Below are positions 1 to 64,000 of a stretch of 64,000 nt of DNA, piece by piece. A program made the translations under genes and the position numbers. The DNA comes from Microbacterium ureisolvens. GTDB lineage: Bacteria; Actinomycetota; Actinomycetes; Actinomycetales; Microbacteriaceae. The stretch covers positions 186,001 through 250,000 of the forward strand of contig NZ_JADIJE010000003.1 in NCBI RefSeq assembly GCF_015278315.1, read 5' to 3'. Numbering within the stretch: position 1 is the first letter of the stretch; each line of letters starts with the position of its first letter. The notes under the pieces are model-generated. The model made no database searches and was not told the DNA's origin. It saw only the letters and a program-made list of their open reading frames with translations.

Positions 1-297
1 GTGGCGGCGAAGTTCGCGGTGACCGGGGTGACGAAGGCCGCGGCGCTCGAGTTGGGAGCCGCGGGGATCCGTGTGAACGCCGTGCACCCAGGATTCGTCG
101 AGACCCCGCTGCTCGCTGGGCGCGACGCGACCCTGCGACGGGCGCTCGAGAAAGCGGCGAGCTCACAGCCCATTCCCCGATTCGCGCGCCCGGAGGAGAT
201 CGCCGGAGCGATCCTCTTCTTCGCGTCCGACGACAGTTCGTTCTGCACAGGCTCCTCCCTCGTCGTAGACGGAGGAAAGATCGCGGGCTCGCGATGA
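1..297 (+). CDS. SDR family oxidoreductase, C-terminal part (cut by window edge)
   Basis: Only the last 98 residues are present. They start in VAAK, the end of the YxxxK catalytic motif of short-chain dehydrogenases, so the Tyr and the whole nucleotide-binding half lie outside the window. The typical SDR end is visible: RVNAVHPGFVETP followed by a late segment with SDDSSFCTGSSLVVDGG. The family performs NAD(P)-dependent oxidation or reduction of alcohols and ketones; the substrate cannot be read. The first GTG is not a credible start. It lies 79 bp upstream of the first proX on the same strand. Confidence 0.9.
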   Translation: MAAKFAVTGVTKAAALELGAAGIRVNAVHPGFVETPLLAGRDATLRRALEKAASSQPIPRFARPEEIAGAILFFASDDSSFCTGSSLVVDGGKIAGSR

Positions 298-376
298 CCC
301 AGGCGGTCATCTCGGTCTGCGGCAATACCCGTGACGCGACAACCCGTCGCATCGCGTCGAACAAGAGAGGCAACTG

Positions 377-1291
377 ATGAACCGACAACTGATCAGGATT
401 GTCGCCGTAGCGGCGACGGCCCTTCTGAGCGTGGGCATCGCCGGCTGCGCGTCGGGCGGCTCGGGCGGTGAGCAGACGAGCGGTGAGGACAAGGAGGTCA
501 ACTTCGCGATCATCCCGGGATGGAACGACAATCTCGACCTTGCCCATCTGTACAAGTACGTACTGGAGCGCAACGGCTACACGTTCGACATCACCGAGCT
601 CAGTGAGATAGCGACCGTGTACACCGCGGCTGCCAGAGGAGACGTCGATGTCTTCTCGAGTGCACCCACTTCGATCCACAAGGTCTACTGGGACGAGTTC
701 AAAGACGACCTCGAGGATCTCGGCGCGTACTACCAGAACGGCGCCATCTTCATCGCGGTACCCGACTACGTCAGCGACGTGACGTCGATCGAGGACCTCC
801 CGGCTCATGCTGCCGAGTTCGACGGAACGATCTTCGGCATCGAGCCGGGGTCGGGTCTTGCCACGACGACCCAGGACGTCGTGTTTCCGGCGTACGGACT
901 AGGCGACACATTCGAGCAGAAGACCTCCTCCACCGCGGCGATGCTGGCAGAGCTGCAGAAGGCGGTCGACGAGGAGAAGCCGGTGGCCGTGACCATCTGG
1001 AATCCGTGGTGGGTAAACTCCGTGTTCCCGATGCGCCGGTTGGAAGACCCGAAGAAGGCGTACGGGGAGGACTACACGATCAACACGGTCGCGAACGCCG
1101 AGTTCTCGAAGAAGTCGCCGAAGGCAGCGGAGATGATGTCGAGCCTCAAGCTCGACGATGACGAGTTCAACACTCTCGACGACGCCATCTACAACCAGTT
1201 CGAACCGGGCGAGGAGCAAGAGGCTGTCGCCGCGTGGTTCGAGGATCACCCCGACCTGCTCGAGGAGCTCGAGTCCTACCTCAAGAACTGA
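377..1291 (+). CDS. proX: Glycine betaine/proline-betaine ABC transporter substrate-binding lipoprotein (orphan copy 1)
   Basis: A 304-residue ProX/OpuAC-type periplasmic-binding protein. Residues 1-24 are a lipoprotein signal peptide with lipobox IAGC, so the mature protein should be anchored outside the membrane by a lipidated Cys. The family captures quaternary ammonium compounds in a cage of aromatic residues; WNPWW and PGWND are Trp-rich stretches shared with the two other ProX proteins of the window. No permease or ATPase adjoins it, so it probably feeds the ProVW at 16.6-18.7 kb or a transporter elsewhere. GAGGCAACTG before the ATG is a moderate ribosome site. Ligand specificity (betaine, DMSP, carnitine and so on) is unknown. 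Confidence 0.88.
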   Translation: MNRQLIRIVAVAATALLSVGIAGCASGGSGGEQTSGEDKEVNFAIIPGWNDNLDLAHLYKYVLERNGYTFDITELSEIATVYTAAARGDVDVFSSAPTSIHKVYWDEFKDDLEDLGAYYQNGAIFIAVPDYVSDVTSIEDLPAHAAEFDGTIFGIEPGSGLATTTQDVVFPAYGLGDTFEQKTSSTAAMLAELQKAVDEEKPVAVTIWNPWWVNSVFPMRRLEDPKKAYGEDYTINTVANAEFSKKSPKAAEMMSSLKLDDDEFNTLDDAIYNQFEPGEEQEAVAAWFEDHPDLLEELESYLKN

Positions 1292-1305
1292 TTGCGCACG
1301 AACCG

Positions 1306-1334
1306 ACCGGCACCCGCAGTGCGCGGGTGCCGGT
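1306..1334 (+). terminator. Stem-loop terminator after proX copy 1
   Basis: A perfect 12-bp inverted repeat (1306-1317 with 1323-1334, loop AGTGC) starts 14 bases after the stop codon. No strong T-run follows, as is usual in high-GC actinobacteria. Confidence 0.6.
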
Positions 1335-1472
1335 CAATCCTCTTGTCGCTCTCGTGGTTGGATGCCGAGTCGCTGCACGCGGCGAGAGATGAGAGGACAC
1401 GGCGCCTCGGAGCCAGGTGAGGTTTTGCAAGGGATCCCTTCTCGGTGTGGGCTGCTCTGCCCACGCACATTG

Positions 1473-1491
1473 TGTGCACAATCGATATTTT
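1473..1491. promoter_or_regulatory. GntR-type operator, diverged copy (site a)
   Basis: TGTGCACAATCGATATTTT matches the cluster-wide palindrome on its reverse reading. The TGTGCA side departs from consensus and no -35-like hexamer is spaced correctly, so it is the weakest well-aligned copy besides site b. Confidence 0.55.
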
Positions 1492-1531
1492 GGGCGAGTG
1501 CGCCGTAGGCTTTCGGTCTGATGAAGAAGAT

Positions 1532-1570
1532 CTACATCCCACCTGAGTTCATAGTCGCTTGATCTTCATC
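1532..1570. promoter_or_regulatory. LysR-associated promoter box, copy 1
   Basis: Ungapped alignment with 3567-3605 gives 29 of 39 identical bases, beginning CTACATCCC and ending CTTGA.CTT.ATC. The second copy directly abuts the lysR start codon, which suggests both are bound by that regulator. Confidence 0.5.
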
Positions 1571-1661
1571 GCCGCGAGCGATCCAATGGCCGGAACGCTC
1601 CTCCACACAATCGGCGCGATGACGCGACGGGCATCTCTTGGAGGAGGGAGGAAGGCATGTA

Positions 1662-2582
1662 ATGAACAGCAGTCTGAAGAAGATCGGTGCCGCACTCGCC
1701 ACGGCGACCCTGGCGCTCCTCGTCGCGGGATGCGGATCGAGCCCGTCCGCGGGCGATGCCGCCGCCACCGGAGGGGAGGATAAGGACATCACGTTCGCCA
1801 TCGTCCCCGGCTGGAATGACGCGCTCGACGTCTCGAGCGTGTTCAAGTACGTCCTAGAGCGCAACGGCTACACGTTCGAGACGACCGAGTTGACGGAGAT
1901 CGCCACGATCTTCACGGCCGCCGCGGAAGGCAACGTCGATGCATTCTCGGCCGCACCGACGTCGGTGCACAAAGTGTACTGGGATGAGTACCAGGCCAAC
2001 CTTGACGACCTCGGCGCCTACTACGAGAACGGTGCCATCTACATCGCCGTGCCCGACTACATGACGGATGTGAACTCGCTCGAGGATCTCGCTGCACATG
2101 CGGACGACTTCGACGGCACGATTTACGGCATCGAGCCCGGATCGGGGCTGGTCAAGACTACGCAGGAGGCGGTGTTTCCGGCTTACGGGCTGGACCAGGG
2201 TTTCGAGCTCAAGGCATCCTCCACGGCCGCCATGCTCGCCGAACTCGACAAGGCCACCAATGCGAAGGAGCCCGTGGCGGTAACCGTCTGGACGCCGTGG
2301 TGGGTCAACACGACCTTCCCAATCAAGAAGCTGGAAGACCCCAAGGAGGCCTACGGGCCGGACTACACCTTCAACATCGTCGCCAGCAAGGCGTTCTCCG
2401 AAGAGTCGCCCGCAGCGGCGGAGATGATGTCCAACTTCACCCTCACCGATGAGCAGTTCAACAGCCTGGATGACGCCATCTACAACCAGTTCGAGCCCGG
2501 GCAGGAACAGGATGCCGTTGCATCCTGGTTCGAGCAGTACCCGGAACTTCTCGAGGAGTTGGAGTCCTACGTCAAGGGCTGA
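1662..2582 (+). CDS. proX: Glycine betaine/proline-betaine ABC transporter substrate-binding lipoprotein (orphan copy 2)
   Basis: A 306-residue ProX-type lipoprotein, clearly a paralogue of the copy at 377. It has signal peptide residues 1-23 with lipobox LVAGC, the early PGWND and the Trp-rich WTPWW. I chose ATG 1662 because AGGAGGGAGGAAGG lies just upstream and the signal peptide is then complete. No permease or ATPase genes follow; it converges on lysR. Its upstream region carries both the GntR-type palindrome and the LysR-type box, so it is probably induced together with both the main regulon and the monooxygenase operon. Confidence 0.88.
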   Translation: MNSSLKKIGAALATATLALLVAGCGSSPSAGDAAATGGEDKDITFAIVPGWNDALDVSSVFKYVLERNGYTFETTELTEIATIFTAAAEGNVDAFSAAPTSVHKVYWDEYQANLDDLGAYYENGAIYIAVPDYMTDVNSLEDLAAHADDFDGTIYGIEPGSGLVKTTQEAVFPAYGLDQGFELKASSTAAMLAELDKATNAKEPVAVTVWTPWWVNTTFPIKKLEDPKEAYGPDYTFNIVASKAFSEESPAAAEMMSNFTLTDEQFNSLDDAIYNQFEPGQEQDAVASWFEQYPELLEELESYVKG

Positions 2583-2591
2583 CGTTCTGAC

Positions 2592-2628
2592 CGAGGGCCG
2601 GCACTCGCACCGACGAGGCCGGTCCTCG
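2592..2628. terminator. Bidirectional stem-loop between proX copy 2 and lysR
   Basis: An inverted repeat with one mismatch (around GAGGGCCGGC and GCCGGTCCTC) sits between two convergent genes. Confidence 0.5.
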
Positions 2629-2647
2629 TGCATGCCTGGGCGTGCCG

Positions 2648-3556
2648 TCACTCCGGCCGCAGATCGAGCGAGGCGACGGCTTGGCGGATGGCGCCGACCA
2701 CCGCGCCGACCGGGCTGTTCGGCGCCGCGTCGCTAGAGAACCCGCGGAGGACGAGACTGCGGGTGCCGAGCCCGGGGAGATCGATGACCCGCACGTTGCT
2801 CAGATCCGTGCCGGGAAGAGTGAGGGCCGGGAGCACCGCGACGCCTTGACCGGCGGCGACCATCGAGACCGCGGTCGCCGGGTCGTAGTACAGGTGGATG
2901 GGCGCGCTCTCGAGTGCCGTGATGCGCCCGAGGCGCTGAATCGCGAGCTCCATGATCGGGGCATCCACGCCGAGCCATGGCAACGGTGGACGGCGGGTGG
3001 TGATCGACGCCCGGTCGATCATCCACGCCGCCGGCGTCACGAGGCGCCACGGGTCGTCCACCAGGGGCTGCTCGATCATCCCCGAGGGCAGCTGCTCCTC
3101 GGTGACCTCGGTGTCGAGCTCGATGACCGCCAAGTCGAGCTCGCGGCGCCGGAGGTCACGCGTCAGCGACTGAGTATCGCCCTCCACGAGGTGGATGGCC
3201 AGCCGTGGGTACCGCTCGCCCCATTCAGCGACGCGCGGCACGATGATCGATCTCAGCGCGCTGGCGATCGCGCCGAGACGGACCTCGCCGCTGGGCCCGG
3301 CGCCCTCCCGCATCCGGGCGTTCGCCGTGCCCACGGCGCGCTCGATCTCCTCCGCTGCTTCGGCGGCGATCACTCCTGCCGGTGTCAGCACGGTACCCCT
3401 TGGTGTGCGCATGACGAGCGGTCGACCGGCCTCTCGTTCCAGGCGCTTGAGCTGCTGGGACACCGCAGAGGGAGTGATGAAGAGCTCCTCCGCGGCGGCG
3501 ACGACACTGCCGGTGCGGGCCACGGCGAGAAGGATGCGGAGGCGACGAGGGTCCAT
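2648..3556 (-). CDS. LysR-family transcriptional regulator
   Basis: A 302-residue LysR protein. The N-terminal winged helix-turn-helix (about residues 1-60) contains the signature SVVAAAEELFITPSAVSQQ; an effector-binding domain of periplasmic-binding-protein fold fills the rest. It is transcribed divergently from the monooxygenase-SDR operon, the classic LysR arrangement, and the shared promoter contains a perfect 12-bp palindrome (3577-3588). A related box lies upstream of proX copy 2. Likely targets are therefore itself, the monooxygenase operon and proX copy 2. The inducer is unknown. Confidence 0.9.
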   Translation of the reverse strand: MDPRRLRILLAVARTGSVVAAAEELFITPSAVSQQLKRLEREAGRPLVMRTPRGTVLTPAGVIAAEAAEEIERAVGTANARMREGAGPSGEVRLGAIASALRSIIVPRVAEWGERYPRLAIHLVEGDTQSLTRDLRRRELDLAVIELDTEVTEEQLPSGMIEQPLVDDPWRLVTPAAWMIDRASITTRRPPLPWLGVDAPIMELAIQRLGRITALESAPIHLYYDPATAVSMVAAGQGVAVLPALTLPGTDLSNVRVIDLPGLGTRSLVLRGFSSDAAPNSPVGAVVGAIRQAVASLDLRPE

Positions 3557-3566
3557 TTAAGAGAAC

Positions 3567-3605
3567 CTACATCCCCACTGACGTCAGTTTCACTTGACCT
3601 TTATC
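3567..3605. promoter_or_regulatory. LysR-associated promoter box, copy 2 (divergent promoter)
   Basis: This box starts 11 bp upstream of the lysR start codon and reads toward the monooxygenase operon. It contains the perfect palindrome ACTGACGTCAGT (3577-3588) and matches 1532-1570 at 29 of 39 positions. Confidence 0.55.
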
Positions 3606-3662
3606 TTCGGCGGCATTCGAATGGGCAAAAGGACTAGCGCTGAACGACACGGAGGAGCGCAC

Positions 3663-3782
3663 ATGAGCATGGTCGAGGAAGACGCCGTTGTGGCCAATGC
3701 CCGTCCCGTCTTGGTTACCGACGAGCTGCACGCGGCATCGGACGCGATGATCGACGCCGCCGCCGCGGCGCCGATCCGATGA
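3663..3782 (+). CDS. 39-residue ORF, probably the severed N-terminus of the monooxygenase
   Basis: ATG 3663 is preceded by CGGAGGAGCGCAC, a strong ribosome site, whereas the downstream ATG 3779 has none of its own. The ORF ends in ATGA overlapping the start of the monooxygenase. Its tail (DAMIDAAAAAPIR) reads naturally into the next ORF (MILRGLLFQLTDD), resembling the helical N-terminal segment of long FAD monooxygenases. Either the two are one gene split by a single-base frameshift, or they are translationally coupled separate polypeptides. Confidence 0.6.
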   Translation: MSMVEEDAVVANARPVLVTDELHAASDAMIDAAAAAPIR

Positions 3783-5620
3783 TTCTTCGTGGCCTGCTCT
3801 TCCAGCTGACCGATGATGTCGAGGTCGCGGACGTGCCGGTGGGTCGCGACGACACCCACCCGCTCTCGGTGCCGCGTCCGGAGAGCGACGAGGACGTCCG
3901 GATGCTGCGCGGCAAGGCGGCCGCGTACCTCAAGAACCTGCGCGATACCCGGACACTCGAGGTGCCCGTCGGCGACGTTGGCACGCTTCCGGCGAGCATG
4001 CGGCTGGCGTCTGGAGAGGACATCCCCGAGGAGGGGCTGGCCCTGTGGGTGGAGGAGCTCGCGCTCGACCCGACCGTGCGGGGTCTGACCTGGACCGAAC
4101 AGCCCACAGAGGACCAGCTCGCGGCTTTCCCCGTTATCGTGATCGGCGCGGGAATGGCCGGACTCAACGCCGCGCTTCAGCTGAAGCATGCGGGACTGCC
4201 GTTCACCGTGATCGAGAAAAACCCCGGCGTCGGCGGCACCTGGTACGAGAACCGCTACCCCGGCTGCCGCCTCGACACTCCCAGCCGTGCCTACACGCAC
4301 ACTGTGGGCGTCGACTTTCCCTACCCCTATGCGTATTCCCCGGCCGCGGAGACCAAAAAGTACACGGACTGGTTCGCGTCGCACTTCGACCTTGAGGACA
4401 GCATCGTCTTCAGCACCGAGGTGGTCTCCCTGACGTGGAACGATGCCGACTCCGTGTGGCTCGTCGAGACCGATGGTCCCGACGGGCGCCAGAGCCTGCG
4501 TGCCCGTGGCGTGATGAGCGCCGTCGGCTTCCTCAACCGGCCGAACATCCCCCAGATCGCCGGGCAGGAGGAGTTCGCCGGGCCCACGTGGCACACCGCG
4601 CAGTGGCCGGAGGGCGCCGACCTTGCTGGCAAGCGCGTCGCGGTGGTGGGCACCGGCTGTACCGGCTACCAGCTCATCCCCGAGCTGGTGAAGCAGGTGG
4701 AGCACCTTGTCGTCTTCCAGCGCACGCCGCAGTGGCTCTTCGAGACCGAGGGCTACCTGACGCCGCTGTCCGAGGAAGCGATATGGCTGGAGCGCAACTT
4801 CCCTTACTACACCAACTTCCTCCGCTTCCGTGAGCTCCACGTCTTCGAGGCGAGCGCGGGGCTGACCGCGATCGATCCCGCCTTCGACGACCCGCACACG
4901 CGCAGCGAGAGCAACAAGCGCATTCGGGATCTGTGCATCGACTTCCTCGAGCGCAAGCTGCAGGACCCGGAGCTCGTGCGAAAGATGACGCCGCCGCATC
5001 CTCCCCGCTCCGCCCGCGCTGTCCTTGTGGATGCCGAGTACAGCGTGCTCGACGCACTCGTCCGCGACGACGTGAGCCTGGTGAGTGAGGGGATCGCGCG
5101 CCTGAACGCCGACGGCATCGTGGCTGCGGACGGCACGCAGCACGACGTCGATGCGATCGTCTACGCGACGGGGTTCCGTGCGACCGAGTACCTCTTCCCG
5201 ATGCGAATCACCGGGCGTGACGGCACCACCGTTGAGGAACTCTGGCGTGAGGGCGGCGCGCGTTCGCACAGGTTCTCGATGATTCCGGGCTTCCCCAACT
5301 TCTGGATGTTGTACGGACCCAACACCAACGGCGGACTGCAACCAGCCGCCTTCGACGAGCTGGTCACGCGCTACGCCCTGCAGTGCATCGAGCGGCTCGT
5401 CCTTGAGGAGCGGAACTCGATTGAGCCCGACGTCGAGGCTTACCGCCAATTCAGTCGTGAGGTGGATGAGGCCAACGCCACACGCATGTGGAGCGACCCA
5501 CGCGCGCAGAACTACTACTGGACCGAGCACGGCCGTTCGTCGGTGATGTGCCCGTTCCTCGGCCGTGAGGTCTACCGATACTTGCACGAACCCGACTTCT
5601 CCGAGCTCGTGGTGCGATGA
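3779..5620 (+). CDS. Flavin-containing monooxygenase, Baeyer-Villiger type
   Basis: A 613-residue cytoplasmic FAD/NADPH monooxygenase. The order is a roughly 110-residue N-terminal extension, the FAD Rossmann motif GAGMAG (123-128), the Baeyer-Villiger fingerprint FxGxxxHxxxWP (266-277) and the NADPH motif GTGCTG (291-296). The family inserts oxygen next to ketones or oxidises N/S heteroatoms. It heads an operon with two SDRs (the next gene overlaps by 4 bp), a pairing common where an SDR makes the ketone that the monooxygenase opens. The start has no ribosome site of its own and relies on the preceding ORF. Control is probably by the divergent LysR. Substrate unknown. Confidence 0.9.
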   Translation: MILRGLLFQLTDDVEVADVPVGRDDTHPLSVPRPESDEDVRMLRGKAAAYLKNLRDTRTLEVPVGDVGTLPASMRLASGEDIPEEGLALWVEELALDPTVRGLTWTEQPTEDQLAAFPVIVIGAGMAGLNAALQLKHAGLPFTVIEKNPGVGGTWYENRYPGCRLDTPSRAYTHTVGVDFPYPYAYSPAAETKKYTDWFASHFDLEDSIVFSTEVVSLTWNDADSVWLVETDGPDGRQSLRARGVMSAVGFLNRPNIPQIAGQEEFAGPTWHTAQWPEGADLAGKRVAVVGTGCTGYQLIPELVKQVEHLVVFQRTPQWLFETEGYLTPLSEEAIWLERNFPYYTNFLRFRELHVFEASAGLTAIDPAFDDPHTRSESNKRIRDLCIDFLERKLQDPELVRKMTPPHPPRSARAVLVDAEYSVLDALVRDDVSLVSEGIARLNADGIVAADGTQHDVDAIVYATGFRATEYLFPMRITGRDGTTVEELWREGGARSHRFSMIPGFPNFWMLYGPNTNGGLQPAAFDELVTRYALQCIERLVLEERNSIEPDVEAYRQFSREVDEANATRMWSDPRAQNYYWTEHGRSSVMCPFLGREVYRYLHEPDFSELVVR

Positions 5621-6387
5621 GCCCGCTCGCCGGCAAGGTTGCGGTCGTCACCGGGGCGGGCTCCGGAATGGGGCGCGCCACCGCGCTCGCATTGCTGGAT
5701 GCCGGCGCAGCCGTGGTCGTGGCGGACCGGGATCCGTCCGCACTCGCGTCCCTGCCGAGCGGAGATCGGTTGGTGCGGCACACCTGTGACGTGCGCGATC
5801 CGGCGGATACCGCGCGATTCGTCGAGCGCGCCACGTCGGAGTTTGGTGAGCTTCATGCGGTCTTCAACGCCGCCGGGATCTGCCGCGAGGAGTTGCTGCT
5901 CGACGCGGGAGACATGTGGACTGCCACCATGGACGTCAATGTCACCGGGGTACTGAACGTCGTGAGGGCGGCGATCCCGGCGCTGAAAGCAGCGGGTGGC
6001 GGGGTGATCGTGAACTGGGCGTCCAACAGCGCGCTGCGCGCGTCGCCCGCGCTCTCCGCGTACTGCGTGAGCAAAGCCGCGGTTGTCATGCTCACCAAGT
6101 GCATCGCCGTGGAGCACGCAGCCGACGGCATCCGGGCAAACGTCATCAGCCCCGGCTACGTCGACACGCCCATGATCCGGGCCCAGGCCGCCTCATACCC
6201 CAGCGTCGACGAATGGCACCAGAGCGTCGCCGTACTTCAGCCTCTCGGGATCGGTTCTGCCGAATCCGTCGCCGACGTGGCGGTGTTCCTCGCCTCCGAC
6301 GCATCGCGGCACATGACCGGCTCAGTCGTCACGGTCGACGGCGGCGCGATCGCCCGTGCCCCCGGCATCCGTCCCCCGTCCTCTTGA
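5617..6387 (+). CDS. SDR family oxidoreductase (TGxxSGMG subgroup)
   Basis: A 256-residue classical SDR. It has the nucleotide-binding TGAGSGMG near residue 11, NAAG, catalytic Tyr and Lys in YCVSK, and SPGYVDTP. It overlaps the monooxygenase stop by 4 bp and is followed 45 bp later by a second SDR, so the three form one operon. With the SDRs at 8920 and 14889 it forms a local paralogue trio with GMG instead of the usual GIG and an unusual VNW(A/G)SxNS around the catalytic Ser. It probably oxidises a hydroxyl group of the same catabolic intermediate series; the exact substrate cannot be read. Confidence 0.9.
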   Translation: MSPLAGKVAVVTGAGSGMGRATALALLDAGAAVVVADRDPSALASLPSGDRLVRHTCDVRDPADTARFVERATSEFGELHAVFNAAGICREELLLDAGDMWTATMDVNVTGVLNVVRAAIPALKAAGGGVIVNWASNSALRASPALSAYCVSKAAVVMLTKCIAVEHAADGIRANVISPGYVDTPMIRAQAASYPSVDEWHQSVAVLQPLGIGSAESVADVAVFLASDASRHMTGSVVTVDGGAIARAPGIRPPSS

Positions 6388-6432
6388 TTCCCATCCGCCG
6401 TCGATGACGACCCCATCCCAGAGAAGGAATAT

Positions 6433-7176
6433 ATGAACGTCGCAGGCAAGCTGGTTCTCGTCACGGGAGCCGCCAAAGGCATCGGGCGCGCGATCTCGAC
6501 GGCATTCGCCGAGCGAGGGGCGCGCGTCATCCTCACCGACCTCGCCACGAGCTCCGTGGACGATACCGCCGCTGAGCTCCGCGCCCGTGGCCTGGACGCG
6601 CACAGCCGCCACCTCGGCGTCACGGACCGCGAGGGGCTGTCGGCGCTCGCCGACAGCATCGCCACCGATTTCGGCGACCTCGACGCGCTGGTGAACAACG
6701 CCGGGATCGCCGGCTATGCCGACGTGGGCGACGACGCGTCCCCCGCTATCTGGGACCGCACGATCGACGTTGATCTAACCGGTGTCTTCAACGTGACCCG
6801 CGCCTTCCTCCCCGCGCTGTCACGCACGCATGGCGCCGTAGTGAATATCTCTTCGGTGTGTGCCTTCACCTCTGGGTTCAGCCACGTCAGCTACACCGCC
6901 GCAAAGGGCGGCGTGTCGGCGCTCACGCGAGCGATGTGCCGCGAGTTCGCGTCGCTCGGCGTTCGCGTTAACGCCGTCGCCCCCGGGTGGGTCAAGACAG
7001 AGGCGGTGGATCAGGCCGACGCCGACCACGACCAGTTCGTGCAGTGGCACGTGCCGTTCAACCGCTTCGGCGCTCCCGCAGAGATCGCCGGCCCGGTGGT
7101 CTTCCTGTCGTCGGATGTGGCGAGCTTCATCAGCGGGGTGACGCTCCCAGTCGACGGCGGCTACCTGACCGTCTGA
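6433..7176 (+). CDS. SDR family oxidoreductase
   Basis: A 247-residue classical SDR with TGAAKGIG at the N-terminus, NNAGIAG, catalytic Ser in NISSV, YTAAK and the usual C-terminal VDGGY. It is the third gene of the monooxygenase operon. It is not a member of the GMG trio, so it probably acts on a different step. A strong bidirectional stem-loop follows directly. Confidence 0.9.
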   Translation: MNVAGKLVLVTGAAKGIGRAISTAFAERGARVILTDLATSSVDDTAAELRARGLDAHSRHLGVTDREGLSALADSIATDFGDLDALVNNAGIAGYADVGDDASPAIWDRTIDVDLTGVFNVTRAFLPALSRTHGAVVNISSVCAFTSGFSHVSYTAAKGGVSALTRAMCREFASLGVRVNAVAPGWVKTEAVDQADADHDQFVQWHVPFNRFGAPAEIAGPVVFLSSDVASFISGVTLPVDGGYLTV

Positions 7177-7184
7177 GGCGCCCC

Positions 7185-7217
7185 GCCGTCGCGGTTCGGT
7201 CAGCGAACCGCGACGGC
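7185..7217. terminator. Bidirectional stem-loop terminator
   Basis: A perfect 14-bp stem (7185-7198 with 7204-7217, 5-base loop) lies between convergent genes and reaches into the last codons of the minus-strand GAPDH gene. Confidence 0.7.
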
Positions 7218-8708
7218 GCCCGTTGTGGTGGCGGCATGGACCTCCGCGCGTGCCGGTACGACGTCAGGGTGGGTGCCGGTCATCCGCTCGATGACGCGCA
7301 CCACCTGGCAGGAGTACCCGTACTCGTTGTCGTACCAGACGTAGAGAATCAGGGACGACTCGTCGGCGATCGTTGCAAGGCCGTCCACGATCCCCGCTCG
7401 GTGCGAGCCGACGAAGTCGGTGGACACCACCTCGGGCGACTCGACGTAGTCGATCTGCTGACGCAGCTCTGAGTGCAGGGACACGCGACGGAGGTACTCG
7501 TTGACCTCGTCTTTCGTCGTCGGCCGCTCGAGCGTCAGATTGAGGATCGCCAGAGACACATCGGGCGTGGGAACGCGGATGCTGGAACCGGTGAGCTTGC
7601 CCGCGAGCTGGGGGAGGGCCTTGGCCACGGCGGTTGCCGCTCCGGTCTCCGTGATGACCATGTTCATCACGGCCGACCGGCCGCGACGGTCGCCCTTGTG
7701 GAAATTGTCGATGAGGTTCTGGTCGTTCGTGAACGAGTGCACGGTCTCCACGTGACCGCGGACGACCCCGTAGGCGTCGTCGATGACCTTGAGTACGGGC
7801 GTGATGGCATTCGTCGTGCACGAGGCCGCGGAGAGGATGCGGTCGTCGGGCTCGATCGTGAGGTCGTTGATGCCGTGCACGATGTTTTTCAGCGGCGTCT
7901 TGCCCGGTGCGGTGAGCAGTACGCGTGCGGCGCCACTGCTCTCGAGGTGTCGGGAGAGGCCCGCCGCGTCGCGCCAGCGGCCCGTATTGTCAACGATGAT
8001 CGCGTCGTGGATGCCGTATGCGGTGTAGTCGATGGATGCCGGGTCGTCGGAGTAGATCACCTGGATACGGGTGCCGTTGGCGATGAGCACGTCGTTGTCG
8101 GCATCGACGGTGACCGCACCGACGAAAGGCCCGTGCACGGAGTCGCGCGCGAGCAGGCTCGCTCGCTTCACGAGGTCGTTGTCTGATCCACGACGCACGA
8201 CGATGGCGCGCAGGCGCGGGCCGTGCCCGCTGCCGGCCTGACCGATGAGGATGCGTGCGAGGAGGCGTCCGATCCGCCCGAAGCCGTAGAGCACGACATC
8301 CGTCGACGTCGCCCGTTCGAAAGGCCGAAGGAGCCTGGCGCACTCGTTGCGCAGGCCCTCTCCGCAACTGCCGTCTCCCACGACCAGAGTGGTAAGTCGC
8401 GCGACGTCCACGGATGCGGGTTCCGGTGAGATGTCCAGGAGCGTGCCGAGCACGACGCCGAGGGCGTCGAGCGATATCTCCTCGTGGCCGATCTGCCGTG
8501 CGTGGTCGATCACGGCGAGCACGCCGGTGGCAGAGAGATTCACCAGTCGGTGGCCGTGCACCGACGTGATGACGCCGAAGTCGCGATACAGCCGTCCGAT
8601 CAGCGGGATAAGCTGCTCGGCCCTCTCCTCGCGCGCGATCCATCCTTGGCGGTGCGACTCGAAGTCGTCGGTGGGCTCAAAAGTGAGCGAGGTCATCGTG
8701 TCTCCCAT
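7200..8708 (-). CDS. gap: Glyceraldehyde-3-phosphate dehydrogenase, long actinobacterial type
   Basis: A 502-residue GAPDH with a roughly 125-residue N-terminal extension before the NAD-binding domain (YGFGRIGR). The catalytic Cys is in ASCTTNA, and WYDNEYGYS near the C-terminus is standard. Normal GAPDH has about 335 residues; the long form is found in actinobacteria beside the usual enzyme. The reaction interconverts glyceraldehyde-3-phosphate and 1,3-bisphosphoglycerate. In a cluster that makes pyruvate and PEP from glycine and serine, the gluconeogenic direction is likely (inference). Two ATGs 12 bp apart both have acceptable ribosome sites; I keep the first. A degenerate operator (8858-8880) lies upstream. 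Confidence 0.88.
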   Translation of the reverse strand: MGDTMTSLTFEPTDDFESHRQGWIAREERAEQLIPLIGRLYRDFGVITSVHGHRLVNLSATGVLAVIDHARQIGHEEISLDALGVVLGTLLDISPEPASVDVARLTTLVVGDGSCGEGLRNECARLLRPFERATSTDVVLYGFGRIGRLLARILIGQAGSGHGPRLRAIVVRRGSDNDLVKRASLLARDSVHGPFVGAVTVDADNDVLIANGTRIQVIYSDDPASIDYTAYGIHDAIIVDNTGRWRDAAGLSRHLESSGAARVLLTAPGKTPLKNIVHGINDLTIEPDDRILSAASCTTNAITPVLKVIDDAYGVVRGHVETVHSFTNDQNLIDNFHKGDRRGRSAVMNMVITETGAATAVAKALPQLAGKLTGSSIRVPTPDVSLAILNLTLERPTTKDEVNEYLRRVSLHSELRQQIDYVESPEVVSTDFVGSHRAGIVDGLATIADESSLILYVWYDNEYGYSCQVVRVIERMTGTHPDVVPARAEVHAATTTGAVAVR

Positions 8709-8857
8709 GGACTCTCCGGGGTAGAGCGTCTGTCATGCGGATGCCGATGCCGCACAGTTGTGCGGCGACGGCATCCACTTCGTGTTCAGGAAGCGAAGGC
8801 GGCAGGTCCCTCGTCGGGTACTGCGCGCGTTTGGTGCGTGATCGCGTGGGCATACGG

Positions 8858-8880
8858 ATGCTATGGACTATCGATATCAA
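8858..8880. promoter_or_regulatory. GntR-type operator, degenerate copy (site b)
   Basis: TATGGACTATCGATAT matches the consensus TATGCACAATCGATAT at 14 of 16 positions, oriented toward the minus-strand GAPDH gene. The outer half-site has decayed. Confidence 0.45.
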
Positions 8881-8919
8881 GCGCATGGAGTTTCGCATCC
8901 CGCCCGCGTGCAGAGTTCG

Positions 8920-9693
8920 TCAAGGCGTCGGCGGCGCTACCGAGGCGGCGCGTGCGAGCCAGCCCCCGTCGGCGAGCACGGCCGAACCGGTCATGATGCG
9001 CGACGCGTCGGAGGCCAGAAAGACCGCGACGTCGGCAACCGACTCCGGGGAGGCCATGCCAAGCGGCTGCGCGGCGGCGACGCTGTCCAGCCATGATTCG
9101 CGGGTGCGGTAGTGCTGCGCGTGCCGTTCGAGGAGCGGCGTGTCCACGTACCCCGGGCACAGTGCGTGCACCCGGATGTTGTCGGGCGCGTAGTCGATGG
9201 CGAGAGCCTTGCTGAGCATGAGCACCGCGGCCTTACTTACGGCGTACGCCGAGAACTGGGGCGCCGACTCGAAAGAGTTGGTCGACGCCCAGTTGACGAT
9301 CGACCCTCCGCCGGCGCGCTGCAAGGCGGGGATGGCGGCACGGCAGACGTTCACCACGCCGTGAAAGTTGGTGTTGAGCGTCTGATCCCAGATGTCGCGA
9401 TCCTCGAGGAACGACCCTTCCTTGGCCACCCCGGCGACGTTGAAGACGATGTCGAGCGCGCCGAACTCCGAGATGGCGCGGTCGACGAGGGCGCTGGCGT
9501 CGTTCTCGTCGGTAACGTCTGCGCGCATCGTCACGAACCGCTCGTCCGTGGGCAGCGCCGCAAGCGCCTCGCGATTCCGGCCCCCGGCGACCACGTTGGC
9601 ACCGGCGTCGCGCAGTGCGATGGCCGCAGCGTGCCCCATGCCGGAGGTTGCGCCGGTGACGATGGCGGTCTTACCGTTCAGCGAGTACGTCAT
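8920..9693 (-). CDS. SDR family oxidoreductase (TGxxSGMG subgroup)
   Basis: A 257-residue SDR: TGATSGMG, NVAG, NWASTNS, YAVSK, CPGYVDTP. Its C-terminal tail (DASRIMTGSAV and ASVAPP) is nearly shared with the SDR at 14889, pointing to duplication within the cluster. It lies 14 bp downstream of folD on the same strand, so the two are probably cotranscribed. Family role: NAD(P)-dependent alcohol/ketone interconversion; substrate unknown. Confidence 0.9.
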   Translation of the reverse strand: MTYSLNGKTAIVTGATSGMGHAAAIALRDAGANVVAGGRNREALAALPTDERFVTMRADVTDENDASALVDRAISEFGALDIVFNVAGVAKEGSFLEDRDIWDQTLNTNFHGVVNVCRAAIPALQRAGGGSIVNWASTNSFESAPQFSAYAVSKAAVLMLSKALAIDYAPDNIRVHALCPGYVDTPLLERHAQHYRTRESWLDSVAAAQPLGMASPESVADVAVFLASDASRIMTGSAVLADGGWLARAASVAPPTP

Positions 9694-9707
9694 GTTCGTT
9701 CCTTCGT

Positions 9708-10589
9708 TCAGGATGATGCGCGTTCGGCGGCTTCGACGACGTTGGTCATGAGCAGCGCCACCGTCATGGGTCCGACGCCGCCGGGGTTGGGCGAGAGGTA
9801 GCCGGCGACCTCGGCGACGTCCGGGGCGACGTCGCCGTAGACGCGGGACTTGCCGGTCTCGGGGTCGTCCTCACGGGTGACGCCCACGTCGAGGACGGCC
9901 GCACCGGGCTTCACGTCGGCAGCCTGCACGATGTGCTTGACGCCCGCGGCGGCCACGATCACATCAGCCTGGCGGAGGTGATGCGACAGGTCGGCCGTGC
10001 CGGTGTGCGTCAGGGTCACGGTCGCGTTGATCTCGCGACGCGTGAGCAGCAGGCCGATCGAGCGGCCGATGGTCACGCCGCGGCCCACGACGACCACGTC
10101 CTTGCCTTTGAGGTCGTAGTCGTTGCGCAGCAGCAGCTCGATGACGCCTCGCGGCGTGCACGGCAGCGGCGTCGTGATCGGGGAGTTGACGTTGAGCACA
10201 AGGCGCCCGAGGTTGGTCGGATGCAGGCCGTCGGCGTCCTTCGCGGGGTCGATGCGCTCGAGGATCGCGTCGGTGTCGAGGTGCTTGGGCAGCGGCAGCT
10301 GCACGATGTAGCCGTGGCACTCCGGGTCGGCGTTGAGCTCGTCGATGAGCGCCTCGACCTCGGCCTGCGTGGCGTCGGCCGCAAGTTCGCGCTGGATCGA
10401 GTTCATGCCGATGGCCTCGGACTCGCGGTGCTTCATCCCGACGTATAGCTGCGACGCCGGGTCGGCGCCGACGAGCACGGTCGCGATGCCGGGCGTGACG
10501 CCGCGGTCCTTGAGCGCCGCCACGCGCTCGCGCAGCTCGTCCTTGATCTGGGCCGCAGCCGCGCGCCCGTCGAGCTTCTGTGCGGTCAT
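9708..10589 (-). CDS. folD: Bifunctional methylenetetrahydrofolate dehydrogenase/cyclohydrolase
   Basis: A 293-residue FolD that converts 5,10-methylene-THF to 10-formyl-THF with NADP. The catalytic YxxxK is in [22 protein letters not shown] and PCTPRG are the expected substrate-binding and signature motifs. Dimethylglycine and sarcosine oxidases release their methyl groups as methylene-THF, and FolD is the first step of disposal, with PurU (31.6 kb) the second. It is divergent from the DddP-like gene across a region containing operator site c. Probably a pathway-dedicated copy. Confidence 0.95.
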
Positions 10590-10757
10590 CCGTTCGTCCC
10601 TTCGATTGGTGGAGTTAGCGTCTTCTGTGACACCGATCGACGTCCGTTCAGTCGCGTCGCGACGTAGGGTCCGTCACGTAAGTCGAGATTGTGGTGTTTC
10701 TCATAGCCATCCCTCCAAGGCGGCGGCGGGTTGCTTCTCAGCCGGGCGACACACCCA

Positions 10758-10786
10758 TTGATCATAATATCGATTGTGCATATTCT
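10758..10786 (+). promoter_or_regulatory. Promoter with embedded GntR-type operator (site c)
   Basis: TTGATC (10758-10763), a 17-bp spacer and TATTCT (10781-10786), with the palindrome filling the spacer and -10. It faces the DddP-like gene (start 10862), giving a leader of about 70 bases. It also lies 175 bp upstream of the divergent folD. Confidence 0.8.
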
Positions 10787-10861
10787 GCTAGTAGCTATAC
10801 ATCAGGTGGGACCGCGTTGGTGCATCGGCCGATGCCGTCCGACCTCAGTCGAAGGAGAACC

Positions 10862-12079
10862 ATGACGGCAACGTATGCATCAACCAACCCGACCGGTCGC
10901 GAACGACACCTGGCCACGGCAGTCGATCTCGATGCGCTCAATGCGGAGCGGCTGGAGCGGGCCAAGGCGGGACTGCGCACGGCAGGGATCGCGGCGGCCC
11001 TCTTGTTCGACCCCGCCAACGTGCGGTATGCCACCTGCGATGGCCAATCCATCGTGTTCAACCTGCACGACCCGTTCCGCTGGGCACTCGTCTTCGCCGA
11101 GGACGAGCCGATCTTGTGGGAGAGCTACGACGAGATGCGCATCACCCGCAGCCGCTGGACCGGCGACATGCGGGAAGCGCACGGTTTCGGCTACTTCGGT
11201 TCGGGACCGGACAGCACCGAAGATGCGCGGATCGCGATGGACGAGGTGTACGCCGAACTGTCGTCGCGGGGGCTGCTGGGTGAGCCTCTCGGGATCGACC
11301 GCGCCAACGCTGTGGTGTTCCTCGAGCTGCAGCGGCGCGGCATCAAGCTGGTCAACGCCTCGCCGGCGCTGGAGGTCGCACGGGCGGTCAAGACGCCGCT
11401 TGAACTCGACATCCATCGGGACAACGCGCGCCTCGTCGACATCGCGGTCAACGCGTTCCTCCCGGCGCTCGTGCCGGGCCGCACCGAGAATGAGATGTGG
11501 GCGGAGCTCGCGCACCAGACCTTTGCTCACGGCGCGCTCTACGCCGAGGCGCGCCTGCTGTCGTCGGGGCCGCGCACCAACCCGTGGATGCAGGAGGCGT
11601 CCGACAGGGTCGTGCTGGACGGGGAGATCGTCGGGTTCGACACCGACCTCGTCGGGCCGTACGGGTACCTCACCGACATTTCCCGGTCCTACCTCGTGGG
11701 CGAGAAGGCTCCCACCACGGAGCAGCGGGACGTTTATCAGGCCGCCTATTACTACGTGCACGAGAGCATCCCCGAGTTCACCGCCGGGCGCAGCTTCCAG
11801 GAGCTCGGGGAACTGCTCGGCGCGCGCATGCCGAAGGAGTACCAGTCGCAGCGCTATCCGTTCATCGCGCACGGCTGCGGGGCGGTGGACGAGTACCCGG
11901 TCGTCGTGCTCGGCGACAACCACGCAGGCGTTCTGGAGCCTGGCATGGTGCTGAGCGTCGAGGGCTACATGGGACGGGTGGGCGGCCCGTTCGGCGTGAA
12001 GTACGAGGACCAGATCATCATCACCGACGGCGCTCCCGAGCTCATCTCGTTCGCGCCCGCTGACGAGCGGCTGCTGTAG
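10862..12079 (+). CDS. DddP-like M24-family metallo-hydrolase/lyase
   Basis: A 405-residue creatinase/aminopeptidase-fold protein. ATG 10862 is chosen for GAAGGAGAACC just before it; an upstream in-frame extension would run through the promoter. All metal ligands of the fold are present: D260, D262, D272, H337, E367, E382. The block RLLSSGPRTNPW and the spacing Y332-H337-D343 in RYPFIAHGCGAVDEYP match, from memory, the DMSP lyase DddP rather than peptidases (HGxGHxxG) or creatinase. DddP cleaves DMSP to DMS and acrylate, and betaine importers often carry DMSP too. No acrylate genes were recognised nearby, so the substrate could be another betaine. Controlled by operator site c. Confidence 0.75.
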   Translation: MTATYASTNPTGRERHLATAVDLDALNAERLERAKAGLRTAGIAAALLFDPANVRYATCDGQSIVFNLHDPFRWALVFAEDEPILWESYDEMRITRSRWTGDMREAHGFGYFGSGPDSTEDARIAMDEVYAELSSRGLLGEPLGIDRANAVVFLELQRRGIKLVNASPALEVARAVKTPLELDIHRDNARLVDIAVNAFLPALVPGRTENEMWAELAHQTFAHGALYAEARLLSSGPRTNPWMQEASDRVVLDGEIVGFDTDLVGPYGYLTDISRSYLVGEKAPTTEQRDVYQAAYYYVHESIPEFTAGRSFQELGELLGARMPKEYQSQRYPFIAHGCGAVDEYPVVVLGDNHAGVLEPGMVLSVEGYMGRVGGPFGVKYEDQIIITDGAPELISFAPADERLL

Positions 12080-12097
12080 GTCCGAGACGTTCTCAGA

Positions 12098-12135
12098 CAG
12101 AAGGGCCCCGGGATCGAGATCCCGGGGCCCTTCTG
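12098..12135. terminator. Strong bidirectional terminator
   Basis: A perfect inverted repeat of 18 bp per arm with GA at the centre lies between the convergent DddP-like and FAH genes. Confidence 0.8.
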
Positions 12136-12145
12136 CGGTGAGGTG

Positions 12146-13090
12146 TCAGACCGCCGAGGATGCTGCGCTCTCGCGAGCCGCCGCCGCCGGCGCCGCCTCG
12201 CGCACGGTCGGGTTGCGGAGCGTGCCCAGGCCCTCGATGGTGACCGCCATGACGTCGCCGTCGACGAGCCAGCGCTGCTCCTGCTGCTCGAAGACGACAC
12301 CCGCGGGCGTGCCGGTGGCGATGATGTCACCGGGTTCCAGCGTCATCACCTCACTGATGAACTCGATCGTCTGTGCGACGCCGAACACCATGCTGCCGGT
12401 GGTGTCGTGCTGCTTGACATCGTCGTTGAGCTTGGTCGTGAGCTGCAGGTTCTGCGGGTCGGGGATGAGTGCCGCCGGCACGAGGCCCGGGCCCATCGGT
12501 GCGAACGTGTCGACACCCTTGCCGTGGGTCCACTGGCTCGTCGCGAGCTGAAGATCGCGGGCCGAGACGTCGTTGAAGACGGCGTAGCCGGCGACGTAGT
12601 CGAGTGCGTCCTCGCGTGACACCTGCTTCGCGCGCTTGCCGATGACCACAGCGAGCTCGCCCTCGTAGTCGACTTTGTCGTCCGCGCGCGGCAGCACCAC
12701 GTTCGCGTCGGCGCCGACGAGGCCGTTCTGGAACTTGGCGAAGAACACCGGCACCGCCGGAACCTCGAAGCCGGCGCCGTCGGCGTGCGCCTGGTAGTTG
12801 AGGCCGAGGCAGAGGATCTTGCTCGGTCGCAGTACAGGGGGGCCGAGTTCGATGTCGGTCAGTGCCACCGTGCTCGCTCCGTTCCCGGTCACGCGCGAGA
12901 CGAGCTCGTCGATGCCGGAGTCGTTGGCCAGCACCGCCGCGGCGACGACGTCACCGTCGATGCCGTCGATGCCGTCCAGCGGCCAGACGGCGCCTTCGTG
13001 CACGAAGCCCGGCGCGAAAGCGTCGTCCGTGCGGGTGCGCCAGGTCACGAGCGAGTGCTCGGGAACCTCCGTGGTGTAGTCGGATCTCAT
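12146..13090 (-). CDS. Fumarylacetoacetate hydrolase (FAH) family protein
   Basis: A 314-residue FAH-family enzyme. The start at 13090 is set by AGGAAGAGC just upstream; the longer in-frame ORF has no support. Family motifs: SKILCLGLNYQAHADG, then VVLPRADDKVDYEGELAVVIG, YAVFNDVSARD, and GDIIATGTPAGV. Members hydrolyse acylpyruvates or decarboxylate/hydrate 2-oxo acids with a divalent metal. It follows the flavoprotein gene by 10 bp and ends an operon dehydroquinase-like > flavoprotein > FAH. This suggests an amine- or hydroxy-acid oxidation yielding a 2-oxo or diketo acid that this enzyme then cleaves (inference). Confidence 0.88.
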   Translation of the reverse strand: MRSDYTTEVPEHSLVTWRTRTDDAFAPGFVHEGAVWPLDGIDGIDGDVVAAAVLANDSGIDELVSRVTGNGASTVALTDIELGPPVLRPSKILCLGLNYQAHADGAGFEVPAVPVFFAKFQNGLVGADANVVLPRADDKVDYEGELAVVIGKRAKQVSREDALDYVAGYAVFNDVSARDLQLATSQWTHGKGVDTFAPMGPGLVPAALIPDPQNLQLTTKLNDDVKQHDTTGSMVFGVAQTIEFISEVMTLEPGDIIATGTPAGVVFEQQEQRWLVDGDVMAVTIEGLGTLRNPTVREAAPAAAARESAASSAV

Positions 13091-13100
13091 GATGCTCTTC

Positions 13101-14270
13101 CTATTCGGTCGTGAGGATAGATGAGACGTCTGCCCGGATGCGATCCGGGCGGAACTGCGCGAGGGCGTCCTCGTCGCGACCGTGCAGTGTCTCGGCGGTG
13201 ACGAGGTCGGCCACGGCCGGCGCGATGGTGACGGCGGCGTGCGCAAACACCATGTAGAGACCGTTCAGGCCGAACGGGCGTCCGATGATCGGCGACCCGT
13301 CGACGGGTAGGGCGCGCGCGGTGATGAGCGCCTGCTCCATGCGGGCGTTCCTGAGCGCGGGGACGAATTCCGCAGAGCGTTCCAGGAGCGCCTGACCGAT
13401 CCGATCCGCCGCCTCCTGGTCCGCGTCGAGCCCGCCAATGTCGCCGAGCTGGTAGTCCTCCGTCGGAGACCACACCATCGTGCGCCCGCCGTCGTGGGGG
13501 CGGTAGCTGATGTCGTCGACCGAAGCCACCTGCTGAACGGAGCCTTCGACGGGCTCCGTGATCACCAGCAGACCCGGGACAGGGGTGCCGGCCGCTTCGC
13601 GCTCGGCGACGAAGCGCGACTCCTCTCCGGTGAGGGAGAGGAGCTCGTCGGTCCAGCGCCCGGCGCACACGATGACCTCGTCGCTGTCGAGGGTGTCGCC
13701 CGACGCCAGGCGGACGCCGGTCACGGTGTCGCCGTCGCGGAGGATGTCGGTGACGGCGTCGCCGGTCCGGAAGGTTGCGCCCAGTAGCGAGGCGCGCTCG
13801 GCGAAGTCGCGGGTCATCGCCGGAGCATCCACCCATCCTTCGCCCGGATAGCGGTAGATGCGCTTGGACTCGAATGTGGCGAATGCTGGCTCGACCGCCG
13901 TCGCGTCACCGTGCAGCCGTTCGGCCGGGTAGCCCAGTTCGATCAGGCTGTTGACGTGCGCGTCCTGGGAGGCGAAGTCGTCTCCCGTTCGGGCGACGTT
14001 GAGCGTCCCGACATTGTGCCACCAGGGGGCGTTTCCTTCTGCGGCCATGCGCGCGTAAGCGCGCATGCCCGCCCACCGCAGGTCGAAGTATCTCCAATAG
14101 CCCGAGTAGCTGGCGTTCGCCTGCGAGAATGTGGCGCCCGTCGTGCCGCCCGCGATCTCACCCGAGTCGACCACGGTCACCGTCGCTCCGGCGTTTGCAA
14201 GACGTTCGGCGATCATCACGCCGACGATGCCGGCACCGATGACGGTGACGGTGCGCGTGTCGGCACTCAC
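13101..14270 (-). CDS. FAD-dependent oxidoreductase, D-amino-acid/glycine oxidase (DAO) family
   Basis: A 389-residue flavoprotein. The Rossmann motif GAGIVG (residues 12-17) is followed by the typical VVDSGEIAGGTTGA loop; the C-terminal part has DGSPIIGR and a glycine-rich FAD contact. The family oxidises secondary or primary amines of amino acids (D-amino acids, sarcosine-like, glycine-betaine derivatives). The GTG start overlaps the stop of the dehydroquinase-like gene (GTGA), so translation is coupled. Given its neighbours it probably oxidises the amine or hydroxy-acid intermediate made upstream. It is not the sarcosine oxidase beta subunit, which is encoded at 27.0-28.2 kb. Confidence 0.85.
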   Translation of the reverse strand: MSADTRTVTVIGAGIVGVMIAERLANAGATVTVVDSGEIAGGTTGATFSQANASYSGYWRYFDLRWAGMRAYARMAAEGNAPWWHNVGTLNVARTGDDFASQDAHVNSLIELGYPAERLHGDATAVEPAFATFESKRIYRYPGEGWVDAPAMTRDFAERASLLGATFRTGDAVTDILRDGDTVTGVRLASGDTLDSDEVIVCAGRWTDELLSLTGEESRFVAEREAAGTPVPGLLVITEPVEGSVQQVASVDDISYRPHDGGRTMVWSPTEDYQLGDIGGLDADQEAADRIGQALLERSAEFVPALRNARMEQALITARALPVDGSPIIGRPFGLNGLYMVFAHAAVTIAPAVADLVTAETLHGRDEDALAQFRPDRIRADVSSILTTE

Positions 14271-14770
14271 TTGTCGGCTCCGAGGAAGCTGTTGTCGTCG
14301 ATGGCGAGGGCGAGGGAGAGGATGGCGGCGAAGTACCCGTAGTGGCGCATGCCTTCGTAGATGCCGACGGCGGTGTGGCTGAAGATGGAGCCGACGTCGC
14401 GGCCGGGGTCGACGCTGTGCTTCCAGGTCGACAGGTTCGCGAAGTGGACTTCCATGTAGGGGGCGCCGGTGTCGGTGAGGGCGTCGCGGGTGGCCTGGCC
14501 GTAGTAGGTGAGGCCGGCGGGGTTGATGAGGAAGCCGTCGACGGTGCCCTGGGTGTCGTGGATGAAGTGCAGGATCTCGCCTTCGAAGTCGGACTGGAAG
14601 TGCACGATTTCGACGTTGATGCTGGCGGCGAACTCGTCGACCATCGCGTTGAGGGCGTCCAGGGAGGTGACCGGGCCGAACAGGCCGGGGTTGCGCTTGC
14701 CGAGCTGACCCATGTTGGGTCCGTTCACGAACGCGAACTTCAGGGTGCGGGCCGATTCACGCAGGGCCAT
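14267..14770 (-). CDS. Type II dehydroquinase-like protein with altered active site, copy 1
   Basis: A 167-residue protein of the AroQ fold: FVNGPNMGQLGKRNP, HFQSDFEGEILHFIH, INPAGLTY, EVHFANLS. R26, N83, E107 and H109 keep the positions of real type II dehydroquinases, but the catalytic Tyr is Phe31, the substrate-contacting His of LTHTS is Tyr89, and the Arg region after EVHxSN is replaced by WKHSVDPGRD. Shikimate-pathway activity is therefore unlikely; it is probably a recruited lyase or dehydratase of the local catabolic route. GAAGGAG sets the start. DNA-identical to the copy at 28328 apart from the last codons. First gene of an operon with the flavoprotein and FAH, behind operator site d. 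Confidence 0.8.
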   Translation of the reverse strand: MALRESARTLKFAFVNGPNMGQLGKRNPGLFGPVTSLDALNAMVDEFAASINVEIVHFQSDFEGEILHFIHDTQGTVDGFLINPAGLTYYGQATRDALTDTGAPYMEVHFANLSTWKHSVDPGRDVGSIFSHTAVGIYEGMRHYGYFAAILSLALAIDDNSFLGADK

Positions 14771-14789
14771 CACATACTCCTTCGTCAAG
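14278..14789. repeat. 512-bp perfect direct repeat, copy 1
   Basis: Base-for-base identical to 28339-28850 in the same orientation. It covers almost the entire dehydroquinase-like gene and its ribosome site. Identity stops sharply at both ends. Confidence 0.95.
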
Positions 14790-14808
14790 ATGATCAAACG
14801 GTAAGCAC

Positions 14809-14837
14809 AGAATATGCACAATCGATATTCTGTGCAA
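14809..14837 (-). promoter_or_regulatory. Promoter with embedded GntR-type operator (site d)
   Basis: On the minus strand: TTGCAC, 17-bp spacer, TATTCT, with a full-length palindrome (14809-14831). The -10 ends 38 bp before the dehydroquinase-like start. Confidence 0.85.
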
Positions 14838-14888
14838 GGTGTCGATCACCTGATCCGGGGTGGTGCGACCCGGATCAGGCGATGTCCG

Positions 14889-15665
14889 CTAGCGAGCGGG
14901 CGGGGGAGCGACCGAGGCGGAACGGGCCGCTTGGCCGCCGTCCGTCATCACTGCCGAGCCGGTCATGATCCGCGAGGCGTCCGATGCGAGGAACACGACG
15001 ACATCCGCCACTGCATCCGGCGTACCGAGTCCGAGTGGCTGGATGGCCGCGACGACCTGCTGCCATGCGGCCTCGCTGGGGTAGGTGCGCGCGACGCGGT
15101 CCATCATCGGGGTGGCGGTGTGCCCAGGGCAGACTGTGTTCGCGCGGATGCCGTCGGCGGCGAACTCGACCGCGAGGGACATGCTGAGCATGTGCACAGC
15201 GGCCTTGCTGATCGAGTACGCAGAGAGCTCGGGCGTGGCGACGAAGGAGTTGATCGAACCCCAGTTGACGATCGACCCACCACCTGCGCGCTTGAGCGCC
15301 GGGATCGCCGCACGGCACATATTCACCGTCCCGTTGAGGTTGATGTTCATCGTGCGCTGCCACACGTCGTCGACCTCACCGAATGGCTCCTCCGTGCAGA
15401 TGCCGGCAGCGTTGCAGACGACGTCCAGGGCACCGAACTGCTTCTCGGCAAGTTCGACGACGGCTTTGACGTCGGCAGGATTGGTGACGTCGCAGCGAAT
15501 CGTGGCGAGCTGCGGGCTGCTCGGCAGCGTTGCCAGCCCAGCCTCCGTGACGTCGGCGGCGACGACGGCGGCGCCCGCCTCCAGCAACGCAACGGCCGCA
15601 GCCCGGCCCATGCCTGATGCGGCGCCCGTGACGATCGCCGTCTTACCTTCGAGTGTTGCGGCCAC
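14889..15665 (-). CDS. SDR family oxidoreductase (TGxxSGMG subgroup)
   Basis: A 258-residue SDR: TGAASGMG, NAAGIC, NWGSINS, YSISK, CPGHTATP. GTG 15665 is chosen over ATG 15680 because AAGGAG lies 6 bases before the GTG and the resulting N-terminus (MAATLEGKTAIVTG) aligns with the paralogues. Its C-terminus is nearly the same as that of the SDR at 8920. It is monocistronic behind operator site e and precedes, on the same strand, the site-d promoter of the dehydroquinase-like operon. Substrate unknown. Confidence 0.9.
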   Translation of the reverse strand: MAATLEGKTAIVTGAASGMGRAAAVALLEAGAAVVAADVTEAGLATLPSSPQLATIRCDVTNPADVKAVVELAEKQFGALDVVCNAAGICTEEPFGEVDDVWQRTMNINLNGTVNMCRAAIPALKRAGGGSIVNWGSINSFVATPELSAYSISKAAVHMLSMSLAVEFAADGIRANTVCPGHTATPMMDRVARTYPSEAAWQQVVAAIQPLGLGTPDAVADVVVFLASDASRIMTGSAVMTDGGQAARSASVAPPPAR

Positions 15666-15703
15666 AGGGATCTCCTTCATAAATGGGCGGCGTGGACACA
15701 GTG

Positions 15704-15732
15704 AGAATATGCACAATCGATATTGCGCGCAA
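15704..15732 (-). promoter_or_regulatory. Promoter with embedded GntR-type operator (site e)
   Basis: On the minus strand: TTGCGC, 17-bp spacer, TATTCT. It faces the SDR (start 15665). The divergent SnoaL-like gene starts 73 bp to the right and may share the operator. Confidence 0.8.
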
Positions 15733-15804
15733 CACTCTATGTGAGTAGCGTCTGCCCCGTCGGCGCGACTGCGCACGCGACTCATCATCCTCGGAAGGGA
15801 CGCC

Positions 15805-16263
15805 ATGTCGTCGGATACCCATGAACACCTTGACCTTGCTGCGCGGGCGTACGACCAGCTCGCCATGCAGGAGACGCTCGCGCGCTACGGCTGGGGCTTC
15901 GACGAAGACGACTTCGACATGCTCGCCGACACCTTCACGGAGGAGGCAACCTCGGGCGGGCGGGTGACTGGCTCCGATCAGAGCTGGGGCCCCTCCACCG
16001 GCCGCGATGCGATCGTCACGGAACTGCGCGCCTCGCGTGCGGCGAAGAACGCCCAGGGGCGACACACCCTCCACACATTCCGCTTCGAGAACCAGACGTC
16101 CACGTCTGCCGTGATGCACTGCTACGTCCTCATCAGCTCGGCGCAGCCGGGCGGCATGGTGATCTCGAGCGCCGGCTGGTACCGCGCTGAGATGGTGAAA
16201 GAGAGCGATGGCCAGTGGCGGATGTCGAGCCTCGAAGCTCTCCTCGACAGCACGTTCCTCTAA
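15805..16263 (+). CDS. SnoaL-like / NTF2-fold protein
   Basis: A 152-residue protein of the SnoaL-like cone-shaped alpha+beta barrel type: an N-terminal helix with RYGWGFDEDDFDMLADTFTEEA, a GRDAIVTEL segment, and later beta strands (RHTLHTF, SSAGWYRAEMV). Such proteins are isomerases, dehydratases or small hydrolases in catabolic pathways, usually acting with SDRs. GGAAGGGACGCC precedes the ATG. It is divergent from the SDR across operator site e, which argues for co-regulation. No specific catalytic Asp-His pair can be assigned with certainty. Confidence 0.8.
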   Translation: MSSDTHEHLDLAARAYDQLAMQETLARYGWGFDEDDFDMLADTFTEEATSGGRVTGSDQSWGPSTGRDAIVTELRASRAAKNAQGRHTLHTFRFENQTSTSAVMHCYVLISSAQPGGMVISSAGWYRAEMVKESDGQWRMSSLEALLDSTFL

Positions 16264-16580
16264 GGGTCAGCCGGTGCGCCATGGCCACACTGAACGCGAT
16301 GCGGTGTTACGGAATGATTACCGCTCGCCGAAGGTGTTGACGGGAATATCGATTGTGCATATTCTTGGCGCCAAGACACATCGGTACTACGGGTGGAGAT
16401 GGTAAGACCGGACCTCACGGTCCGTGTCGCCAGCCCGACCCCACTATTAGTAGGAGCCCTGATGCAACGACGTACTCGGACTTCAAGTGATGCTCCGGCG
16501 CGCAGCGCCAGACCATCTTCCGCGCCGAGCGGGCACCGCCGTGGCGGGCCGCGACGAATGCCGTGGGCAGGTGGGTGCTG
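16264..16580. other. Promoter and long leader of proVWX
   Basis: This stretch contains operator-promoter site f (16337-16365) and then a transcribed leader of about 210 bases. The leader has a small hairpin (CGGACC/GGTCCG, 16409-16424) and a 39-codon ORF (16462-16581) with a strong ribosome site. No known riboswitch was recognised. Confidence 0.6.
16337..16365 (+). promoter_or_regulatory. Promoter with embedded GntR-type operator (site f)
   Basis: TTGACG (16337-16342), 17-bp spacer, TATTCT (16360-16365), with the palindrome from 16343. It is one of the two best sigma-70 matches among the sites and drives the betaine transporter operon. Confidence 0.85.
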
Positions 16581-16581
16581 A
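16462..16581 (+). CDS. Possible 39-residue leader peptide coupled to proV
   Basis: TAGGAGCCCTG precedes ATG 16462, and the stop codon overlaps the proV start as TGATG. proV has no good ribosome site of its own, so reading this ORF would deliver ribosomes to it. The composition (rich in Arg, Ser, Pro, Ala) looks like chance translation of GC-rich DNA, so the peptide itself may have no function. Confidence 0.35.
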   Translation: MQRRTRTSSDAPARSARPSSAPSGHRRGGPRRMPWAGGC

Positions 16582-17705
16582 TGTACGCCATCGAAGCCTC
16601 CGACACCTTCAAAGTCTTCGGCAAGAAGGCGGATGACGCCGTCGAACGCCTCAAGCGCGGGGCAACGCGCGAGCAGCTGCGCCACGAAGGCCTCACCGCC
16701 GCCGTCATCGACGCCTCGTTCACCGTGAACGAGGGCGAGGTCTTCGTCGTGATGGGCCTCTCCGGATCAGGGAAATCCACCCTCATCCGCATGGTCAACG
16801 GGCTGGTCGAGCCGACCGCGGGTTCGCTCCGCGTCTACGGCGAGGACGTCGTCGGGATGAAAGGCAGCGCGCTGCGCCAGATGCGACGAGAGAAGGTCAG
16901 CATGGTGTTTCAGCACTTCGCGCTCTTCCCTCACCGCACCGTCGGCGAGAACGCAGCGTATGGACTGCGCGTGCAAGGCATCTCGAAGGATGAGTGCCAG
17001 CGCCGCGCCAACGACGCGCTGAAGATGGTCGGACTCGGCGGCTGGGAAGACTCGAAGCCCGGTCAGCTCTCCGGTGGCATGCGTCAGCGAGTCGGCCTCG
17101 CACGAGCGCTCGCCACCGGCACGAAGATCATGCTGATGGACGAGTCGTTCAGTGCGCTGGACCCGCTCATCAAACGGGAAATGCAGGATCAGCTCATCGA
17201 GCTTCAGCAGAAGCTCGACAAGACGATCCTCTTCATCACGCACGATCTCAACGAGGCCATGCGGCTCGGTGACCGGATCGCGATGATGCGCGACGGCAGG
17301 ATCGACCAGATCGGAACCGCTGAGCAGATCCTCAATGCGCCGGCCAGCGACTACGTCCGTCAGTTCGTGCGCGACGTCGATCGGGCGCGGGTTCTGACGG
17401 CCGGCCAGGTGATGACACCAGTGGACGAGGCGGATGTCGCGCATGACGACAAGAGGACGGTTTCCGCGACCACTCATCTCAGCGAACTCTTCGATCTCAG
17501 CGCGAGCACAACCGACGCGCTCACCGTCGTCGATGACGGCGGCCACGCGATCGGTGAACTCACGCACACGAGTGTCATCGCCGCGCTCAGTCAGACCGGT
17601 GCCGTCCCCGTTGTGATGGGAAGGAACAGGATGTTCGGCAAGAAGACCAAGCAGCCAGACACGACCGCTCGTACCGCCGAGCCCCTTCGTCAAGGTGGTG
17701 CCTGA
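16581..17705 (+). CDS. proV: Glycine betaine ABC transporter ATP-binding protein
   Basis: A roughly 374-residue ProV/OpuAA ATPase. Walker A GLSGSGKST, signature LSGGMRQRVGLARAL, Walker B IMLMDESFSALD and the switch His (FITHD) are present; a C-terminal regulatory tail of CBS type follows (about residues 270-340). It energises import of quaternary ammonium compounds with the permease four bases downstream and the ProX at 18705. ATG 16581 is used as start; GTG codons 6-18 bases upstream are possible. Controlled by site f, so import is under the same regulator as catabolism, which suggests a nutritional rather than purely osmotic role. Confidence 0.92.
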   Translation: MYAIEASDTFKVFGKKADDAVERLKRGATREQLRHEGLTAAVIDASFTVNEGEVFVVMGLSGSGKSTLIRMVNGLVEPTAGSLRVYGEDVVGMKGSALRQMRREKVSMVFQHFALFPHRTVGENAAYGLRVQGISKDECQRRANDALKMVGLGGWEDSKPGQLSGGMRQRVGLARALATGTKIMLMDESFSALDPLIKREMQDQLIELQQKLDKTILFITHDLNEAMRLGDRIAMMRDGRIDQIGTAEQILNAPASDYVRQFVRDVDRARVLTAGQVMTPVDEADVAHDDKRTVSATTHLSELFDLSASTTDALTVVDDGGHAIGELTHTSVIAALSQTGAVPVVMGRNRMFGKKTKQPDTTARTAEPLRQGGA

Positions 17706-17708
17706 GCC

Positions 17709-18665
17709 ATGTTCCGGACAGATCTCATCCCCGTCCCTCAGGTGCCCGTCGGGGACGCGTTCGAGGCCTTCTTCGATTGGCTGAACGTCACCTTCGGGCC
17801 AGCATTCGATGCGTTCAGCGACTTCATGGGAGCGATTCTCGACGGCTTCATCGCCGTCTTGTCGGCGCCCGATCCCGTCATCCTCGCCCTGATCTTCGGT
17901 CTGATTGCGCTGGTCACCCGCGGCTGGAAGTTCGCGGTGCTCGGGTTCCTCGGCTTGGTCCTGATCATTGCGATGGGGCAGTGGTACGCAGCGATGCAGA
18001 CACTCGCTCTCGTCCTCGTCGCCGCCGCCGTAGCCGTGCTCATCTCCGTTCCGCTAGGAATCCTTGCGGCCCGCAGCAAGACGGCGAGCTCGATCCTCCG
18101 ACCCATCCTTGACTTCATGCAGACGATGCCCGGGTTCGTGTGGCTCGTCCCTGTCGTCACGCTGTTCGGGATCGGCATCGTCCCCGGCGTGATCGCGACG
18201 ATCATCTTCGCGCTGCCGCCGGGCGTCCGGCTGACCGAACTCGGCCTCCGATCCGTGGACGGTGAGGTGGTCGAGGCCGCCGAAGCCTTCGGCGCGACGC
18301 CGCGGCAGACCCTGCTCGGCGTGCAGCTTCCGCTCGCCACGCCCGCGATCATGGCCGGCGTCAACCAGGTGATCATGATGGCGTTGTCCATGGCGGTCAT
18401 TGCGGGCCTCGTCGGAGCGGGCGGTCTTGGCGGTCAGGTTACCTCTGCCATCGCGACGCTGAACGTTGGGCTGGGATTCGAGGCAGGGCTCTCCGTGGTC
18501 ATCCTCGCGATCTACCTGGACCGAGTGACAGCGTCGTTCGGCGCGGGGACCAGCATCTCTCGCGCGAAATTCTGGCACCGCAAGACCCGCCCCGCTGTCG
18601 AGGAGCCTGCCCCGCTCGACGCGACCATCACTGCCGAAATCGCGCACGAAAAAGTTGGTGGATAG
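17709..18665 (+). CDS. proW: Glycine betaine ABC transporter permease
   Basis: A 318-residue integral membrane protein of the ProW/OpuAB family with about six to seven hydrophobic segments between residues 50 and 280. The cytoplasmic EAA loop that contacts the ATPase is seen in EAAEAFGATPRQTLLGVQLP. It sits between proV and proX with short spacers, giving a complete importer. It probably functions as a homodimer. Confidence 0.92.
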   Translation: MFRTDLIPVPQVPVGDAFEAFFDWLNVTFGPAFDAFSDFMGAILDGFIAVLSAPDPVILALIFGLIALVTRGWKFAVLGFLGLVLIIAMGQWYAAMQTLALVLVAAAVAVLISVPLGILAARSKTASSILRPILDFMQTMPGFVWLVPVVTLFGIGIVPGVIATIIFALPPGVRLTELGLRSVDGEVVEAAEAFGATPRQTLLGVQLPLATPAIMAGVNQVIMMALSMAVIAGLVGAGGLGGQVTSAIATLNVGLGFEAGLSVVILAIYLDRVTASFGAGTSISRAKFWHRKTRPAVEEPAPLDATITAEIAHEKVGG

Positions 18666-18704
18666 GCAACCCGCGCCTCTCCGACTTCAAGAAAGAGGAA
18701 CGAA

Positions 18705-19628
18705 ATGAGCAGCACTACGCGTACGCTTTCCGCCGTTGCCATCGTCGGCGCGGCAGCGCTCGCCCTGGTCGGCTGCGCCGGGTCTTCCGGTGCCGACACG
18801 GGCGACGGAGGTGACAGCGGATCCGACAAGGCGGTGACCCTGGGTGTCGTTTCGGGGTGGAACGACATGACCGACATCGCGAATCTGTACAAGTACGTCC
18901 TGGAGAAGAACGGCTACACCGTCGACATCAAGGAGCTCAGCGAGATCGCGACCATGTATGTCGCGGCCAGCGAGGGCGACGTCGACACGTTCTCGACCTC
19001 GCCCTCCACCATCCACAAGCAGTACTGGGACAAGTACCAGGACGACCTGGAGATCGTGGGCTCCTACTACGAGGACGCCTCGATCTTCCTGGCCGTTCCC
19101 GACTACGCGTCGGACCTGCAGTCGATCGAAGACCTGCCGGATCACGCCGAGGAGCTGAACAGCACCATCGTCAGCATCGAACCCGGCGCCGGCGTCGTAT
19201 CGACCGCGAAGGACGTCGTGTTCCCGGCATACGGCCTGGACGGCATCTTCACGCTCCAGACCTCGTCGACGGCGGCGATGCTCGCGAGCCTGCAGGAGGC
19301 TGTCGACAACCAGAAGCCGATCGTGGTGACGGGCTGGTCGCCGTGGTGGGCAAACTCCACCTTTGACCTGCGCAAGCTCGAGGACCCGAAGAAGGCGTAC
19401 GGGGACCCCTACACGCTCGACATGGTTGCGACCGCGGGCTTCTCCGACGCGCACCCTGACGTCGCGAACATGATTCAGAACCTCGTGCTGACGGAAGACC
19501 AGTTCAACACCCTCGACAACGCCGTCTACCAGGAGTTCGAGGCGGGCCAGGAGCAGGAAGCAGTCGCCTCGTGGCTCGAGCAGAACCCCGACATTCTCGA
19601 GCAGATGGAGGCCGCCCTGAACGGCTGA
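18705..19628 (+). CDS. proX: Glycine betaine ABC transporter substrate-binding lipoprotein
   Basis: A 307-residue ProX with signal peptide and lipobox LVGC. It shares the Trp-rich GWSPWWANSTF and overall plan with the two orphan copies at 377 and 1662, but here the motif after the signal region is SGWND rather than PGWND, so ligand preference may differ. AGAAAGAGGAACGAA precedes the ATG. It is the last gene of the operon and is followed by a strong stem-loop. Confidence 0.92.
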   Translation: MSSTTRTLSAVAIVGAAALALVGCAGSSGADTGDGGDSGSDKAVTLGVVSGWNDMTDIANLYKYVLEKNGYTVDIKELSEIATMYVAASEGDVDTFSTSPSTIHKQYWDKYQDDLEIVGSYYEDASIFLAVPDYASDLQSIEDLPDHAEELNSTIVSIEPGAGVVSTAKDVVFPAYGLDGIFTLQTSSTAAMLASLQEAVDNQKPIVVTGWSPWWANSTFDLRKLEDPKKAYGDPYTLDMVATAGFSDAHPDVANMIQNLVLTEDQFNTLDNAVYQEFEAGQEQEAVASWLEQNPDILEQMEAALNG

Positions 19629-19692
19629 GCACCACCAAAGGGTTGTCTCGCGCTGCCGACGGCGTCGAAGCGCGACATCATCCGACCGCCTG

Positions 19693-19728
19693 TGGGGGCG
19701 GTGATCGTCCAGGCGATCACCGCCCCCA
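19693..19728 (+). terminator. Terminator of the proVWX operon
   Basis: A perfect 15-bp stem (19693-19707 with 19714-19728) with a 6-base loop, 65 bp after the proX stop. Confidence 0.7.
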
Positions 19729-19821
19729 TCTCGCATACGCCCGATCTGCCCACCGAAGCCGGGACACACCGCCACGTCAGCGGTGATGTCGAGTCTTCTG
19801 CATTTCGACGAAAGGCCCGAA

Positions 19822-20934
19822 ATGACGCACCATCCGGACGAACAACCGGAACTTCCCCGCACGATGTCGGCAGTGCTCCTTGTCGGTCACGGGGGCCTCG
19901 ACAAGCTCGAATACCACGATGACGTGCCACTCCCGGTGATCGGGCCCGACGAAGTCCTGATCCGCGTCGCGGCCGCCGGCATCAACAACACGGACATCAA
20001 CACCCGCGCCGGGTGGTACTCGAAAGGCGTGAACGGAGCAACGAACGACGGCGGTACCGACGGATTCGCGTCATCGCGAGATGACGACGCGACCTGGACA
20101 GGCACCCCCATGAGCTTTCCGCGCATCCAGGGCGCCGACTGCTGCGGTCGGATCGTCGCAGTCGGATCGGCGATCGACCCCGCGCGTATCGGGGAACGCG
20201 TGGTCGTACAGAACACGCTTCGCTATTACGCCAACTTCGAGCCCATGGAGGCATGGGGTTTCGGGTCGGAATGCGACGGCGCGTTCGCACAGTACACAAA
20301 GGCACCGTCGATAGAGACCCACGCTGTTGACTCGGACTGGACCGACGTCGAACTCGCATCGATCCCCATCGCGTACTCGACCGCGGAGAACATGCTTCAC
20401 CGGGCCGGCGTCGTCTCGGGCGAGCACGTGGTTATCACCGGGGCGTCGGGTGGCGTCGGGTCGGCCGCCGTCCAACTGGCGAAGCGCCGGGGCGCTATCG
20501 TCACTGCCGTCGTGGGTCCGGGCAAGGCCGATCAAGTGCGAGAGTTCGGAGCCGACGGGGTGGTTGTCCGCGGCGAGAGCCTCGTCGACCGGCTCGGCTC
20601 CCACAGCGTGGACGTGGTGATCGACGTCACCGCGGGCGCCACCTTCACCGAACTTCTCGAGGTGCTGCGCAAGGGCGGTCGTTACGCAGTCGCCGGCGCC
20701 ATCGCGGGCCCGATCGTCGAACTTGACGTGCGAACCCTGTATCTGAAGGATCTGACGATCTTCGGCTGCACCTTCCAGGACGACATCGTGTTCAGGAATC
20801 TGATCAGTTACGTTGAGAAGAACGAGATCCGTCCCCTGGTGTCACGGACCTTCCCCCTCAAGGACATCGTGGAGGGCCAGGAGTACTTCCTCTCCAAGGT
20901 ATCGACCGGAAAGGTCGTACTCGTCGTCCCGTGA
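19822..20934 (+). CDS. Medium-chain dehydrogenase/reductase (MDR, quinone oxidoreductase-like)
   Basis: A 370-residue MDR protein. It has a GroES-like N-terminal domain (AAAGINNTDINTRAGWYS), then a nucleotide-binding domain with ITGASGGVGSAAVQLAKRRG. No structural-zinc Cys cluster is present, placing it with quinone-reductase/enoyl-reductase-like members. An insertion near residues 70-100 (DGGTDGFASSRDDD) is longer than usual. ATG 19822 is preceded by GAAAGGCCCGAA. It lies alone between a terminator and the convergent MFS gene. Acryloyl-CoA reductases belong to this broad superfamily, but nothing specific supports that here. Confidence 0.82.
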   Translation: MTHHPDEQPELPRTMSAVLLVGHGGLDKLEYHDDVPLPVIGPDEVLIRVAAAGINNTDINTRAGWYSKGVNGATNDGGTDGFASSRDDDATWTGTPMSFPRIQGADCCGRIVAVGSAIDPARIGERVVVQNTLRYYANFEPMEAWGFGSECDGAFAQYTKAPSIETHAVDSDWTDVELASIPIAYSTAENMLHRAGVVSGEHVVITGASGGVGSAAVQLAKRRGAIVTAVVGPGKADQVREFGADGVVVRGESLVDRLGSHSVDVVIDVTAGATFTELLEVLRKGGRYAVAGAIAGPIVELDVRTLYLKDLTIFGCTFQDDIVFRNLISYVEKNEIRPLVSRTFPLKDIVEGQEYFLSKVSTGKVVLVVP

Positions 20935-21044
20935 CGAGAATGTCGACCACCTCACCGATGGGCGCACCTAGCCTCGACGCGACCATCGTCCGCAGTACGT
21001 CGCAGGACGTGCCCAGATTCCTGGCGCCCATCGCTGGACCGTTC

Positions 21045-22289
21045 TCAGGTGCGAGTAGTGCGGCGCCCCGAAATCAGCAGGTACACGGCCGCCGTCACTG
21101 CGATCAGGATGGCGAGCGCGACGAAGACGCCGTGAAAGCCGATGACCGGGATGAACAGGCCCACGAGTGGCGGGCCGATCGCGATCCCGCCGTCCCCAAC
21201 CAGGTAGAACGTGGAGGTCGCCAGCCCCACGCGACGCGGGGAAGCGGCAGAGAACACGGCGGCATGGACCACGGGGAAGAGGGCGCCGAACCCGAAGCCG
21301 ACCAGAACGCCCGAGGCCACCAGGCTGACCCCCGCCGGTGCTATCGCCACGACCGCGAGTCCCGCCGCGAGCGCTACCAGCAGCGGCGGGATGACCCTAC
21401 GCTCACCAAACCGATCCTGCGCACGACCCACGACCATACGGCCGACGAGAGCCGTGGCTGCGTAGACGAGAAAGTAGACGCCAGCGGCTTCACCGGCGCC
21501 ATCGGACGCTGAATAGGCGTTGAGGAACGCCAACAGGCTCGAGAAGCCGACACCAGCGATGAAGACGATGCTCGACAGTGCGGCCGCCGGACCGTCGACA
21601 AGTGCGGACGGCGTCCAGCGCCTCGCCGCACGGCGATCCTCGTCGGTGAGCTGTCGCTCCGGCAGCCGGAGCAGCAGGGCGAATGCGAGGCCGGCGGCGG
21701 CGCACGCCGCGTTCGAGACAAAGAGGGCCGGATACCCGAAGGCATGGATGAGCACACCGCCGAGTATGGCGCCGGCGGCCGATGCCACCACCGGGGCGAG
21801 GCCGTAGTAGCCGGCGGCTTCGCCACGGCGGTGCACGGGAACCATAGCCAGCGCGCCGGTCGAGAGCGCGATGCTGCCCAGGCCGAAAGCGGCTCCATGC
21901 AGAGCGCGGATCAGAACGAACATCCAGAGCGGATCTACCACCCCGTATAGCAGCGGCAGTGCCACGCACGCTGCGAGACTGACCACAAGGGTGCGTCGGC
22001 GGCCGATGATGTCGAGATACTTGCCACCGACGACCCGGCTCGCCACGGCACCGATCATGAATGCGCCAGCAGCGAGCCCCGCCCCGCTATCGGAGGCCCG
22101 ATAGCGTTCCACCGCATACAGTGCGGTGGCTGTCATCATCTCGTAGAAGACGACAGCGATGAACAGATTCGTGACGACGGCGAGAACGTAGTCACGCGTC
22201 CACAGCAGCTCCCGGGACGGACCGGCAAGATCTCGAGTGGATGCCGGGTCGTGGCGAATCTTGCGACTTGCAGACCGCCGCGGGATCAC
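21045..22289 (-). CDS. MFS transporter
   Basis: A 414-residue major facilitator with about 12 hydrophobic segments. The loop 2-3 motif is visible as GGKYLDIIGRRR. The GTG start overlaps the stop of the upstream NAD(P)-binding protein gene (GTGA), so the two are cotranscribed. It could import a substrate or export a metabolite; nothing in the sequence decides. Confidence 0.85.
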   Translation of the reverse strand: MIPRRSASRKIRHDPASTRDLAGPSRELLWTRDYVLAVVTNLFIAVVFYEMMTATALYAVERYRASDSGAGLAAGAFMIGAVASRVVGGKYLDIIGRRRTLVVSLAACVALPLLYGVVDPLWMFVLIRALHGAAFGLGSIALSTGALAMVPVHRRGEAAGYYGLAPVVASAAGAILGGVLIHAFGYPALFVSNAACAAAGLAFALLLRLPERQLTDEDRRAARRWTPSALVDGPAAALSSIVFIAGVGFSSLLAFLNAYSASDGAGEAAGVYFLVYAATALVGRMVVGRAQDRFGERRVIPPLLVALAAGLAVVAIAPAGVSLVASGVLVGFGFGALFPVVHAAVFSAASPRRVGLATSTFYLVGDGGIAIGPPLVGLFIPVIGFHGVFVALAILIAVTAAVYLLISGRRTTRT

Positions 22290-22993
22290 ACGGTGCGCTG
22301 TGCGACGTCGACTCGTGTCGCTCGCTGCAGCGCGGCACGAACCTTGCTTTCGTCGGCCGGCGCTGCCGGGGCGGTCATCTCATCCGTGACCGTCGGGTCG
22401 GCAAGGTAGATCCGTGTGTACGCGGCTGCCTCCGGCTCGAAACGCCAGCTCGCCGACAGTGGACCGGTGTGGATGGCGTCGAACCCCAGACGGTCGAGCA
22501 GGTCGATCGCCTCCATCGCCGCGTGGGTGCTGTCACTTGCCACCGGCAACGTCGAGCGATCCGGCGACCCGGTGGGGCGCGCCAGCTGCGGGATGTGCGG
22601 CGCGTTGATGTTGCTGAACGCCTTCACGATGTGGACTCCCGGGTGCGCACGCTGCACCGTCTCGCTCGCGGTGATGCCGTTGTCGTCCAGCTCGGCGATC
22701 CGGCCGTCTCGATACGGGTAGTAGTTCGTCGGGTCCAGCACCGTCTTGCCACGCAGCGGTCCCGACGGAACCTGGTCGTGCGCGGTGAACGGGACGGCCA
22801 GCACCACAATCTCCTGCGCGGACGCGTCGGCGACTGTTCCCGCCGTCGCGCCGTCGCCGAGCTCCGCGATCAGGGCGTCGAGGCTTTCCGGGCCGCGCGT
22901 GTTGGCCAGCACGACCGGGATTCCCGCCGCGACAGCGAGACGCGCTACGGCGCTGCCGATCTGTCCGGCGCCGATTACTCCGAGGGTGGACAT
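22286..22993 (-). CDS. NAD(P)-binding oxidoreductase, F420-dependent NADP reductase-like
   Basis: A 235-residue protein with N-terminal Rossmann motif GVIGAGQIGSAVARLAVAAG and the NTRGPES loop typical of the NADP oxidoreductase/F420-like coenzyme-binding family, followed by VKAFSNI and a helical C-terminal half. ATG 22993 is favoured over the longer ORF because GGGAG precedes it and the Rossmann strand then begins at residue 3. It follows soxG by 55 bp on the same strand and may belong to the sarcosine oxidase transcript. Substrate unknown. Confidence 0.8.
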   Translation of the reverse strand: MSTLGVIGAGQIGSAVARLAVAAGIPVVLANTRGPESLDALIAELGDGATAGTVADASAQEIVVLAVPFTAHDQVPSGPLRGKTVLDPTNYYPYRDGRIAELDDNGITASETVQRAHPGVHIVKAFSNINAPHIPQLARPTGSPDRSTLPVASDSTHAAMEAIDLLDRLGFDAIHTGPLSASWRFEPEAAAYTRIYLADPTVTDEMTAPAAPADESKVRAALQRATRVDVAQRTV

Positions 22994-23048
22994 GGGTGAA
23001 CTCCCGTTCTCTCTCAGTGTGGGCACGGCTTACATCCGTGTCTCGGTT

Positions 23049-23678
23049 CTATGCCGCCGATTCGCCGGTGTACTCACGCATTGCGTCCAGCAGCCACGCG
23101 GCGGCGAAGTCGGAGAACGACGCACGCGGCATCAGCCGGTACGTCGTTTCGTCGGTGCGCCAGAGGATCAGCGCCACGCCACCCACCTCGGTGGACACCG
23201 CCGCGCCGACCGGGAGAACCCGTGGGTGCAGGTCGAGGGCGCAGCCCTTCTGCAGCACGGCGAGTGCCCGCGGACCGCTGAGCTCGAAGGCCGTCCGATT
23301 CGCGGAAAGGTCCACGACCTGACCGGCATCGTCGCCCAGCGCTGTTGTGAGGTTCGACTGGAGCTTCCCGCCAAGTTCGGCGTGCACTGATGCGGGCGCG
23401 ACAACGAGGAACTCTTCTGGACCCAACCACAGGATGGTGGTGTCGCCGACGCGAGCGGTGGCTCCACACCGCAACGGCAGTGGCGCGACCACGTCTTCGA
23501 GGCGGCGCGCGGCGTCCGTTCCGGGAGCGACTCGGACGCCGATCATGGTGAGGAACGGTTCCTCCCGGAGTGTCACCACGCCCGGCGCAGATCCCGCGTG
23601 AAGGCCGGCGGCGAGGTGGGCGGCGGGGCTCACTCGAAGGTCCGCGGGGTGCTCAGCGGTTGCGGTTGGTTCAGCCAT
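23049..23678 (-). CDS. soxG: Sarcosine oxidase gamma subunit
   Basis: A 209-residue SoxG. The gene overlaps the end of soxA by 8 bp, the normal soxBDAG order. The fold is a degenerate GcvT-like domain ([24 protein letters not shown], then DLHPR and [21 protein letters not shown]). The subunit has no known catalytic residues and stabilises the heterotetramer. Confidence 0.93.
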
Positions 23679-26595
23679 CTTTGCGTGCTCCTTCCGGATC
23701 GAACAGCACGGTCTCGCCGACTACGACGTCGACGAGACGGTCGCCGACGACCGCCGTCAACGTCTCTCCGATGCGATCACGACCGCGTTTGACCAAGGCG
23801 AGCCCGAACGAGCGGCCGAGCGCGGCGGACAGGTAACTGGAGGTCACGAAACCGTCCATCGGCACCGGGGCATCGGACGATTCCACACTCGCGCCATGGG
23901 CGATGAGCTGCGAGCCTTCCGGGATCACGAACGTGGGATCGACTGGCAGTACGCTGATCAGTTGGTGACGGTCGGGGCGGGCAGTGTCGGGGCGCGAGAA
24001 GGAGCGTTTGCCGATGAAGTCTTTCGTCTTCGAGACGATCCACTCCATGCCGGCGTCCTGCGGGGTCACCGTCCCATCGGTGTCCTGACCGACGATCGGG
24101 TAGCCCTTCTCGGCCCGCAACACGTGCAGAGCTTCGGTGCCGTAGGGCGTGATGCCGAAACGTTCGCCGGCAGCGGCGATCGCTTCCCACGTGCGCAGAC
24201 CGTGCCAGGTGGGCACGTTCACCTCGTAGGCGAGTTCGCCCGAGAACGAGATGCGGCAGATCCGCGCGTGTACCCCTGTTGAGAGGGTGGTTTCGCGGAA
24301 CGTCATGAACGGGAACGCCTCGGCTGTCATCCCGTCGTCGGCTGCGAGGTCGGGCGCGATCGCGGAGATCACATCACGCGATCGCGGTCCGGCGACGGCG
24401 ATCGTGCTCCACTGTTCGGTCACCGACGTGCAGTGGACGTCAAGCTCCGGCCATTCGGTCTGCAGCCACTCCTCGAGCCACTCCATCACGGCGGCAGCGC
24501 CACCGGTCGTCGTCGTCATGAGGTAGCGGTCTTCATCCAGGCGCAGGGTCACACCATCGTCGAAGATCATTCCATCGGCGCGGCACATCAGGCCGTAGCG
24601 CGCGGCCCCCGGTGCAAGCTTCTTGAACGCATTGGTGTAGATCCGGTTCAGGAACTCGCCGGCATCTCTCCCACGGATCTCGATCTTGCCGAGCGTGCTC
24701 GCATCCTGGAAGCCGACCGCGGTGCGTACCGCGATGCACTCGCGTTGCACCGCGTCGTGCATGCTCTCCCCGTCCTGGGGGAAGTACCAGGGACGCTTCC
24801 ACTGACCGACATCCTCGAAGACGGCCCCGTGGGCGGTGTGCCACGAATGGATCGACGTGACCCGTGCGGCATCGAACAGCGGGCCACGCTGACGCCCTGC
24901 GAGCGCCGCGAACGTGACGGGGATGTACGGAGCACGGTAAGTGGTCGTGCCGATGTCCCCTATTCCGCGGGTCTGCCCGTCGAGGTCGCGCAACGCCTCG
25001 GCGATCACGCCGATCACGTTGACGCCGGACGTCCGGCCCTGATCGTTGGCGGTGCTGATCGACGTGTAGCGCTTGATGTGCTCCACGGAGCGCATTCCGG
25101 CGCCGGTGGCGCGCAGTACGTCCGCGACCGATTGGTCGCGCTGCAGATCGACGAAGTGCTCGTGCCAGTCGGACGCGTCGCCGTCACCCGGCACCAGCCA
25201 CAGTTGGCGAGTGGGCGCTGCTGCGCGCGGTGGCGGCAACGTGAGCGTAGCGTCGGTGTCCGCGGTACCTGCGGCTGCGCCCGCGGCGATTCCCTCGACG
25301 ATGCAGGCGGCGAGCGAGAAGCTGCCGCGGGCCGCACCGACCGTGTGCTGTCCGCGGACGGTGTCGACCGGGACGAACGCGGCGAGTTCGTCGTGCCACC
25401 GGATCTTGCCCTGGCGCTGGCTGTGGAGGTGGATCACCGGGCTCCACCCGCCGGAGACGGCCAGCACATCGCAGGCCAGTTCCTCGGCGTCGCCCACGAG
25501 GGCGCCGTCACCGTCGACGCGTCGGACGGTGACGCTATGGAGGCGTCCTGAAGTGTCCGCGGTGGTGTTCGACACGGTGCTGCCGGGCAGCACCGTGATC
25601 CCCAGGTCGGCGGTTGCCGACGCGACTGCGCTCAGCTGAGCGCGGGCGTCGACCACCACGACCGGGAGGCCCGCGGCGTGGAGGTCGGCCGCGAGGGCGT
25701 ACGCGCTGTCGTTCGTGGTGTCGATCACGAATCGTTCGCCCGCGGCAACCGCATACCGGTTCAGATAGGTGCGTACAGCGGAGGCGAGCATGATCCCGGG
25801 GCGGTCGTTGTTCTCGAAGACCAACGGCCGTTCGTGGGCGCCGGTGGCGAGCACCACTTGGCGGGCGCGAATGTGCCAGACCCGCTGCCGTGAAACACCC
25901 GTGCTCGGCGTCGCGTTCAGATGGTCGGTGCGGTTCTGCAGGGCCAGGACGTAGTTGCCGTCGAATGAACCGAACGCGGTCGTCCGGTGAAGGACCGTGC
26001 ACTCCGGGGCGTCCTGAAGTTCCGTGGCCACGCGAGACACCCAGTCGATCGCCGTCGCGTCGTCGATGATGTCTTGGCGACCGGTGGTCGTTGTGCCGGA
26101 CAGGAGTGATCCGCCGAGCTCGGGCTGATCGTCGACGAGGACGACGCGTCCGCCACCCTTGAGTGCTTCGCGTGCCGCAGCGAGGCCGGCGGGGCCACCG
26201 CCGATGACGAGCACTTCCGCGTGGAGATAGCTCTTGTCGTATTCGGCGCGGTCGTCCGACGGGTCGAGTCTGCCGAGACCCTCGAGAAACTCCGCATCCA
26301 AGCCCTCGACCAGCGACACCGTCGTCGCCGGGAGCATCGACTCGGCGACATCCCGCCGCACGCGCGGCGCGACCCGGACCAGGGCGTTCGCCTCTTCGAC
26401 CCCTGCCGACATGATGCCGCGCCGCCGGCCTCGGTAGAGGGAGTCGCCGGCTGCGATCCGTCCGTTGGCGATCAGCGCCGATGCCAGCGTGTCACCGGGA
26501 TGCCCGGTGAACTGTTCCCCGTCCAGTTGGAAGGTCAGGGTGGTGCCACGATCGATGCGCCCGCCGACCGGGAGCCGATTCTTCTGGGATGTCAT
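23671..26595 (-). CDS. soxA: Sarcosine oxidase alpha subunit
   Basis: A 974-residue SoxA. In order: a small N-terminal 2Fe-2S-ferredoxin-like fold domain (residues 10-95, [23 protein letters not shown]), a nucleotide-binding module with [14 protein letters not shown] (NAD+ site), and a C-terminal GcvT-like tetrahydrofolate domain (about 600-960). Together with SoxB it oxidises sarcosine to glycine; the methylene group is passed to THF in the GcvT domain. ATG 26595 overlaps the soxD stop (ATGA); the longer ORF upstream is a shadow of soxD. Confidence 0.95.
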
Positions 26596-26978
26596 CTGGC
26601 CGGCTCCTTCGGGGTCGAGCCCTGGACGGGATTGGTTGTTGGCGGATACTCGTCGGCACCGGCAGGCGTGGTTGTCGCGGCCCCCGGTGCGGGGGTGAAG
26701 CCGGACAGATCGGGCTGGCGTTCGCCCGCGGGGTAGGCGGCATGGATCTCGTAGGTCACCGTGTCGCGGACGACGTTGAACCATTGACGGCAGCCGGTGC
26801 GGTGCAGCCAACGCTCTGCGAACAGACCCTTGGGGTTGTCACGGTAGAAGAGGAACTGCGCCCACTGCGCGTCGGTGAGGTCGTTTGGATTTTCCGGGTA
26901 GGGCACGTGCGCCTGCCCGCCGTAGTGGAATTCGGTCTCATCGCGCGGACCGCAGTACACGCAGGGAATCAGCAGCAT
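26592..26978 (-). CDS. soxD: Sarcosine oxidase delta subunit
   Basis: A 128-residue SoxD. The zinc-binding start [21 protein letters not shown] supplies two Cys and a His; YRDNPKG and the [17 protein letters not shown] stretch are diagnostic of the family. Residues after about 90 are a Pro/Ala-rich tail longer than in many homologues. Between soxB and soxA in standard order. Confidence 0.95.
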
Positions 26979-27005
26979 GAGCGTCTCTCTTTCGTGTCCA
27001 GGCGG

Positions 27006-28226
27006 CTAGTGCGCCACACCGGCGGCGCCGTGCTCGTCGATGAGGTCGCCGGTCTCGAAGCGGGCCAGCGAGAACGGTGCGTTGAGCGGATGCGGAGTCC
27101 CGGTCGCGATGGTGTGCGCGAAGGTGAGCCCGGCAGACGGGGTGGCCTTGAAACCGCCAGTGCCCCACCCGCAGTTCACGTACAGGTTCTCGATCGGAGT
27201 GGTGCCGATGATGGGGGAGGCGTCCATCGTGACGTCGACGATGCCCGCCCAGGTGCGAAGCACGTGAGCGCGGGCGAAGATCGGGAAGAGCTCCACGACC
27301 GCCGCCATCTGATGCTCGATCACGTGGAACGAGCCGCGCTGGCCGTAGCCGTTGTACGCGTCCAACCCCGCCCCCATGACCAGTTCGCCCTTGTGGGCCT
27401 GCGACACGTACACGTGTATGTAGTTCGACATGACGACGGTGGGATGCACCGGCTCGTGGAGTTCGGAGACGAGGGCCTGCAGGGGGCGTGACTGGATCGG
27501 CAGTCGGAAGCCGGCGAGTTCCGCGACGACGGAGCTGTGGCCCGCGGACGCGAGACCGACCTTGCCCGTGTGGATTCTGCCCCGGGTCGTCTCGACGCCG
27601 GTCACCCGGTCGCCGTCTTTGAGGAAGCCGGTGACTTCGCAGTTCTGGATGATGTCGACTCCCATCTCGTCGCACTTGCGCGCGAACGCCCAGGCCACAT
27701 GGTCGTGCTTGGCGATGCCCGCGCGCGGCTGGAAGGTCGCCCCCATGACGGGGTACCGGATGTTGTCACTGACGTTGACGATTGGGCAGACTTCTTTGAC
27801 CTGCGCCGGGTCCAGCCATTCGGCGTCGACGCCGTTGAGATTGTTGGCGCCGACACGCCGGGTGCCTTCGCGGACTTCCCCGAGGGTGTGAGCAAGGCTC
27901 ACGACGCCGCGCTGGCTGAAGAGGAAGTCGTACTCGAGCTCGTCGGGGAGCGTCTCCCACAGCTTCAACGCATGTTCGAAGATAGCGGCCGTCTCGTCGC
28001 GCAGGTAGTTCGACCGGATGATGGCGGTGTTGCGGGCCATGTTCCCGCCTGCCAGCCAGCCCTTCTCCAGCACGGCGATGTTCGTCATCCCGTACTCGCG
28101 TGCCAGATAGTATGCGGTGGCGAGCCCGTGCCCTCCGCCTCCCACGATCACAGCATCGTATGAGGACTTCGGTTCAGGGTTACGCCACAGGAAGTCGGGG
28201 TGCTCGGGGAGCGCATGGGTGCTCAT
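27006..28226 (-). CDS. soxB: Sarcosine oxidase beta subunit
   Basis: A 406-residue DAO-fold flavoprotein, the catalytic subunit. FAD site [17 protein letters not shown] near the N-terminus; [16 protein letters not shown] contains the His that in corynebacterial enzymes carries covalent [14 protein letters not shown] is the C-terminal FAD contact. It oxidises sarcosine in the cytoplasm, giving glycine, H2O2 and methylene-THF via SoxA. ATG 28226 is used; the ribosome site is weak (GAGG). It lies 101 bp downstream of dehydroquinase-like copy 2, so the operator-promoter site g may drive the whole sox operon. Confidence 0.95.
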
Positions 28227-28265
28227 TCGCAGCCTCACGTTTCGTCACGGGAAGATTGCCTACAC

Positions 28266-28291
28266 GGGAGCGCCGCGCATGCGACGCTCCC
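28266..28291 (-). terminator. Possible attenuating stem-loop between dehydroquinase-like copy 2 and soxB
   Basis: A 7-bp stem GGGAGCG/CGCTCCC with a 12-base loop and no T-run. It may lower read-through into soxB or may only stabilise the upstream message. Confidence 0.35.
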
Positions 28292-28327
28292 GCCTCGTAC
28301 CCCCGGCGACGCCGAGGGCGGGGAATG

Positions 28328-28831
28328 CTAGTTGCCTCCTCCGAGGAAGCTGTTGTCGTCGATGGCGAGGGCGAGGGAGAGGATGGCGGCGAAGTACCCG
28401 TAGTGGCGCATGCCTTCGTAGATGCCGACGGCGGTGTGGCTGAAGATGGAGCCGACGTCGCGGCCGGGGTCGACGCTGTGCTTCCAGGTCGACAGGTTCG
28501 CGAAGTGGACTTCCATGTAGGGGGCGCCGGTGTCGGTGAGGGCGTCGCGGGTGGCCTGGCCGTAGTAGGTGAGGCCGGCGGGGTTGATGAGGAAGCCGTC
28601 GACGGTGCCCTGGGTGTCGTGGATGAAGTGCAGGATCTCGCCTTCGAAGTCGGACTGGAAGTGCACGATTTCGACGTTGATGCTGGCGGCGAACTCGTCG
28701 ACCATCGCGTTGAGGGCGTCCAGGGAGGTGACCGGGCCGAACAGGCCGGGGTTGCGCTTGCCGAGCTGACCCATGTTGGGTCCGTTCACGAACGCGAACT
28801 TCAGGGTGCGGGCCGATTCACGCAGGGCCAT
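28328..28831 (-). CDS. Type II dehydroquinase-like protein with altered active site, copy 2
   Basis: 167 residues, identical to the protein at 14267 except for the last three residues (GGN against ADK). The same substitutions of the dehydroquinase catalytic Tyr (Phe31) and His (Tyr89) are present. Here it precedes the sarcosine oxidase operon rather than the flavoprotein-FAH pair. The ribosome site GAAGGAG lies inside the identical repeat. Its own operator (site g) is outside the repeat, so both copies keep regulon control through independent promoter sequences. Confidence 0.8.
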   Translation of the reverse strand: MALRESARTLKFAFVNGPNMGQLGKRNPGLFGPVTSLDALNAMVDEFAASINVEIVHFQSDFEGEILHFIHDTQGTVDGFLINPAGLTYYGQATRDALTDTGAPYMEVHFANLSTWKHSVDPGRDVGSIFSHTAVGIYEGMRHYGYFAAILSLALAIDDNSFLGGGN

Positions 28832-28850
28832 CACATACTCCTTCGTCAAG
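28339..28850. repeat. 512-bp perfect direct repeat, copy 2
   Basis: Identical to 14278-14789, same orientation, offset 14,061 bp. Lack of even silent changes implies very recent duplication or ongoing gene conversion. Confidence 0.95.
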
Positions 28851-28883
28851 GTGGCGGGCGGACGGGAACTGTCCGCCAGAGCA

Positions 28884-28913
28884 AGAATATGCACAATCGA
28901 TATTCCGCCGCAA
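28884..28913 (-). promoter_or_regulatory. Promoter with embedded GntR-type operator (site g)
   Basis: On the minus strand: TTGCGG, 18-bp spacer, TATTCT. It faces dehydroquinase-like copy 2 and probably soxBDAG. Confidence 0.8.
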
Positions 28914-28931
28914 GACGAATCGGCAAGAGGC

Positions 28932-28960
28932 TTGCGGAGAATATCGATTGTGCATATTCT
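28932..28960 (+). promoter_or_regulatory. Promoter with embedded GntR-type operator (site h)
   Basis: TTGCGG (28932-28937), 17-bp spacer, TATTCT (28955-28960). It is back-to-back with site g and faces the dimethylglycine oxidase gene. The two palindromes are 53 bp apart centre to centre (about five helical turns), so cooperative binding is possible. Confidence 0.85.
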
Positions 28961-29031
28961 TCGTAGAGGCCCGTGGCCGTGCATCGACATCGTGCACGCT
29001 GCTAGGCAACTCACTTCGAACAGAGCAGTAG

Positions 29032-31530
<2,499 letters not shown>

Positions 31531-31583
31531 CGCCGCCGACCGACACGCGCCCATCGGGCACACACACTTCGAAGGAGGACCAC

Positions 31584-32456
31584 ATGTCCCTGCACGCAGA
31601 ATCGCTGCGCGATCACGCCTGCCTGATCGTCCACGGGCCGGATCAGCCCGGCCTTGTCGCGGCGGTCACCGACGTCATCTCCCGCAACAAGGGAAACATC
31701 GTCACGTTGGACCAATACTCCGACGATGCCAACGGAGGCAACTTCTTCCAGCGCGTCGTGTTCCATCGACGCGACCTGGCCGCCGCGTTCCCCGAGATCG
31801 AAGCCGACCTCGAGAAGTCGCTCGCGTCGTACGGCATGTCCTGGAAGCTCACCGATCAGTCCATCCCCAAGCGGATGGCGATCCTCGCGTCGACCAGCGA
31901 TCACTGCTTGCTTGAACTGCTGTGGCGGCACCGTCGCGGCGAGTTGAACGTGACGATCCCGATGGTGATCTCGAACCACACGAACACCGCGGAAGACGTG
32001 CGCTCCTTCGGCGTGCCCTTCTTCCACGTGCACTCGCAAGGGGCTGACAAGTCCGCGGCGGAAGCGAAGATCCTCGAGCTGTTGAAGGGGAACGTCGACT
32101 TCGTCGTGCTGGCGCGCTACATGCAGATCATCTCTGAGGACTTCCTCACGCAGATCGAGGTGCCCGTGATCAACATTCACCACTCCTTCCTGCCGGCGTT
32201 CATCGGAGCGGCGCCGTACCGCAAAGCCAAAGAGCGCGGCGTCAAGCTGATCGGGGCCACGTCGCACTACGTGACCGCGGATCTGGACGAGGGCCCGATC
32301 ATCGAGCAGGACGTGACCCGGGTCGACCACTCGCATTCCGCGGCGGAACTGCAGGCGCGGGGAGCTTTGGTAGAGCGTGCCGTGCTGTCCCGGGCGGTGC
32401 AGTGGCACGCGGAAGATCGGGTGATCCGCCACGGAAACCACACCATCGTGTTCTGA
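31584..32456 (+). CDS. purU: Formyltetrahydrofolate deformylase
   Basis: A 290-residue PurU: N-terminal ACT domain (about 10-85, HGPDQPGLVAAVTDVIS) and formyl-transferase-like catalytic domain with the conserved Asn, His and Asp in NIHHSFLPAF and TADLDEGPIIEQD. It hydrolyses 10-formyl-THF to formate and THF. Behind dimethylglycine oxidase and with FolD it closes the cycle that frees THF during methyl-group oxidation, an arrangement known from Arthrobacter. A strong GAAGGAGGACCAC precedes the ATG. Confidence 0.95.
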   Translation: MSLHAESLRDHACLIVHGPDQPGLVAAVTDVISRNKGNIVTLDQYSDDANGGNFFQRVVFHRRDLAAAFPEIEADLEKSLASYGMSWKLTDQSIPKRMAILASTSDHCLLELLWRHRRGELNVTIPMVISNHTNTAEDVRSFGVPFFHVHSQGADKSAAEAKILELLKGNVDFVVLARYMQIISEDFLTQIEVPVINIHHSFLPAFIGAAPYRKAKERGVKLIGATSHYVTADLDEGPIIEQDVTRVDHSHSAAELQARGALVERAVLSRAVQWHAEDRVIRHGNHTIVF

Positions 32457-32478
32457 CCCCGAGCCGGAGTGCGCGGAG

Positions 32479-33033
32479 ATGTCGGTGTCGAGGCCTGAGC
32501 GTGCCGCCGCGGCCGTCCGGGAACTCCTGCTCGCGCTCGGCGAGGACCCCGACCGCCCCGAGTTCCGGGCCACGCCAGAGCGCGTCGCGGAGCACTTCAT
32601 CGCGTCGTTCGCCGGGCAGGGGCGCAGTCTTACCGCCGTGATCGGCGAGCCGATCGCGATCTCCGACGGCGAGAGCGGCGAACTCGTCGCGCTCACCGGG
32701 ATCCCGTTCCGATCGACCTGTGAACACCACCTGCTGCCCTTCGACGGGCTGGCACACGTGTACTACGCACCGCAGCGCAGCATCGTCGGGTTCAGCCGGA
32801 TTGCGGCACTGGTCGAAGCGGCGTCCCTCCGTCCACAGCTGCAGGAGCGGTTGGGGGAGCAGATCGCGGGGGCGATCATGTCGATCCTCAAGCCGCGAGG
32901 AGTGGTCGTGCGACTGGAGGCGAGGCACGCGTGCGTCGCCTCCAGGGCGCCGACCGCGGCCGCCTCGCGGGCGGTCACGGTGGCGCTGCGCGGCACGATG
33001 CCGCCCGCCGCCTCCTACGCATTCCAGCCCTGA
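32479..33033 (+). CDS. folE: GTP cyclohydrolase I, divergent
   Basis: A 184-residue FolE-type protein. Zinc ligands C81 and H84 (CEHH) and C152 (RHACV) are present, as is the ERV...F start. It departs from canonical FolE: the signature after the zinc Cys reads VASRAP rather than MxxRGV, and the RRLQxQERL helix reads ASLRPQLQERL. It makes dihydroneopterin triphosphate, the first folate precursor; next to purU it would enlarge the THF pool when C1 flux rises. Probably a paralogue of a housekeeping copy. Start ATG 32479 or GTG 32485 (GGAG 6 bases upstream). Confidence 0.85.
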   Translation: MSVSRPERAAAAVRELLLALGEDPDRPEFRATPERVAEHFIASFAGQGRSLTAVIGEPIAISDGESGELVALTGIPFRSTCEHHLLPFDGLAHVYYAPQRSIVGFSRIAALVEAASLRPQLQERLGEQIAGAIMSILKPRGVVVRLEARHACVASRAPTAAASRAVTVALRGTMPPAASYAFQP

Positions 33034-33071
33034 GCCCCCCCCTCGAGGCTGGTGCGCAGGAGGCGCCGGAG

Positions 33072-34151
<1,080 letters not shown>

Positions 34152-34179
34152 TTACAGGCCGCGCTCGGAGTCTACCAAA

Positions 34180-34200
34180 AAATATGCACAATCGATATTA
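34180..34200 (-). promoter_or_regulatory. GntR-type operator between ilvC and gntR (site i)
   Basis: AAATATGCACAATCGATATT on the plus strand; the -10-like side faces ilvC. No TTG hexamer is correctly placed, so ilvC has a weaker or differently built promoter. Its position beside gntR supports autoregulation. Confidence 0.75.
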
Positions 34201-34348
34201 AGGGGGTTAGTGGTGTACGATTCTGACGCACGGAGTGACATACTCCGGGCCGAGGTTAGGTCGGGGATTCTCACGCGCCGCTGAAAAGGTGCCGGCGGAT
34301 CCGGTCGTATACTCACGACACGTCCGATCTGAGAGCAAGGAGGGGTCG

Positions 34349-35080
34349 ATGGCTGGTCCGACAGTACCCTTGGGTATCGTTCGAGACGAACGCTCAGCGT
34401 TGCGTCCGCCCGCACGCACCACCGCGGAGGCGATTGCGCAGTCGATCCGCGCGGACATCATCGGTGGCCGCTACGACGCCGGTGAGCGGCTTCGGCAGGT
34501 GGAGCTGGCAAAGCAGTACGAAGTGAGCACCACCCCGGTGCGTGAGGCGTTCGCAATCCTGCAGCGCCAGGGTCTGGTCCGCCTGCACCCGCAGCGTGGC
34601 GCCAGTGCGATCGTCCCGAACACGAAGGACCTCGAAGAGCTCTACGAGATCCGCGTCGAGCTCGAATGCCTCGCGGTGCAGCATGCGGCACGGAACTTCA
34701 CGCCCGCCGACGCGCCCGCGCTGCGCGAACTCATCGCGCAGATGCGGGTGTGCCGCGACGCCGACCAGTATGTCGAACTCAATCATCACTTCCACATGGG
34801 CATCTACCGGCTCGCGCAGCGCGAGCGTCTCGTGGAGATGATCGAGCAGCTGCGAATGGCATCCCAGGCCTACCTGCAGATCACATCGGATCGCGCGGTA
34901 ATCCTCGGTGACGCCGAGAACGAGCATGACGACATCCTCGATGCGTGCGAAGCGAACGATCCCGCCCGTGCGGCTGCGGCTACACGCGATCACCTGGGTC
35001 TGACCGTCGCCAACGCCGTCGCTCAGCTCGACCACGCTGACGCCACGCGCGGCCTCGCGTCGGCGCGTGCGATCCTGTAA
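34349..35080 (+). CDS. GntR-family regulator, FCD (FadR/VanR) subfamily; candidate regulator of the supercluster
   Basis: A 243-residue regulator. Winged helix-turn-helix at about residues 25-90 with the family hallmark YEVSTTPVREAFAILQRQGLV; an all-helical FCD effector domain at about 95-220 with candidate metal/effector His residues H149, H193 and H215. CAAGGAGGGGTCG sets the start. FCD regulators usually repress by binding short inverted repeats over promoters and release on binding an organic acid. It is the only GntR protein in the window and lies inside the zone where the palindrome recurs, next to site i. It is therefore the best candidate to bind all 12 sites (inference). Confidence 0.92.
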   Translation: MAGPTVPLGIVRDERSALRPPARTTAEAIAQSIRADIIGGRYDAGERLRQVELAKQYEVSTTPVREAFAILQRQGLVRLHPQRGASAIVPNTKDLEELYEIRVELECLAVQHAARNFTPADAPALRELIAQMRVCRDADQYVELNHHFHMGIYRLAQRERLVEMIEQLRMASQAYLQITSDRAVILGDAENEHDDILDACEANDPARAAAATRDHLGLTVANAVAQLDHADATRGLASARAIL

Positions 35081-35099
35081 CTCCGGCGACGGCCAACTG

Positions 35100-35453
35100 C
35101 TAGCGCAGCGTGCCGTCCGTGGTGCCGCGCCGCCGTGCCCTCCGGCGAAGATCGAACGGAAACTGCCGCACCGTGTAGCGCTTCGGGGCGCTGTGGTAGC
35201 TGAGAGCGGTCCGCGAGCGAATGCGGATCAAGCGGAAGATCGCGAACGTCGAAATCGCGAGCCATGCTCCGTTGACCGCCACCGAGGGCATCGCCCCATG
35301 GTGCGCGCCATTGATCAGTAGTGCGCACGAGCCGGCCACGTTCGCGAGCTGAAACCCGATCCCCGGCTGCATCCACCCCAGCGAGAGTGCGAAGTAGGCG
35401 GCAAGCACGATCGTCGTGCCTATCCATCCGATGATCTCGATCATCACGTTCAC
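35100..35453 (-). CDS. Small integral membrane protein, YgjV/CBU_0592-like
   Basis: 117 residues with three to four hydrophobic segments (IIGWIGTTIVLAAYFALSL, FQLANVAGSCALLINGAHH, AVNGAWLAISTFAIFRLI) and a basic C-terminal tail. The pattern resembles small membrane proteins of unknown function annotated as YgjV or CBU_0592 family. It lies between gntR and the PEP synthase operon; operator site j is 128 bp upstream on the plus side and could affect it. Function unknown. Confidence 0.7.
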   Translation of the reverse strand: MNVMIEIIGWIGTTIVLAAYFALSLGWMQPGIGFQLANVAGSCALLINGAHHGAMPSVAVNGAWLAISTFAIFRLIRIRSRTALSYHSAPKRYTVRQFPFDLRRRARRRGTTDGTLR

Positions 35454-35580
35454 AGTGCTTCTCCGTCGAGCTGGGTGCGGTGGCGATCCGGGCGCCTCAG
35501 CGCAGGGCGACTTCTGGCCGCGCGCGTGTGGCTGCGGGAGCCCAGGAACTGTTCCAATCCTGAATCTATCCAGTCTGATG

Positions 35581-35602
35581 CAATATGCACAATCGATATT
35601 CT
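35581..35602. promoter_or_regulatory. GntR-type operator (site j)
   Basis: CAATATGCACAATCGATATT followed by CT. It lies between the small membrane protein gene and the ppsR-ppsA operon. The TATTCT end reads toward ppsR but without a recognisable -35. Confidence 0.7.
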
Positions 35603-35689
35603 TCGGGAAACAGGCTACGATCCACGGAACAGTGTCGTTGTCAGCGGCGTTCGGCGTGGCCGGACGCCCGGGAGACGGAGTCGGAACGC

Positions 35690-35839
35690 ATGAGTGAAGA
35701 GAACGCGGGGTGGGTGGTTCCCCTCGATCGGCGTGGCGATCGCGACGATCGCGACGAAGATGCCCGGGTAGCGCCCGCGTTCGGTCGGTGGCTCAGCATC
35801 ATCAATGGAGGCGACGACACACACCGCGGGTCGGAATGA
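35690..35839 (+). CDS. 49-residue acidic ORF coupled to ppsR
   Basis: MSEENAGWVVPLDRRGDRDDRDEDARVAPAF... ends with FGRWLSIINGGDDTHRGSE; the stop overlaps the ppsR start as ATGA, so translation would be coupled. The N-terminal half is strongly charged with a run of Arg/Asp pairs, and a short amphipathic end follows. A GGAG lies slightly far upstream. I recognise no family. It could be a leader peptide or a small modulator of the PEP synthase system. Confidence 0.5.
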   Translation: MSEENAGWVVPLDRRGDRDDRDEDARVAPAFGRWLSIINGGDDTHRGSE

Positions 35840-36681
35840 CGCAGGAATCTGCTCCGCTGCACGCGGGCCCAGCAGAAGTTCGAGAGGCGTTCTTCGTCTC
35901 GGACAGCACCGGGATCACCGCCGAGACGCTCGGCAACGCGCTGCTCGCGAACTTTCCCGGGCTGCATTTCCATCGCCACACCGTCCCGTTCGTTGACACC
36001 CTCGAGGGTGCGCACGCGGTCGTAGCCGAGATCGACCGCGCGGCCGACGGCGGGCCGCTGCCCCTGATGTTCACGACCGTCAAAGCTCCGAATGTCCGCG
36101 GCGCATTGTTCGGCGCCCGCGCGGTGGCGATCGACCTGCTCGCAGGCCACCTCGTCGAGCTGGAGGAGGCGCTCGGCGCGACAGCGAGTCCGAAACTGAG
36201 CGGGTACCACGGCGTGGGCGACATCCAGCGGTATCACGCTCGCATGCGGGCCGTCGAGTACGCGATCGAGCACGATGACGGGCAGAGCTCACGGGCGCTC
36301 GAGGAGGCGGACGTCGTCATCATCGCCCCGTCACGCTGCGGCAAGACCCCCACGACGATGTACCTCGCCCTGCAATACGGACTGCTCGTCGCGAACTACC
36401 CGCTCACCGACGATGACTTCACGACCGACGGTCTGCCGCGAACCGTGGCGAAGTACGCCAGCCGCTGCTTCGGGCTGACCACCACGCCGCTGCGCTTGAG
36501 CCAGGTGCGCCACGAGCGGCTTCCGCACTCCCAGTACGCCAGCCTCGCGCAATGCACCCTCGAGGTGCGGCGGGCCGAAGACCTGTACCGGCGCAACCGG
36601 GTGCCCTTCGTCAACTCCTCGACCAAGAGCGTCGAGGAAATGTCCGCCGTGATTCTGCGGTCCATGCGACTGCGCGACTAA
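35836..36681 (+). CDS. ppsR: PEP synthase regulatory kinase/phosphorylase (DUF299)
   Basis: A 281-residue DUF299 protein. It begins EAFFVSDSTGITAETLGNALL, the family signature, and carries the P-loop-like APSRCGKTPTTMYLA around residue 160. The family phosphorylates a Thr on PEP synthase or PPDK with ADP to switch it off, and removes the phosphate with Pi to reactivate. Since the next gene is PEP synthase, it is called the PpsR type. Placement in the GntR-type regulon gives post-translational control on top of transcriptional control of carbon exit. Confidence 0.92.
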   Translation: MTQESAPLHAGPAEVREAFFVSDSTGITAETLGNALLANFPGLHFHRHTVPFVDTLEGAHAVVAEIDRAADGGPLPLMFTTVKAPNVRGALFGARAVAIDLLAGHLVELEEALGATASPKLSGYHGVGDIQRYHARMRAVEYAIEHDDGQSSRALEEADVVIIAPSRCGKTPTTMYLALQYGLLVANYPLTDDDFTTDGLPRTVAKYASRCFGLTTTPLRLSQVRHERLPHSQYASLAQCTLEVRRAEDLYRRNRVPFVNSSTKSVEEMSAVILRSMRLRD

Positions 36682-36705
36682 CCCCTTCAACGAGGAGAAG
36701 ATCCG

Positions 36706-39111
36706 ATGACCAACATTCTCTGGTTCGACGAGATCGGCATGAACGATCTCGACCGCGTCGGCGGCAAGAACGCCTCACTGGGCGAGATGGTTTCGCACCT
36801 CTCAGCGGCCGGTGTGCGTGTGCCCATGGGATTCGCCACCACCGCCGCTGCGTATGCGTCGTTCCTCGCCGCCGGCGAACTCGGCACCCGCATCCGCGAA
36901 GCCGTCTCGCAGCTGGACACCGACGACGTCACCGAACTCGCACAGGTGGGTTCCGCGGTGCGCGGGTGGGTGGAAGCGCAGCCGTTCCCGGACGGCCTGG
37001 AACGTGACATCCGCGATGCGTATGCGCGGCTCGTTTCGGAGGATCCCGACCCGGAGCAGGTCTCCTGGGCCGTGCGCTCCAGCGCCACCGCGGAGGACCT
37101 TCCGGACGCGTCGTTTGCGGGACAGCAGGAGACCTTCCTCAACATCGGCGGAATCGACAACGTGCTCGCCGCGATCAAGCACGTCTACGCGTCGCTGTAC
37201 AACGACCGCGCGATCGCGTACCGGGTCCACCACGGGTTCGATCACCACGAGGTGTCCCTCTCGGCCGGGGTGCAACGGATGGTCCGCTCCGATGTCGGCG
37301 CGTCGGGCGTGATGTTCACCGTCGACACCGAGTCTGGTTTCGATGACGTGGTGTTCATCACGAGCTCTTACGGGCTCGGCGAGGCGGTCGTGCAAGGCGC
37401 GGTGAACCCTGACGAGTTCTACGCCCACAAGCCCGCGTTGCGCGCCGGACGTCCCTCGGTCCTCCGCCGGACGGTGGGGGAGAAGGCCGTCGCGATGCGG
37501 TATGCCGACGGCCGGCATGCGGGAGGCAGCACCGTGTTCGCCGACGTTGCGTCCGCCGATCGTGTCCGCTTCTCCCTGAACGACGGTGAGGTCGAGGAAC
37601 TCGGCCGCATCGCCCTCGTTATCGAAGACCACTACGGCCGTCCGATGGACATCGAGTGGGCGAAAGACGGCGTGGACGGACGGCTTTACGTGCTGCAGGC
37701 CCGGCCCGAGACCGTTGTCTCACGCGAGTCCGGAAACGTCATGCGCCGGTTCGTGCTGCGTGAGAGTGCGGGCGCTGTTCTCGCGACTGGGCGGGCGATC
37801 GGGCAGCGGATCGGTGCCGGCCCGGTCAGCATCCTCAGTTCGGTCGAGCAGATGAGCGAGTTCGTACCAGGGAGCGTGCTTGTTGCCGACATGACGGACC
37901 CGGACTGGGAGCCGATCATGAAGAAGGCGTCGGCGATCGTCACCAACCGAGGGGGACGCACCTGTCACGCGGCGATCATCGCGCGCGAGCTCGGCATCCC
38001 CGCGGTAGTCGGCACCGCCTCTGCCACACGCACGCTCGTGAACGGGCAGCCGGTGACGGTCTCTTGCGCAGAAGGCGACGACGGCTACGTCTACGACGGG
38101 CTGCTCACCTTCGATGAAGAGGAGACGGAGCTGGATCGGATGCCGGAGCTGCCGGTGAAGATCATGATGAATGTCGGCACCCCGGAGCAAGCCTTCTCCT
38201 TCGCGAAGCTCCCGCACCGGGGGGTGGGATTGGCCCGCCTCGAGTTCATCATCAACCGGCAGATCGGCATCCACCCCCGCGCGTTGCTCGACCACGAGAG
38301 CGTGCCCGCAGCCGTGGCCGACGAGATTCGCACCCGCGTGGCCGCCTATCCGTCGCCGCGTGAGTACTTCGTGCAGCGCGTTGCCGAGGGTGTGTCCACC
38401 ATCGCCGCGGCGTTCTGGCCCGAACCCGTCATCGTCCGTCTCAGCGACTTCAAGTCGAACGAGTACGCCAATCTTCTCGGCGGCACGCTCTACGAGCCCG
38501 TGGAGGAGAACCCCATGCTCGGCTACCGCGGCGCATCACGCTACGTCTCGCCGGACTTCCGGGAGTGCTTCGACATGGAGTGCGAAGCGATGCGTCGTGT
38601 CCGCGACGACATGGGGTTGACGAATGTGAGGCTGATGGTTCCCTTCGTGCGGACGCTCGGCGAAGCGGAATCCGTCGTAGAGCTGCTCGCCGACAACGGA
38701 CTGCGACGCGGCGAGAACGGGCTGCAGCTGATCATGATGTGCGAGCTGCCATCGAACGCGGTGCTTGCCGATCGCTTCCTTGAGTACTTCGACGGCTTCT
38801 CGATCGGCTCAAACGACATGACGCAGTTGACGCTCGGCGTGGACCGGGACTCCGCCCTCGTCGCGTCGGCGTTCGACGAGCGTGACCCTGCCGTGCTGGC
38901 GATGCTCGAGCTCGCGATCGACGCGTGCCGGCGTCAGGGCAAGTACGTCGGGATCTGCGGACAGGGCCCGTCCGACTATCCGGAACTGGCGGGCTGGCTC
39001 CTCGATCACGGCATCGACTCCATCTCGCTCAACCCTGACACCGTGGTCGAAACATGGCTGCGGCTGTCCCAGCAGATCGAAGCAGGGAAGGTCGAAGCCG
39101 CCATTCGGTAA
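36706..39111 (+). CDS. ppsA: Phosphoenolpyruvate synthase (pyruvate, water dikinase)
   Basis: 801 residues: N-terminal ATP-grasp-type domain ([23 protein letters not shown]), central phosphohistidine domain with H421 in [13 protein letters not shown], and C-terminal PEP-binding barrel ending in [14 protein letters not shown]. Length and motifs fit PpsA, not the 874-residue PPDK. Reaction: pyruvate + ATP + H2O to PEP + AMP + Pi. It feeds pyruvate from serine deamination into gluconeogenesis, needed when a C1/C2-type amine is the carbon source. ribosome site GAGGAGAAG. A new operator-promoter starts 7 bp after the stop. Confidence 0.93.
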
Positions 39112-39117
39112 TCATCA

Positions 39118-39146
39118 TTGACGAGAATATCGATTGTGCATATTCT
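39118..39146 (+). promoter_or_regulatory. Promoter with embedded GntR-type operator (site k)
   Basis: TTGACG (39118-39123), 17-bp spacer, TATTCT (39141-39146), full palindrome 39124-39146. It drives the SDR and serine ammonia-lyase genes. Confidence 0.87.
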
Positions 39147-39242
39147 GGCAGGCGAGCTCATCACAAGCAGTTGAGCGCGAGGGGCACAGATGCCCCACAG
39201 CGTCTCCACTAGACATCCGCAAAGACAAGAGAGAGAGCAGCA

Positions 39243-40001
39243 ATGGAACTGGAAGGCAAGATCGCGGTCGTCACAGGCGGTGGCCAGGGGATCGGGCGGG
39301 GGATCGTTCAGCGGTTTCTGGAGGAGGGCGCCACTGTGGCCATTCTCCAGAACAAGCCGCTCGAAGACGACCTGGCGGGCGACGATCGGGTCCTCGGAAT
39401 CGATGTCGACCTGACGAACGTGGCCGACGCGGCCGCCGCCATTGACCAGGTCGCGGCCACCCTGGGCGGGATCGACATCCTCGTGAACAACGCCGGTGTG
39501 AGTGCCGAGTGGACTGTTGCGGAGGTGCAGCCCGAGCAGTGGGACTTCATGATGGCGGTGAACTTGAAGGCGCCGCTGTTCCTGACCCAGGCCGCGCTGC
39601 CTCACCTCAAGCGACGGGGAGGCGGCAGCATCATCAACACCGGCTCGGTGGAGGGCCTGGCGTCGAACCCCTTCCACGCCGTCTACAGCTCCTCGAAGGC
39701 GGGAATCCACGGTCTCACCAAGGCCCTTGCCGTCGATCTCGGCGAGTTCGGCATCCGCTGCAACGCCATCGCGCCTGGCTACATCCTGACTGCGCTCACC
39801 GAGGCGTACGTGGCGTCTCTGCCGGACCCGGATGCGGCGTGGCTCAACATCAATCGGATCCATCCCGTGGGCCGCATCGGCGACCCCATCGATATCGGCG
39901 GTCTCGCCGTCTACCTTGCCAGCGATCGCTCCACCTTTGTGTCCGGCCAGGTGATCGCCGTCGATGGCGCCCGGATGGCAAAGCTGTCCGCGCCGCTCTA
40001 A
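39243..40001 (+). CDS. SDR family oxidoreductase
   Basis: A 252-residue classical SDR: TGGGQGIG, NNAGVSAEW, catalytic Ser in NTGSVEG, YSSSK, APGYILTALTE. A late segment (DPIDIGGLAVYLASDRSTFVSGQVIAVDGA) is typical. Not one of the GMG trio; it resembles gluconate/2-deoxygluconate-type dehydrogenases. First gene behind site k and 105 bp before sdaA. Substrate unknown. Confidence 0.9.
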   Translation: MELEGKIAVVTGGGQGIGRGIVQRFLEEGATVAILQNKPLEDDLAGDDRVLGIDVDLTNVADAAAAIDQVAATLGGIDILVNNAGVSAEWTVAEVQPEQWDFMMAVNLKAPLFLTQAALPHLKRRGGGSIINTGSVEGLASNPFHAVYSSSKAGIHGLTKALAVDLGEFGIRCNAIAPGYILTALTEAYVASLPDPDAAWLNINRIHPVGRIGDPIDIGGLAVYLASDRSTFVSGQVIAVDGARMAKLSAPL

Positions 40002-40106
40002 GCAGGGGCATTCGATTCTCGATCGGGCGAGCCCGCAGCACAGTCGCGACATCATTCAGCCCCGCTCGCCGGCTGAGCGATGAGGTCGCATCGATGGAGA
40101 ACACGG

Positions 40107-41474
40107 ATGATCAGTGCGCTGGAGCTCTACAGCATCGGGATCGGCCCCTCGTCCTCCCACACCGTGGGACCGATGCGCGCCGCCCTGGCCTTCGTCGATG
40201 AACTGAGGGCGACGGGGCAGGTCGGCCAGGTCGGACGCATCCAGGTCGACCTCTTCGGGTCGCTGGGCGCGACAGGCAAAGGGCACGGCACGGACAAGGC
40301 GGTCGTGCTCGGGCTGCTCGGTGAGCGCCCCGACGAAGTCGATCCGCGAAGCGCTGACGCGAAGGTCGACAACGTGCTGCGAGCGGGAGAGCTGGCGCTA
40401 GGGGGCGAATCGGTCATTCCTTTCGCCGCGAAGTCGGACATCACCATGCATTTGGGAAGGTCGCTACCCGCCCATCCCAATGCGATGACGCTCGCGGCAT
40501 ACGACCACGCTGGTGACGTGCTCAGCGAATCGACGTTCTACTCCATCGGTGGCGGGTTCATCGTCACGGACGAGGAGATCCACGCGCCGACCCCGGGAAC
40601 GGAAGGCGACGTGCCGTTGCCGTTCTCCACGGCCGCGGAGCTGCTCGCGCACTGCGCACAGCACGGCATGAGCGTGAGCGAGGTCATGCGTCGCAACGAA
40701 CTTGCTCGGGTCAGCGAAACCGACCTCGACGAGCAGCTGCTGCGAATCTGGTCGGCCATGCAGGAGTGCATCGCGAACGGCATCGGGCGAAATGACGAAG
40801 TGCTCCCAGGAGGGCTCAACGTCTGGCGACGAGCCCCCGGGCTCCACCGGCGGCTGTCCGAGGCGGCTGCGGGCGACCCGCTTCACGCGATGGAATGGGT
40901 GAACCTGTACGCACTCGCCGTCAACGAAGAGAACGCGTCCGGTGGTCGCGTCGTCACGGCCCCGACCAATGGCGCAGCCGGCATCATTCCGGCGGTGCTC
41001 AGCTACTACGTCAACTTCGTGCCCGGAGCGGATGATGCCGGCGTCATCCGCTTCCTGCTCGCCGCGTCGGCCGTCGGGGTCCTCTTCAAGACGAATGCGT
41101 CGATCTCGGGCGCTGAGGTTGGATGCCAAGGAGAGGTGGGCTCCGCGTGCTCGATGGCGGCTGCAGGCTTGGCTGAGGTCCTCGGGGGCACGCCGGCGCA
41201 GGTCGAGAACGCGGCCGAGATCGGGATCGAGCACAATCTCGGGCTCACGTGCGACCCCATCGGCGGACTCGTGCAAATCCCGTGCATCGAACGAAACGCG
41301 ATCGCCAGCGTGAAGGCCATCAATGCCGCGCGAATGGCGCTCCACGGGAACGGAACACATCGAGTCTCGCTGGATCAAGCGATCCGCACCATGCGAGACA
41401 CCGGCGCCGACATGCTGTCCAAGTACAAAGAAACGTCACTGGGCGGCCTCGCCGTGAACGTGGTCGAGTGCTGA
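40107..41474 (+). CDS. sdaA: L-serine ammonia-lyase, iron-sulfur dependent
   Basis: 455 residues, single-chain type: N-terminal beta domain with [18 protein letters not shown] and C-terminal alpha domain with the Fe-S Cys ligands in [16 protein letters not shown] and [16 protein letters not shown]. It converts serine to pyruvate and ammonia in the cytoplasm. Sarcosine oxidation gives glycine; glycine plus methylene-THF gives serine by a GlyA not encoded here; this enzyme then makes pyruvate for PpsA and IlvC. ATG 40107 has GGAGAACACGG upstream. Operon with the SDR, site k. Confidence 0.95.
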
Positions 41475-41564
41475 CGGTCTAGGCATCCAGGGCCAACGCG
41501 GTCGTGCGGACGGGTTCAGAACCTGGTCACGCCCCAACGAAGTTTGCCTAACGAAAGGAACACT

Positions 41565-41969
41565 ATGTCAGTCAACCTCGCAGATGCCCGCCGTGTGATC
41601 GAAGCCGCTGAGAAGCGCGCCGACGAGATCGGCCAGCCCATGAACATCGCCGTGGTCGATGCGGGCGGCAACCTCGTCGCGCACGTACGCCAGGACGGCG
41701 CCTGGATCGGCAGCATCGAGATCTCGATCAGCAAGGCGTGGACGTCGAAGGCGTTCGACATCTCGACGAAGGACCTCGGCGACAATTCGCAGCCGACGCA
41801 GCAGTTCTTCGGCATCCACACCACCAACGCGCACGGCCGCGGCGTCGCCATCTTCGCCGGCGGCGTGCCGCTCAGCCGCGACGGCAAGGTCGTCGGTGCG
41901 GTGGGCGTCAGCGGCGGCTCGGGCGAGCAGGACCAGACCGTCGCGGAAGCAGGCGCGGGGGCCCTGTGA
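41565..41969 (+). CDS. GlcG/HbpS-family heme-degrading-like protein
   Basis: A 134-residue GlcG/HbpS (DUF336) protein: NLADARRVIEAAEKRADEIGQPMNIAVVDAGGNLVAHVRQDGAW and GGVPLSRDGKVVGAVGVSGGSGEQDQ are the family core. Members bind heme or corrinoids, or accompany dehydratases and aldehyde-metabolising enzymes; a precise role cannot be given. ATG 41565 is preceded by AAAGGAACACT. A 5'-truncated near-copy lies 1.3 kb downstream at 42914. Confidence 0.88.
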   Translation: MSVNLADARRVIEAAEKRADEIGQPMNIAVVDAGGNLVAHVRQDGAWIGSIEISISKAWTSKAFDISTKDLGDNSQPTQQFFGIHTTNAHGRGVAIFAGGVPLSRDGKVVGAVGVSGGSGEQDQTVAEAGAGAL

Positions 41970-42294
41970 CGTGGCCCCCGCGTCGCGCTTCATCACACCG
42001 ACGTGGGGCCTGAGTCATTAGGTGAAGATCACCGGAATCGACATCTTCGAGCATCGCCTCGTGCGGACCTAACCGCATCGCATGGCCAGCCCGTTCATCA
42101 CCAACCTCGCTATGGCGGAGAGGTCCACCGACTTGGGAAGTACCGGCGGGGGACCGCTCGTGTTCGCGTGCAATCTCCGGTACCACTGGCGGTCCAAGTC
42201 CCACAAAGGTTCGCCGGAGAGATGAGCGGCGCCGCTCAACTCGACTACCAGTCCGCCGAACGACACGCTACTAGGTAACCACGACGAGGAAACG
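41970..42294. other. Decaying intergenic stretch
   Basis: No intact gene. It contains the first 16 codons of an enolase-superfamily gene ending in a stop (42022-42072); the rest shows no reading frame that resembles a known family. Confidence 0.5.
42022..42072 (+). pseudogene. N-terminal stub of a mandelate racemase/enolase-superfamily gene
   Basis: GTG AAG ATC ACC... reads VKITGIDIFEHRLVRT and then TAA. The MKITxIDxFxHRL pattern is the usual first strand of mandelate racemase/muconate-cycloisomerase proteins. No continuation is seen in any frame, so the rest has been deleted. Confidence 0.5.
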
Positions 42295-42735
42295 ATGCGC
42301 TCGCAACTTCAGCCTGACGTTCTTGCTTGGCACGACAATGCCCAGGCCCAGCTCGACGGTCACCTGAGTCAGGTGTTCGCAGCACTCGCGAACGACGACC
42401 GTCTCGCCATATTGGACGTCCTGCGAGAGAGTCGCGACACAGAATGCTCGATCGAGCGAATCGCGGATTCCATCGAAATGTCGCGCTTCGCGACGTCACG
42501 ACACCTGAGGATTCTTCGGCAGGCCGGGTTGGTCGATGGTCGGCGGAGCGGGCACAAGTTCCTCCATCGGCTTGCTCAGTCACGCTTCGACGACATCGAC
42601 GACTGGCTCCTGGACTACCTTATCGAGGCCGCCAACGGGCGCATTCTGACCGGTCCACCTCAGGGGCGCGACTTGGTGGCTCCGCACGGACGCGCTGATG
42701 GCGAGGTCGTGACGGCGGATCAGGTAGGTCAATAA
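42295..42735 (+). CDS. ArsR-family transcriptional regulator
   Basis: 146 residues with an ArsR winged helix-turn-helix at about 20-95: QVFAALANDDRLAILDVLRES, then SRFATSRHLRILRQAGLVDGRRSGHKFLHRL. No metal-binding Cys set is seen, so the signal may not be a metal. GACGAGGAAACG precedes the ATG. It lies between the complete and truncated GlcG-like copies, in the frayed end of the cluster. Targets unknown. Confidence 0.85.
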   Translation: MRSQLQPDVLAWHDNAQAQLDGHLSQVFAALANDDRLAILDVLRESRDTECSIERIADSIEMSRFATSRHLRILRQAGLVDGRRSGHKFLHRLAQSRFDDIDDWLLDYLIEAANGRILTGPPQGRDLVAPHGRADGEVVTADQVGQ

Positions 42736-42913
42736 CCTCAACGGTCCGAAGAAGCACTTGTGCCGCAGCCGCAGCATCTTCTCGGCCACGTCCCGGGACG
42801 GTTTGGTTGGCTGGTGGTGCGGTGCTCCGGGACGGTCATCAGCCCCTGGACCTCCTCGGCTTCGTATCCCCTCGAGTCATCGTTCGCCTGCCGGATCACT
42901 TAGCTCGCCACGT

Positions 42914-43291
42914 CGTGTGATCGAAGCCGCTGAGAAGCGCGCCGACGAGATCGGCCAGCCCATGAACATCGCTGTGGTCGATGCGGGCGGCAACCTCGTC
43001 GCGCACGTGCGCCAGGACGGCGCCTGGATCGGCAGCATCGAGATCTCGATGAGCAAGGCGTGGACGTCGAAGGCGTTCGACATCTCGACGAAGGACCTCG
43101 GCGACAATTCGCAGCCGACGCAGCAGTTCTTCGGCATCCACACCACCAACGCGCACGGCCGCGGCGTCGCGACCTTCGCCGGCGGCGTGCCGCTCAGCCG
43201 CGACGGCAAGGTCGTCGGCGCGGTGGGCGTTAGCGGGGGGTCGGGCGAGCAGGACCAGACCGTCGCGGAGGCCGGCGCCGCGGAGTTCTGA
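42914..43291 (+). pseudogene. 5'-truncated duplicate of the GlcG/HbpS-like gene
   Basis: From the GTG at 42914 the sequence follows 41592-41960 with only about ten single-base differences, giving I-to-M and I-to-T changes and a different last few residues (AAEF). The nine N-terminal residues and the ribosome site of the full copy are missing. Translation from the GTG is conceivable but unsupported. Confidence 0.75.
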
Positions 43292-43450
43292 ATCGGCGGC
43301 AACACCGCCGGGGTCGTTACGATCGCCACGGGTGTCCGGGTCGCGACGAGGCACAGGCAAGGCAGGACTGTCGCTGTGAGACCTGTCCGACCATCGGTCA
43401 GGTTTCGGCTGAACCGCCCATGGGTTACCGAATCGCGTCGCTTGGCCGAC

Positions 43451-43480
43451 TTGACTGGTAATATCGATTGTGCATATTAT
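43451..43480 (+). promoter_or_regulatory. Orphan promoter with embedded GntR-type operator (site l)
   Basis: TTGACT (43451-43456), 18-bp spacer, TATTAT (43475-43480). It is among the best promoter matches in the set but no gene follows on the plus strand before the Lrp gene, which is on the other strand. Confidence 0.75.
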
Positions 43481-43510
43481 GGTCATGCGTACACAACGCG
43501 CCTTCTCAGG

Positions 43511-43544
43511 GATGCCGCAGTCAACGCCGATCGGCTGCGGCATC
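43511..43544 (+). other. Hairpin about 30 bases downstream of the orphan promoter
   Basis: GATGCCGCAG and CTGCGGCATC form a perfect 10-bp stem with a 14-base loop. It could be a small-RNA element or an attenuator left from a lost gene; no T-run follows. Confidence 0.35.
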
Positions 43545-43973
43545 TCCGAGTCGGGCATGGTCGCAGAACACCGCCCTGCCCATGACATGGTCTTCGGGTC
43601 GGCGTCTCACGGCGAAGTCGTCGCACGCAGACGCCCCGCGGTACATGCCGCGACTCGGTGCCAGGCGGCTGGCGGCGCCAAAATGTGGTCGCGCTCCGCC
43701 ATCTGCGGCGACCTCCCCGACGTATTCCACTGTCGGTGAGGGACACGCAGATTCGGTAGGCCCCGGTGACGGCGACTTGCTCCATGCCGCCCCTCCTGAC
43801 CCGCTACGCGGCATGGATCACATGATTGGAGCGGGTAGTTGAGCCCCCTCGTCATGGCTGGATGGCGTTGGTCGTTGTCGGCAGGCGGCCCAACTCCGAG
43901 ATCTCTCCGATTCCGTTTTACGGTGGCCCTGGGGCGAGGTGCAGTGCACGACCTGCTCAAGGGTCGACCATGC

Positions 43974-44498
43974 TTACGCGAATTCGGCGGCGACCCCATT
44001 GCGGTGGTACTCGAAGATGATGCTCGTGCGTGTTGACGCAACGGCTTGATGGGCCGAGAGGTGCTCGACGACGAAGCGGCGCAGTTCGGAGGAGTCCGCG
44101 ACGGCGATGTGCACGAGGTAGTCATCCGCGCCGCCGACGAAGAACAGTTGCAAGACCTGCGGGAGTGCTCGCACGACGTCGGCGAACTGGGTGATGCTTT
44201 CCTGGCGGAAGCCCGGGCGGAGGGTGACGCCGATCATCGCCTGCAGGCCGTTGCCGATTGATGATTGGCTCACCGCGGCGTGGAACCCTGCGAGGACACC
44301 GCGCTCGATGAGCGCGCGCACGCGGGTGTGCGCCGTCGATGGGGCCACTCCCGCCGCCGCGGCGAGTTCCTGATTCGTGATGCGCGCGTCGGCGGACAGA
44401 CGGCGCAACAGCTCGGCATCGACCTCGTCTAAGCCGCTGTTCCGAAGATCATTCGAGGAAGGGCGCCCAGAATCACCTTTTCGTGTCAAACCGTCCAT
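43974..44498 (-). CDS. Lrp/AsnC-family transcriptional regulator
   Basis: 174 residues: an N-terminal extension of about 20 residues, AsnC-type helix-turn-helix (LDEVDAELLRRLSADARITNQELAAAAGVAPSTAHTRVRAL) and a C-terminal RAM domain (VVRALPQVLQLFFVGGADDYLVHIAVAD). GAAAGGAGTTCTG sets the start at 44498. Divergent from alanine dehydrogenase with a 101-bp gap, a conserved actinobacterial pairing in which the regulator activates ald in response to alanine or related amino acids. Confidence 0.92.
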   Translation of the reverse strand: MDGLTRKGDSGRPSSNDLRNSGLDEVDAELLRRLSADARITNQELAAAAGVAPSTAHTRVRALIERGVLAGFHAAVSQSSIGNGLQAMIGVTLRPGFRQESITQFADVVRALPQVLQLFFVGGADDYLVHIAVADSSELRRFVVEHLSAHQAVASTRTSIIFEYHRNGVAAEFA

Positions 44499-44599
44499 CA
44501 GAACTCCTTTCGCACAGAATGATCTTCCAAAAGTTTGAGGTACTGCCGAAGAAAGTGCGAGTCTTACCTCGTCTTCCGACTGCTGAGAAGGGCACACAG

Positions 44600-45700
44600 A
44601 TGCGCGTTGGCGTTCCCACTGAGATCAAGAACAACGAGAACAGGGTTGCGATCACTCCTGCCGGGGTGGATGCGCTAGTCTCTCGCGGCCACGAGGTGCG
44701 CGTGCAGCAAGGGGCCGGCCTTGGGTCACGTATCAGCGACGAGGCCTACCAGGCTGCCGGCGCGATCATTGCTGAGACCCAGGACCAGGTGTGGGCGGAG
44801 TCCGACCTGATCACTAAGGTGAAGGAACCGATCGCTGCCGAGTACGGCTACCTCCGAGAGGACCAGCTGGTCTTCACCTACCTGCACCTGGCCGCCGATC
44901 GCCCCCTCACCGATGCGCTCCTCGATGCCGGCGCGACTGCGATCGCCTATGAGACGGTCCAGCTCGAGGACCGTTCCCTGCCGCTGCTGTCGCCGATGAG
45001 CGAGGTGGCCGGACGCCTGTCGATCTCCGTCGGCTCCTACTTCCTCATGCGCGCTACCGGCGGCCGCGGCACACTCCTCGGCGGGGTGGCAGGGACCCGC
45101 CGAGCCAAGGTCGTCGTCATCGGTGGAGGTGTCGCCGGCGAACACGCCGCCGCGAACGCTCTCGGCCTCGGCGCCGAAGTGACCGTCATCGACCTGTCCC
45201 TGCCACGACTGCGCGAGCTTCAGCACCGCTACACCGGTGCCCTGCAGACCCGCGCATCCAGCCGGTGGGAGATCGCAGACCAGATCGCAGACGCCGACCT
45301 GGTCGTCGGCTCCGTTCTCATCCCGGGAGCGGCCGCACCAAAGCTCGTCACCGACGAGATGGTCGCGCACATGAAGCCCGGCTCCGTGCTCGTGGACATC
45401 GCCATCGACCAGGGCGGCTGCTTCGAGGGATCACGACCGACCACCCACGACAACCCCACATTTCCCGTCCACGAATCGGTGTATTACTGCGTCGCGAACA
45501 TGCCGGGCGCAGTGCCAGAGACCTCCACGCGTGCGCTCACCAACGCAACGCTGCCCTACCTGACCGCGCTCGCCGACAAGGGATGGCAAGACGCCGCAAA
45601 TGACAACCTGGCTCTTGCTCGGGGAGTCAACACGCACGCAGGACGAGTGACGAACTCCGGAGTGGCCGCCGCATTCGGAATGGCAGCTGCAGCGATCTAG
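44600..45700 (+). CDS. ald: Alanine dehydrogenase
   Basis: A 366-residue Ald: N-terminal [23 protein letters not shown], catalytic Lys and His of the TKVKEP and YLHLA segments, NAD motif [16 protein letters not shown], and [21 protein letters not shown] near the end. It catalyses reversible oxidative deamination of alanine to pyruvate. ATG 44600 follows GAGAAGGGCACACAG. It links amino nitrogen and pyruvate metabolism but carries no copy of the GntR-type palindrome; the divergent Lrp protein is its likely regulator. Confidence 0.95.
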
Positions 45701-46386
45701 CCGTCCCCTGCGATGCGACGCGTACGACTCCACGCTCCCAGCGGCGGCGCGCAACCATTGCTGGGCTCACGGCGCGTCGAGGAGTTGACGTGAGGGTCTA
45801 CCGGGAGTGTGGTGGGCGTGAAGCTGCTCGGATCCTTCGGGCCCACCTGGTGCCCACGAATGACTCGGATCCGTGCGGAACGGGGCCTGAGAACGAGTGA
45901 GTCAGGCAGACCCCGTTCCACGAGATGCCGCGGAATCTCGCATGAGGGAGATCGAGTCGGATCGAGGCGGACACCAATCGGCGGAGTTCAAATCCCTCCG
46001 TCTCGGCCGGTGACCGTCCCCGCGTGGTCAGTCGGACGCTGGGCGCAATCCAGCCGCAGACTGTAGCGTTCCGCCCAGGGACGATGGCGTGCGAGGGCGC
46101 ACCCGACGTGTCATACGTGCATTCCGTTCCGGGCCCGATGCAACCACCGAGTCGATGACGAGAATGTGTGCACCAGTGTGTGAACCAGCTGCTTCGTTCC
46201 CAGTGTTCACAAGGGATCGACGACGGTTCCCGCTTGACTACGGATCAGACGGTTCAGAAGGCGCTCATTTCAGCCGCTGACCGCCACGCGTCCACTGTCG
46301 AAAACTCAGGCATGCAAAAGCCGTTGCATCCACGCCCACGCTCGGACACGATAAAACCGGCACTGACCTGCGAAGAAGGAGAGATC
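45701..46386. other. Non-coding stretch near the putative island end
   Basis: 686 bases without a credible gene. It has a stem-loop (GGAACGGGG at 45877-45885 with CCCCGTTCC at 45911-45919, plus CCTGA/TCAGG inside), a bipartite repeat (45841-45860) and an imperfect tRNA T-arm-like stretch near 45981-46010. Confidence 0.5.
45841..45860 (+). repeat. Bipartite repeat GCCCACnnnnTGCCCACGAA, copy 1
   Basis: The same 20-bp layout recurs at 46752-46771 with 16 of 20 bases equal. Within each copy the GCCCAC unit repeats 11 bp apart, one helical turn. Such tandem units near a tRNA end resemble integrase arm sites. Confidence 0.4.
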
Positions 46387-46563
46387 ATGGCCGGCAAGTA
46401 CGAGCTGTACAAGGACTCGGCGGATGGCTTCCGATTTCGTCTGAAGGCCGCGAATGGAGAAGTCGTCGCGACTTCCGAGTCCTATGTTTCCAAGTCTGGT
46501 GCGCAGAGCGGGATCGAGTCGGTTAAATCGAACGCCAGCTCCCCGGTCGTCGATCTCACCTGA
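46387..46563 (+). CDS. DUF1508 (YegP-like) small protein
   Basis: 58 residues, one YegP repeat: GKYELYKDSADGFRFRLKAANGEVVATSESYVSKSGAQSGIESVKSNA. The single-repeat form is common in actinobacteria; function is not established. GAAGAAGGAGAGATC gives a strong ribosome site and fixes the start, so the longer upstream frame is not used. It stands alone between two non-coding stretches just left of the tRNA fragment. Confidence 0.88.
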   Translation: MAGKYELYKDSADGFRFRLKAANGEVVATSESYVSKSGAQSGIESVKSNASSPVVDLT

Positions 46564-46875
46564 ACCCTGAACAGGGTCTATGGCGCGACTGCGGCCGCGC
46601 ATGCCGCCGCACTCGAACACGGAGTCCCCTGATGGCAAGGACACGAGCCAGCGCAGTCAGGGTGACCCCGGCCGTCGATCTCAGTGACTCAAGGGGCACC
46701 TTGCCATGGGCGCTCAGTGTCGAACGAGGTGGCTCGGCGGGGGCTGCGCGTGCCCACAGTTTGCCCACGAACCGCGCAGAACGGCGCCGATCGGCGCGTC
46801 TGGAGACATGGCCAGATCCGCGAATTTCCGCGGTTATCGGACCATATCGGGTCGACGGCAGACCCAGGGTCAGTC
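46564..46875. other. Non-coding stretch left of the tRNA fragment
   Basis: No gene is supported. It contains copy 2 of the bipartite repeat (46752-46771), and no tRNA 5' half (no D-arm or matching acceptor strand). Confidence 0.5.
46752..46771 (+). repeat. Bipartite repeat GCCCACnnnnTGCCCACGAA, copy 2
   Basis: Matches 45841-45860. It lies 104 bp before the tRNA-Met fragment; copy 1 lies a similar distance (about 120 bp) before the T-arm-like stretch at 45981. Confidence 0.4.
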
Positions 46876-46917
46876 CTCATAATCGTGAGGTCGCGGGTTC
46901 AAGCCCCGCTCCTGCTA
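46876..46917 (+). other. 3' half of tRNA-Met(CAT): probable attachment site
   Basis: Starting at the anticodon loop: CTCATAA (anticodon CAT at 46878-46880), 3' anticodon strand TCGTG, variable AGGTC, perfect T-arm GCGGG-TTCAAGC-CCCGC (46893-46909), acceptor strand TCCTGCT and discriminator A46917. The 5' anticodon strand (CACGA expected, CAGTC present), D-arm and 5' acceptor are absent. Truncation in the anticodon loop is typical of tyrosine-integrase crossover. Confidence 0.75.
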
Positions 46918-46924
46918 CAGATCG

Positions 46925-46950
46925 AAACCCCGGCCCCGCCGGGGTTTTTT
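46925..46950 (+). terminator. Rho-independent terminator after the tRNA fragment
   Basis: AAACCCCGG (46925-46933), 5-base loop, CCGGGGTTT and further Ts. It is the kind of terminator that follows an intact tRNA gene, suggesting that sequence from the fragment rightward is the original chromosome. Confidence 0.8.
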
Positions 46951-46998
46951 CTGTTCGCCCGGTGATCGCGCCCTGCGCGTCTCCGCTCGTGCGCCGCG

Positions 46999-47601
46999 TC
47001 AGTCTCCGACGCTCCCCGGGAGCACATCCTCCGCCCGCACCGACACCGAGTCCAGCCGCGGATCGTTGCGCAGCTGACGAAAGATCGGCAGTTCGGCGGC
47101 CACGATGAGCGAATCCGGGTACAGCCGCCCGCCCCACGCCAACCGGTTCCCGGCATCCCAGGCGAACTCGGGCACGCGGCGTCCCGCCTGCACGTCAGCG
47201 GGGGTGAGATCGGCGGCGAAGTAATCCTCCCCGTGGACACGGACGGATGAGTCGGTGGGCACCTCGCCGTACCCCACCCAGCGCAGGCATCGCAGCGCCA
47301 GATCGCCGATCGCATCGCGCAGTGCTTCGGCGGTCGCTCCGTCCAGCCGGCCCATGCACGAGACGAGATCCCGGAGCTCGGAGTGCTCCGCGACGATCCG
47401 CTGTGTCGCCTCGAACCAGTTGAGCGAGGCCGAATGCTCCTCGACGTCGACATGCCGAGACCACCGCACGACCTTGTCGGTGCGGTCGATGAAAGGCAGA
47501 TACACCCGCAGCATCGGAAGATCGCGGTGGGATGCCGGAATGAAATCACGGGCGAGCGTGCGCCATCCCGACTCGTCCAGCTCCGCGGTCGCCTCGGTCA
47601 T
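46999..47601 (-). CDS. Hypothetical protein
   Basis: 200 residues from MTEATAELDESGW. No family recognised. It is soluble, acidic and rich in Trp and Arg pairs (FIDRTDKVVRWSRHVDVEEHSASLNWFEATQRIVAEHSEL), with no signal peptide or membrane segment. The start is uncertain; the larger in-frame ORF runs through the upstream VOC gene and is not credible. First gene on the chromosomal side of the tRNA fragment. Confidence 0.6.
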   Translation of the reverse strand: MTEATAELDESGWRTLARDFIPASHRDLPMLRVYLPFIDRTDKVVRWSRHVDVEEHSASLNWFEATQRIVAEHSELRDLVSCMGRLDGATAEALRDAIGDLALRCLRWVGYGEVPTDSSVRVHGEDYFAADLTPADVQAGRRVPEFAWDAGNRLAWGGRLYPDSLIVAAELPIFRQLRNDPRLDSVSVRAEDVLPGSVGD

Positions 47602-47829
47602 GTCATCGACCGTAGCGGCGGGTGCACCGCGGTCGCGACGACCTTTTCGGCGGCCGGCAACGGGTGCCTCGATCTCGAGATCGCCCCCGCTTCCTCGGAC
47701 GGCTCCGACGGGATCGGCTGAGTCCGCGCTTCTCGAGCGGAGGACGCCCGTTCCGCGCGTCCCTTCTGCCATCGGTGCTCGCGCGAGAAGATGTGCGTGG
47801 TCGCTCAGCCCACTGGACGAGGAGCTTTC

Positions 47830-48276
47830 ATGAACGAACAGGCGCAGCCCGCCTCGCTGTACGTGCAGATTCCGTACCGCGACGCGCCCGCCGCGCTTCG
47901 CTGGCTGGAGCAGGCGTTCGGTCTCACCACGACGATGGAATGGCCCGACGACGACGGTGGCATCCAGCATGCCGAGATGCGCCTCGGCGACGCGGCGTTC
48001 ACAGTCTTCTCCGATCGCGCCGGGTACGTCCGCCCCGAGCCGCGGGGCGATTCCGTCGGATTCGGCGTGGCCTTCACTCTCGCCTCAGCCGATGAGGTCG
48101 ACCGGATCTTCGACTCCGCGATCGCGGCCGGTGCGGTCGCGGTCATCGAGCCGACCGACACCGAGTGGGGAAACCACCGCTGCCGGGTGCGCGATCCGGA
48201 GGGATACGAGTGGACGTTCGGCACCCACAAGCCCGGCGTCCCGGCGGAGTGGTCGGACGCCGACCAGGAGTGGTGA
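47830..48276 (+). CDS. VOC-family (glyoxalase/bleomycin-resistance-like) protein
   Basis: 148 residues with paired beta-alpha-beta-beta-beta modules: SLYVQIPYRDAPAALRWLEQAFGL, HAEMRLGDAAFTVFSD, then FTLASADEVDRIFDSAIAAGA and WGNHRCRVRDPEGYEWTFGTH. This is the PhnB-like group of the vicinal-oxygen-chelate superfamily. GAGGAGCTTTC precedes the ATG. Substrate unknown. Confidence 0.88.
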   Translation: MNEQAQPASLYVQIPYRDAPAALRWLEQAFGLTTTMEWPDDDGGIQHAEMRLGDAAFTVFSDRAGYVRPEPRGDSVGFGVAFTLASADEVDRIFDSAIAAGAVAVIEPTDTEWGNHRCRVRDPEGYEWTFGTHKPGVPAEWSDADQEW

Positions 48277-48385
48277 CCCGGCCAGCGCGCGCCTGATCCG
48301 GCGGCGGATCCTCGGGAGGCGCACGAGCTCCGGCCGCTGGATCAGGGTCTCGACTTTGCCGGCGGCGAATACCGGTTCAGCCCGG

Positions 48386-48601
48386 CTATTCGGCGGGCTT
48401 CTCCACCCACGAGACCATGAGGTACGGGCTGTAGACGAAGACGACGTTGTCACCCTTCCACGGGATCTCGATCAGTCCCTTGCCGGCGTCCATCGCCGCC
48501 ATGATCTGAGAGTGGACGGGTTCCCACTCGCTCGCGCTCGCGAAGCGGAACTTCCGGTAGGCCGTCTCCGGGCCGATGTACAGCGTCACATCCGATGCCA
48601 T
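48386..48601 (-). CDS. Small hypothetical protein
   Basis: 71 residues (MASDVTLYIGPETAYRKFRFASASEWEP..., ending VSWVEKPAE). Strand-rich with KGDNVVFVYSPYLMVSWVEKP at the end; no membrane segment or known motif. Open frame, sensible composition and a gap between neighbours support it, but no family is recognised. Confidence 0.55.
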   Translation of the reverse strand: MASDVTLYIGPETAYRKFRFASASEWEPVHSQIMAAMDAGKGLIEIPWKGDNVVFVYSPYLMVSWVEKPAE

Positions 48602-48703
48602 GCAACGGACTCTATCGAGGGCGCGGAAGGGGAGTGAGCCGGGATTGTGGTGACCGCGAGAGAAGAAGCACGGACGGAGACATCCGCCCCACCGCGTCCA
48701 CGC

Positions 48704-49672
48704 TCACCGACTCCTGGCTGTGGACTCTCGCGCGACGAGGGTGAAGTCGGTCCCGTCCAGGGTCAGCAGACGCTCGTCGGGTGAAGCGGCGGTGATGATC
48801 TCCACCGCCCGCAGCGCGATGTCCTCGAGCGGAGAGTCGACCGACGTCAGGCGCGGAACGGTGTACTCGGCGGCGCGCCCGAACTCGAGCGCCACGACAG
48901 CGACATCATCGGGGATGCTGAGACCGAGGTCTGCGGCCGCGCGCAGGATGGGCGCGGCGTGCACGGGGGAGTCCACGACGACCCCGTCGGGACGATCCGG
49001 AGTCGACAGGAGTTCGCGGGCGGCGTCGTAGGCCGCCGACTCCGCCCCGGCAACGCGGACCACGGGCGCCTGCGCGGGATCCGTGTCGTGCGCGGCGAGC
49101 GCCTGGTTCCACCCCTTGTCTCGGCGGCGCGTCGTCAGCGCTTCCTCGTCGGCGCTCAGTCTGGCCAGCCGGCGGCAGCCGACGGCGAGGAGATGCTCCA
49201 CGGCGGCGACGGTGCTCTCGATCGCGACGACGGGGCGGTCGACCACGAGCACGGGCATCCCGAGATCGCCGGCCCAGGCGAGATCCTGCGCGGGGTTGAC
49301 GCTCATGAGAACAACCCCGTCCACCTGTCGGCTCGCGAGGTCGGTCAGGTGCTCGCGCTCGACGTCGACATCGCCGTTGGAAGTCGCGACGATCACGCTG
49401 AGACCGCGCGCGTAGGCGATCTCCGTGATCCGCTGCGTCATCACGGAGAAATACGCCAGGGCGATCTCGGGCAGCACGAACCCGATCGAGTTCGTGGTGC
49501 GGGTGCGCATGAACCGCGCGATGTTGTTCCGCCGGTAGCCCAACTCGTCGATCGCGGCCAGGACACGCGCCCGGGCTGCGGCCGAAACGGGGCGCGGGCC
49601 GTCGTTGAGCACGTAGGAGACGACGGCACTCGACACCCCTGCGGCGCGGGCGACATCGTTGCGGGTGACCAT
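48704..49672 (-). CDS. LacI-family transcriptional regulator 1
   Basis: 322 residues. Helix-turn-helix and hinge in residues 1-58 (TRNDVARAAGVSSAVVSYVLNDGPRPVS), then a periplasmic-binding-type sugar-sensing domain (GFVLPEIALAYFSVMTQRITEIA). Divergent from the PfkB kinase gene across a 121-bp region with two 14-bp operators. Its DNA-reading helix is the same as that of LacI 2 (55364), so both probably recognise the same sequence. Likely a repressor of the sugar cluster. Confidence 0.92.
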   Translation of the reverse strand: MVTRNDVARAAGVSSAVVSYVLNDGPRPVSAAARARVLAAIDELGYRRNNIARFMRTRTTNSIGFVLPEIALAYFSVMTQRITEIAYARGLSVIVATSNGDVDVEREHLTDLASRQVDGVVLMSVNPAQDLAWAGDLGMPVLVVDRPVVAIESTVAAVEHLLAVGCRRLARLSADEEALTTRRRDKGWNQALAAHDTDPAQAPVVRVAGAESAAYDAARELLSTPDRPDGVVVDSPVHAAPILRAAADLGLSIPDDVAVVALEFGRAAEYTVPRLTSVDSPLEDIALRAVEIITAASPDERLLTLDGTDFTLVARESTARSR

Positions 49673-49742
49673 GACGTGATCCTACGGCGGCACCCAGCCG
49701 CCCCATCCTCAGAAGAAATCGCGCGCAGGGCTTGCATTCTTA

Positions 49743-49756
49743 TCTACTCGTGTAGA
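49743..49756. promoter_or_regulatory. LacI-type operator 1 in the promoter of the kinase operon
   Basis: TCTACTCGTGTAGA, a palindrome with central CG flanked by TCTAC/GTAGA. It lies in the spacer between TTGCAT (49732-49737) and GATACT (49755-49760), so binding would block the promoter. Confidence 0.7.
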
Positions 49757-49763
49757 TACTTGG

Positions 49764-49777
49764 TCTACACGAGTTGA
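49764..49777. promoter_or_regulatory. LacI-type operator 2
   Basis: TCTACACGAGTTGA, 21 bp (two helical turns) from operator 1, between LacI 1 and the kinase gene. Confidence 0.65.
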
Positions 49778-49793
49778 CAATGGAGTAGACGAC

Positions 49794-50714
49794 ATGAGCA
49801 ACGGCGCTGAGAACACCGGTCGGGTGTTCGTTTTCGGCTCTGCGAACAACGACCACGTCCTGGCGGTCGAAGAGTTCCCGCAGGCCGGTGAGACGGTGCT
49901 CTCACGTTCGTACTCCGTCGGACTCGGCGGAAAGGGAGCCAACCAGGCGGTGGCTGCGGCCCGCGCAGGCGGCTCCGTCGCCTTCGTCGGTTCAGTCGGG
50001 TCCGACCAGGCGGGCGAGGCGATCCTCGCCAACTTCGCCGAACACGGGATCGACGCTCGGGGCACTGCACGCAGTCGGCAGGAGGCGACAGGCGTCGCGA
50101 TCGTGCTGGTGAACTCTCACGGAAGCAACGAGATCGTCGTCGCGGCCGGCGCCAATGCCGACCTCGCCGCGTCCACCGTCGAAGAGGCGCTCGCCGGCAT
50201 CGGCACTCAGGACGTCGTCGTCGTCCAGTGCGAGATCCCGATCCCGCGCGTCGAGCAGATCATCCGCGGAGGCGCTCGTCAAGGAGCCACTGTCGTGGTC
50301 AACCTCGCACCGTACGCAGAGCTCCAGCGATCCAGCTTCGACGAGGTGGACCTGCTCATCGTCAACGAGTCGGAGGCACGCGCGCTCCTGGGCTCGCAGG
50401 TACCCGAGCACCAGCTTGCAGAAGAGGTCGTCGCGGCTGTCGGATGCGGCTGCGTGGTCACCCTCGGTGAGCACGGCTCCGTGTACGCCTCGCCGCACAG
50501 CCGCGCCGCGCATGTCCCTGCGGTCGCGGTCGAGGACGTCGTGGACACCACAGGTGCCGGCGACGTCTACGTGGGCACGCTCGCGGCGGCACTGGCCCGC
50601 CGCGACGACATCGTCGCGGCGATGGAGCTCGCCACGGCCGCCGCGGCGCTGTCCGTCTCAAGCCGGGGCGCGCAATCTCCGCGCGACCCGGAGGCCGCCC
50701 AGGCGGTCGCCTGA
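49794..50714 (+). CDS. PfkB-family carbohydrate kinase, ribokinase-like
   Basis: 306 residues: N-terminal GSANNDHVLAVEEFPQAGET and GGKGANQAVAAARAG (sugar binding), C-terminal DTTGAGDVYVGTLAAAL (PfkB signature 2 with catalytic Asp). It phosphorylates a furanose or ketose in the cytoplasm. It is the first gene of the ABC-importer operon, immediately downstream of the LacI operators. The substrate (ribose, a ketopentose or an erythrulose-type sugar) cannot be decided. Confidence 0.9.
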   Translation: MSNGAENTGRVFVFGSANNDHVLAVEEFPQAGETVLSRSYSVGLGGKGANQAVAAARAGGSVAFVGSVGSDQAGEAILANFAEHGIDARGTARSRQEATGVAIVLVNSHGSNEIVVAAGANADLAASTVEEALAGIGTQDVVVVQCEIPIPRVEQIIRGGARQGATVVVNLAPYAELQRSSFDEVDLLIVNESEARALLGSQVPEHQLAEEVVAAVGCGCVVTLGEHGSVYASPHSRAAHVPAVAVEDVVDTTGAGDVYVGTLAAALARRDDIVAAMELATAAAALSVSSRGAQSPRDPEAAQAVA

Positions 50715-50784
50715 AGCATCACAACCCCCGCGATCCCCTCGAACGCATGACCCGAGATCGCATCTCAACGAAGAGGAGCACAAC

Positions 50785-52101
50785 ATGACGAAGAAGTACA
50801 CCCGCATCGCCGCCGTCGCGGCTGTGGCCGCCGGCGCCGTCGCGCTGACCGCGTGCGGTGGAGGAGGTCCCTCGTCCGAGGCATCGGGCGAGGTCGAAGG
50901 CGGCATCGGCTACGGATTCTGGGGCACACCTGCCCGCGCCGAGAAGGCCGACGCCGTGATCGAGCTGTTCCAGTCCGAGTACCCCGATGCCTCGGTGGAG
51001 GGTGAGGTGGCCGACTACTACGCCTACATCGAGCGGCTCACCGTGCGGGCTGCGGGAGGCGACCTGCCCTGCGCCACCGGATCGCAGAGCACGTTCTTCG
51101 CGCAGTACGCCGACAACGGCGTCCTGCGGTCCCTCGACGACCTCATCGAGTCCGGACAGATCGACGTCAGCGGGATCCCCGACGATGTGCTCGCGGCGGG
51201 CCAGATCGATGGCGAGCAGTTCATGATCCCCACCGGCACCTTCGTACGACTCCTCGCCTACAACGCCGACATGGTCGCGACCGCCGGTGTGGACGCGCCG
51301 ACGAACGACATGACGTGGGAGGAGTACGCCGACTGGCTGGCCGATGTGCAGGCGACCCTGCCCGCGGGCGTCTACGCCGCTGAGAACGAGGGCGGACTGA
51401 TGTTCACCTTCTCGTCTTGGGTCATCGGCCACGGAGGCGAGGTCTTCACCGAAGACAACGAACTCGGCTTCGACAAGGAGATGCTGGCGGACTACTTCCA
51501 GTACTGGCTCGATCTCAACGACGCGGGTGTGATCCTGCCTCCGTCATCCATCCCCGAGCAGAACGGCGCGCTCGAGCTCACGCCCATGGCCGTCGGCACG
51601 GCCGTGGCGGGGACCCGCGACATCCCGCACATCTACATCACCGAGCAGGCGCTCGCGGGTGCGGGCAAGCCCGCGAGCATCGAGCAGGTCTCCATCCCCA
51701 GCGAGGATGCGGATCAGTCGGCCAACATCCTCGGTTCGAACGGCATCTCCATCCCGGAGGCCTGTGACAACGTGCCGACCGCAGCCGCATGGATCGACTT
51801 CTTCGCCAACGACGTCGACGCGGCTCTGGCTTTCCAGTCCGACAACGGCATCCTCACCAACACCGACGCACAGGACGCCCTGCTCGACGACGCCGAGACG
51901 CCTGAGGGTGTCAAGCAGAACGTCACCATCCTGCGGGAGCTCACGGAATCAGGCGACCTCACCACGTCTCGTTACCCGGCGGGACTCAACACCATCAGCA
52001 ATGAACTGCTGCGCCTGTACCAGTCGGTGGCGTTCGGCGAGATGACGGTCGATGCAGCTGTCGACGCCTTCTTCACGTCGGCCGAAGACGCGCTGAACTG
52101 A
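50785..52101 (+). CDS. Sugar ABC transporter substrate-binding lipoprotein
   Basis: 438 residues, family 1 extracellular solute-binding protein. Signal peptide with lipobox LTAC (Cys about 24), then GYGFWGTPARAEKADAVIELFQSEYPDASVEGE; aromatic residues typical of sugar pockets occur throughout (YADWLADVQ, FSSWVIGHGGEVF). AAGAGGAGCACAAC sets ATG 50785; the much longer open frame covering the kinase is not real. It delivers sugar to the two permeases that follow. No ATPase is encoded nearby; a shared MsiK-type ATPase elsewhere is likely. Confidence 0.92.
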   Translation: MTKKYTRIAAVAAVAAGAVALTACGGGGPSSEASGEVEGGIGYGFWGTPARAEKADAVIELFQSEYPDASVEGEVADYYAYIERLTVRAAGGDLPCATGSQSTFFAQYADNGVLRSLDDLIESGQIDVSGIPDDVLAAGQIDGEQFMIPTGTFVRLLAYNADMVATAGVDAPTNDMTWEEYADWLADVQATLPAGVYAAENEGGLMFTFSSWVIGHGGEVFTEDNELGFDKEMLADYFQYWLDLNDAGVILPPSSIPEQNGALELTPMAVGTAVAGTRDIPHIYITEQALAGAGKPASIEQVSIPSEDADQSANILGSNGISIPEACDNVPTAAAWIDFFANDVDAALAFQSDNGILTNTDAQDALLDDAETPEGVKQNVTILRELTESGDLTTSRYPAGLNTISNELLRLYQSVAFGEMTVDAAVDAFFTSAEDALN

Positions 52102-52112
52102 CGGACCCGATC

Positions 52113-53060
52113 ATGACCACCACCCTCGAGCGCCCGGTCGCTGCCGCGCCGACTGCATCGCGCAGCGGCCGGGCGCGCCGCCGGCGCGAGAACATCGCCG
52201 GCTACGCCTTCATGACGCCGTGGCTGCTGGGCTTCGTCTTCATCATCGGCGGTCCCGTCGTCGTCTCGCTCTACCTCTCCTTCACCGACTACGCGGTGAT
52301 CGGAGACGCGGAGTGGATCGGCATCGAGAACTACGTGCGGATGTTCACCTCCGACCCGAGGTTCTGGGCGGCGCTGCGCGTCACGCTCATCTACCTGCTG
52401 GTGTCGGTCCCGCTGGTGCAGATCTTCGCGTTGTTCCTCGCGACGATGCTGAATCGCGGCATCCGCGGGCTTCCGATCTATCGCGCCGTCTTCTACGTCC
52501 CCTCGCTCATCGGCGGAAGTGTCGCGATCGCGATCCTCTGGCGGTTCATCTTCGAGAGCGACGGGCTGCTGAACAACGTGCTCGCCGTCATCGGGATCGA
52601 GACGAGCTACTCGTGGATCGGCACGCCCTCGACCGCCCTCAGCACGCTGATCATCCTCAACATCTGGCAGTTCGGCGCCGCGATGATCATCTATCTCGCG
52701 GGGCTGAAGAACATCCCCACGGAGCTCTACGAGGCCGCACGGGTCGACGGCGCCACCACGTGGCGGCAGTTCGTGTCGATCACGCTGCCGATGCTCAGCC
52801 CGGTGATCTTCTTCAACGTACTGATGAACGTCGTCGCGGCATTCCAGGCGTTCAACTCGGCCTACGTCGTCTCGAACGGCACCGGAGGACCGGCCGACTC
52901 GACCCTCTTCTACACGCTGTACCTCTACCAGCGAGGCTTCGTCGACTTCGACATGGGCTACGCATCGGCGCTCGGATGGGTGCTGCTGATCATCAGCGGG
53001 GCCGTCGCCGCGCTGCTGTTCGTCCTCAGCCGCCGCGTCGTCTATTACGGAGACGAGTGA
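52113..53060 (+). CDS. Sugar ABC transporter permease (MalF-like)
   Basis: 315 residues with six hydrophobic segments and the EAA loop YEAARVDGATTWRQFVSITLPML. The N-terminus is Arg-rich and cytoplasmic. It forms a heterodimer with the next gene product, which starts 1 base after the stop. Confidence 0.92.
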   Translation: MTTTLERPVAAAPTASRSGRARRRRENIAGYAFMTPWLLGFVFIIGGPVVVSLYLSFTDYAVIGDAEWIGIENYVRMFTSDPRFWAALRVTLIYLLVSVPLVQIFALFLATMLNRGIRGLPIYRAVFYVPSLIGGSVAIAILWRFIFESDGLLNNVLAVIGIETSYSWIGTPSTALSTLIILNIWQFGAAMIIYLAGLKNIPTELYEAARVDGATTWRQFVSITLPMLSPVIFFNVLMNVVAAFQAFNSAYVVSNGTGGPADSTLFYTLYLYQRGFVDFDMGYASALGWVLLIISGAVAALLFVLSRRVVYYGDE

Positions 53061-53061
53061 G

Positions 53062-53973
53062 ATGACCACCATCACCGAGACCGAGGCGGTCGTCGTCCCG
53101 CCGCTGCACAAGCGCGGACGCCGGGGCGACCGGCCACGCCCGATCGGCAAGCGGCAGTTCTACCGTCACCTGATGCTCATCGCCATGGCGTCGGTCATGT
53201 TCTACCCGCTGCTGTGGATGCTCGGCGCGTCGTTCCGCGACGACTCGCAGATCAACGATCCCGGGTTCTGGCCGGGCGAATACTTCACGCTCGAAGGCTA
53301 CGAGCAGGGCTTCGCCGGGGTCGCAGGAACACCGTTCTGGCGCTTCATCCTGAACTCCCTGCTGGTGTCGGGGCTCTGCGTGCTCGCGAACCTCATCGCC
53401 TGCTCGCTCACCGCCTACGCCTTCGCCCGGATCGATTTCAAGTTCAAGAAGATCTGGTTCGCGGTCATGCTGGCCACCCTGATGCTGCCCCATCACGTGA
53501 TCCTGATCCCGCAGTACATCCTGTTCCGCGAGTTCGACTGGATCAACACGTACCTGCCGTTCGTGGTGCCGAAGATCCTCGCCACCGACGCGTTCTTCAT
53601 CTTCCTGCTCGTGCAGTTCTTCCGGGCCATTCCCCGGGAGCTCGACGAAGCGGCGCGGATCGACGGCTGCGGGCACGTCGGCATCTTCTTCAGGGTCATC
53701 CTGCCCCTGTCGAAGCCGGCACTGGCGACGACGGCGATCTTCACCTTCATCTACAGCTGGAACGACTTCTTCACCCCGCTGATCTACCTCACCGACACGG
53801 AGCTCTACACGGTCCCGCTGGCGCTGCGGTCGTTCATCGACGCCACCTCGTACTCCGCCTTCGGCGCGCTGTTCGCGATGAGCATCGTCTCGCTCCTCCC
53901 GGTGCTGGGCATCTTCATCGCCTTCCAGCGGCTGCTCGTCGAGGGCATCGCCACCTCCGGACTGAAAGGCTGA
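53062..53973 (+). CDS. Sugar ABC transporter permease (MalG-like)
   Basis: 303 residues, six hydrophobic segments, EAA loop DEAARIDGCGHVGIFFRVILPLSKP. Partner of the preceding permease. The RpiB-like gene follows after 1 base. Confidence 0.92.
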   Translation: MTTITETEAVVVPPLHKRGRRGDRPRPIGKRQFYRHLMLIAMASVMFYPLLWMLGASFRDDSQINDPGFWPGEYFTLEGYEQGFAGVAGTPFWRFILNSLLVSGLCVLANLIACSLTAYAFARIDFKFKKIWFAVMLATLMLPHHVILIPQYILFREFDWINTYLPFVVPKILATDAFFIFLLVQFFRAIPRELDEAARIDGCGHVGIFFRVILPLSKPALATTAIFTFIYSWNDFFTPLIYLTDTELYTVPLALRSFIDATSYSAFGALFAMSIVSLLPVLGIFIAFQRLLVEGIATSGLKG

Positions 53974-53974
53974 C

Positions 53975-54466
53975 ATGCGCATCGCACTCTCCAATGACCA
54001 CGCCGGCTTCGTGCTGAAGCCATTCGTGAAGGACTTCCTCGAGGCGTCCGGTCACGAGGTGATCGACGTCGGCACCCAGAACGACGAGCCGGTGGACTTC
54101 CCGGTGATGACGCAGCGGGTCACGTCCCTCGTCGCATCTGGTGAGGCCGACCGCGGCATCCTCGTCTGCGGCACCGGCGTGGGGGCGGCGATCGCCGCCA
54201 ACAAGGTGCCCGGAATCCGGGCGGCCGTCATCCACGACACGTACGTCGCCCGTCAGGGGGTCGAGCACGACGACGTCAACGTCGCGTGCCTGGGCGCCTG
54301 GATCGTCGGACGCAAGATCGCCGAGGACGTCATCACGGCCTACCTCGACGCCCGGTTCAGCACCGACCCAGACTTCCGGCGGCGCGTCGCGCAGCTCGCC
54401 GACATGGAAGCGGCCACCCGCGAGGCGCAGAGCCTCGTGGGCGGCCGGCACGACGGAGCCCGCTAG
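53975..54466 (+). CDS. RpiB/LacAB-family sugar-phosphate isomerase
   Basis: 163 residues. NDHAGFVLKPFVKDFL at the start, catalytic Cys in GILVCGTGVGAAIAANK, and the phosphate/ring-opening His and Arg in VIHDTYVARQGVEHDDVNVACLGAW. RpiB proteins interconvert aldose and ketose 5-phosphates (ribose-5-P, allose-6-P, erythrulose-4-P). With the PfkB kinase it suggests phosphorylation followed by isomerisation. Being inside the importer operon, it is probably not the housekeeping ribose-5-P isomerase. Confidence 0.88.
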   Translation: MRIALSNDHAGFVLKPFVKDFLEASGHEVIDVGTQNDEPVDFPVMTQRVTSLVASGEADRGILVCGTGVGAAIAANKVPGIRAAVIHDTYVARQGVEHDDVNVACLGAWIVGRKIAEDVITAYLDARFSTDPDFRRRVAQLADMEAATREAQSLVGGRHDGAR

Positions 54467-54527
54467 CTCCTGCGCACCCGCCCGCGTCGCCGACGCGGAC
54501 ACCATCAACAACGAAAGGTTACACATC

Positions 54528-55304
54528 ATGGCTCTCTCCGCTGAGCGGAAGAAGGAAGTCCTCGAGATCGTCAAGAACCTGCGGGTGACCGACATCCGCG
54601 ACGGGATGGACTGGATGGGGCGCCACCACTTCGGAACGGTCTCGCCCGAGATCCGCCCGCTGTGGCGCACGAAGGCGGCAGGGTTCGCGCACACCATGCG
54701 CCATATCCCGACGCAGCAGGTCGTGCCGACGATGACCCCCGAGCAGTACACCGAGTACGCCTACGAGTACTGGTACGGCAAGGTCTTCGCCAACGACATG
54801 GCCGACCTCATCGACGACACCACGTTCCTGGTGGTCGACACGTGCAACACCCAGACGCCGGCCGTCGGCTCGATGGACTCGATGATCTGGGCCGCGCTCG
54901 GGGCGAAGGGCTGCCTCACCAACGGTGGCGCTCGCGACACCGACGAGACGCTCGAGTCCAAGCACCTGCCGGTCTGGTCGCGGTGGATCGTCCAGCCGAT
55001 GTACCAGGGCCGGGTCGAGTGGGGCGGCCACAGCATGCCGGTCGAGATCGGCGGGCAGCTGATCAACCCCGGCGACCTCATCGTCGCCGACGGTGACGGT
55101 GCGATCGTGGTCCCCGAGGACATCATCGACGGTGTCCTGAAGTACGCCATCCAGGAGTCCGAGCAGGACAAGATCGCCCGCGGTTACCTGTTCGACGCTC
55201 TCGGCATTCCGCGCAACGAGTCCACCGAGTCGAAGTTCGAGGTCGAGAAGCACCCCTTCGCGCCCACTGCCGAGACGCTGGCCAAGACGCTGCGTCGCGT
55301 CTGA
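54528..55304 (+). CDS. RraA-like family protein (HMG/CHA aldolase-type fold)
   Basis: 258 residues. The fold marker GAKGCLTNGGARDTDE corresponds to the GxxGxxxxGGxRD metal- and oxaloacetate-binding motif of RraA-like aldolases/decarboxylases. It has a longer N-terminal part (RKKEVLEIVKNLRVTDIRDGMDWMGRHHFG) and a C-terminal extension than RraA itself (about 160 residues). GAAAGGTTACACATC sets ATG 54528. The catabolic cluster context suggests aldol cleavage or decarboxylation of a sugar-acid intermediate rather than RNase E control. Confidence 0.82.
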   Translation: MALSAERKKEVLEIVKNLRVTDIRDGMDWMGRHHFGTVSPEIRPLWRTKAAGFAHTMRHIPTQQVVPTMTPEQYTEYAYEYWYGKVFANDMADLIDDTTFLVVDTCNTQTPAVGSMDSMIWAALGAKGCLTNGGARDTDETLESKHLPVWSRWIVQPMYQGRVEWGGHSMPVEIGGQLINPGDLIVADGDGAIVVPEDIIDGVLKYAIQESEQDKIARGYLFDALGIPRNESTESKFEVEKHPFAPTAETLAKTLRRV

Positions 55305-55363
55305 GCCGGCCCAGCATGAGGGACGGGGCGGCGATCGCCCCGTCCCTCAGCGGAAGGAACACC

Positions 55364-56356
55364 GTGGCCGTCACGCGCAACGATGTCGCCCGCTCGGCGG
55401 GCGTCTCACCCGCCGTCGTCTCGTACGTGTTGAACGATGGTCCCCGTCCCGTCTCGGATGCCGCGCGGCGACGGGTCCTGGAGGCCGTCAAGCTGCTGGG
55501 TTATCGGCCGGACGGATTGGCCCGCTCGCTCCGGATGGGGCGGACGAAGACCGTCGGACTCGTCGTCCCCGATGCTTCGAACCCGTTCTTCGCCGAACTC
55601 GCCCGCTCCATCGAAGACGCGGCGTACGCGCGTGGATACGCGGTGATGGTCTGCAACAGCGCAGACGACGTCGAACGGGAGCGGACGTACATCGCATCGC
55701 TGGCGGAGCGCCGGATCGACGGGCTCATCCTGGTGTCGGCGACGAAGGAACATGATCTTTCCGACCTGACCGACCTCGCCATCCCGGTCGTCGCACTGGA
55801 CCGCTCTCCCGACGAGGCGCCCGTGTCGACGATCCGTGCCGACAACGAACGCGGCGCTCACGCGGGGACCGCTCATCTGATCGCACACGGGCACCGGGCG
55901 ATCGCCTTCGTCGGCGGTCCTGACACGGGCGTTTCGGATGCTCGCGAAGACGGCTGGCGGCGGGCGCTGTGTGAGGCGGATCTCGACGACTCCGGTGCGG
56001 ACCGGGCGTCGTTCAGCTTCGAGGGCGGCTACGCCGCCGCCCGATCCATCGTCGCACGGCCGCAACGACCGACCGCGGTCCTCGTGTCGTCCGACATCCA
56101 GGCCCTGGGGCTTCTGCGCGGGCTCGATCGGGCCGGCCTCCGCGTGCCGGACGACATCGCGGTGGTCGCGATCGACGGCACCACCGCTGGCGAGTTCGCC
56201 GTCCCACCCTTGAGCACGGTCGCCCAGCCGATCTCCGCCATGGGGGAGCAAGCGGTCAACCACCTCATCGACAACCCGAGTGAGGTCATCCACCGAGCGC
56301 TCGAGAACGCGCTCGTCCTGCGACGCAGCTGCGGATGTGAGGAGCAGAGCACATGA
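55364..56356 (+). CDS. LacI-family transcriptional regulator 2
   Basis: 330 residues. The GTG start is fixed by GGAAGGAACACC and by alignment with LacI 1. The helix-turn-helix reads TRNDVARSAGVSPAVVSYVLNDGPRPVS, differing from LacI 1 only at two positions, so the two should share operators; the sensing domains differ strongly (GLVVPDASNPFFAELARSIEDAAYARGY here). It overlaps the next SDR gene by ATGA and is therefore expressed with the catabolic genes. The C-terminal CGCEE is a short Cys pair of unknown meaning. Confidence 0.92.
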   Translation: MAVTRNDVARSAGVSPAVVSYVLNDGPRPVSDAARRRVLEAVKLLGYRPDGLARSLRMGRTKTVGLVVPDASNPFFAELARSIEDAAYARGYAVMVCNSADDVERERTYIASLAERRIDGLILVSATKEHDLSDLTDLAIPVVALDRSPDEAPVSTIRADNERGAHAGTAHLIAHGHRAIAFVGGPDTGVSDAREDGWRRALCEADLDDSGADRASFSFEGGYAAARSIVARPQRPTAVLVSSDIQALGLLRGLDRAGLRVPDDIAVVAIDGTTAGEFAVPPLSTVAQPISAMGEQAVNHLIDNPSEVIHRALENALVLRRSCGCEEQST

Positions 56357-57141
56357 ACGACGAACGAAACGCCCGCACGGCGATCGACTTCGCCTTCCAC
56401 GGGCAGGTCGCGATCGTCACCGGCGCCGGCAGCGGCATCGGGCGCGCCATCGCGCTCGAGCTGGCGCGCTCGCATGCCGCGGTGGGCTGCATCGACGTGA
56501 CGGCGGAGGGGGCCGCCGCCACCGCCGAGCTGATCCGTGAGGCGGGCGGCAGGGCGACGCCGGTGACCGCGGATGTCACTGATCCGGTCCAGCTCGAGCG
56601 TGCCGTAGAGGCCGTCGAACGCGCCCTGGGTCCACTCTCGCTCGCGGTGAATGCGGCCGGGATCGCCGGTGCCGCGCCGGCAGAGGAGATGTCGGCCGAG
56701 CAGTGGCGCAGAGTCATCGACATCGATCTCACGGGCGTCTTCTTCTCGGCGCAGGCCGAAGCCCGCGCGATCATCCGCAACGGCGGGGGCGCCATCGTGA
56801 ACATCGCGTCGATGTCGGCGACCATCGCCAACAGGGGACTCCACCAGGCGCACTACAACACCGCCAAGGCCGGAGTCGTCCATCTCGGACGCAGCCTCGC
56901 GTGGGAGTGGGCGCCTCACGGCGTGCGGGTCAACAGCGTGAGCCCCGGGTACACGTACACGCCCATGACGCAGCGCCCCGAGCAGGCATCCGCGATGGCC
57001 GGCTACGCGGCGGACACGCCGATGGGGCGCAATGCGCACCCGGAGGACATCGCCGGACCGGTGGCATTCCTTCTGAGCAGCGCCGCGGGGTACATCACGG
57101 GCGTCGACCTCCTGGTCGACGGCGGGCACGTGATCTGGTGA
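56353..57141 (+). CDS. SDR family oxidoreductase
   Basis: 262 residues: TGAGSGIG, NAAGIAG, catalytic Ser in NIASMSA, YNTAK, SPGYTYTPM. It resembles sugar-alcohol dehydrogenases of the SDR class. Translationally coupled to LacI 2 and 36 bp before the TIM-barrel gene. Probably oxidises an alditol or sugar of this cluster. Confidence 0.9.
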   Translation: MNDERNARTAIDFAFHGQVAIVTGAGSGIGRAIALELARSHAAVGCIDVTAEGAAATAELIREAGGRATPVTADVTDPVQLERAVEAVERALGPLSLAVNAAGIAGAAPAEEMSAEQWRRVIDIDLTGVFFSAQAEARAIIRNGGGAIVNIASMSATIANRGLHQAHYNTAKAGVVHLGRSLAWEWAPHGVRVNSVSPGYTYTPMTQRPEQASAMAGYAADTPMGRNAHPEDIAGPVAFLLSSAAGYITGVDLLVDGGHVIW

Positions 57142-57177
57142 CGACCCCTCACCGACGCGACGACACGAAGGAGACCG

Positions 57178-58179
57178 ATGGCCACCGATAGACGATTCGG
57201 CGCAGGGATATGGCACTTCGCCACCTACGTCGACCGATACGCCACCGACGGATACGGCGAGCCCCGCTCGATCCTGGATGCCATCGAGCTCGCCGGACGA
57301 GTGCGCGATCTCTCCGTCGTGGACCTCAACTACCCGTTCTTCGGCGGATCGTTCACCGATGCGCAGATCGAAGACGCGCTCCGGCGCAATGCGCTCGACG
57401 TCATCGGCATAACGCCGGAGATCTACACGCGCACCTTCGCGAAGGGGGCGTTCACCAACCCCGATCCGGGAGTCCGGAGACGGGCCCATGAACTGGTCAC
57501 CGAGGCCGCCGGCGTGGCCCGCCGGTTCGGTGCCGAGTACGTCAAGCTGTGGCCGGGTCAGGACGGCTGGGACTACCCCTTCCAGGTCGACCACCGGGCG
57601 CTGTGGAAGGCGTCCCTGGACGGCGTCGGGGCGCTGGCGGCCGAGAACCCCGACCTCAGGTTCGTCATCGAGTACAAGCCTCGTGAACCGCGCGTGCACA
57701 TGAGCTTCGACTCGGTCGCGCGCACGCTGCTCGGGATCGAGCGCATCGGGCTGCCCAACGTCGGCATCCTGCTGGACTTCGGGCATTCGCTGTTCGGCGG
57801 CGAGTCTCCAGCGGATGCCGCGCAGCTCGCCATCGATCACGGGAGGCTGTTCGGAATCGATGTGAACGACAACCTTCGCGGCTGGGACGACGACATGATC
57901 GCGGGAAGCATCCATCCCATCGAGATCTTCGAGTTCTTCCACACCCTGGAGCGGAACGCCTGGGACGGGGTCTGGCAGCTCGATCAGTTCCCGTTCCGCG
58001 AGGACAGCGTGGCGGCCGCCGATGCGGCCATCGACTTCCTGAAGCTCGTCGACACGGCTCTCGGACGGCTCGACGTCGAGGCGCTCGCGACGGCTCAGGC
58101 CGAGCATGACTCGATACGCGCACTTCGGCTGGCCCAGTCGGCTCTGTACGGCTCACGATGGGCGCCTGGGCAGGGCTGA
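57178..58179 (+). CDS. Sugar isomerase/epimerase, xylose-isomerase-like TIM barrel
   Basis: 333 residues. AP-endonuclease-2/xylose-isomerase-like fold: metal and substrate residues in [20 protein letters not shown] (Glu), GILLDFGHS (Asp, His), [12 protein letters not shown] and [11 protein letters not shown]. Strongly similar in layout to L-rhamnose-isomerase-type or ketose 3-epimerase proteins. GAAGGAGACCG precedes the ATG. Likely interconverts a ketose with its epimer or aldose before phosphorylation. Confidence 0.85.
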
Positions 58180-58235
58180 GATCATCGGCGTCGCGGGGCG
58201 CCGATCTTCGGCTCGACAGATGTCTTGCCATTTCA

Positions 58236-58249
58236 TCAACACGTGTAGA
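58236..58249. promoter_or_regulatory. LacI-type operator 3 upstream of the GPH symporter
   Basis: TCAACACGTGTAGA, same 14-bp layout as the operators at 49743 and 49764. It gives the symporter-dehydrogenase unit the same control as the kinase operon. Confidence 0.65.
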
Positions 58250-58314
58250 TAATTGACGGACCCGAGAAGGCCGAGCGTGCTGCGCTCTCCTTCGTGGGCC
58301 TCGAAGGAGAGAAC

Positions 58315-59751
58315 ATGACCCAACGGGCGGCAACCGAAGCCGTGACGACGCTTCCACCGCTGCGGCTGCGCTCGCTCGCCGCGTTCGGAGCGGGTACGGC
58401 CGGCGTGGCCTTCTTCATGATCCCGACCGCGTCGATCCTCCTGTTCTACTTCACGGATGTCGCGGGCATCCCCGCCGCCACCGCGGGCGTGATCCTGCTG
58501 CTGATGCGAGGGCTCGACGCGGTCGTCGACATCCCGCTCGGTCTTCTCATCGACCGCTGGAAGCCGGGGCGATTCGGGAAGTTCCGCAGGTGGCTGCTCC
58601 TGATCCCGATCCCGATCCTCATCACGACAGTCGCCCTGTTCTCCATCCCGCAGCTGGGACCGGTCGCGACGGTGGCGTGGGCGGTCGTCGCCTACTCCAT
58701 GTTCGGCGTCCTCTACAGCTGCCTCGACATCCCGCTCGGATCGATCGGCGCGTCGATGACTCAGCGGCCCGCCGACCGCACCAAACTCGCCAGCGCACGC
58801 TCGGTCACCCTGCTGGGTGTACAGACCCTCATCGTTGCTCTCGTGCTTCCGATGCTCACCCCCGATCGCGACCTTCGCACCCTCTTCACTGTGACGGTGC
58901 TGGTGCTCGGAGTGGTCGGCACGATTCTCGTGTTCACGGCCGCTCTGGGTACTCGCGAGCGGGTCTCCCGTCCCACCGAGTCGGTCTCCATGCGTGATGG
59001 ATTGCGGATGCTGCGGACCAATCGCCCGCTCTTCGTCATCTCCGTCACCGCGTTCCTGTGCTTCTCGGCGGCGGCCGTGTTCAACGGCGCGATGGTCTAC
59101 TACATGCGCGACGTCCTGGACGCGCTGGCGCTCGCGCCCGTGGTGTCGGTCATCTCGTTCGCGCTGACGGTGACCGCTGCACTGCTCGCCCCGTGGCTCG
59201 TGCGCCGCATAGGCAAGCGACGGACCCTGTTCATCGCCGCGCTCACCTCGCTCTCCGGCACCATCATCCTTCTGTTCGTGAACACCGCGGTGGTGGGCTT
59301 CGCAGGGATCGGATTGTTCAACGGGGGACTCGGCCTGATCGTGGTGATGTGCTTCTCGATGCAGGCCGACACGGTGGAGTACGGGCAGTGGCGCACCGGC
59401 GTCCGGGCTGAGGGCACAGCCTTCGCCGTATTCGCCTTCGTGACGAAGTGGGCGGCGTCGCTCGGCGTCGCCCTCGGTGCCTTCGTCCTCGCGGGCGGAG
59501 GATACGTCGCCGGACAGGCGGTTCAGCCGGAGTCGGCGCTGGCGGGCATCCGCGCCTCCTTCGCCGGCGTTCCGGCAGTCCTCGTCCTGCTCGCGATCGT
59601 CCTCGTCTGCTTCTACCCGCTCACCGATGCGCGGTTCGCGGAGATCACCGGTGAACTCCGCGACCGGGAGCGTGAGGGGACGACGCCGACCGAATCACCG
59701 AGTTCAGCGGAGGCGACCGAGATGACGCCTTCGCCCTCTCGCACGCGCTGA
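58315..59751 (+). CDS. GPH-family sugar:cation symporter
   Basis: 478 residues, about 12 membrane segments. The diagnostic GPH loop is DIPLGLLIDRWKPGRFGKFRRWL; MQADTVEYGQWRTGVRAEG is the second family marker between helices 10 and 11. GAAGGAGAGAAC sets ATG 58315. It gives the cluster a second uptake route beside the ABC importer, probably for a related sugar or glycoside. The last 35 residues are a soluble, acidic, Ser/Thr/Pro-rich tail. Confidence 0.9.
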   Translation: MTQRAATEAVTTLPPLRLRSLAAFGAGTAGVAFFMIPTASILLFYFTDVAGIPAATAGVILLLMRGLDAVVDIPLGLLIDRWKPGRFGKFRRWLLLIPIPILITTVALFSIPQLGPVATVAWAVVAYSMFGVLYSCLDIPLGSIGASMTQRPADRTKLASARSVTLLGVQTLIVALVLPMLTPDRDLRTLFTVTVLVLGVVGTILVFTAALGTRERVSRPTESVSMRDGLRMLRTNRPLFVISVTAFLCFSAAAVFNGAMVYYMRDVLDALALAPVVSVISFALTVTAALLAPWLVRRIGKRRTLFIAALTSLSGTIILLFVNTAVVGFAGIGLFNGGLGLIVVMCFSMQADTVEYGQWRTGVRAEGTAFAVFAFVTKWAASLGVALGAFVLAGGGYVAGQAVQPESALAGIRASFAGVPAVLVLLAIVLVCFYPLTDARFAEITGELRDREREGTTPTESPSSAEATEMTPSPSRTR

Positions 59752-59784
59752 GCTCCGAGCCTGCAACCAATCGAAGGACGGTCC

Positions 59785-60825
59785 ATGCGATCCATCGTGT
59801 TCACCCATGTCGGAGACTTCTCGATCGAGGAGCGCCCGGTGCCCGAGCCGGGGCCCAAAGAGATCCTGATCGAGACAGCGGCTGCCGGGATCTGCGGAAC
59901 CGACACGCACGTCCTCGACGGCGAGTTCGAAGGAACGGTGTTCCCCCTGGTGCCCGGTCATGAGGTCACTGGAGTCATCCGAGCGCTCGGCGAGGACGTC
60001 AATGCGGGGGCGTTCGACTTCCGTGTGGGCGACCACGTCGCGGTGAATCCGAGCAACACCTGCGGAGAGTGCGAGTTCTGCCAGAACGGCCACCAGAATC
60101 TGTGCCGCAACTGGGACGGACTCGGAGTCGTGGCGACGGACGGTGCGACCCAGCAGTTCTTCACCGCGCCGGCGAAGAACGTGTTCCGGTTGAGGCCCAC
60201 CACGAACCTCTTCGAGGCTGCTCTGATCGAGCCGCTGGCATGCGCCATTCGCGGCTGGGATGTGCTCCCGCGTCGCCTGGGTGACCACGTCCTCGTCTAC
60301 GGGGCGGGGACCATGGGGCTCATGATGGCGCAGCTCGCGCCTCGCGCCGGGGCCGCTTCAGTCACCATCGTGGACGTGAACGAGGAAAGGCTGCGCACGG
60401 CCGAGGAATGCGGTATCCCCTACCGGCACACCTCCGCGGACGACGCCGAGCGAGACAAGTGGGACGTGGTCATCGACTGCACAGGGAACATCGGCGCGAT
60501 CGAAGATGCTCTCACGCGCGTGAAGCCGGCCGGGTTCTTCCAGGACTTCGGGGTGGCTCCCGCCGACCGCACCGCGCAGTTCTCGCCGTTCCGCGTCTAT
60601 CGCGATGAGATCACGATCGTCGGCACCATGGCTGTCCACAACTCCTTCGGCCGCGCCGTCGAGCTCTTCGAGAGCGGCGCGCTCAACGCGCGTGCGATGA
60701 TCAGCCACTCGTTCACATTGGATGACTACGCGACAGCGCTGCGCATGTTCCGAGCCGGGGAGGGCCGAAAGCTGCAGATCCGTCCGAACGACACCGAATC
60801 GCGAGCCCTGCTTCCTCAGACGTGA
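59785..60825 (+). CDS. Zinc-dependent polyol/alcohol dehydrogenase (MDR family)
   Basis: 346 residues. Catalytic zinc ligands in CGTDTH and GHE, four structural-zinc Cys in CGECEFCQNGHQNLC, and NAD motif VYGAGTMGLMMAQLA. The arrangement matches sorbitol/xylitol/L-threonine-type dehydrogenases. It is the last gene of the cluster and probably oxidises a polyol to a ketose. AATCGAAGGACGGTCC precedes the ATG. Confidence 0.92.
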   Translation: MRSIVFTHVGDFSIEERPVPEPGPKEILIETAAAGICGTDTHVLDGEFEGTVFPLVPGHEVTGVIRALGEDVNAGAFDFRVGDHVAVNPSNTCGECEFCQNGHQNLCRNWDGLGVVATDGATQQFFTAPAKNVFRLRPTTNLFEAALIEPLACAIRGWDVLPRRLGDHVLVYGAGTMGLMMAQLAPRAGAASVTIVDVNEERLRTAEECGIPYRHTSADDAERDKWDVVIDCTGNIGAIEDALTRVKPAGFFQDFGVAPADRTAQFSPFRVYRDEITIVGTMAVHNSFGRAVELFESGALNARAMISHSFTLDDYATALRMFRAGEGRKLQIRPNDTESRALLPQT

Positions 60826-60855
60826 CGGAGGACGGGTTCCCGCTGCACGCGGTCC

Positions 60856-61617
60856 TCACCGGTCGGCATCACTGCGCAGAAGCCGCCACCCGCCCGCGAT
60901 GAGGGCGGCGATGGCCCAGGACAGCAGGATCATCGTCGAGCCCGCCGCGGTCATCGTGGCTTCGCCCGGGCCCTCGCCGAGGAAGAAGAACAGCGCGGCC
61001 GACCCGGGGAGCACTTCGATCAGCCGGGTGACCCACTCGAACGGAAGGATCTGCAGGAACAGCGGGAGGATCAGCACCAGGGCGAACACGCACACGAGCG
61101 CGGCGGCGGTGTTCCGGACGGCGAGCCCGAGGCCGATCGCGAGCAGCGCTGTCGCGGCGAAGACCAGGGCGACCGAGCCGACCTTCTCCGCCGCGGATCG
61201 GGAGAAGTACGTCAGCTGAGGCGCGAACAGCCAGATGGTGGTGCTCGATGCCACCAGAAGCCCGATCCCGAGCAGCGTGGCGGTGGTCGTGAGCACCGCG
61301 GTGCGGACGGCGAACAGGACCGTTCGCCGCGGCGTCCACTGCAGGGTGGGGATGATGTTGCCCGTCGCGTGGTCTGCGGTGGCCGCGACGGTGACGAGCA
61401 CCAGCACGCCGAAGAGGCCGGGCAGCCCGATCATGCCGGCCAGCTGCCAGGGGGATCCGCCGGCCGGAGCGGAGGCGGCCGACTGCGACGCAGCGAGGGC
61501 GCTGATGCCGAGCACCCCTGCGGCGGTAGCGGCAGCGAACAGCCGGCTCGAGCGGACCGACCAGAGCCGGCTCCATTCCGCGCGCGAGTTTCGCGTCAGT
61601 GTCGCCGTCGCGGTCAC
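60856..61617 (-). CDS. ABC-2 type transporter permease
   Basis: 253 residues with six hydrophobic segments (SRLFAAATAAGVLGISALA, IGLPGLFGVLVLVTVAATA and so on) and the cytoplasmic GNIIPTLQWTPRR loop typical of bacitracin/lantibiotic-export-type permeases. The GTG start overlaps the ATPase stop (GTGA). The exported substrate is unknown. Confidence 0.88.
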   Translation of the reverse strand: MTATATLTRNSRAEWSRLWSVRSSRLFAAATAAGVLGISALAASQSAASAPAGGSPWQLAGMIGLPGLFGVLVLVTVAATADHATGNIIPTLQWTPRRTVLFAVRTAVLTTTATLLGIGLLVASSTTIWLFAPQLTYFSRSAAEKVGSVALVFAATALLAIGLGLAVRNTAAALVCVFALVLILPLFLQILPFEWVTRLIEVLPGSAALFFFLGEGPGEATMTAAGSTMILLSWAIAALIAGGWRLLRSDADR

Positions 61618-62351
61618 GATGTCGTCTCCTCCGCGTCGGAACCGCGGTATTCGACGGATTCGCCGGTGAGGCGCAGGTAGGCCTCTTCCAGCGTCTCGTC
61701 ATGCGCGACCAGATCCTCCACGGGGGCGTCGGCGAGCAGCCGGCCGCGGCCGATGATCACGACGTGGTCGGCGATCAGCTGCAGCTCGCTCATCAGGTGG
61801 GTCGACACGAACACGGTCCGGTCCTCGTCCGCGAGCCGGCGCAGCAGCGAGCGGATCCAGCGGACGCCGTCGACGTCGAGGCCGTTGACCGGTTCGTCGA
61901 AGATCAGCACCGGCGGGTCGCCCAGCATCGCCGCAGCGATGCCGAGACGTTGCCGCATGCCGAGCGAGTACCCCTTGATCCGGCGACGTGCGGCGTCACC
62001 GAGCCCGACCTGTTCGATCACGGCATCGACCCGGCTCATCGGCAGCCCGTTCGTGCGGGCTCCGATGCGCAGGTGGCTGACGCCCGTGCGACCCGGGTGC
62101 ATGGCCTGAGCGTCCAGGAGCGCCCCGGCCTCGCGCAGCGGCTCTTCGAAGTCGGCATAGTTCCTGCCGCCGACCGTGGCGGATCCCGCGGTGGCGCGGT
62201 CCAGCCCCATGATGAGACGCATCGTGGTCGACTTGCCTGCGCCGTTCGGGCCGAGGAAGCCTGTGACCCGTCCGGGCGTCACCTCGAAGGTGAGGTCGTC
62301 CACGGCGCGCACCCCGTGGTAGCTCTTCGAGAGCCCGCGGACGGCGATCAC
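61614..62351 (-). CDS. ABC transporter ATP-binding protein
   Basis: 245 residues: Walker A GPNGAGKST, signature YSLGMRQRLGIAAA, Walker B VLIFDEP, switch His in VSTHLM. It is of the drug/lantibiotic exporter type and partners the downstream permease. The GTG start overlaps the HTH gene stop. Paralogous to the ATPase at 63309. Confidence 0.92.
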   Translation of the reverse strand: MIAVRGLSKSYHGVRAVDDLTFEVTPGRVTGFLGPNGAGKSTTMRLIMGLDRATAGSATVGGRNYADFEEPLREAGALLDAQAMHPGRTGVSHLRIGARTNGLPMSRVDAVIEQVGLGDAARRRIKGYSLGMRQRLGIAAAMLGDPPVLIFDEPVNGLDVDGVRWIRSLLRRLADEDRTVFVSTHLMSELQLIADHVVIIGRGRLLADAPVEDLVAHDETLEEAYLRLTGESVEYRGSDAEETTS

Positions 62352-62602
62352 GCGCTCGTCCCGTCAGGATCCGCGCCATCGCCCTCCGCGGACGCCGGCG
62401 CCGGCTCCCAGCGGAGCAGGTCGCCGGGCTGGCACTCCAGAGCCTCGCAGAGCGCGTCGAGCGTGGCGAAGCGCACACCCCTGGCGCGGCCGTTCTTGAG
62501 GGACGCCAGGTTCGCCGGGGTGATCCCGACGCGATCGGCGAGGGTGCCGACGGCCATCTTGCGACGGGCGAGCATCACATCGATATCGACGACGATGGGC
62601 AT
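62348..62602 (-). CDS. YozG-like Cro/XRE-type HTH regulator
   Basis: 84 residues: MPIVVDIDVMLARRKMAVGTLADRVGITPANLASLKNGRARGVRFATLDALCEALECQPGDLLRW is the compact HTH seen next to DUF2975 membrane proteins. The ATG overlaps the DUF2975 stop by one base. It probably controls the operon through the nested palindrome at 63121-63154. Confidence 0.9.
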   Translation of the reverse strand: MPIVVDIDVMLARRKMAVGTLADRVGITPANLASLKNGRARGVRFATLDALCEALECQPGDLLRWEPAPASAEGDGADPDGTSA

Positions 62603-63087
62603 CAGATCATCTCATCCAGCTCGGTGCGCAGCGCGCTGGCTTCGGCTTCGCGGTCGATCGCCTGCCTGAGCAGGTTCTTCATCACGACGACCAGTAGCGC
62701 CATGCCCCCGAGCACCAGCGACGCCCCGCAGACCAGTCCGACGATGCCCGGTGCGGTCGTGCCCAGTGCGAGGAGCACCGCCATCGCGAACGCCAGCACA
62801 GCGGCCGCCAGGATGGCCCAGATGATCACGTCGACGTACCGGAACGACGACTCAGAGAAGACCGATCCCTTGCGGACCTTGGTGAGCAGCTGCCACACGC
62901 AGACGGCGAAAACCTGCATCGTCACCACCCCCAGCACGATCAGCGTCACGAAGACGATGCGCGCCCACAGGAGCTCGCCCTCGAGGTCGCGCCAGATCGC
63001 CGGGACGATGAACGTCTGCACGACCACAGACCCCGCCAGCGCCAGCGCGATCACGACGCGCAGTGCCCAGATTGTTGCCTTCGCCAT
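62602..63087 (-). CDS. DUF2975 membrane protein
   Basis: 161 residues, four hydrophobic segments (VVIALALAGSVVVQTFIVP, IVFVTLIVLGVVTMQVFAV, VIIWAILAAAVLAFAMAV, IVGLVCGASLVLGGMALLVVV). The region LLTKVRKGSVFSESSFRYVD is the DUF2975 hallmark. ATG 63087 has GAAGGGTCGTCAC upstream. DUF2975 and YozG-like HTH pairs recur in many Gram-positives, possibly as a membrane-sequestered regulator (inference). Confidence 0.88.
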   Translation of the reverse strand: MAKATIWALRVVIALALAGSVVVQTFIVPAIWRDLEGELLWARIVFVTLIVLGVVTMQVFAVCVWQLLTKVRKGSVFSESSFRYVDVIIWAILAAAVLAFAMAVLLALGTTAPGIVGLVCGASLVLGGMALLVVVMKNLLRQAIDREAEASALRTELDEMI

Positions 63088-63120
63088 GTGACGACCCTTC
63101 TCGCGGAACAACCGAAATGT

Positions 63121-63154
63121 ATCGTTTTACGATTGATTACGCAATCAAAACGAT
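63121..63154. promoter_or_regulatory. Nested palindromic operator upstream of the DUF2975-HTH operon
   Basis: ATCGTTTT (63121-63128) and AAAACGAT (63147-63154) enclose GATTG/CAATC, and ATCGT/ACGAT form a further short palindrome at 63121-63133. The AT-rich element is striking against the GC-rich background and is placed to control the minus-strand operon. Confidence 0.65.
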
Positions 63155-63308
63155 CGATTGCGTTGTCCTGAGGGAGACGGATGCCGCGTCCCGGCGCGCG
63201 CGGCGGGCTCCGGCATCCGTCATCTCGGCACCGCGGTACCACCCCGTCACGTCGAAGTCATCCCGCGGGCGGACGCGCCGGATAGGAGTGCGCCCCTAGC
63301 GTGAGGGC

Positions 63309-64000
63309 ATGATCGTTGCAGAACAGCTCACGAAGCGCTTCGGGGACAAGACCGCGGTCTCGCAGGTCTCCTTCACGGTGCAGCCGGGGAAGGTCACGGG
63401 GTTCCTCGGGCCCAATGGCGCCGGCAAGTCCACGACGATGCGCATGATCGTCGGCCTCGACCGGCCGACGGCCGGCACCGTCACGGTGAACGGCAAGCCT
63501 TACGCCCGGTTGCGCGCGCCGCTCACCGAGGTCGGCGTCCTGCTGGACGCCAAGGCGGTGCACACCGGCCGCTCGGCGCGCAACCACCTGCGGGCGATGG
63601 CCGCGACCCACGGCATCGGCCGTGCGCGCGTCGACGAGGTCATCGAGCTCACGGGCCTCGGGCCGGTGGCGAACAAGCGCGCGGGCAAGTTCTCGCTCGG
63701 CATGGGGCAGCGGCTGGGGATCGCGGCGGCGCTTCTCGGCGACCCGCACACCGTGATCCTTGATGAGCCGGTGAACGGCCTGGACCCGGAGGGGGTGCGC
63801 TGGGTGCGGCAGTTCGTGCGGCACCTGGCCGCCGAAGGGCGCACGGTGCTGCTGTCGAGCCACCTCATGAGCGAGATGTCGCTGACGGCCGATCACGTCA
63901 TCGTGCTCGGTCGCGGCAAGGTGCTCGCCGACGCGGAGCTGTCCGAGCTCGTGAGCGCCTGGACGAGCAACACGGTCCGCGTGCGCTCGCCGCGCCTGAC
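63309..64000 (+). CDS. ABC transporter ATP-binding protein, C-terminus beyond window
   Basis: The first 230 residues of an exporter ATPase: Walker A GPNGAGKST, signature FSLGMGQRLGIAAA, Walker B VILDEP, switch His in LSSHLM. The reading frame is still open at the window edge. It is closely related to the ATPase at 61614 and shares the layout of the same exporter subfamily; a permease probably follows. ATG 63309 follows GTGAGGGC. Confidence 0.92.
   Translation, partial: MIVAEQLTKRFGDKTAVSQVSFTVQPGKVTGFLGPNGAGKSTTMRMIVGLDRPTAGTVTVNGKPYARLRAPLTEVGVLLDAKAVHTGRSARNHLRAMAATHGIGRARVDEVIELTGLGPVANKRAGKFSLGMGQRLGIAAALLGDPHTVILDEPVNGLDPEGVRWVRQFVRHLAAEGRTVLLSSHLMSEMSLTADHVIVLGRGKVLADAELSELVSAWTSNTVRVRSPRL

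Follow-up and report, generated by a model that had tools for sequence, protein, structure and literature searches.

In the Islander account of genomic islands integrated in tRNA genes (PMC4383910), an island is defined by a regenerated tRNA gene and a displaced fragment of it, with the 3' fragment on the same strand at the other end and the integrase inside, and at the 'A' sites the matched part starts at the anticodon loop. The locus described here is alike in each of these respects, and differs in nothing essential; the island here is large and holds the relic of a second element. ICEs of the MobF/T4SS kind share with it an integrase, a relaxase, a coupling protein, a VirB4/SCO6880-family block and partition genes, but it differs from them in its 88-kb amine and amino-acid catabolic cargo with operator-like sites of its own, and its transfer is a prediction from its genes. 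CIMEs and accretion are described in PMC5704250, which cites Pavlovic 2004 and Bellanger 2011 for CIME-ICE accretion; the present case resembles such accretion in several target-gene fragments, a decayed integrase and cargo beside an ICE backbone, but here the middle fragment does not reproduce the core of the ICE and is enclosed by its matching arms. Among the titles listed in searches of the literature on Microbacterium ICEs, genomic islands and tRNA-Met integration, and on conjugation in Microbacteriaceae, none describes the element and none is concerned with an ICE of Microbacterium. The kind of element is already known; a description of this one was not found.

The window, the whole 64,000-nucleotide stretch analysed, corresponds to C29:186001-250000 of a Microbacterium genome (G000) of 4.49 Mb in 35 contigs. 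The first-pass annotation had read 46876-46917 as the 3' half of a tRNA-Met(CAT), running from anticodon loop to discriminator base, preceded by no 5' half and followed at once by a terminator, and had placed to its left an island that might carry the neighboring supercluster. The features around this border are:

1..46875, no strand: right-hand third of the island, catabolic cargo (Pfam domains)
46168..46563, plus strand: last predicted island gene, encoding a DUF1508 protein whose last 58 aa are identical (58/58) in G077
46238..46931 (C29:232238-232931), plus strand: right end of the element, 2 differences in 694 bp (0.29%) from G077
46750..46768, plus strand: GTGCCCACAGTTTGCCCAC, candidate arm-type integrase sites, 107 bp before the right fragment
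46876..46923, plus strand: displaced 3' part of tRNA-Met, very probably the attR core, 48/48 against C29:96935-96982
46924..46948, plus strand: rho-independent terminator, hairpin of 11 pairs, -18.5 kcal/mol, z -3.39
46999..47970, minus strand: first gene called beyond the island, without a Pfam match; 18 of the 246 other genomes of the genus have relatives

The description of the fragment proved exact. Its tRNA-derived portion, 46876-46917, runs from nt 32 of tRNA-Met to the discriminator base, and identity to the intact gene and the four bases past it extends to 46923, giving a 48-bp shared core that reads CTCATAATCG to ACAGATC. Because neither ARAGORN nor Rfam at gathering cut-offs detects a tRNA in the window, the fragment is without a 5' half, as claimed, and the terminator does begin at the next base. 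A 121-bp query searched against the whole genome matched itself, C29:96936-96991 (E 2.0e-21) and C29:143589-143625 (E 4.2e-11). The former match overlaps an intact tRNA-Met(CAT) gene called by ARAGORN at C29:96904-96978, beside a tRNA-Thr gene, 136 kb left of the fragment on the same contig and strand; the name is ARAGORN's, and the anticodon CAT alone cannot tell elongator tRNA-Met from other CAT tRNAs. A chance origin of the fragment is excluded.

A tyrosine-integrase gene (C29:97098-98228; 376 aa; Phage_integrase, SAM-like and arm-binding domains), oriented towards the tRNA, ends about 120 bp past the intact gene. Its product contains HDLRH, LGH and Y motifs, which we take to be the catalytic motifs of tyrosine recombinases. 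The intact tRNA-Met with an identical 3' half and the integrase adjoining it are thus both present where the first-pass annotation had looked for them, to the left of the window, and its placement of the island on that side of the fragment holds. TTGCCCAC occurs twice between intact tRNA and integrase (C29:97051 and 97062), and it lies near both element ends also in Microbacterium trichothecenolyticum DSM 8608 (G077) and M. yannicii PS01 (G019); lone internal copies number one in 160 kb of G000, two in the G077 stretches and two in G019. These repeats look like arm sites that the integrase would bind. That the fragment arose instead as a chance resemblance, or as a tRNA duplication made without integration, is hardly credible against the 48/48 identity in the same orientation, the integrase beside the intact copy and the recurrence of this arrangement in other species.

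The fragment is very probably the attR of a 136-kb ICE in the tRNA-Met gene, reaching from C29:96904 to approximately C29:232923, with its last 46.9 kb in the window. The same-strand downstream fragment, the integrase inside at one end and a G+C differing from the host are those of a tRNA island, and relaxase, coupling protein and T4SS ATPase are those of an ICE at the level of genes. Judging from this anatomy, the tyrosine integrase would have recombined attP with the anticodon-loop end of the tRNA gene, such that the element would have supplied a replacement 3' half and terminator at the left while the native 3' half and terminator would have been pushed to the right. We infer that the terminator at 46924-46948 is the native tRNA-Met terminator displaced by the island; the full-length tRNA-Met genes of relatives are likewise trailed by similar terminators. 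Excision would join the two 48-bp cores into a circle, which the MobF-type relaxase would nick, and passage through the T4SS would take the catabolic regulon along.

After the integrase, the left half of the island (97-143.6 kb) encodes ParA, a Zeta-toxin-like protein, ParB and AbiTii, then a 1011-aa TrwC/MobF relaxase-helicase, an IS110 transposase and a transfer block comprising TraG/VirD4, a VirB4-like ATPase, an SCO6880-family protein, a protein with seven hydrophobic stretches (7-TM) and an M23 peptidase. The relaxase scores 108.7 bits with Pfam TrwC (cut-off 25) and 94.3 with NCBIfam MobF, just below the cut-off of 100; for the coupling protein and T4SS ATPase, TraG-D_C gives 95 (cut-off 22) and T4SS-DNA_transf 65.8 (cut-off 20.1); the SCO6880 family is matched at 222.7 (cut-off 60) and VirB4 CD1110-like at 43.5, below its cut-off of 325. 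Since a MobF-type relaxase, a coupling protein and a VirB4/SCO6880-type block lie inside the interval, it resembles an ICE with the supercluster as cargo. The genes for integrase, relaxase and coupling protein are uninterrupted open frames, and the island is probably conjugative, judging from its gene content. Defence- or toxin-antitoxin-like genes (Zeta toxin, AbiTii, DUF4365) lie within C29:102973-123668 of the conjugation half.

The cargo occupies the 88 kb of C29:143.6-232 kb. The supercluster does lie inside the island, as had been suggested, in an element of 136 kb that starts far outside the window. Named from their domains, from which substrates are inferred, the cargo genes encode proline racemase and DHDPS-family proteins, DAO-family and molybdopterin oxidoreductases, an E1 dehydrogenase, OpuAC proteins, a sarcosine-oxidase-like alpha chain, a protein with dimethylglycine dehydrogenase domains, M24/creatinase-like peptidase, serine dehydratase, PPDK, a GAPDH-like protein, KARI and alanine dehydrogenase. 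The Pfam scan covered 68 proteins of C29:90-250 kb, a stretch in which a simple gene caller gave 151 genes; 61 of the 68 are inside the island. G+C is 66.3% in the left half (97-143.6 kb) and 65.5% in the cargo, compared with 71.0% in nine stretches elsewhere (178 kb), 73.2% in the left flank and 67.7% in the right. Full-length relatives of an 829-aa cargo protein (29041-31530) occur in 7 of 197 other genomes (best 63%), and a full-length search found none in G077 or G019, so the cargo is patchy.

Several cargo genes resemble one another. Two dehydroquinase-II-like genes (14267-14770 and 28328-28831), each near an operator-like site, contain 300-nt copies that are 99% identical, and the pair is a recent duplication inside the cargo. 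Two HbpS-like genes (41565-41969 and 42917-43291) share 300-nt stretches at 98% identity, and three related genes (377-1291, 1662-2582 and 18705-19628) are 71-75% identical in shared stretches, the trio being typed as OpuAC from 377-1291, its sole member scanned.

The first-pass annotation had also seen palindromic sites that stop at 43.5 kb, in keeping with the border. A strict palindrome search gave no family of three or more; the sites emerge as imperfect repeats, presumably ATATGCACAATCGATAT, and do fit the border, with all 11 within the island and the rightmost at 43460-43478. With one mismatch allowed, the 17-bp operator-like site ATATNCACAATCGATAT has 11 matches genome-wide, all at C29:173.4-229.5 kb and so 11 of 11 inside the island, against none for a reversed control. 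Our own gene calls put all 11 copies of the site, AATATGCACAATCGATATT, between genes:

43460..43478, minus strand: operator-like site, rightmost copy, exact 19-bp form
10766, 14811, 15706, 16345, 28886, 28940, 34181, 35582 and 39126: other exact 19-bp copies
C29:173426: the eleventh match, with one mismatch

The 19-bp form was found, at up to five mismatches, neither in 178 kb of other G000 stretches nor in the G077 and G019 stretches. The operator-like sites are private to the island.

Integrase matches of at least 91% occur in 3 of 247 genomes of the genus, namely G000, G077 (99%) and G019 (91%), the next being 59%, and all three integrases adjoin tRNA-Met. M. trichothecenolyticum carries an element of the same type in the same tRNA gene, and its shared core is likewise 48 bp long (62 bp in M. 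yannicii). Its flank left of the tRNA is 80.4% identical to that of G000, with differences up to C29:96902; from the tRNA on, C29:96979-103300 holds 23 differences (0.36%), and this near-identical left block of 6.5 kb stops near C29:103452, inside the Zeta-toxin gene. At the right end, divergence returns at 46932 (C29:232932), on the native side, 8 bp past the 48-bp core. Between these ends the transfer block is 89.0% identical, and the fetched G077 stretches contain no cargo gene of C29:143626-232150 at 50% or above and no blastn match to cargo of 150 bp or more; the G077 element is spread over two contigs and its middle is only partly seen.

Left 6.5 kb and right 0.7 kb would be adjacent in the excised circle as one segment of about 7 kb, so a single exchange of approximately 7.1 kb would explain both near-identical ends. 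The integration module thus seems to be shared with the M. trichothecenolyticum element through a recent exchange. A broader reading, to which we give somewhat less than an even chance, is that Microbacterium tRNA-Met ICEs are modular: a 7-kb integration and partition module, split into left and right ends when integrated and continuous across attP in the circle, would be swapped whole, and a slot after the conjugation block would take whole catabolic superclusters with private regulons. Its evidence is the equal, very low divergence at the two ends around an 89% block and unrelated cargo, and it would imply exchange between excised or plasmid-like circles. A plasmid origin of the left module was rejected, the best plasmid match covering 7%; the relaxase matches 1,476 plasmid records, all below 60%, the best at 57% over its first half, and the integrase has 10 relatives in viral contigs, at 57% or less.

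The M. yannicii relative is a single 59-kb unit with similar left and right arms and a relaxase that is 59% identical. At 1e-6 it has no gene of the G000 transfer block, except an M23 gene that matches the chromosomal M23, and so not every relative is clearly an ICE of the G000 type.

The island could be an old, immobile remnant whose fragment marks a border and nothing more, a reading that would suit the IS110 transposase in the conjugation half and the broken second integrase described below. We consider this improbable, given that the integrase, relaxase and coupling-protein genes are open, that both 48-bp cores are identical, and that both ends reach 99.6-99.7% identity to those of a species in which the chromosomal flank stands at 80%.

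The 136-kb ICE contains a third tRNA-Met fragment. It lies at C29:143589, at the junction of backbone and cargo, is 36 nt long and begins at nt 40, 8 bp past the stop of a winged-helix gene (143257-143580) common to G077 (79% aa). Within C29:143589-145000 it precedes an excisionase-like gene and then an integrase gene from another class, which is broken: its second half is in another frame and ends early. After the winged-helix gene G077 has unrelated DNA, and no middle fragment was found in the G077 stretches. Five other genomes contain fragments that start at nt 38-40 (six in all; G008, G011 with two, G121, G180 and G199), and those of G011 (twice) and G121 lie beside an integrase 38-40% identical to the first half of the broken one, the comparison giving matches at 3 of 17 loci and a fourth, weak one in L150. 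Because such fragments elsewhere adjoin integrases like the relic's, a second class of tRNA-Met element was probably once present.

We rejected the reading that the middle fragment is an ordinary att copy belonging to the same integrase, since its match begins only at nt 40 and no arms accompany it. A different tRNA-Met element may have inserted in the ICE after the 143257-143580 gene and then decayed, which would be compatible with the main explanation and which we judge an even bet: the nt 38-40 fragments elsewhere with their 38-40% identical integrases, the frameshifted and shortened second half, and the unrelated DNA in G077 after the conserved gene speak for it, but in G011 and G121 the integrase is on the opposite side of the fragment from that in G000, and the relic's own right end was not found. 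Insertion at a secondary site may have brought the second-class element into the ICE, or else a fusion by deletion.

Alternatively, accretion could have set two elements in tandem, an ICE of 46.6 kb between the tRNA and C29:143589 and an island of 89 kb reaching on to 46876, making the supercluster a CIME-like passenger. The third fragment with its broken integrase and excisionase-like gene at the junction is suggestive here, and PMC5704250 describes how decayed elements accrete at a single att site. We nevertheless find a tandem rather unlikely. A passenger of the CIME type would lie between att sites of the ICE's own core type. The middle fragment lacks the anticodon-loop part, beginning at nt 40 instead of nt 32, and to its left is ICE backbone without TTGCCCAC arms; a plain tandem fits less well because the middle piece is without nt 32-39 and arms. 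Moreover, the right end is common to G077, where no middle fragment was found, and G019 has the same kind of arms around its one 59-kb unit.

Displaced tRNA-Met fragments recur across the genus. In 10 further genomes, 11 loci (L143-L153) have a full-length tRNA-Met followed by one or two same-strand 3' fragments 0.8-19.4 kb away. Gene and fragment share one contig in at least 13 genomes (G000 and G019 included), a count and not a rate, these genomes having been chosen by eye for two matches on one contig, with hits on different contigs, and a second hit of 21 bp in G010, left out; the fragment is downstream on the same strand in 13 of 13. Since 13 genomes show displaced downstream fragments, tRNA-Met is a hot spot in the genus. 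The fetched stretches of G121, G180 and G199 hold the fragment only, without an intact gene. G011 (C1:1376-89168) presents a tandem array, the full gene and two fragments at 44-kb steps, each beside a second-class integrase. Among 22 loci of the genus scanned, tRNA-Thr precedes tRNA-Met in 18, and the upstream side holds an M23-peptidase gene in 18 of these 22; three of the other four are without an intact tRNA-Met and one is at a contig end. By starting position, the displaced fragments form two or more classes, and the integrases next to them differ between classes in the cases examined.

An empty site joining both G000 flanks was not found in searches with the 46999-47970 gene (247 genomes of the genus) and with 46925-49700 (366). 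Nine fetched flank loci (3.5-3.9 kb each; eight with the 46999-47970 gene, one a LacI region) contain no tRNA gene, and in ten relatives that were fetched the DNA after a full-length tRNA-Met is unlike the right flank, save in G147; islands of their own may lie there. Relatives with a full tRNA-Met after tRNA-Thr carry other DNA to its right, in several cases a permease/HxlR block that in G000 is on contig C10. In G147 a relative of the 46999-47970 gene follows tRNA-Met by about 400 bp on the strand opposite to that in G000, and therefore this is no clean empty site. The right flank itself (46932-64000; G+C 67.7 vs 71.0%), with a first gene rare in the genus, may be another acquisition; its G+C and the presence of that gene in only 19 of 247 genomes suggest that it may be an older one.

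A large amine and amino-acid catabolic supercluster and all 11 matches of its operator-like site reside in one element of mobile anatomy, and because the supercluster and its sites are together, a complete nutritional lifestyle could be passed on at once. Ends that are almost identical, around middles that differ, offer a clear and testable case of module exchange in the ICEs of this actinobacterial genus.
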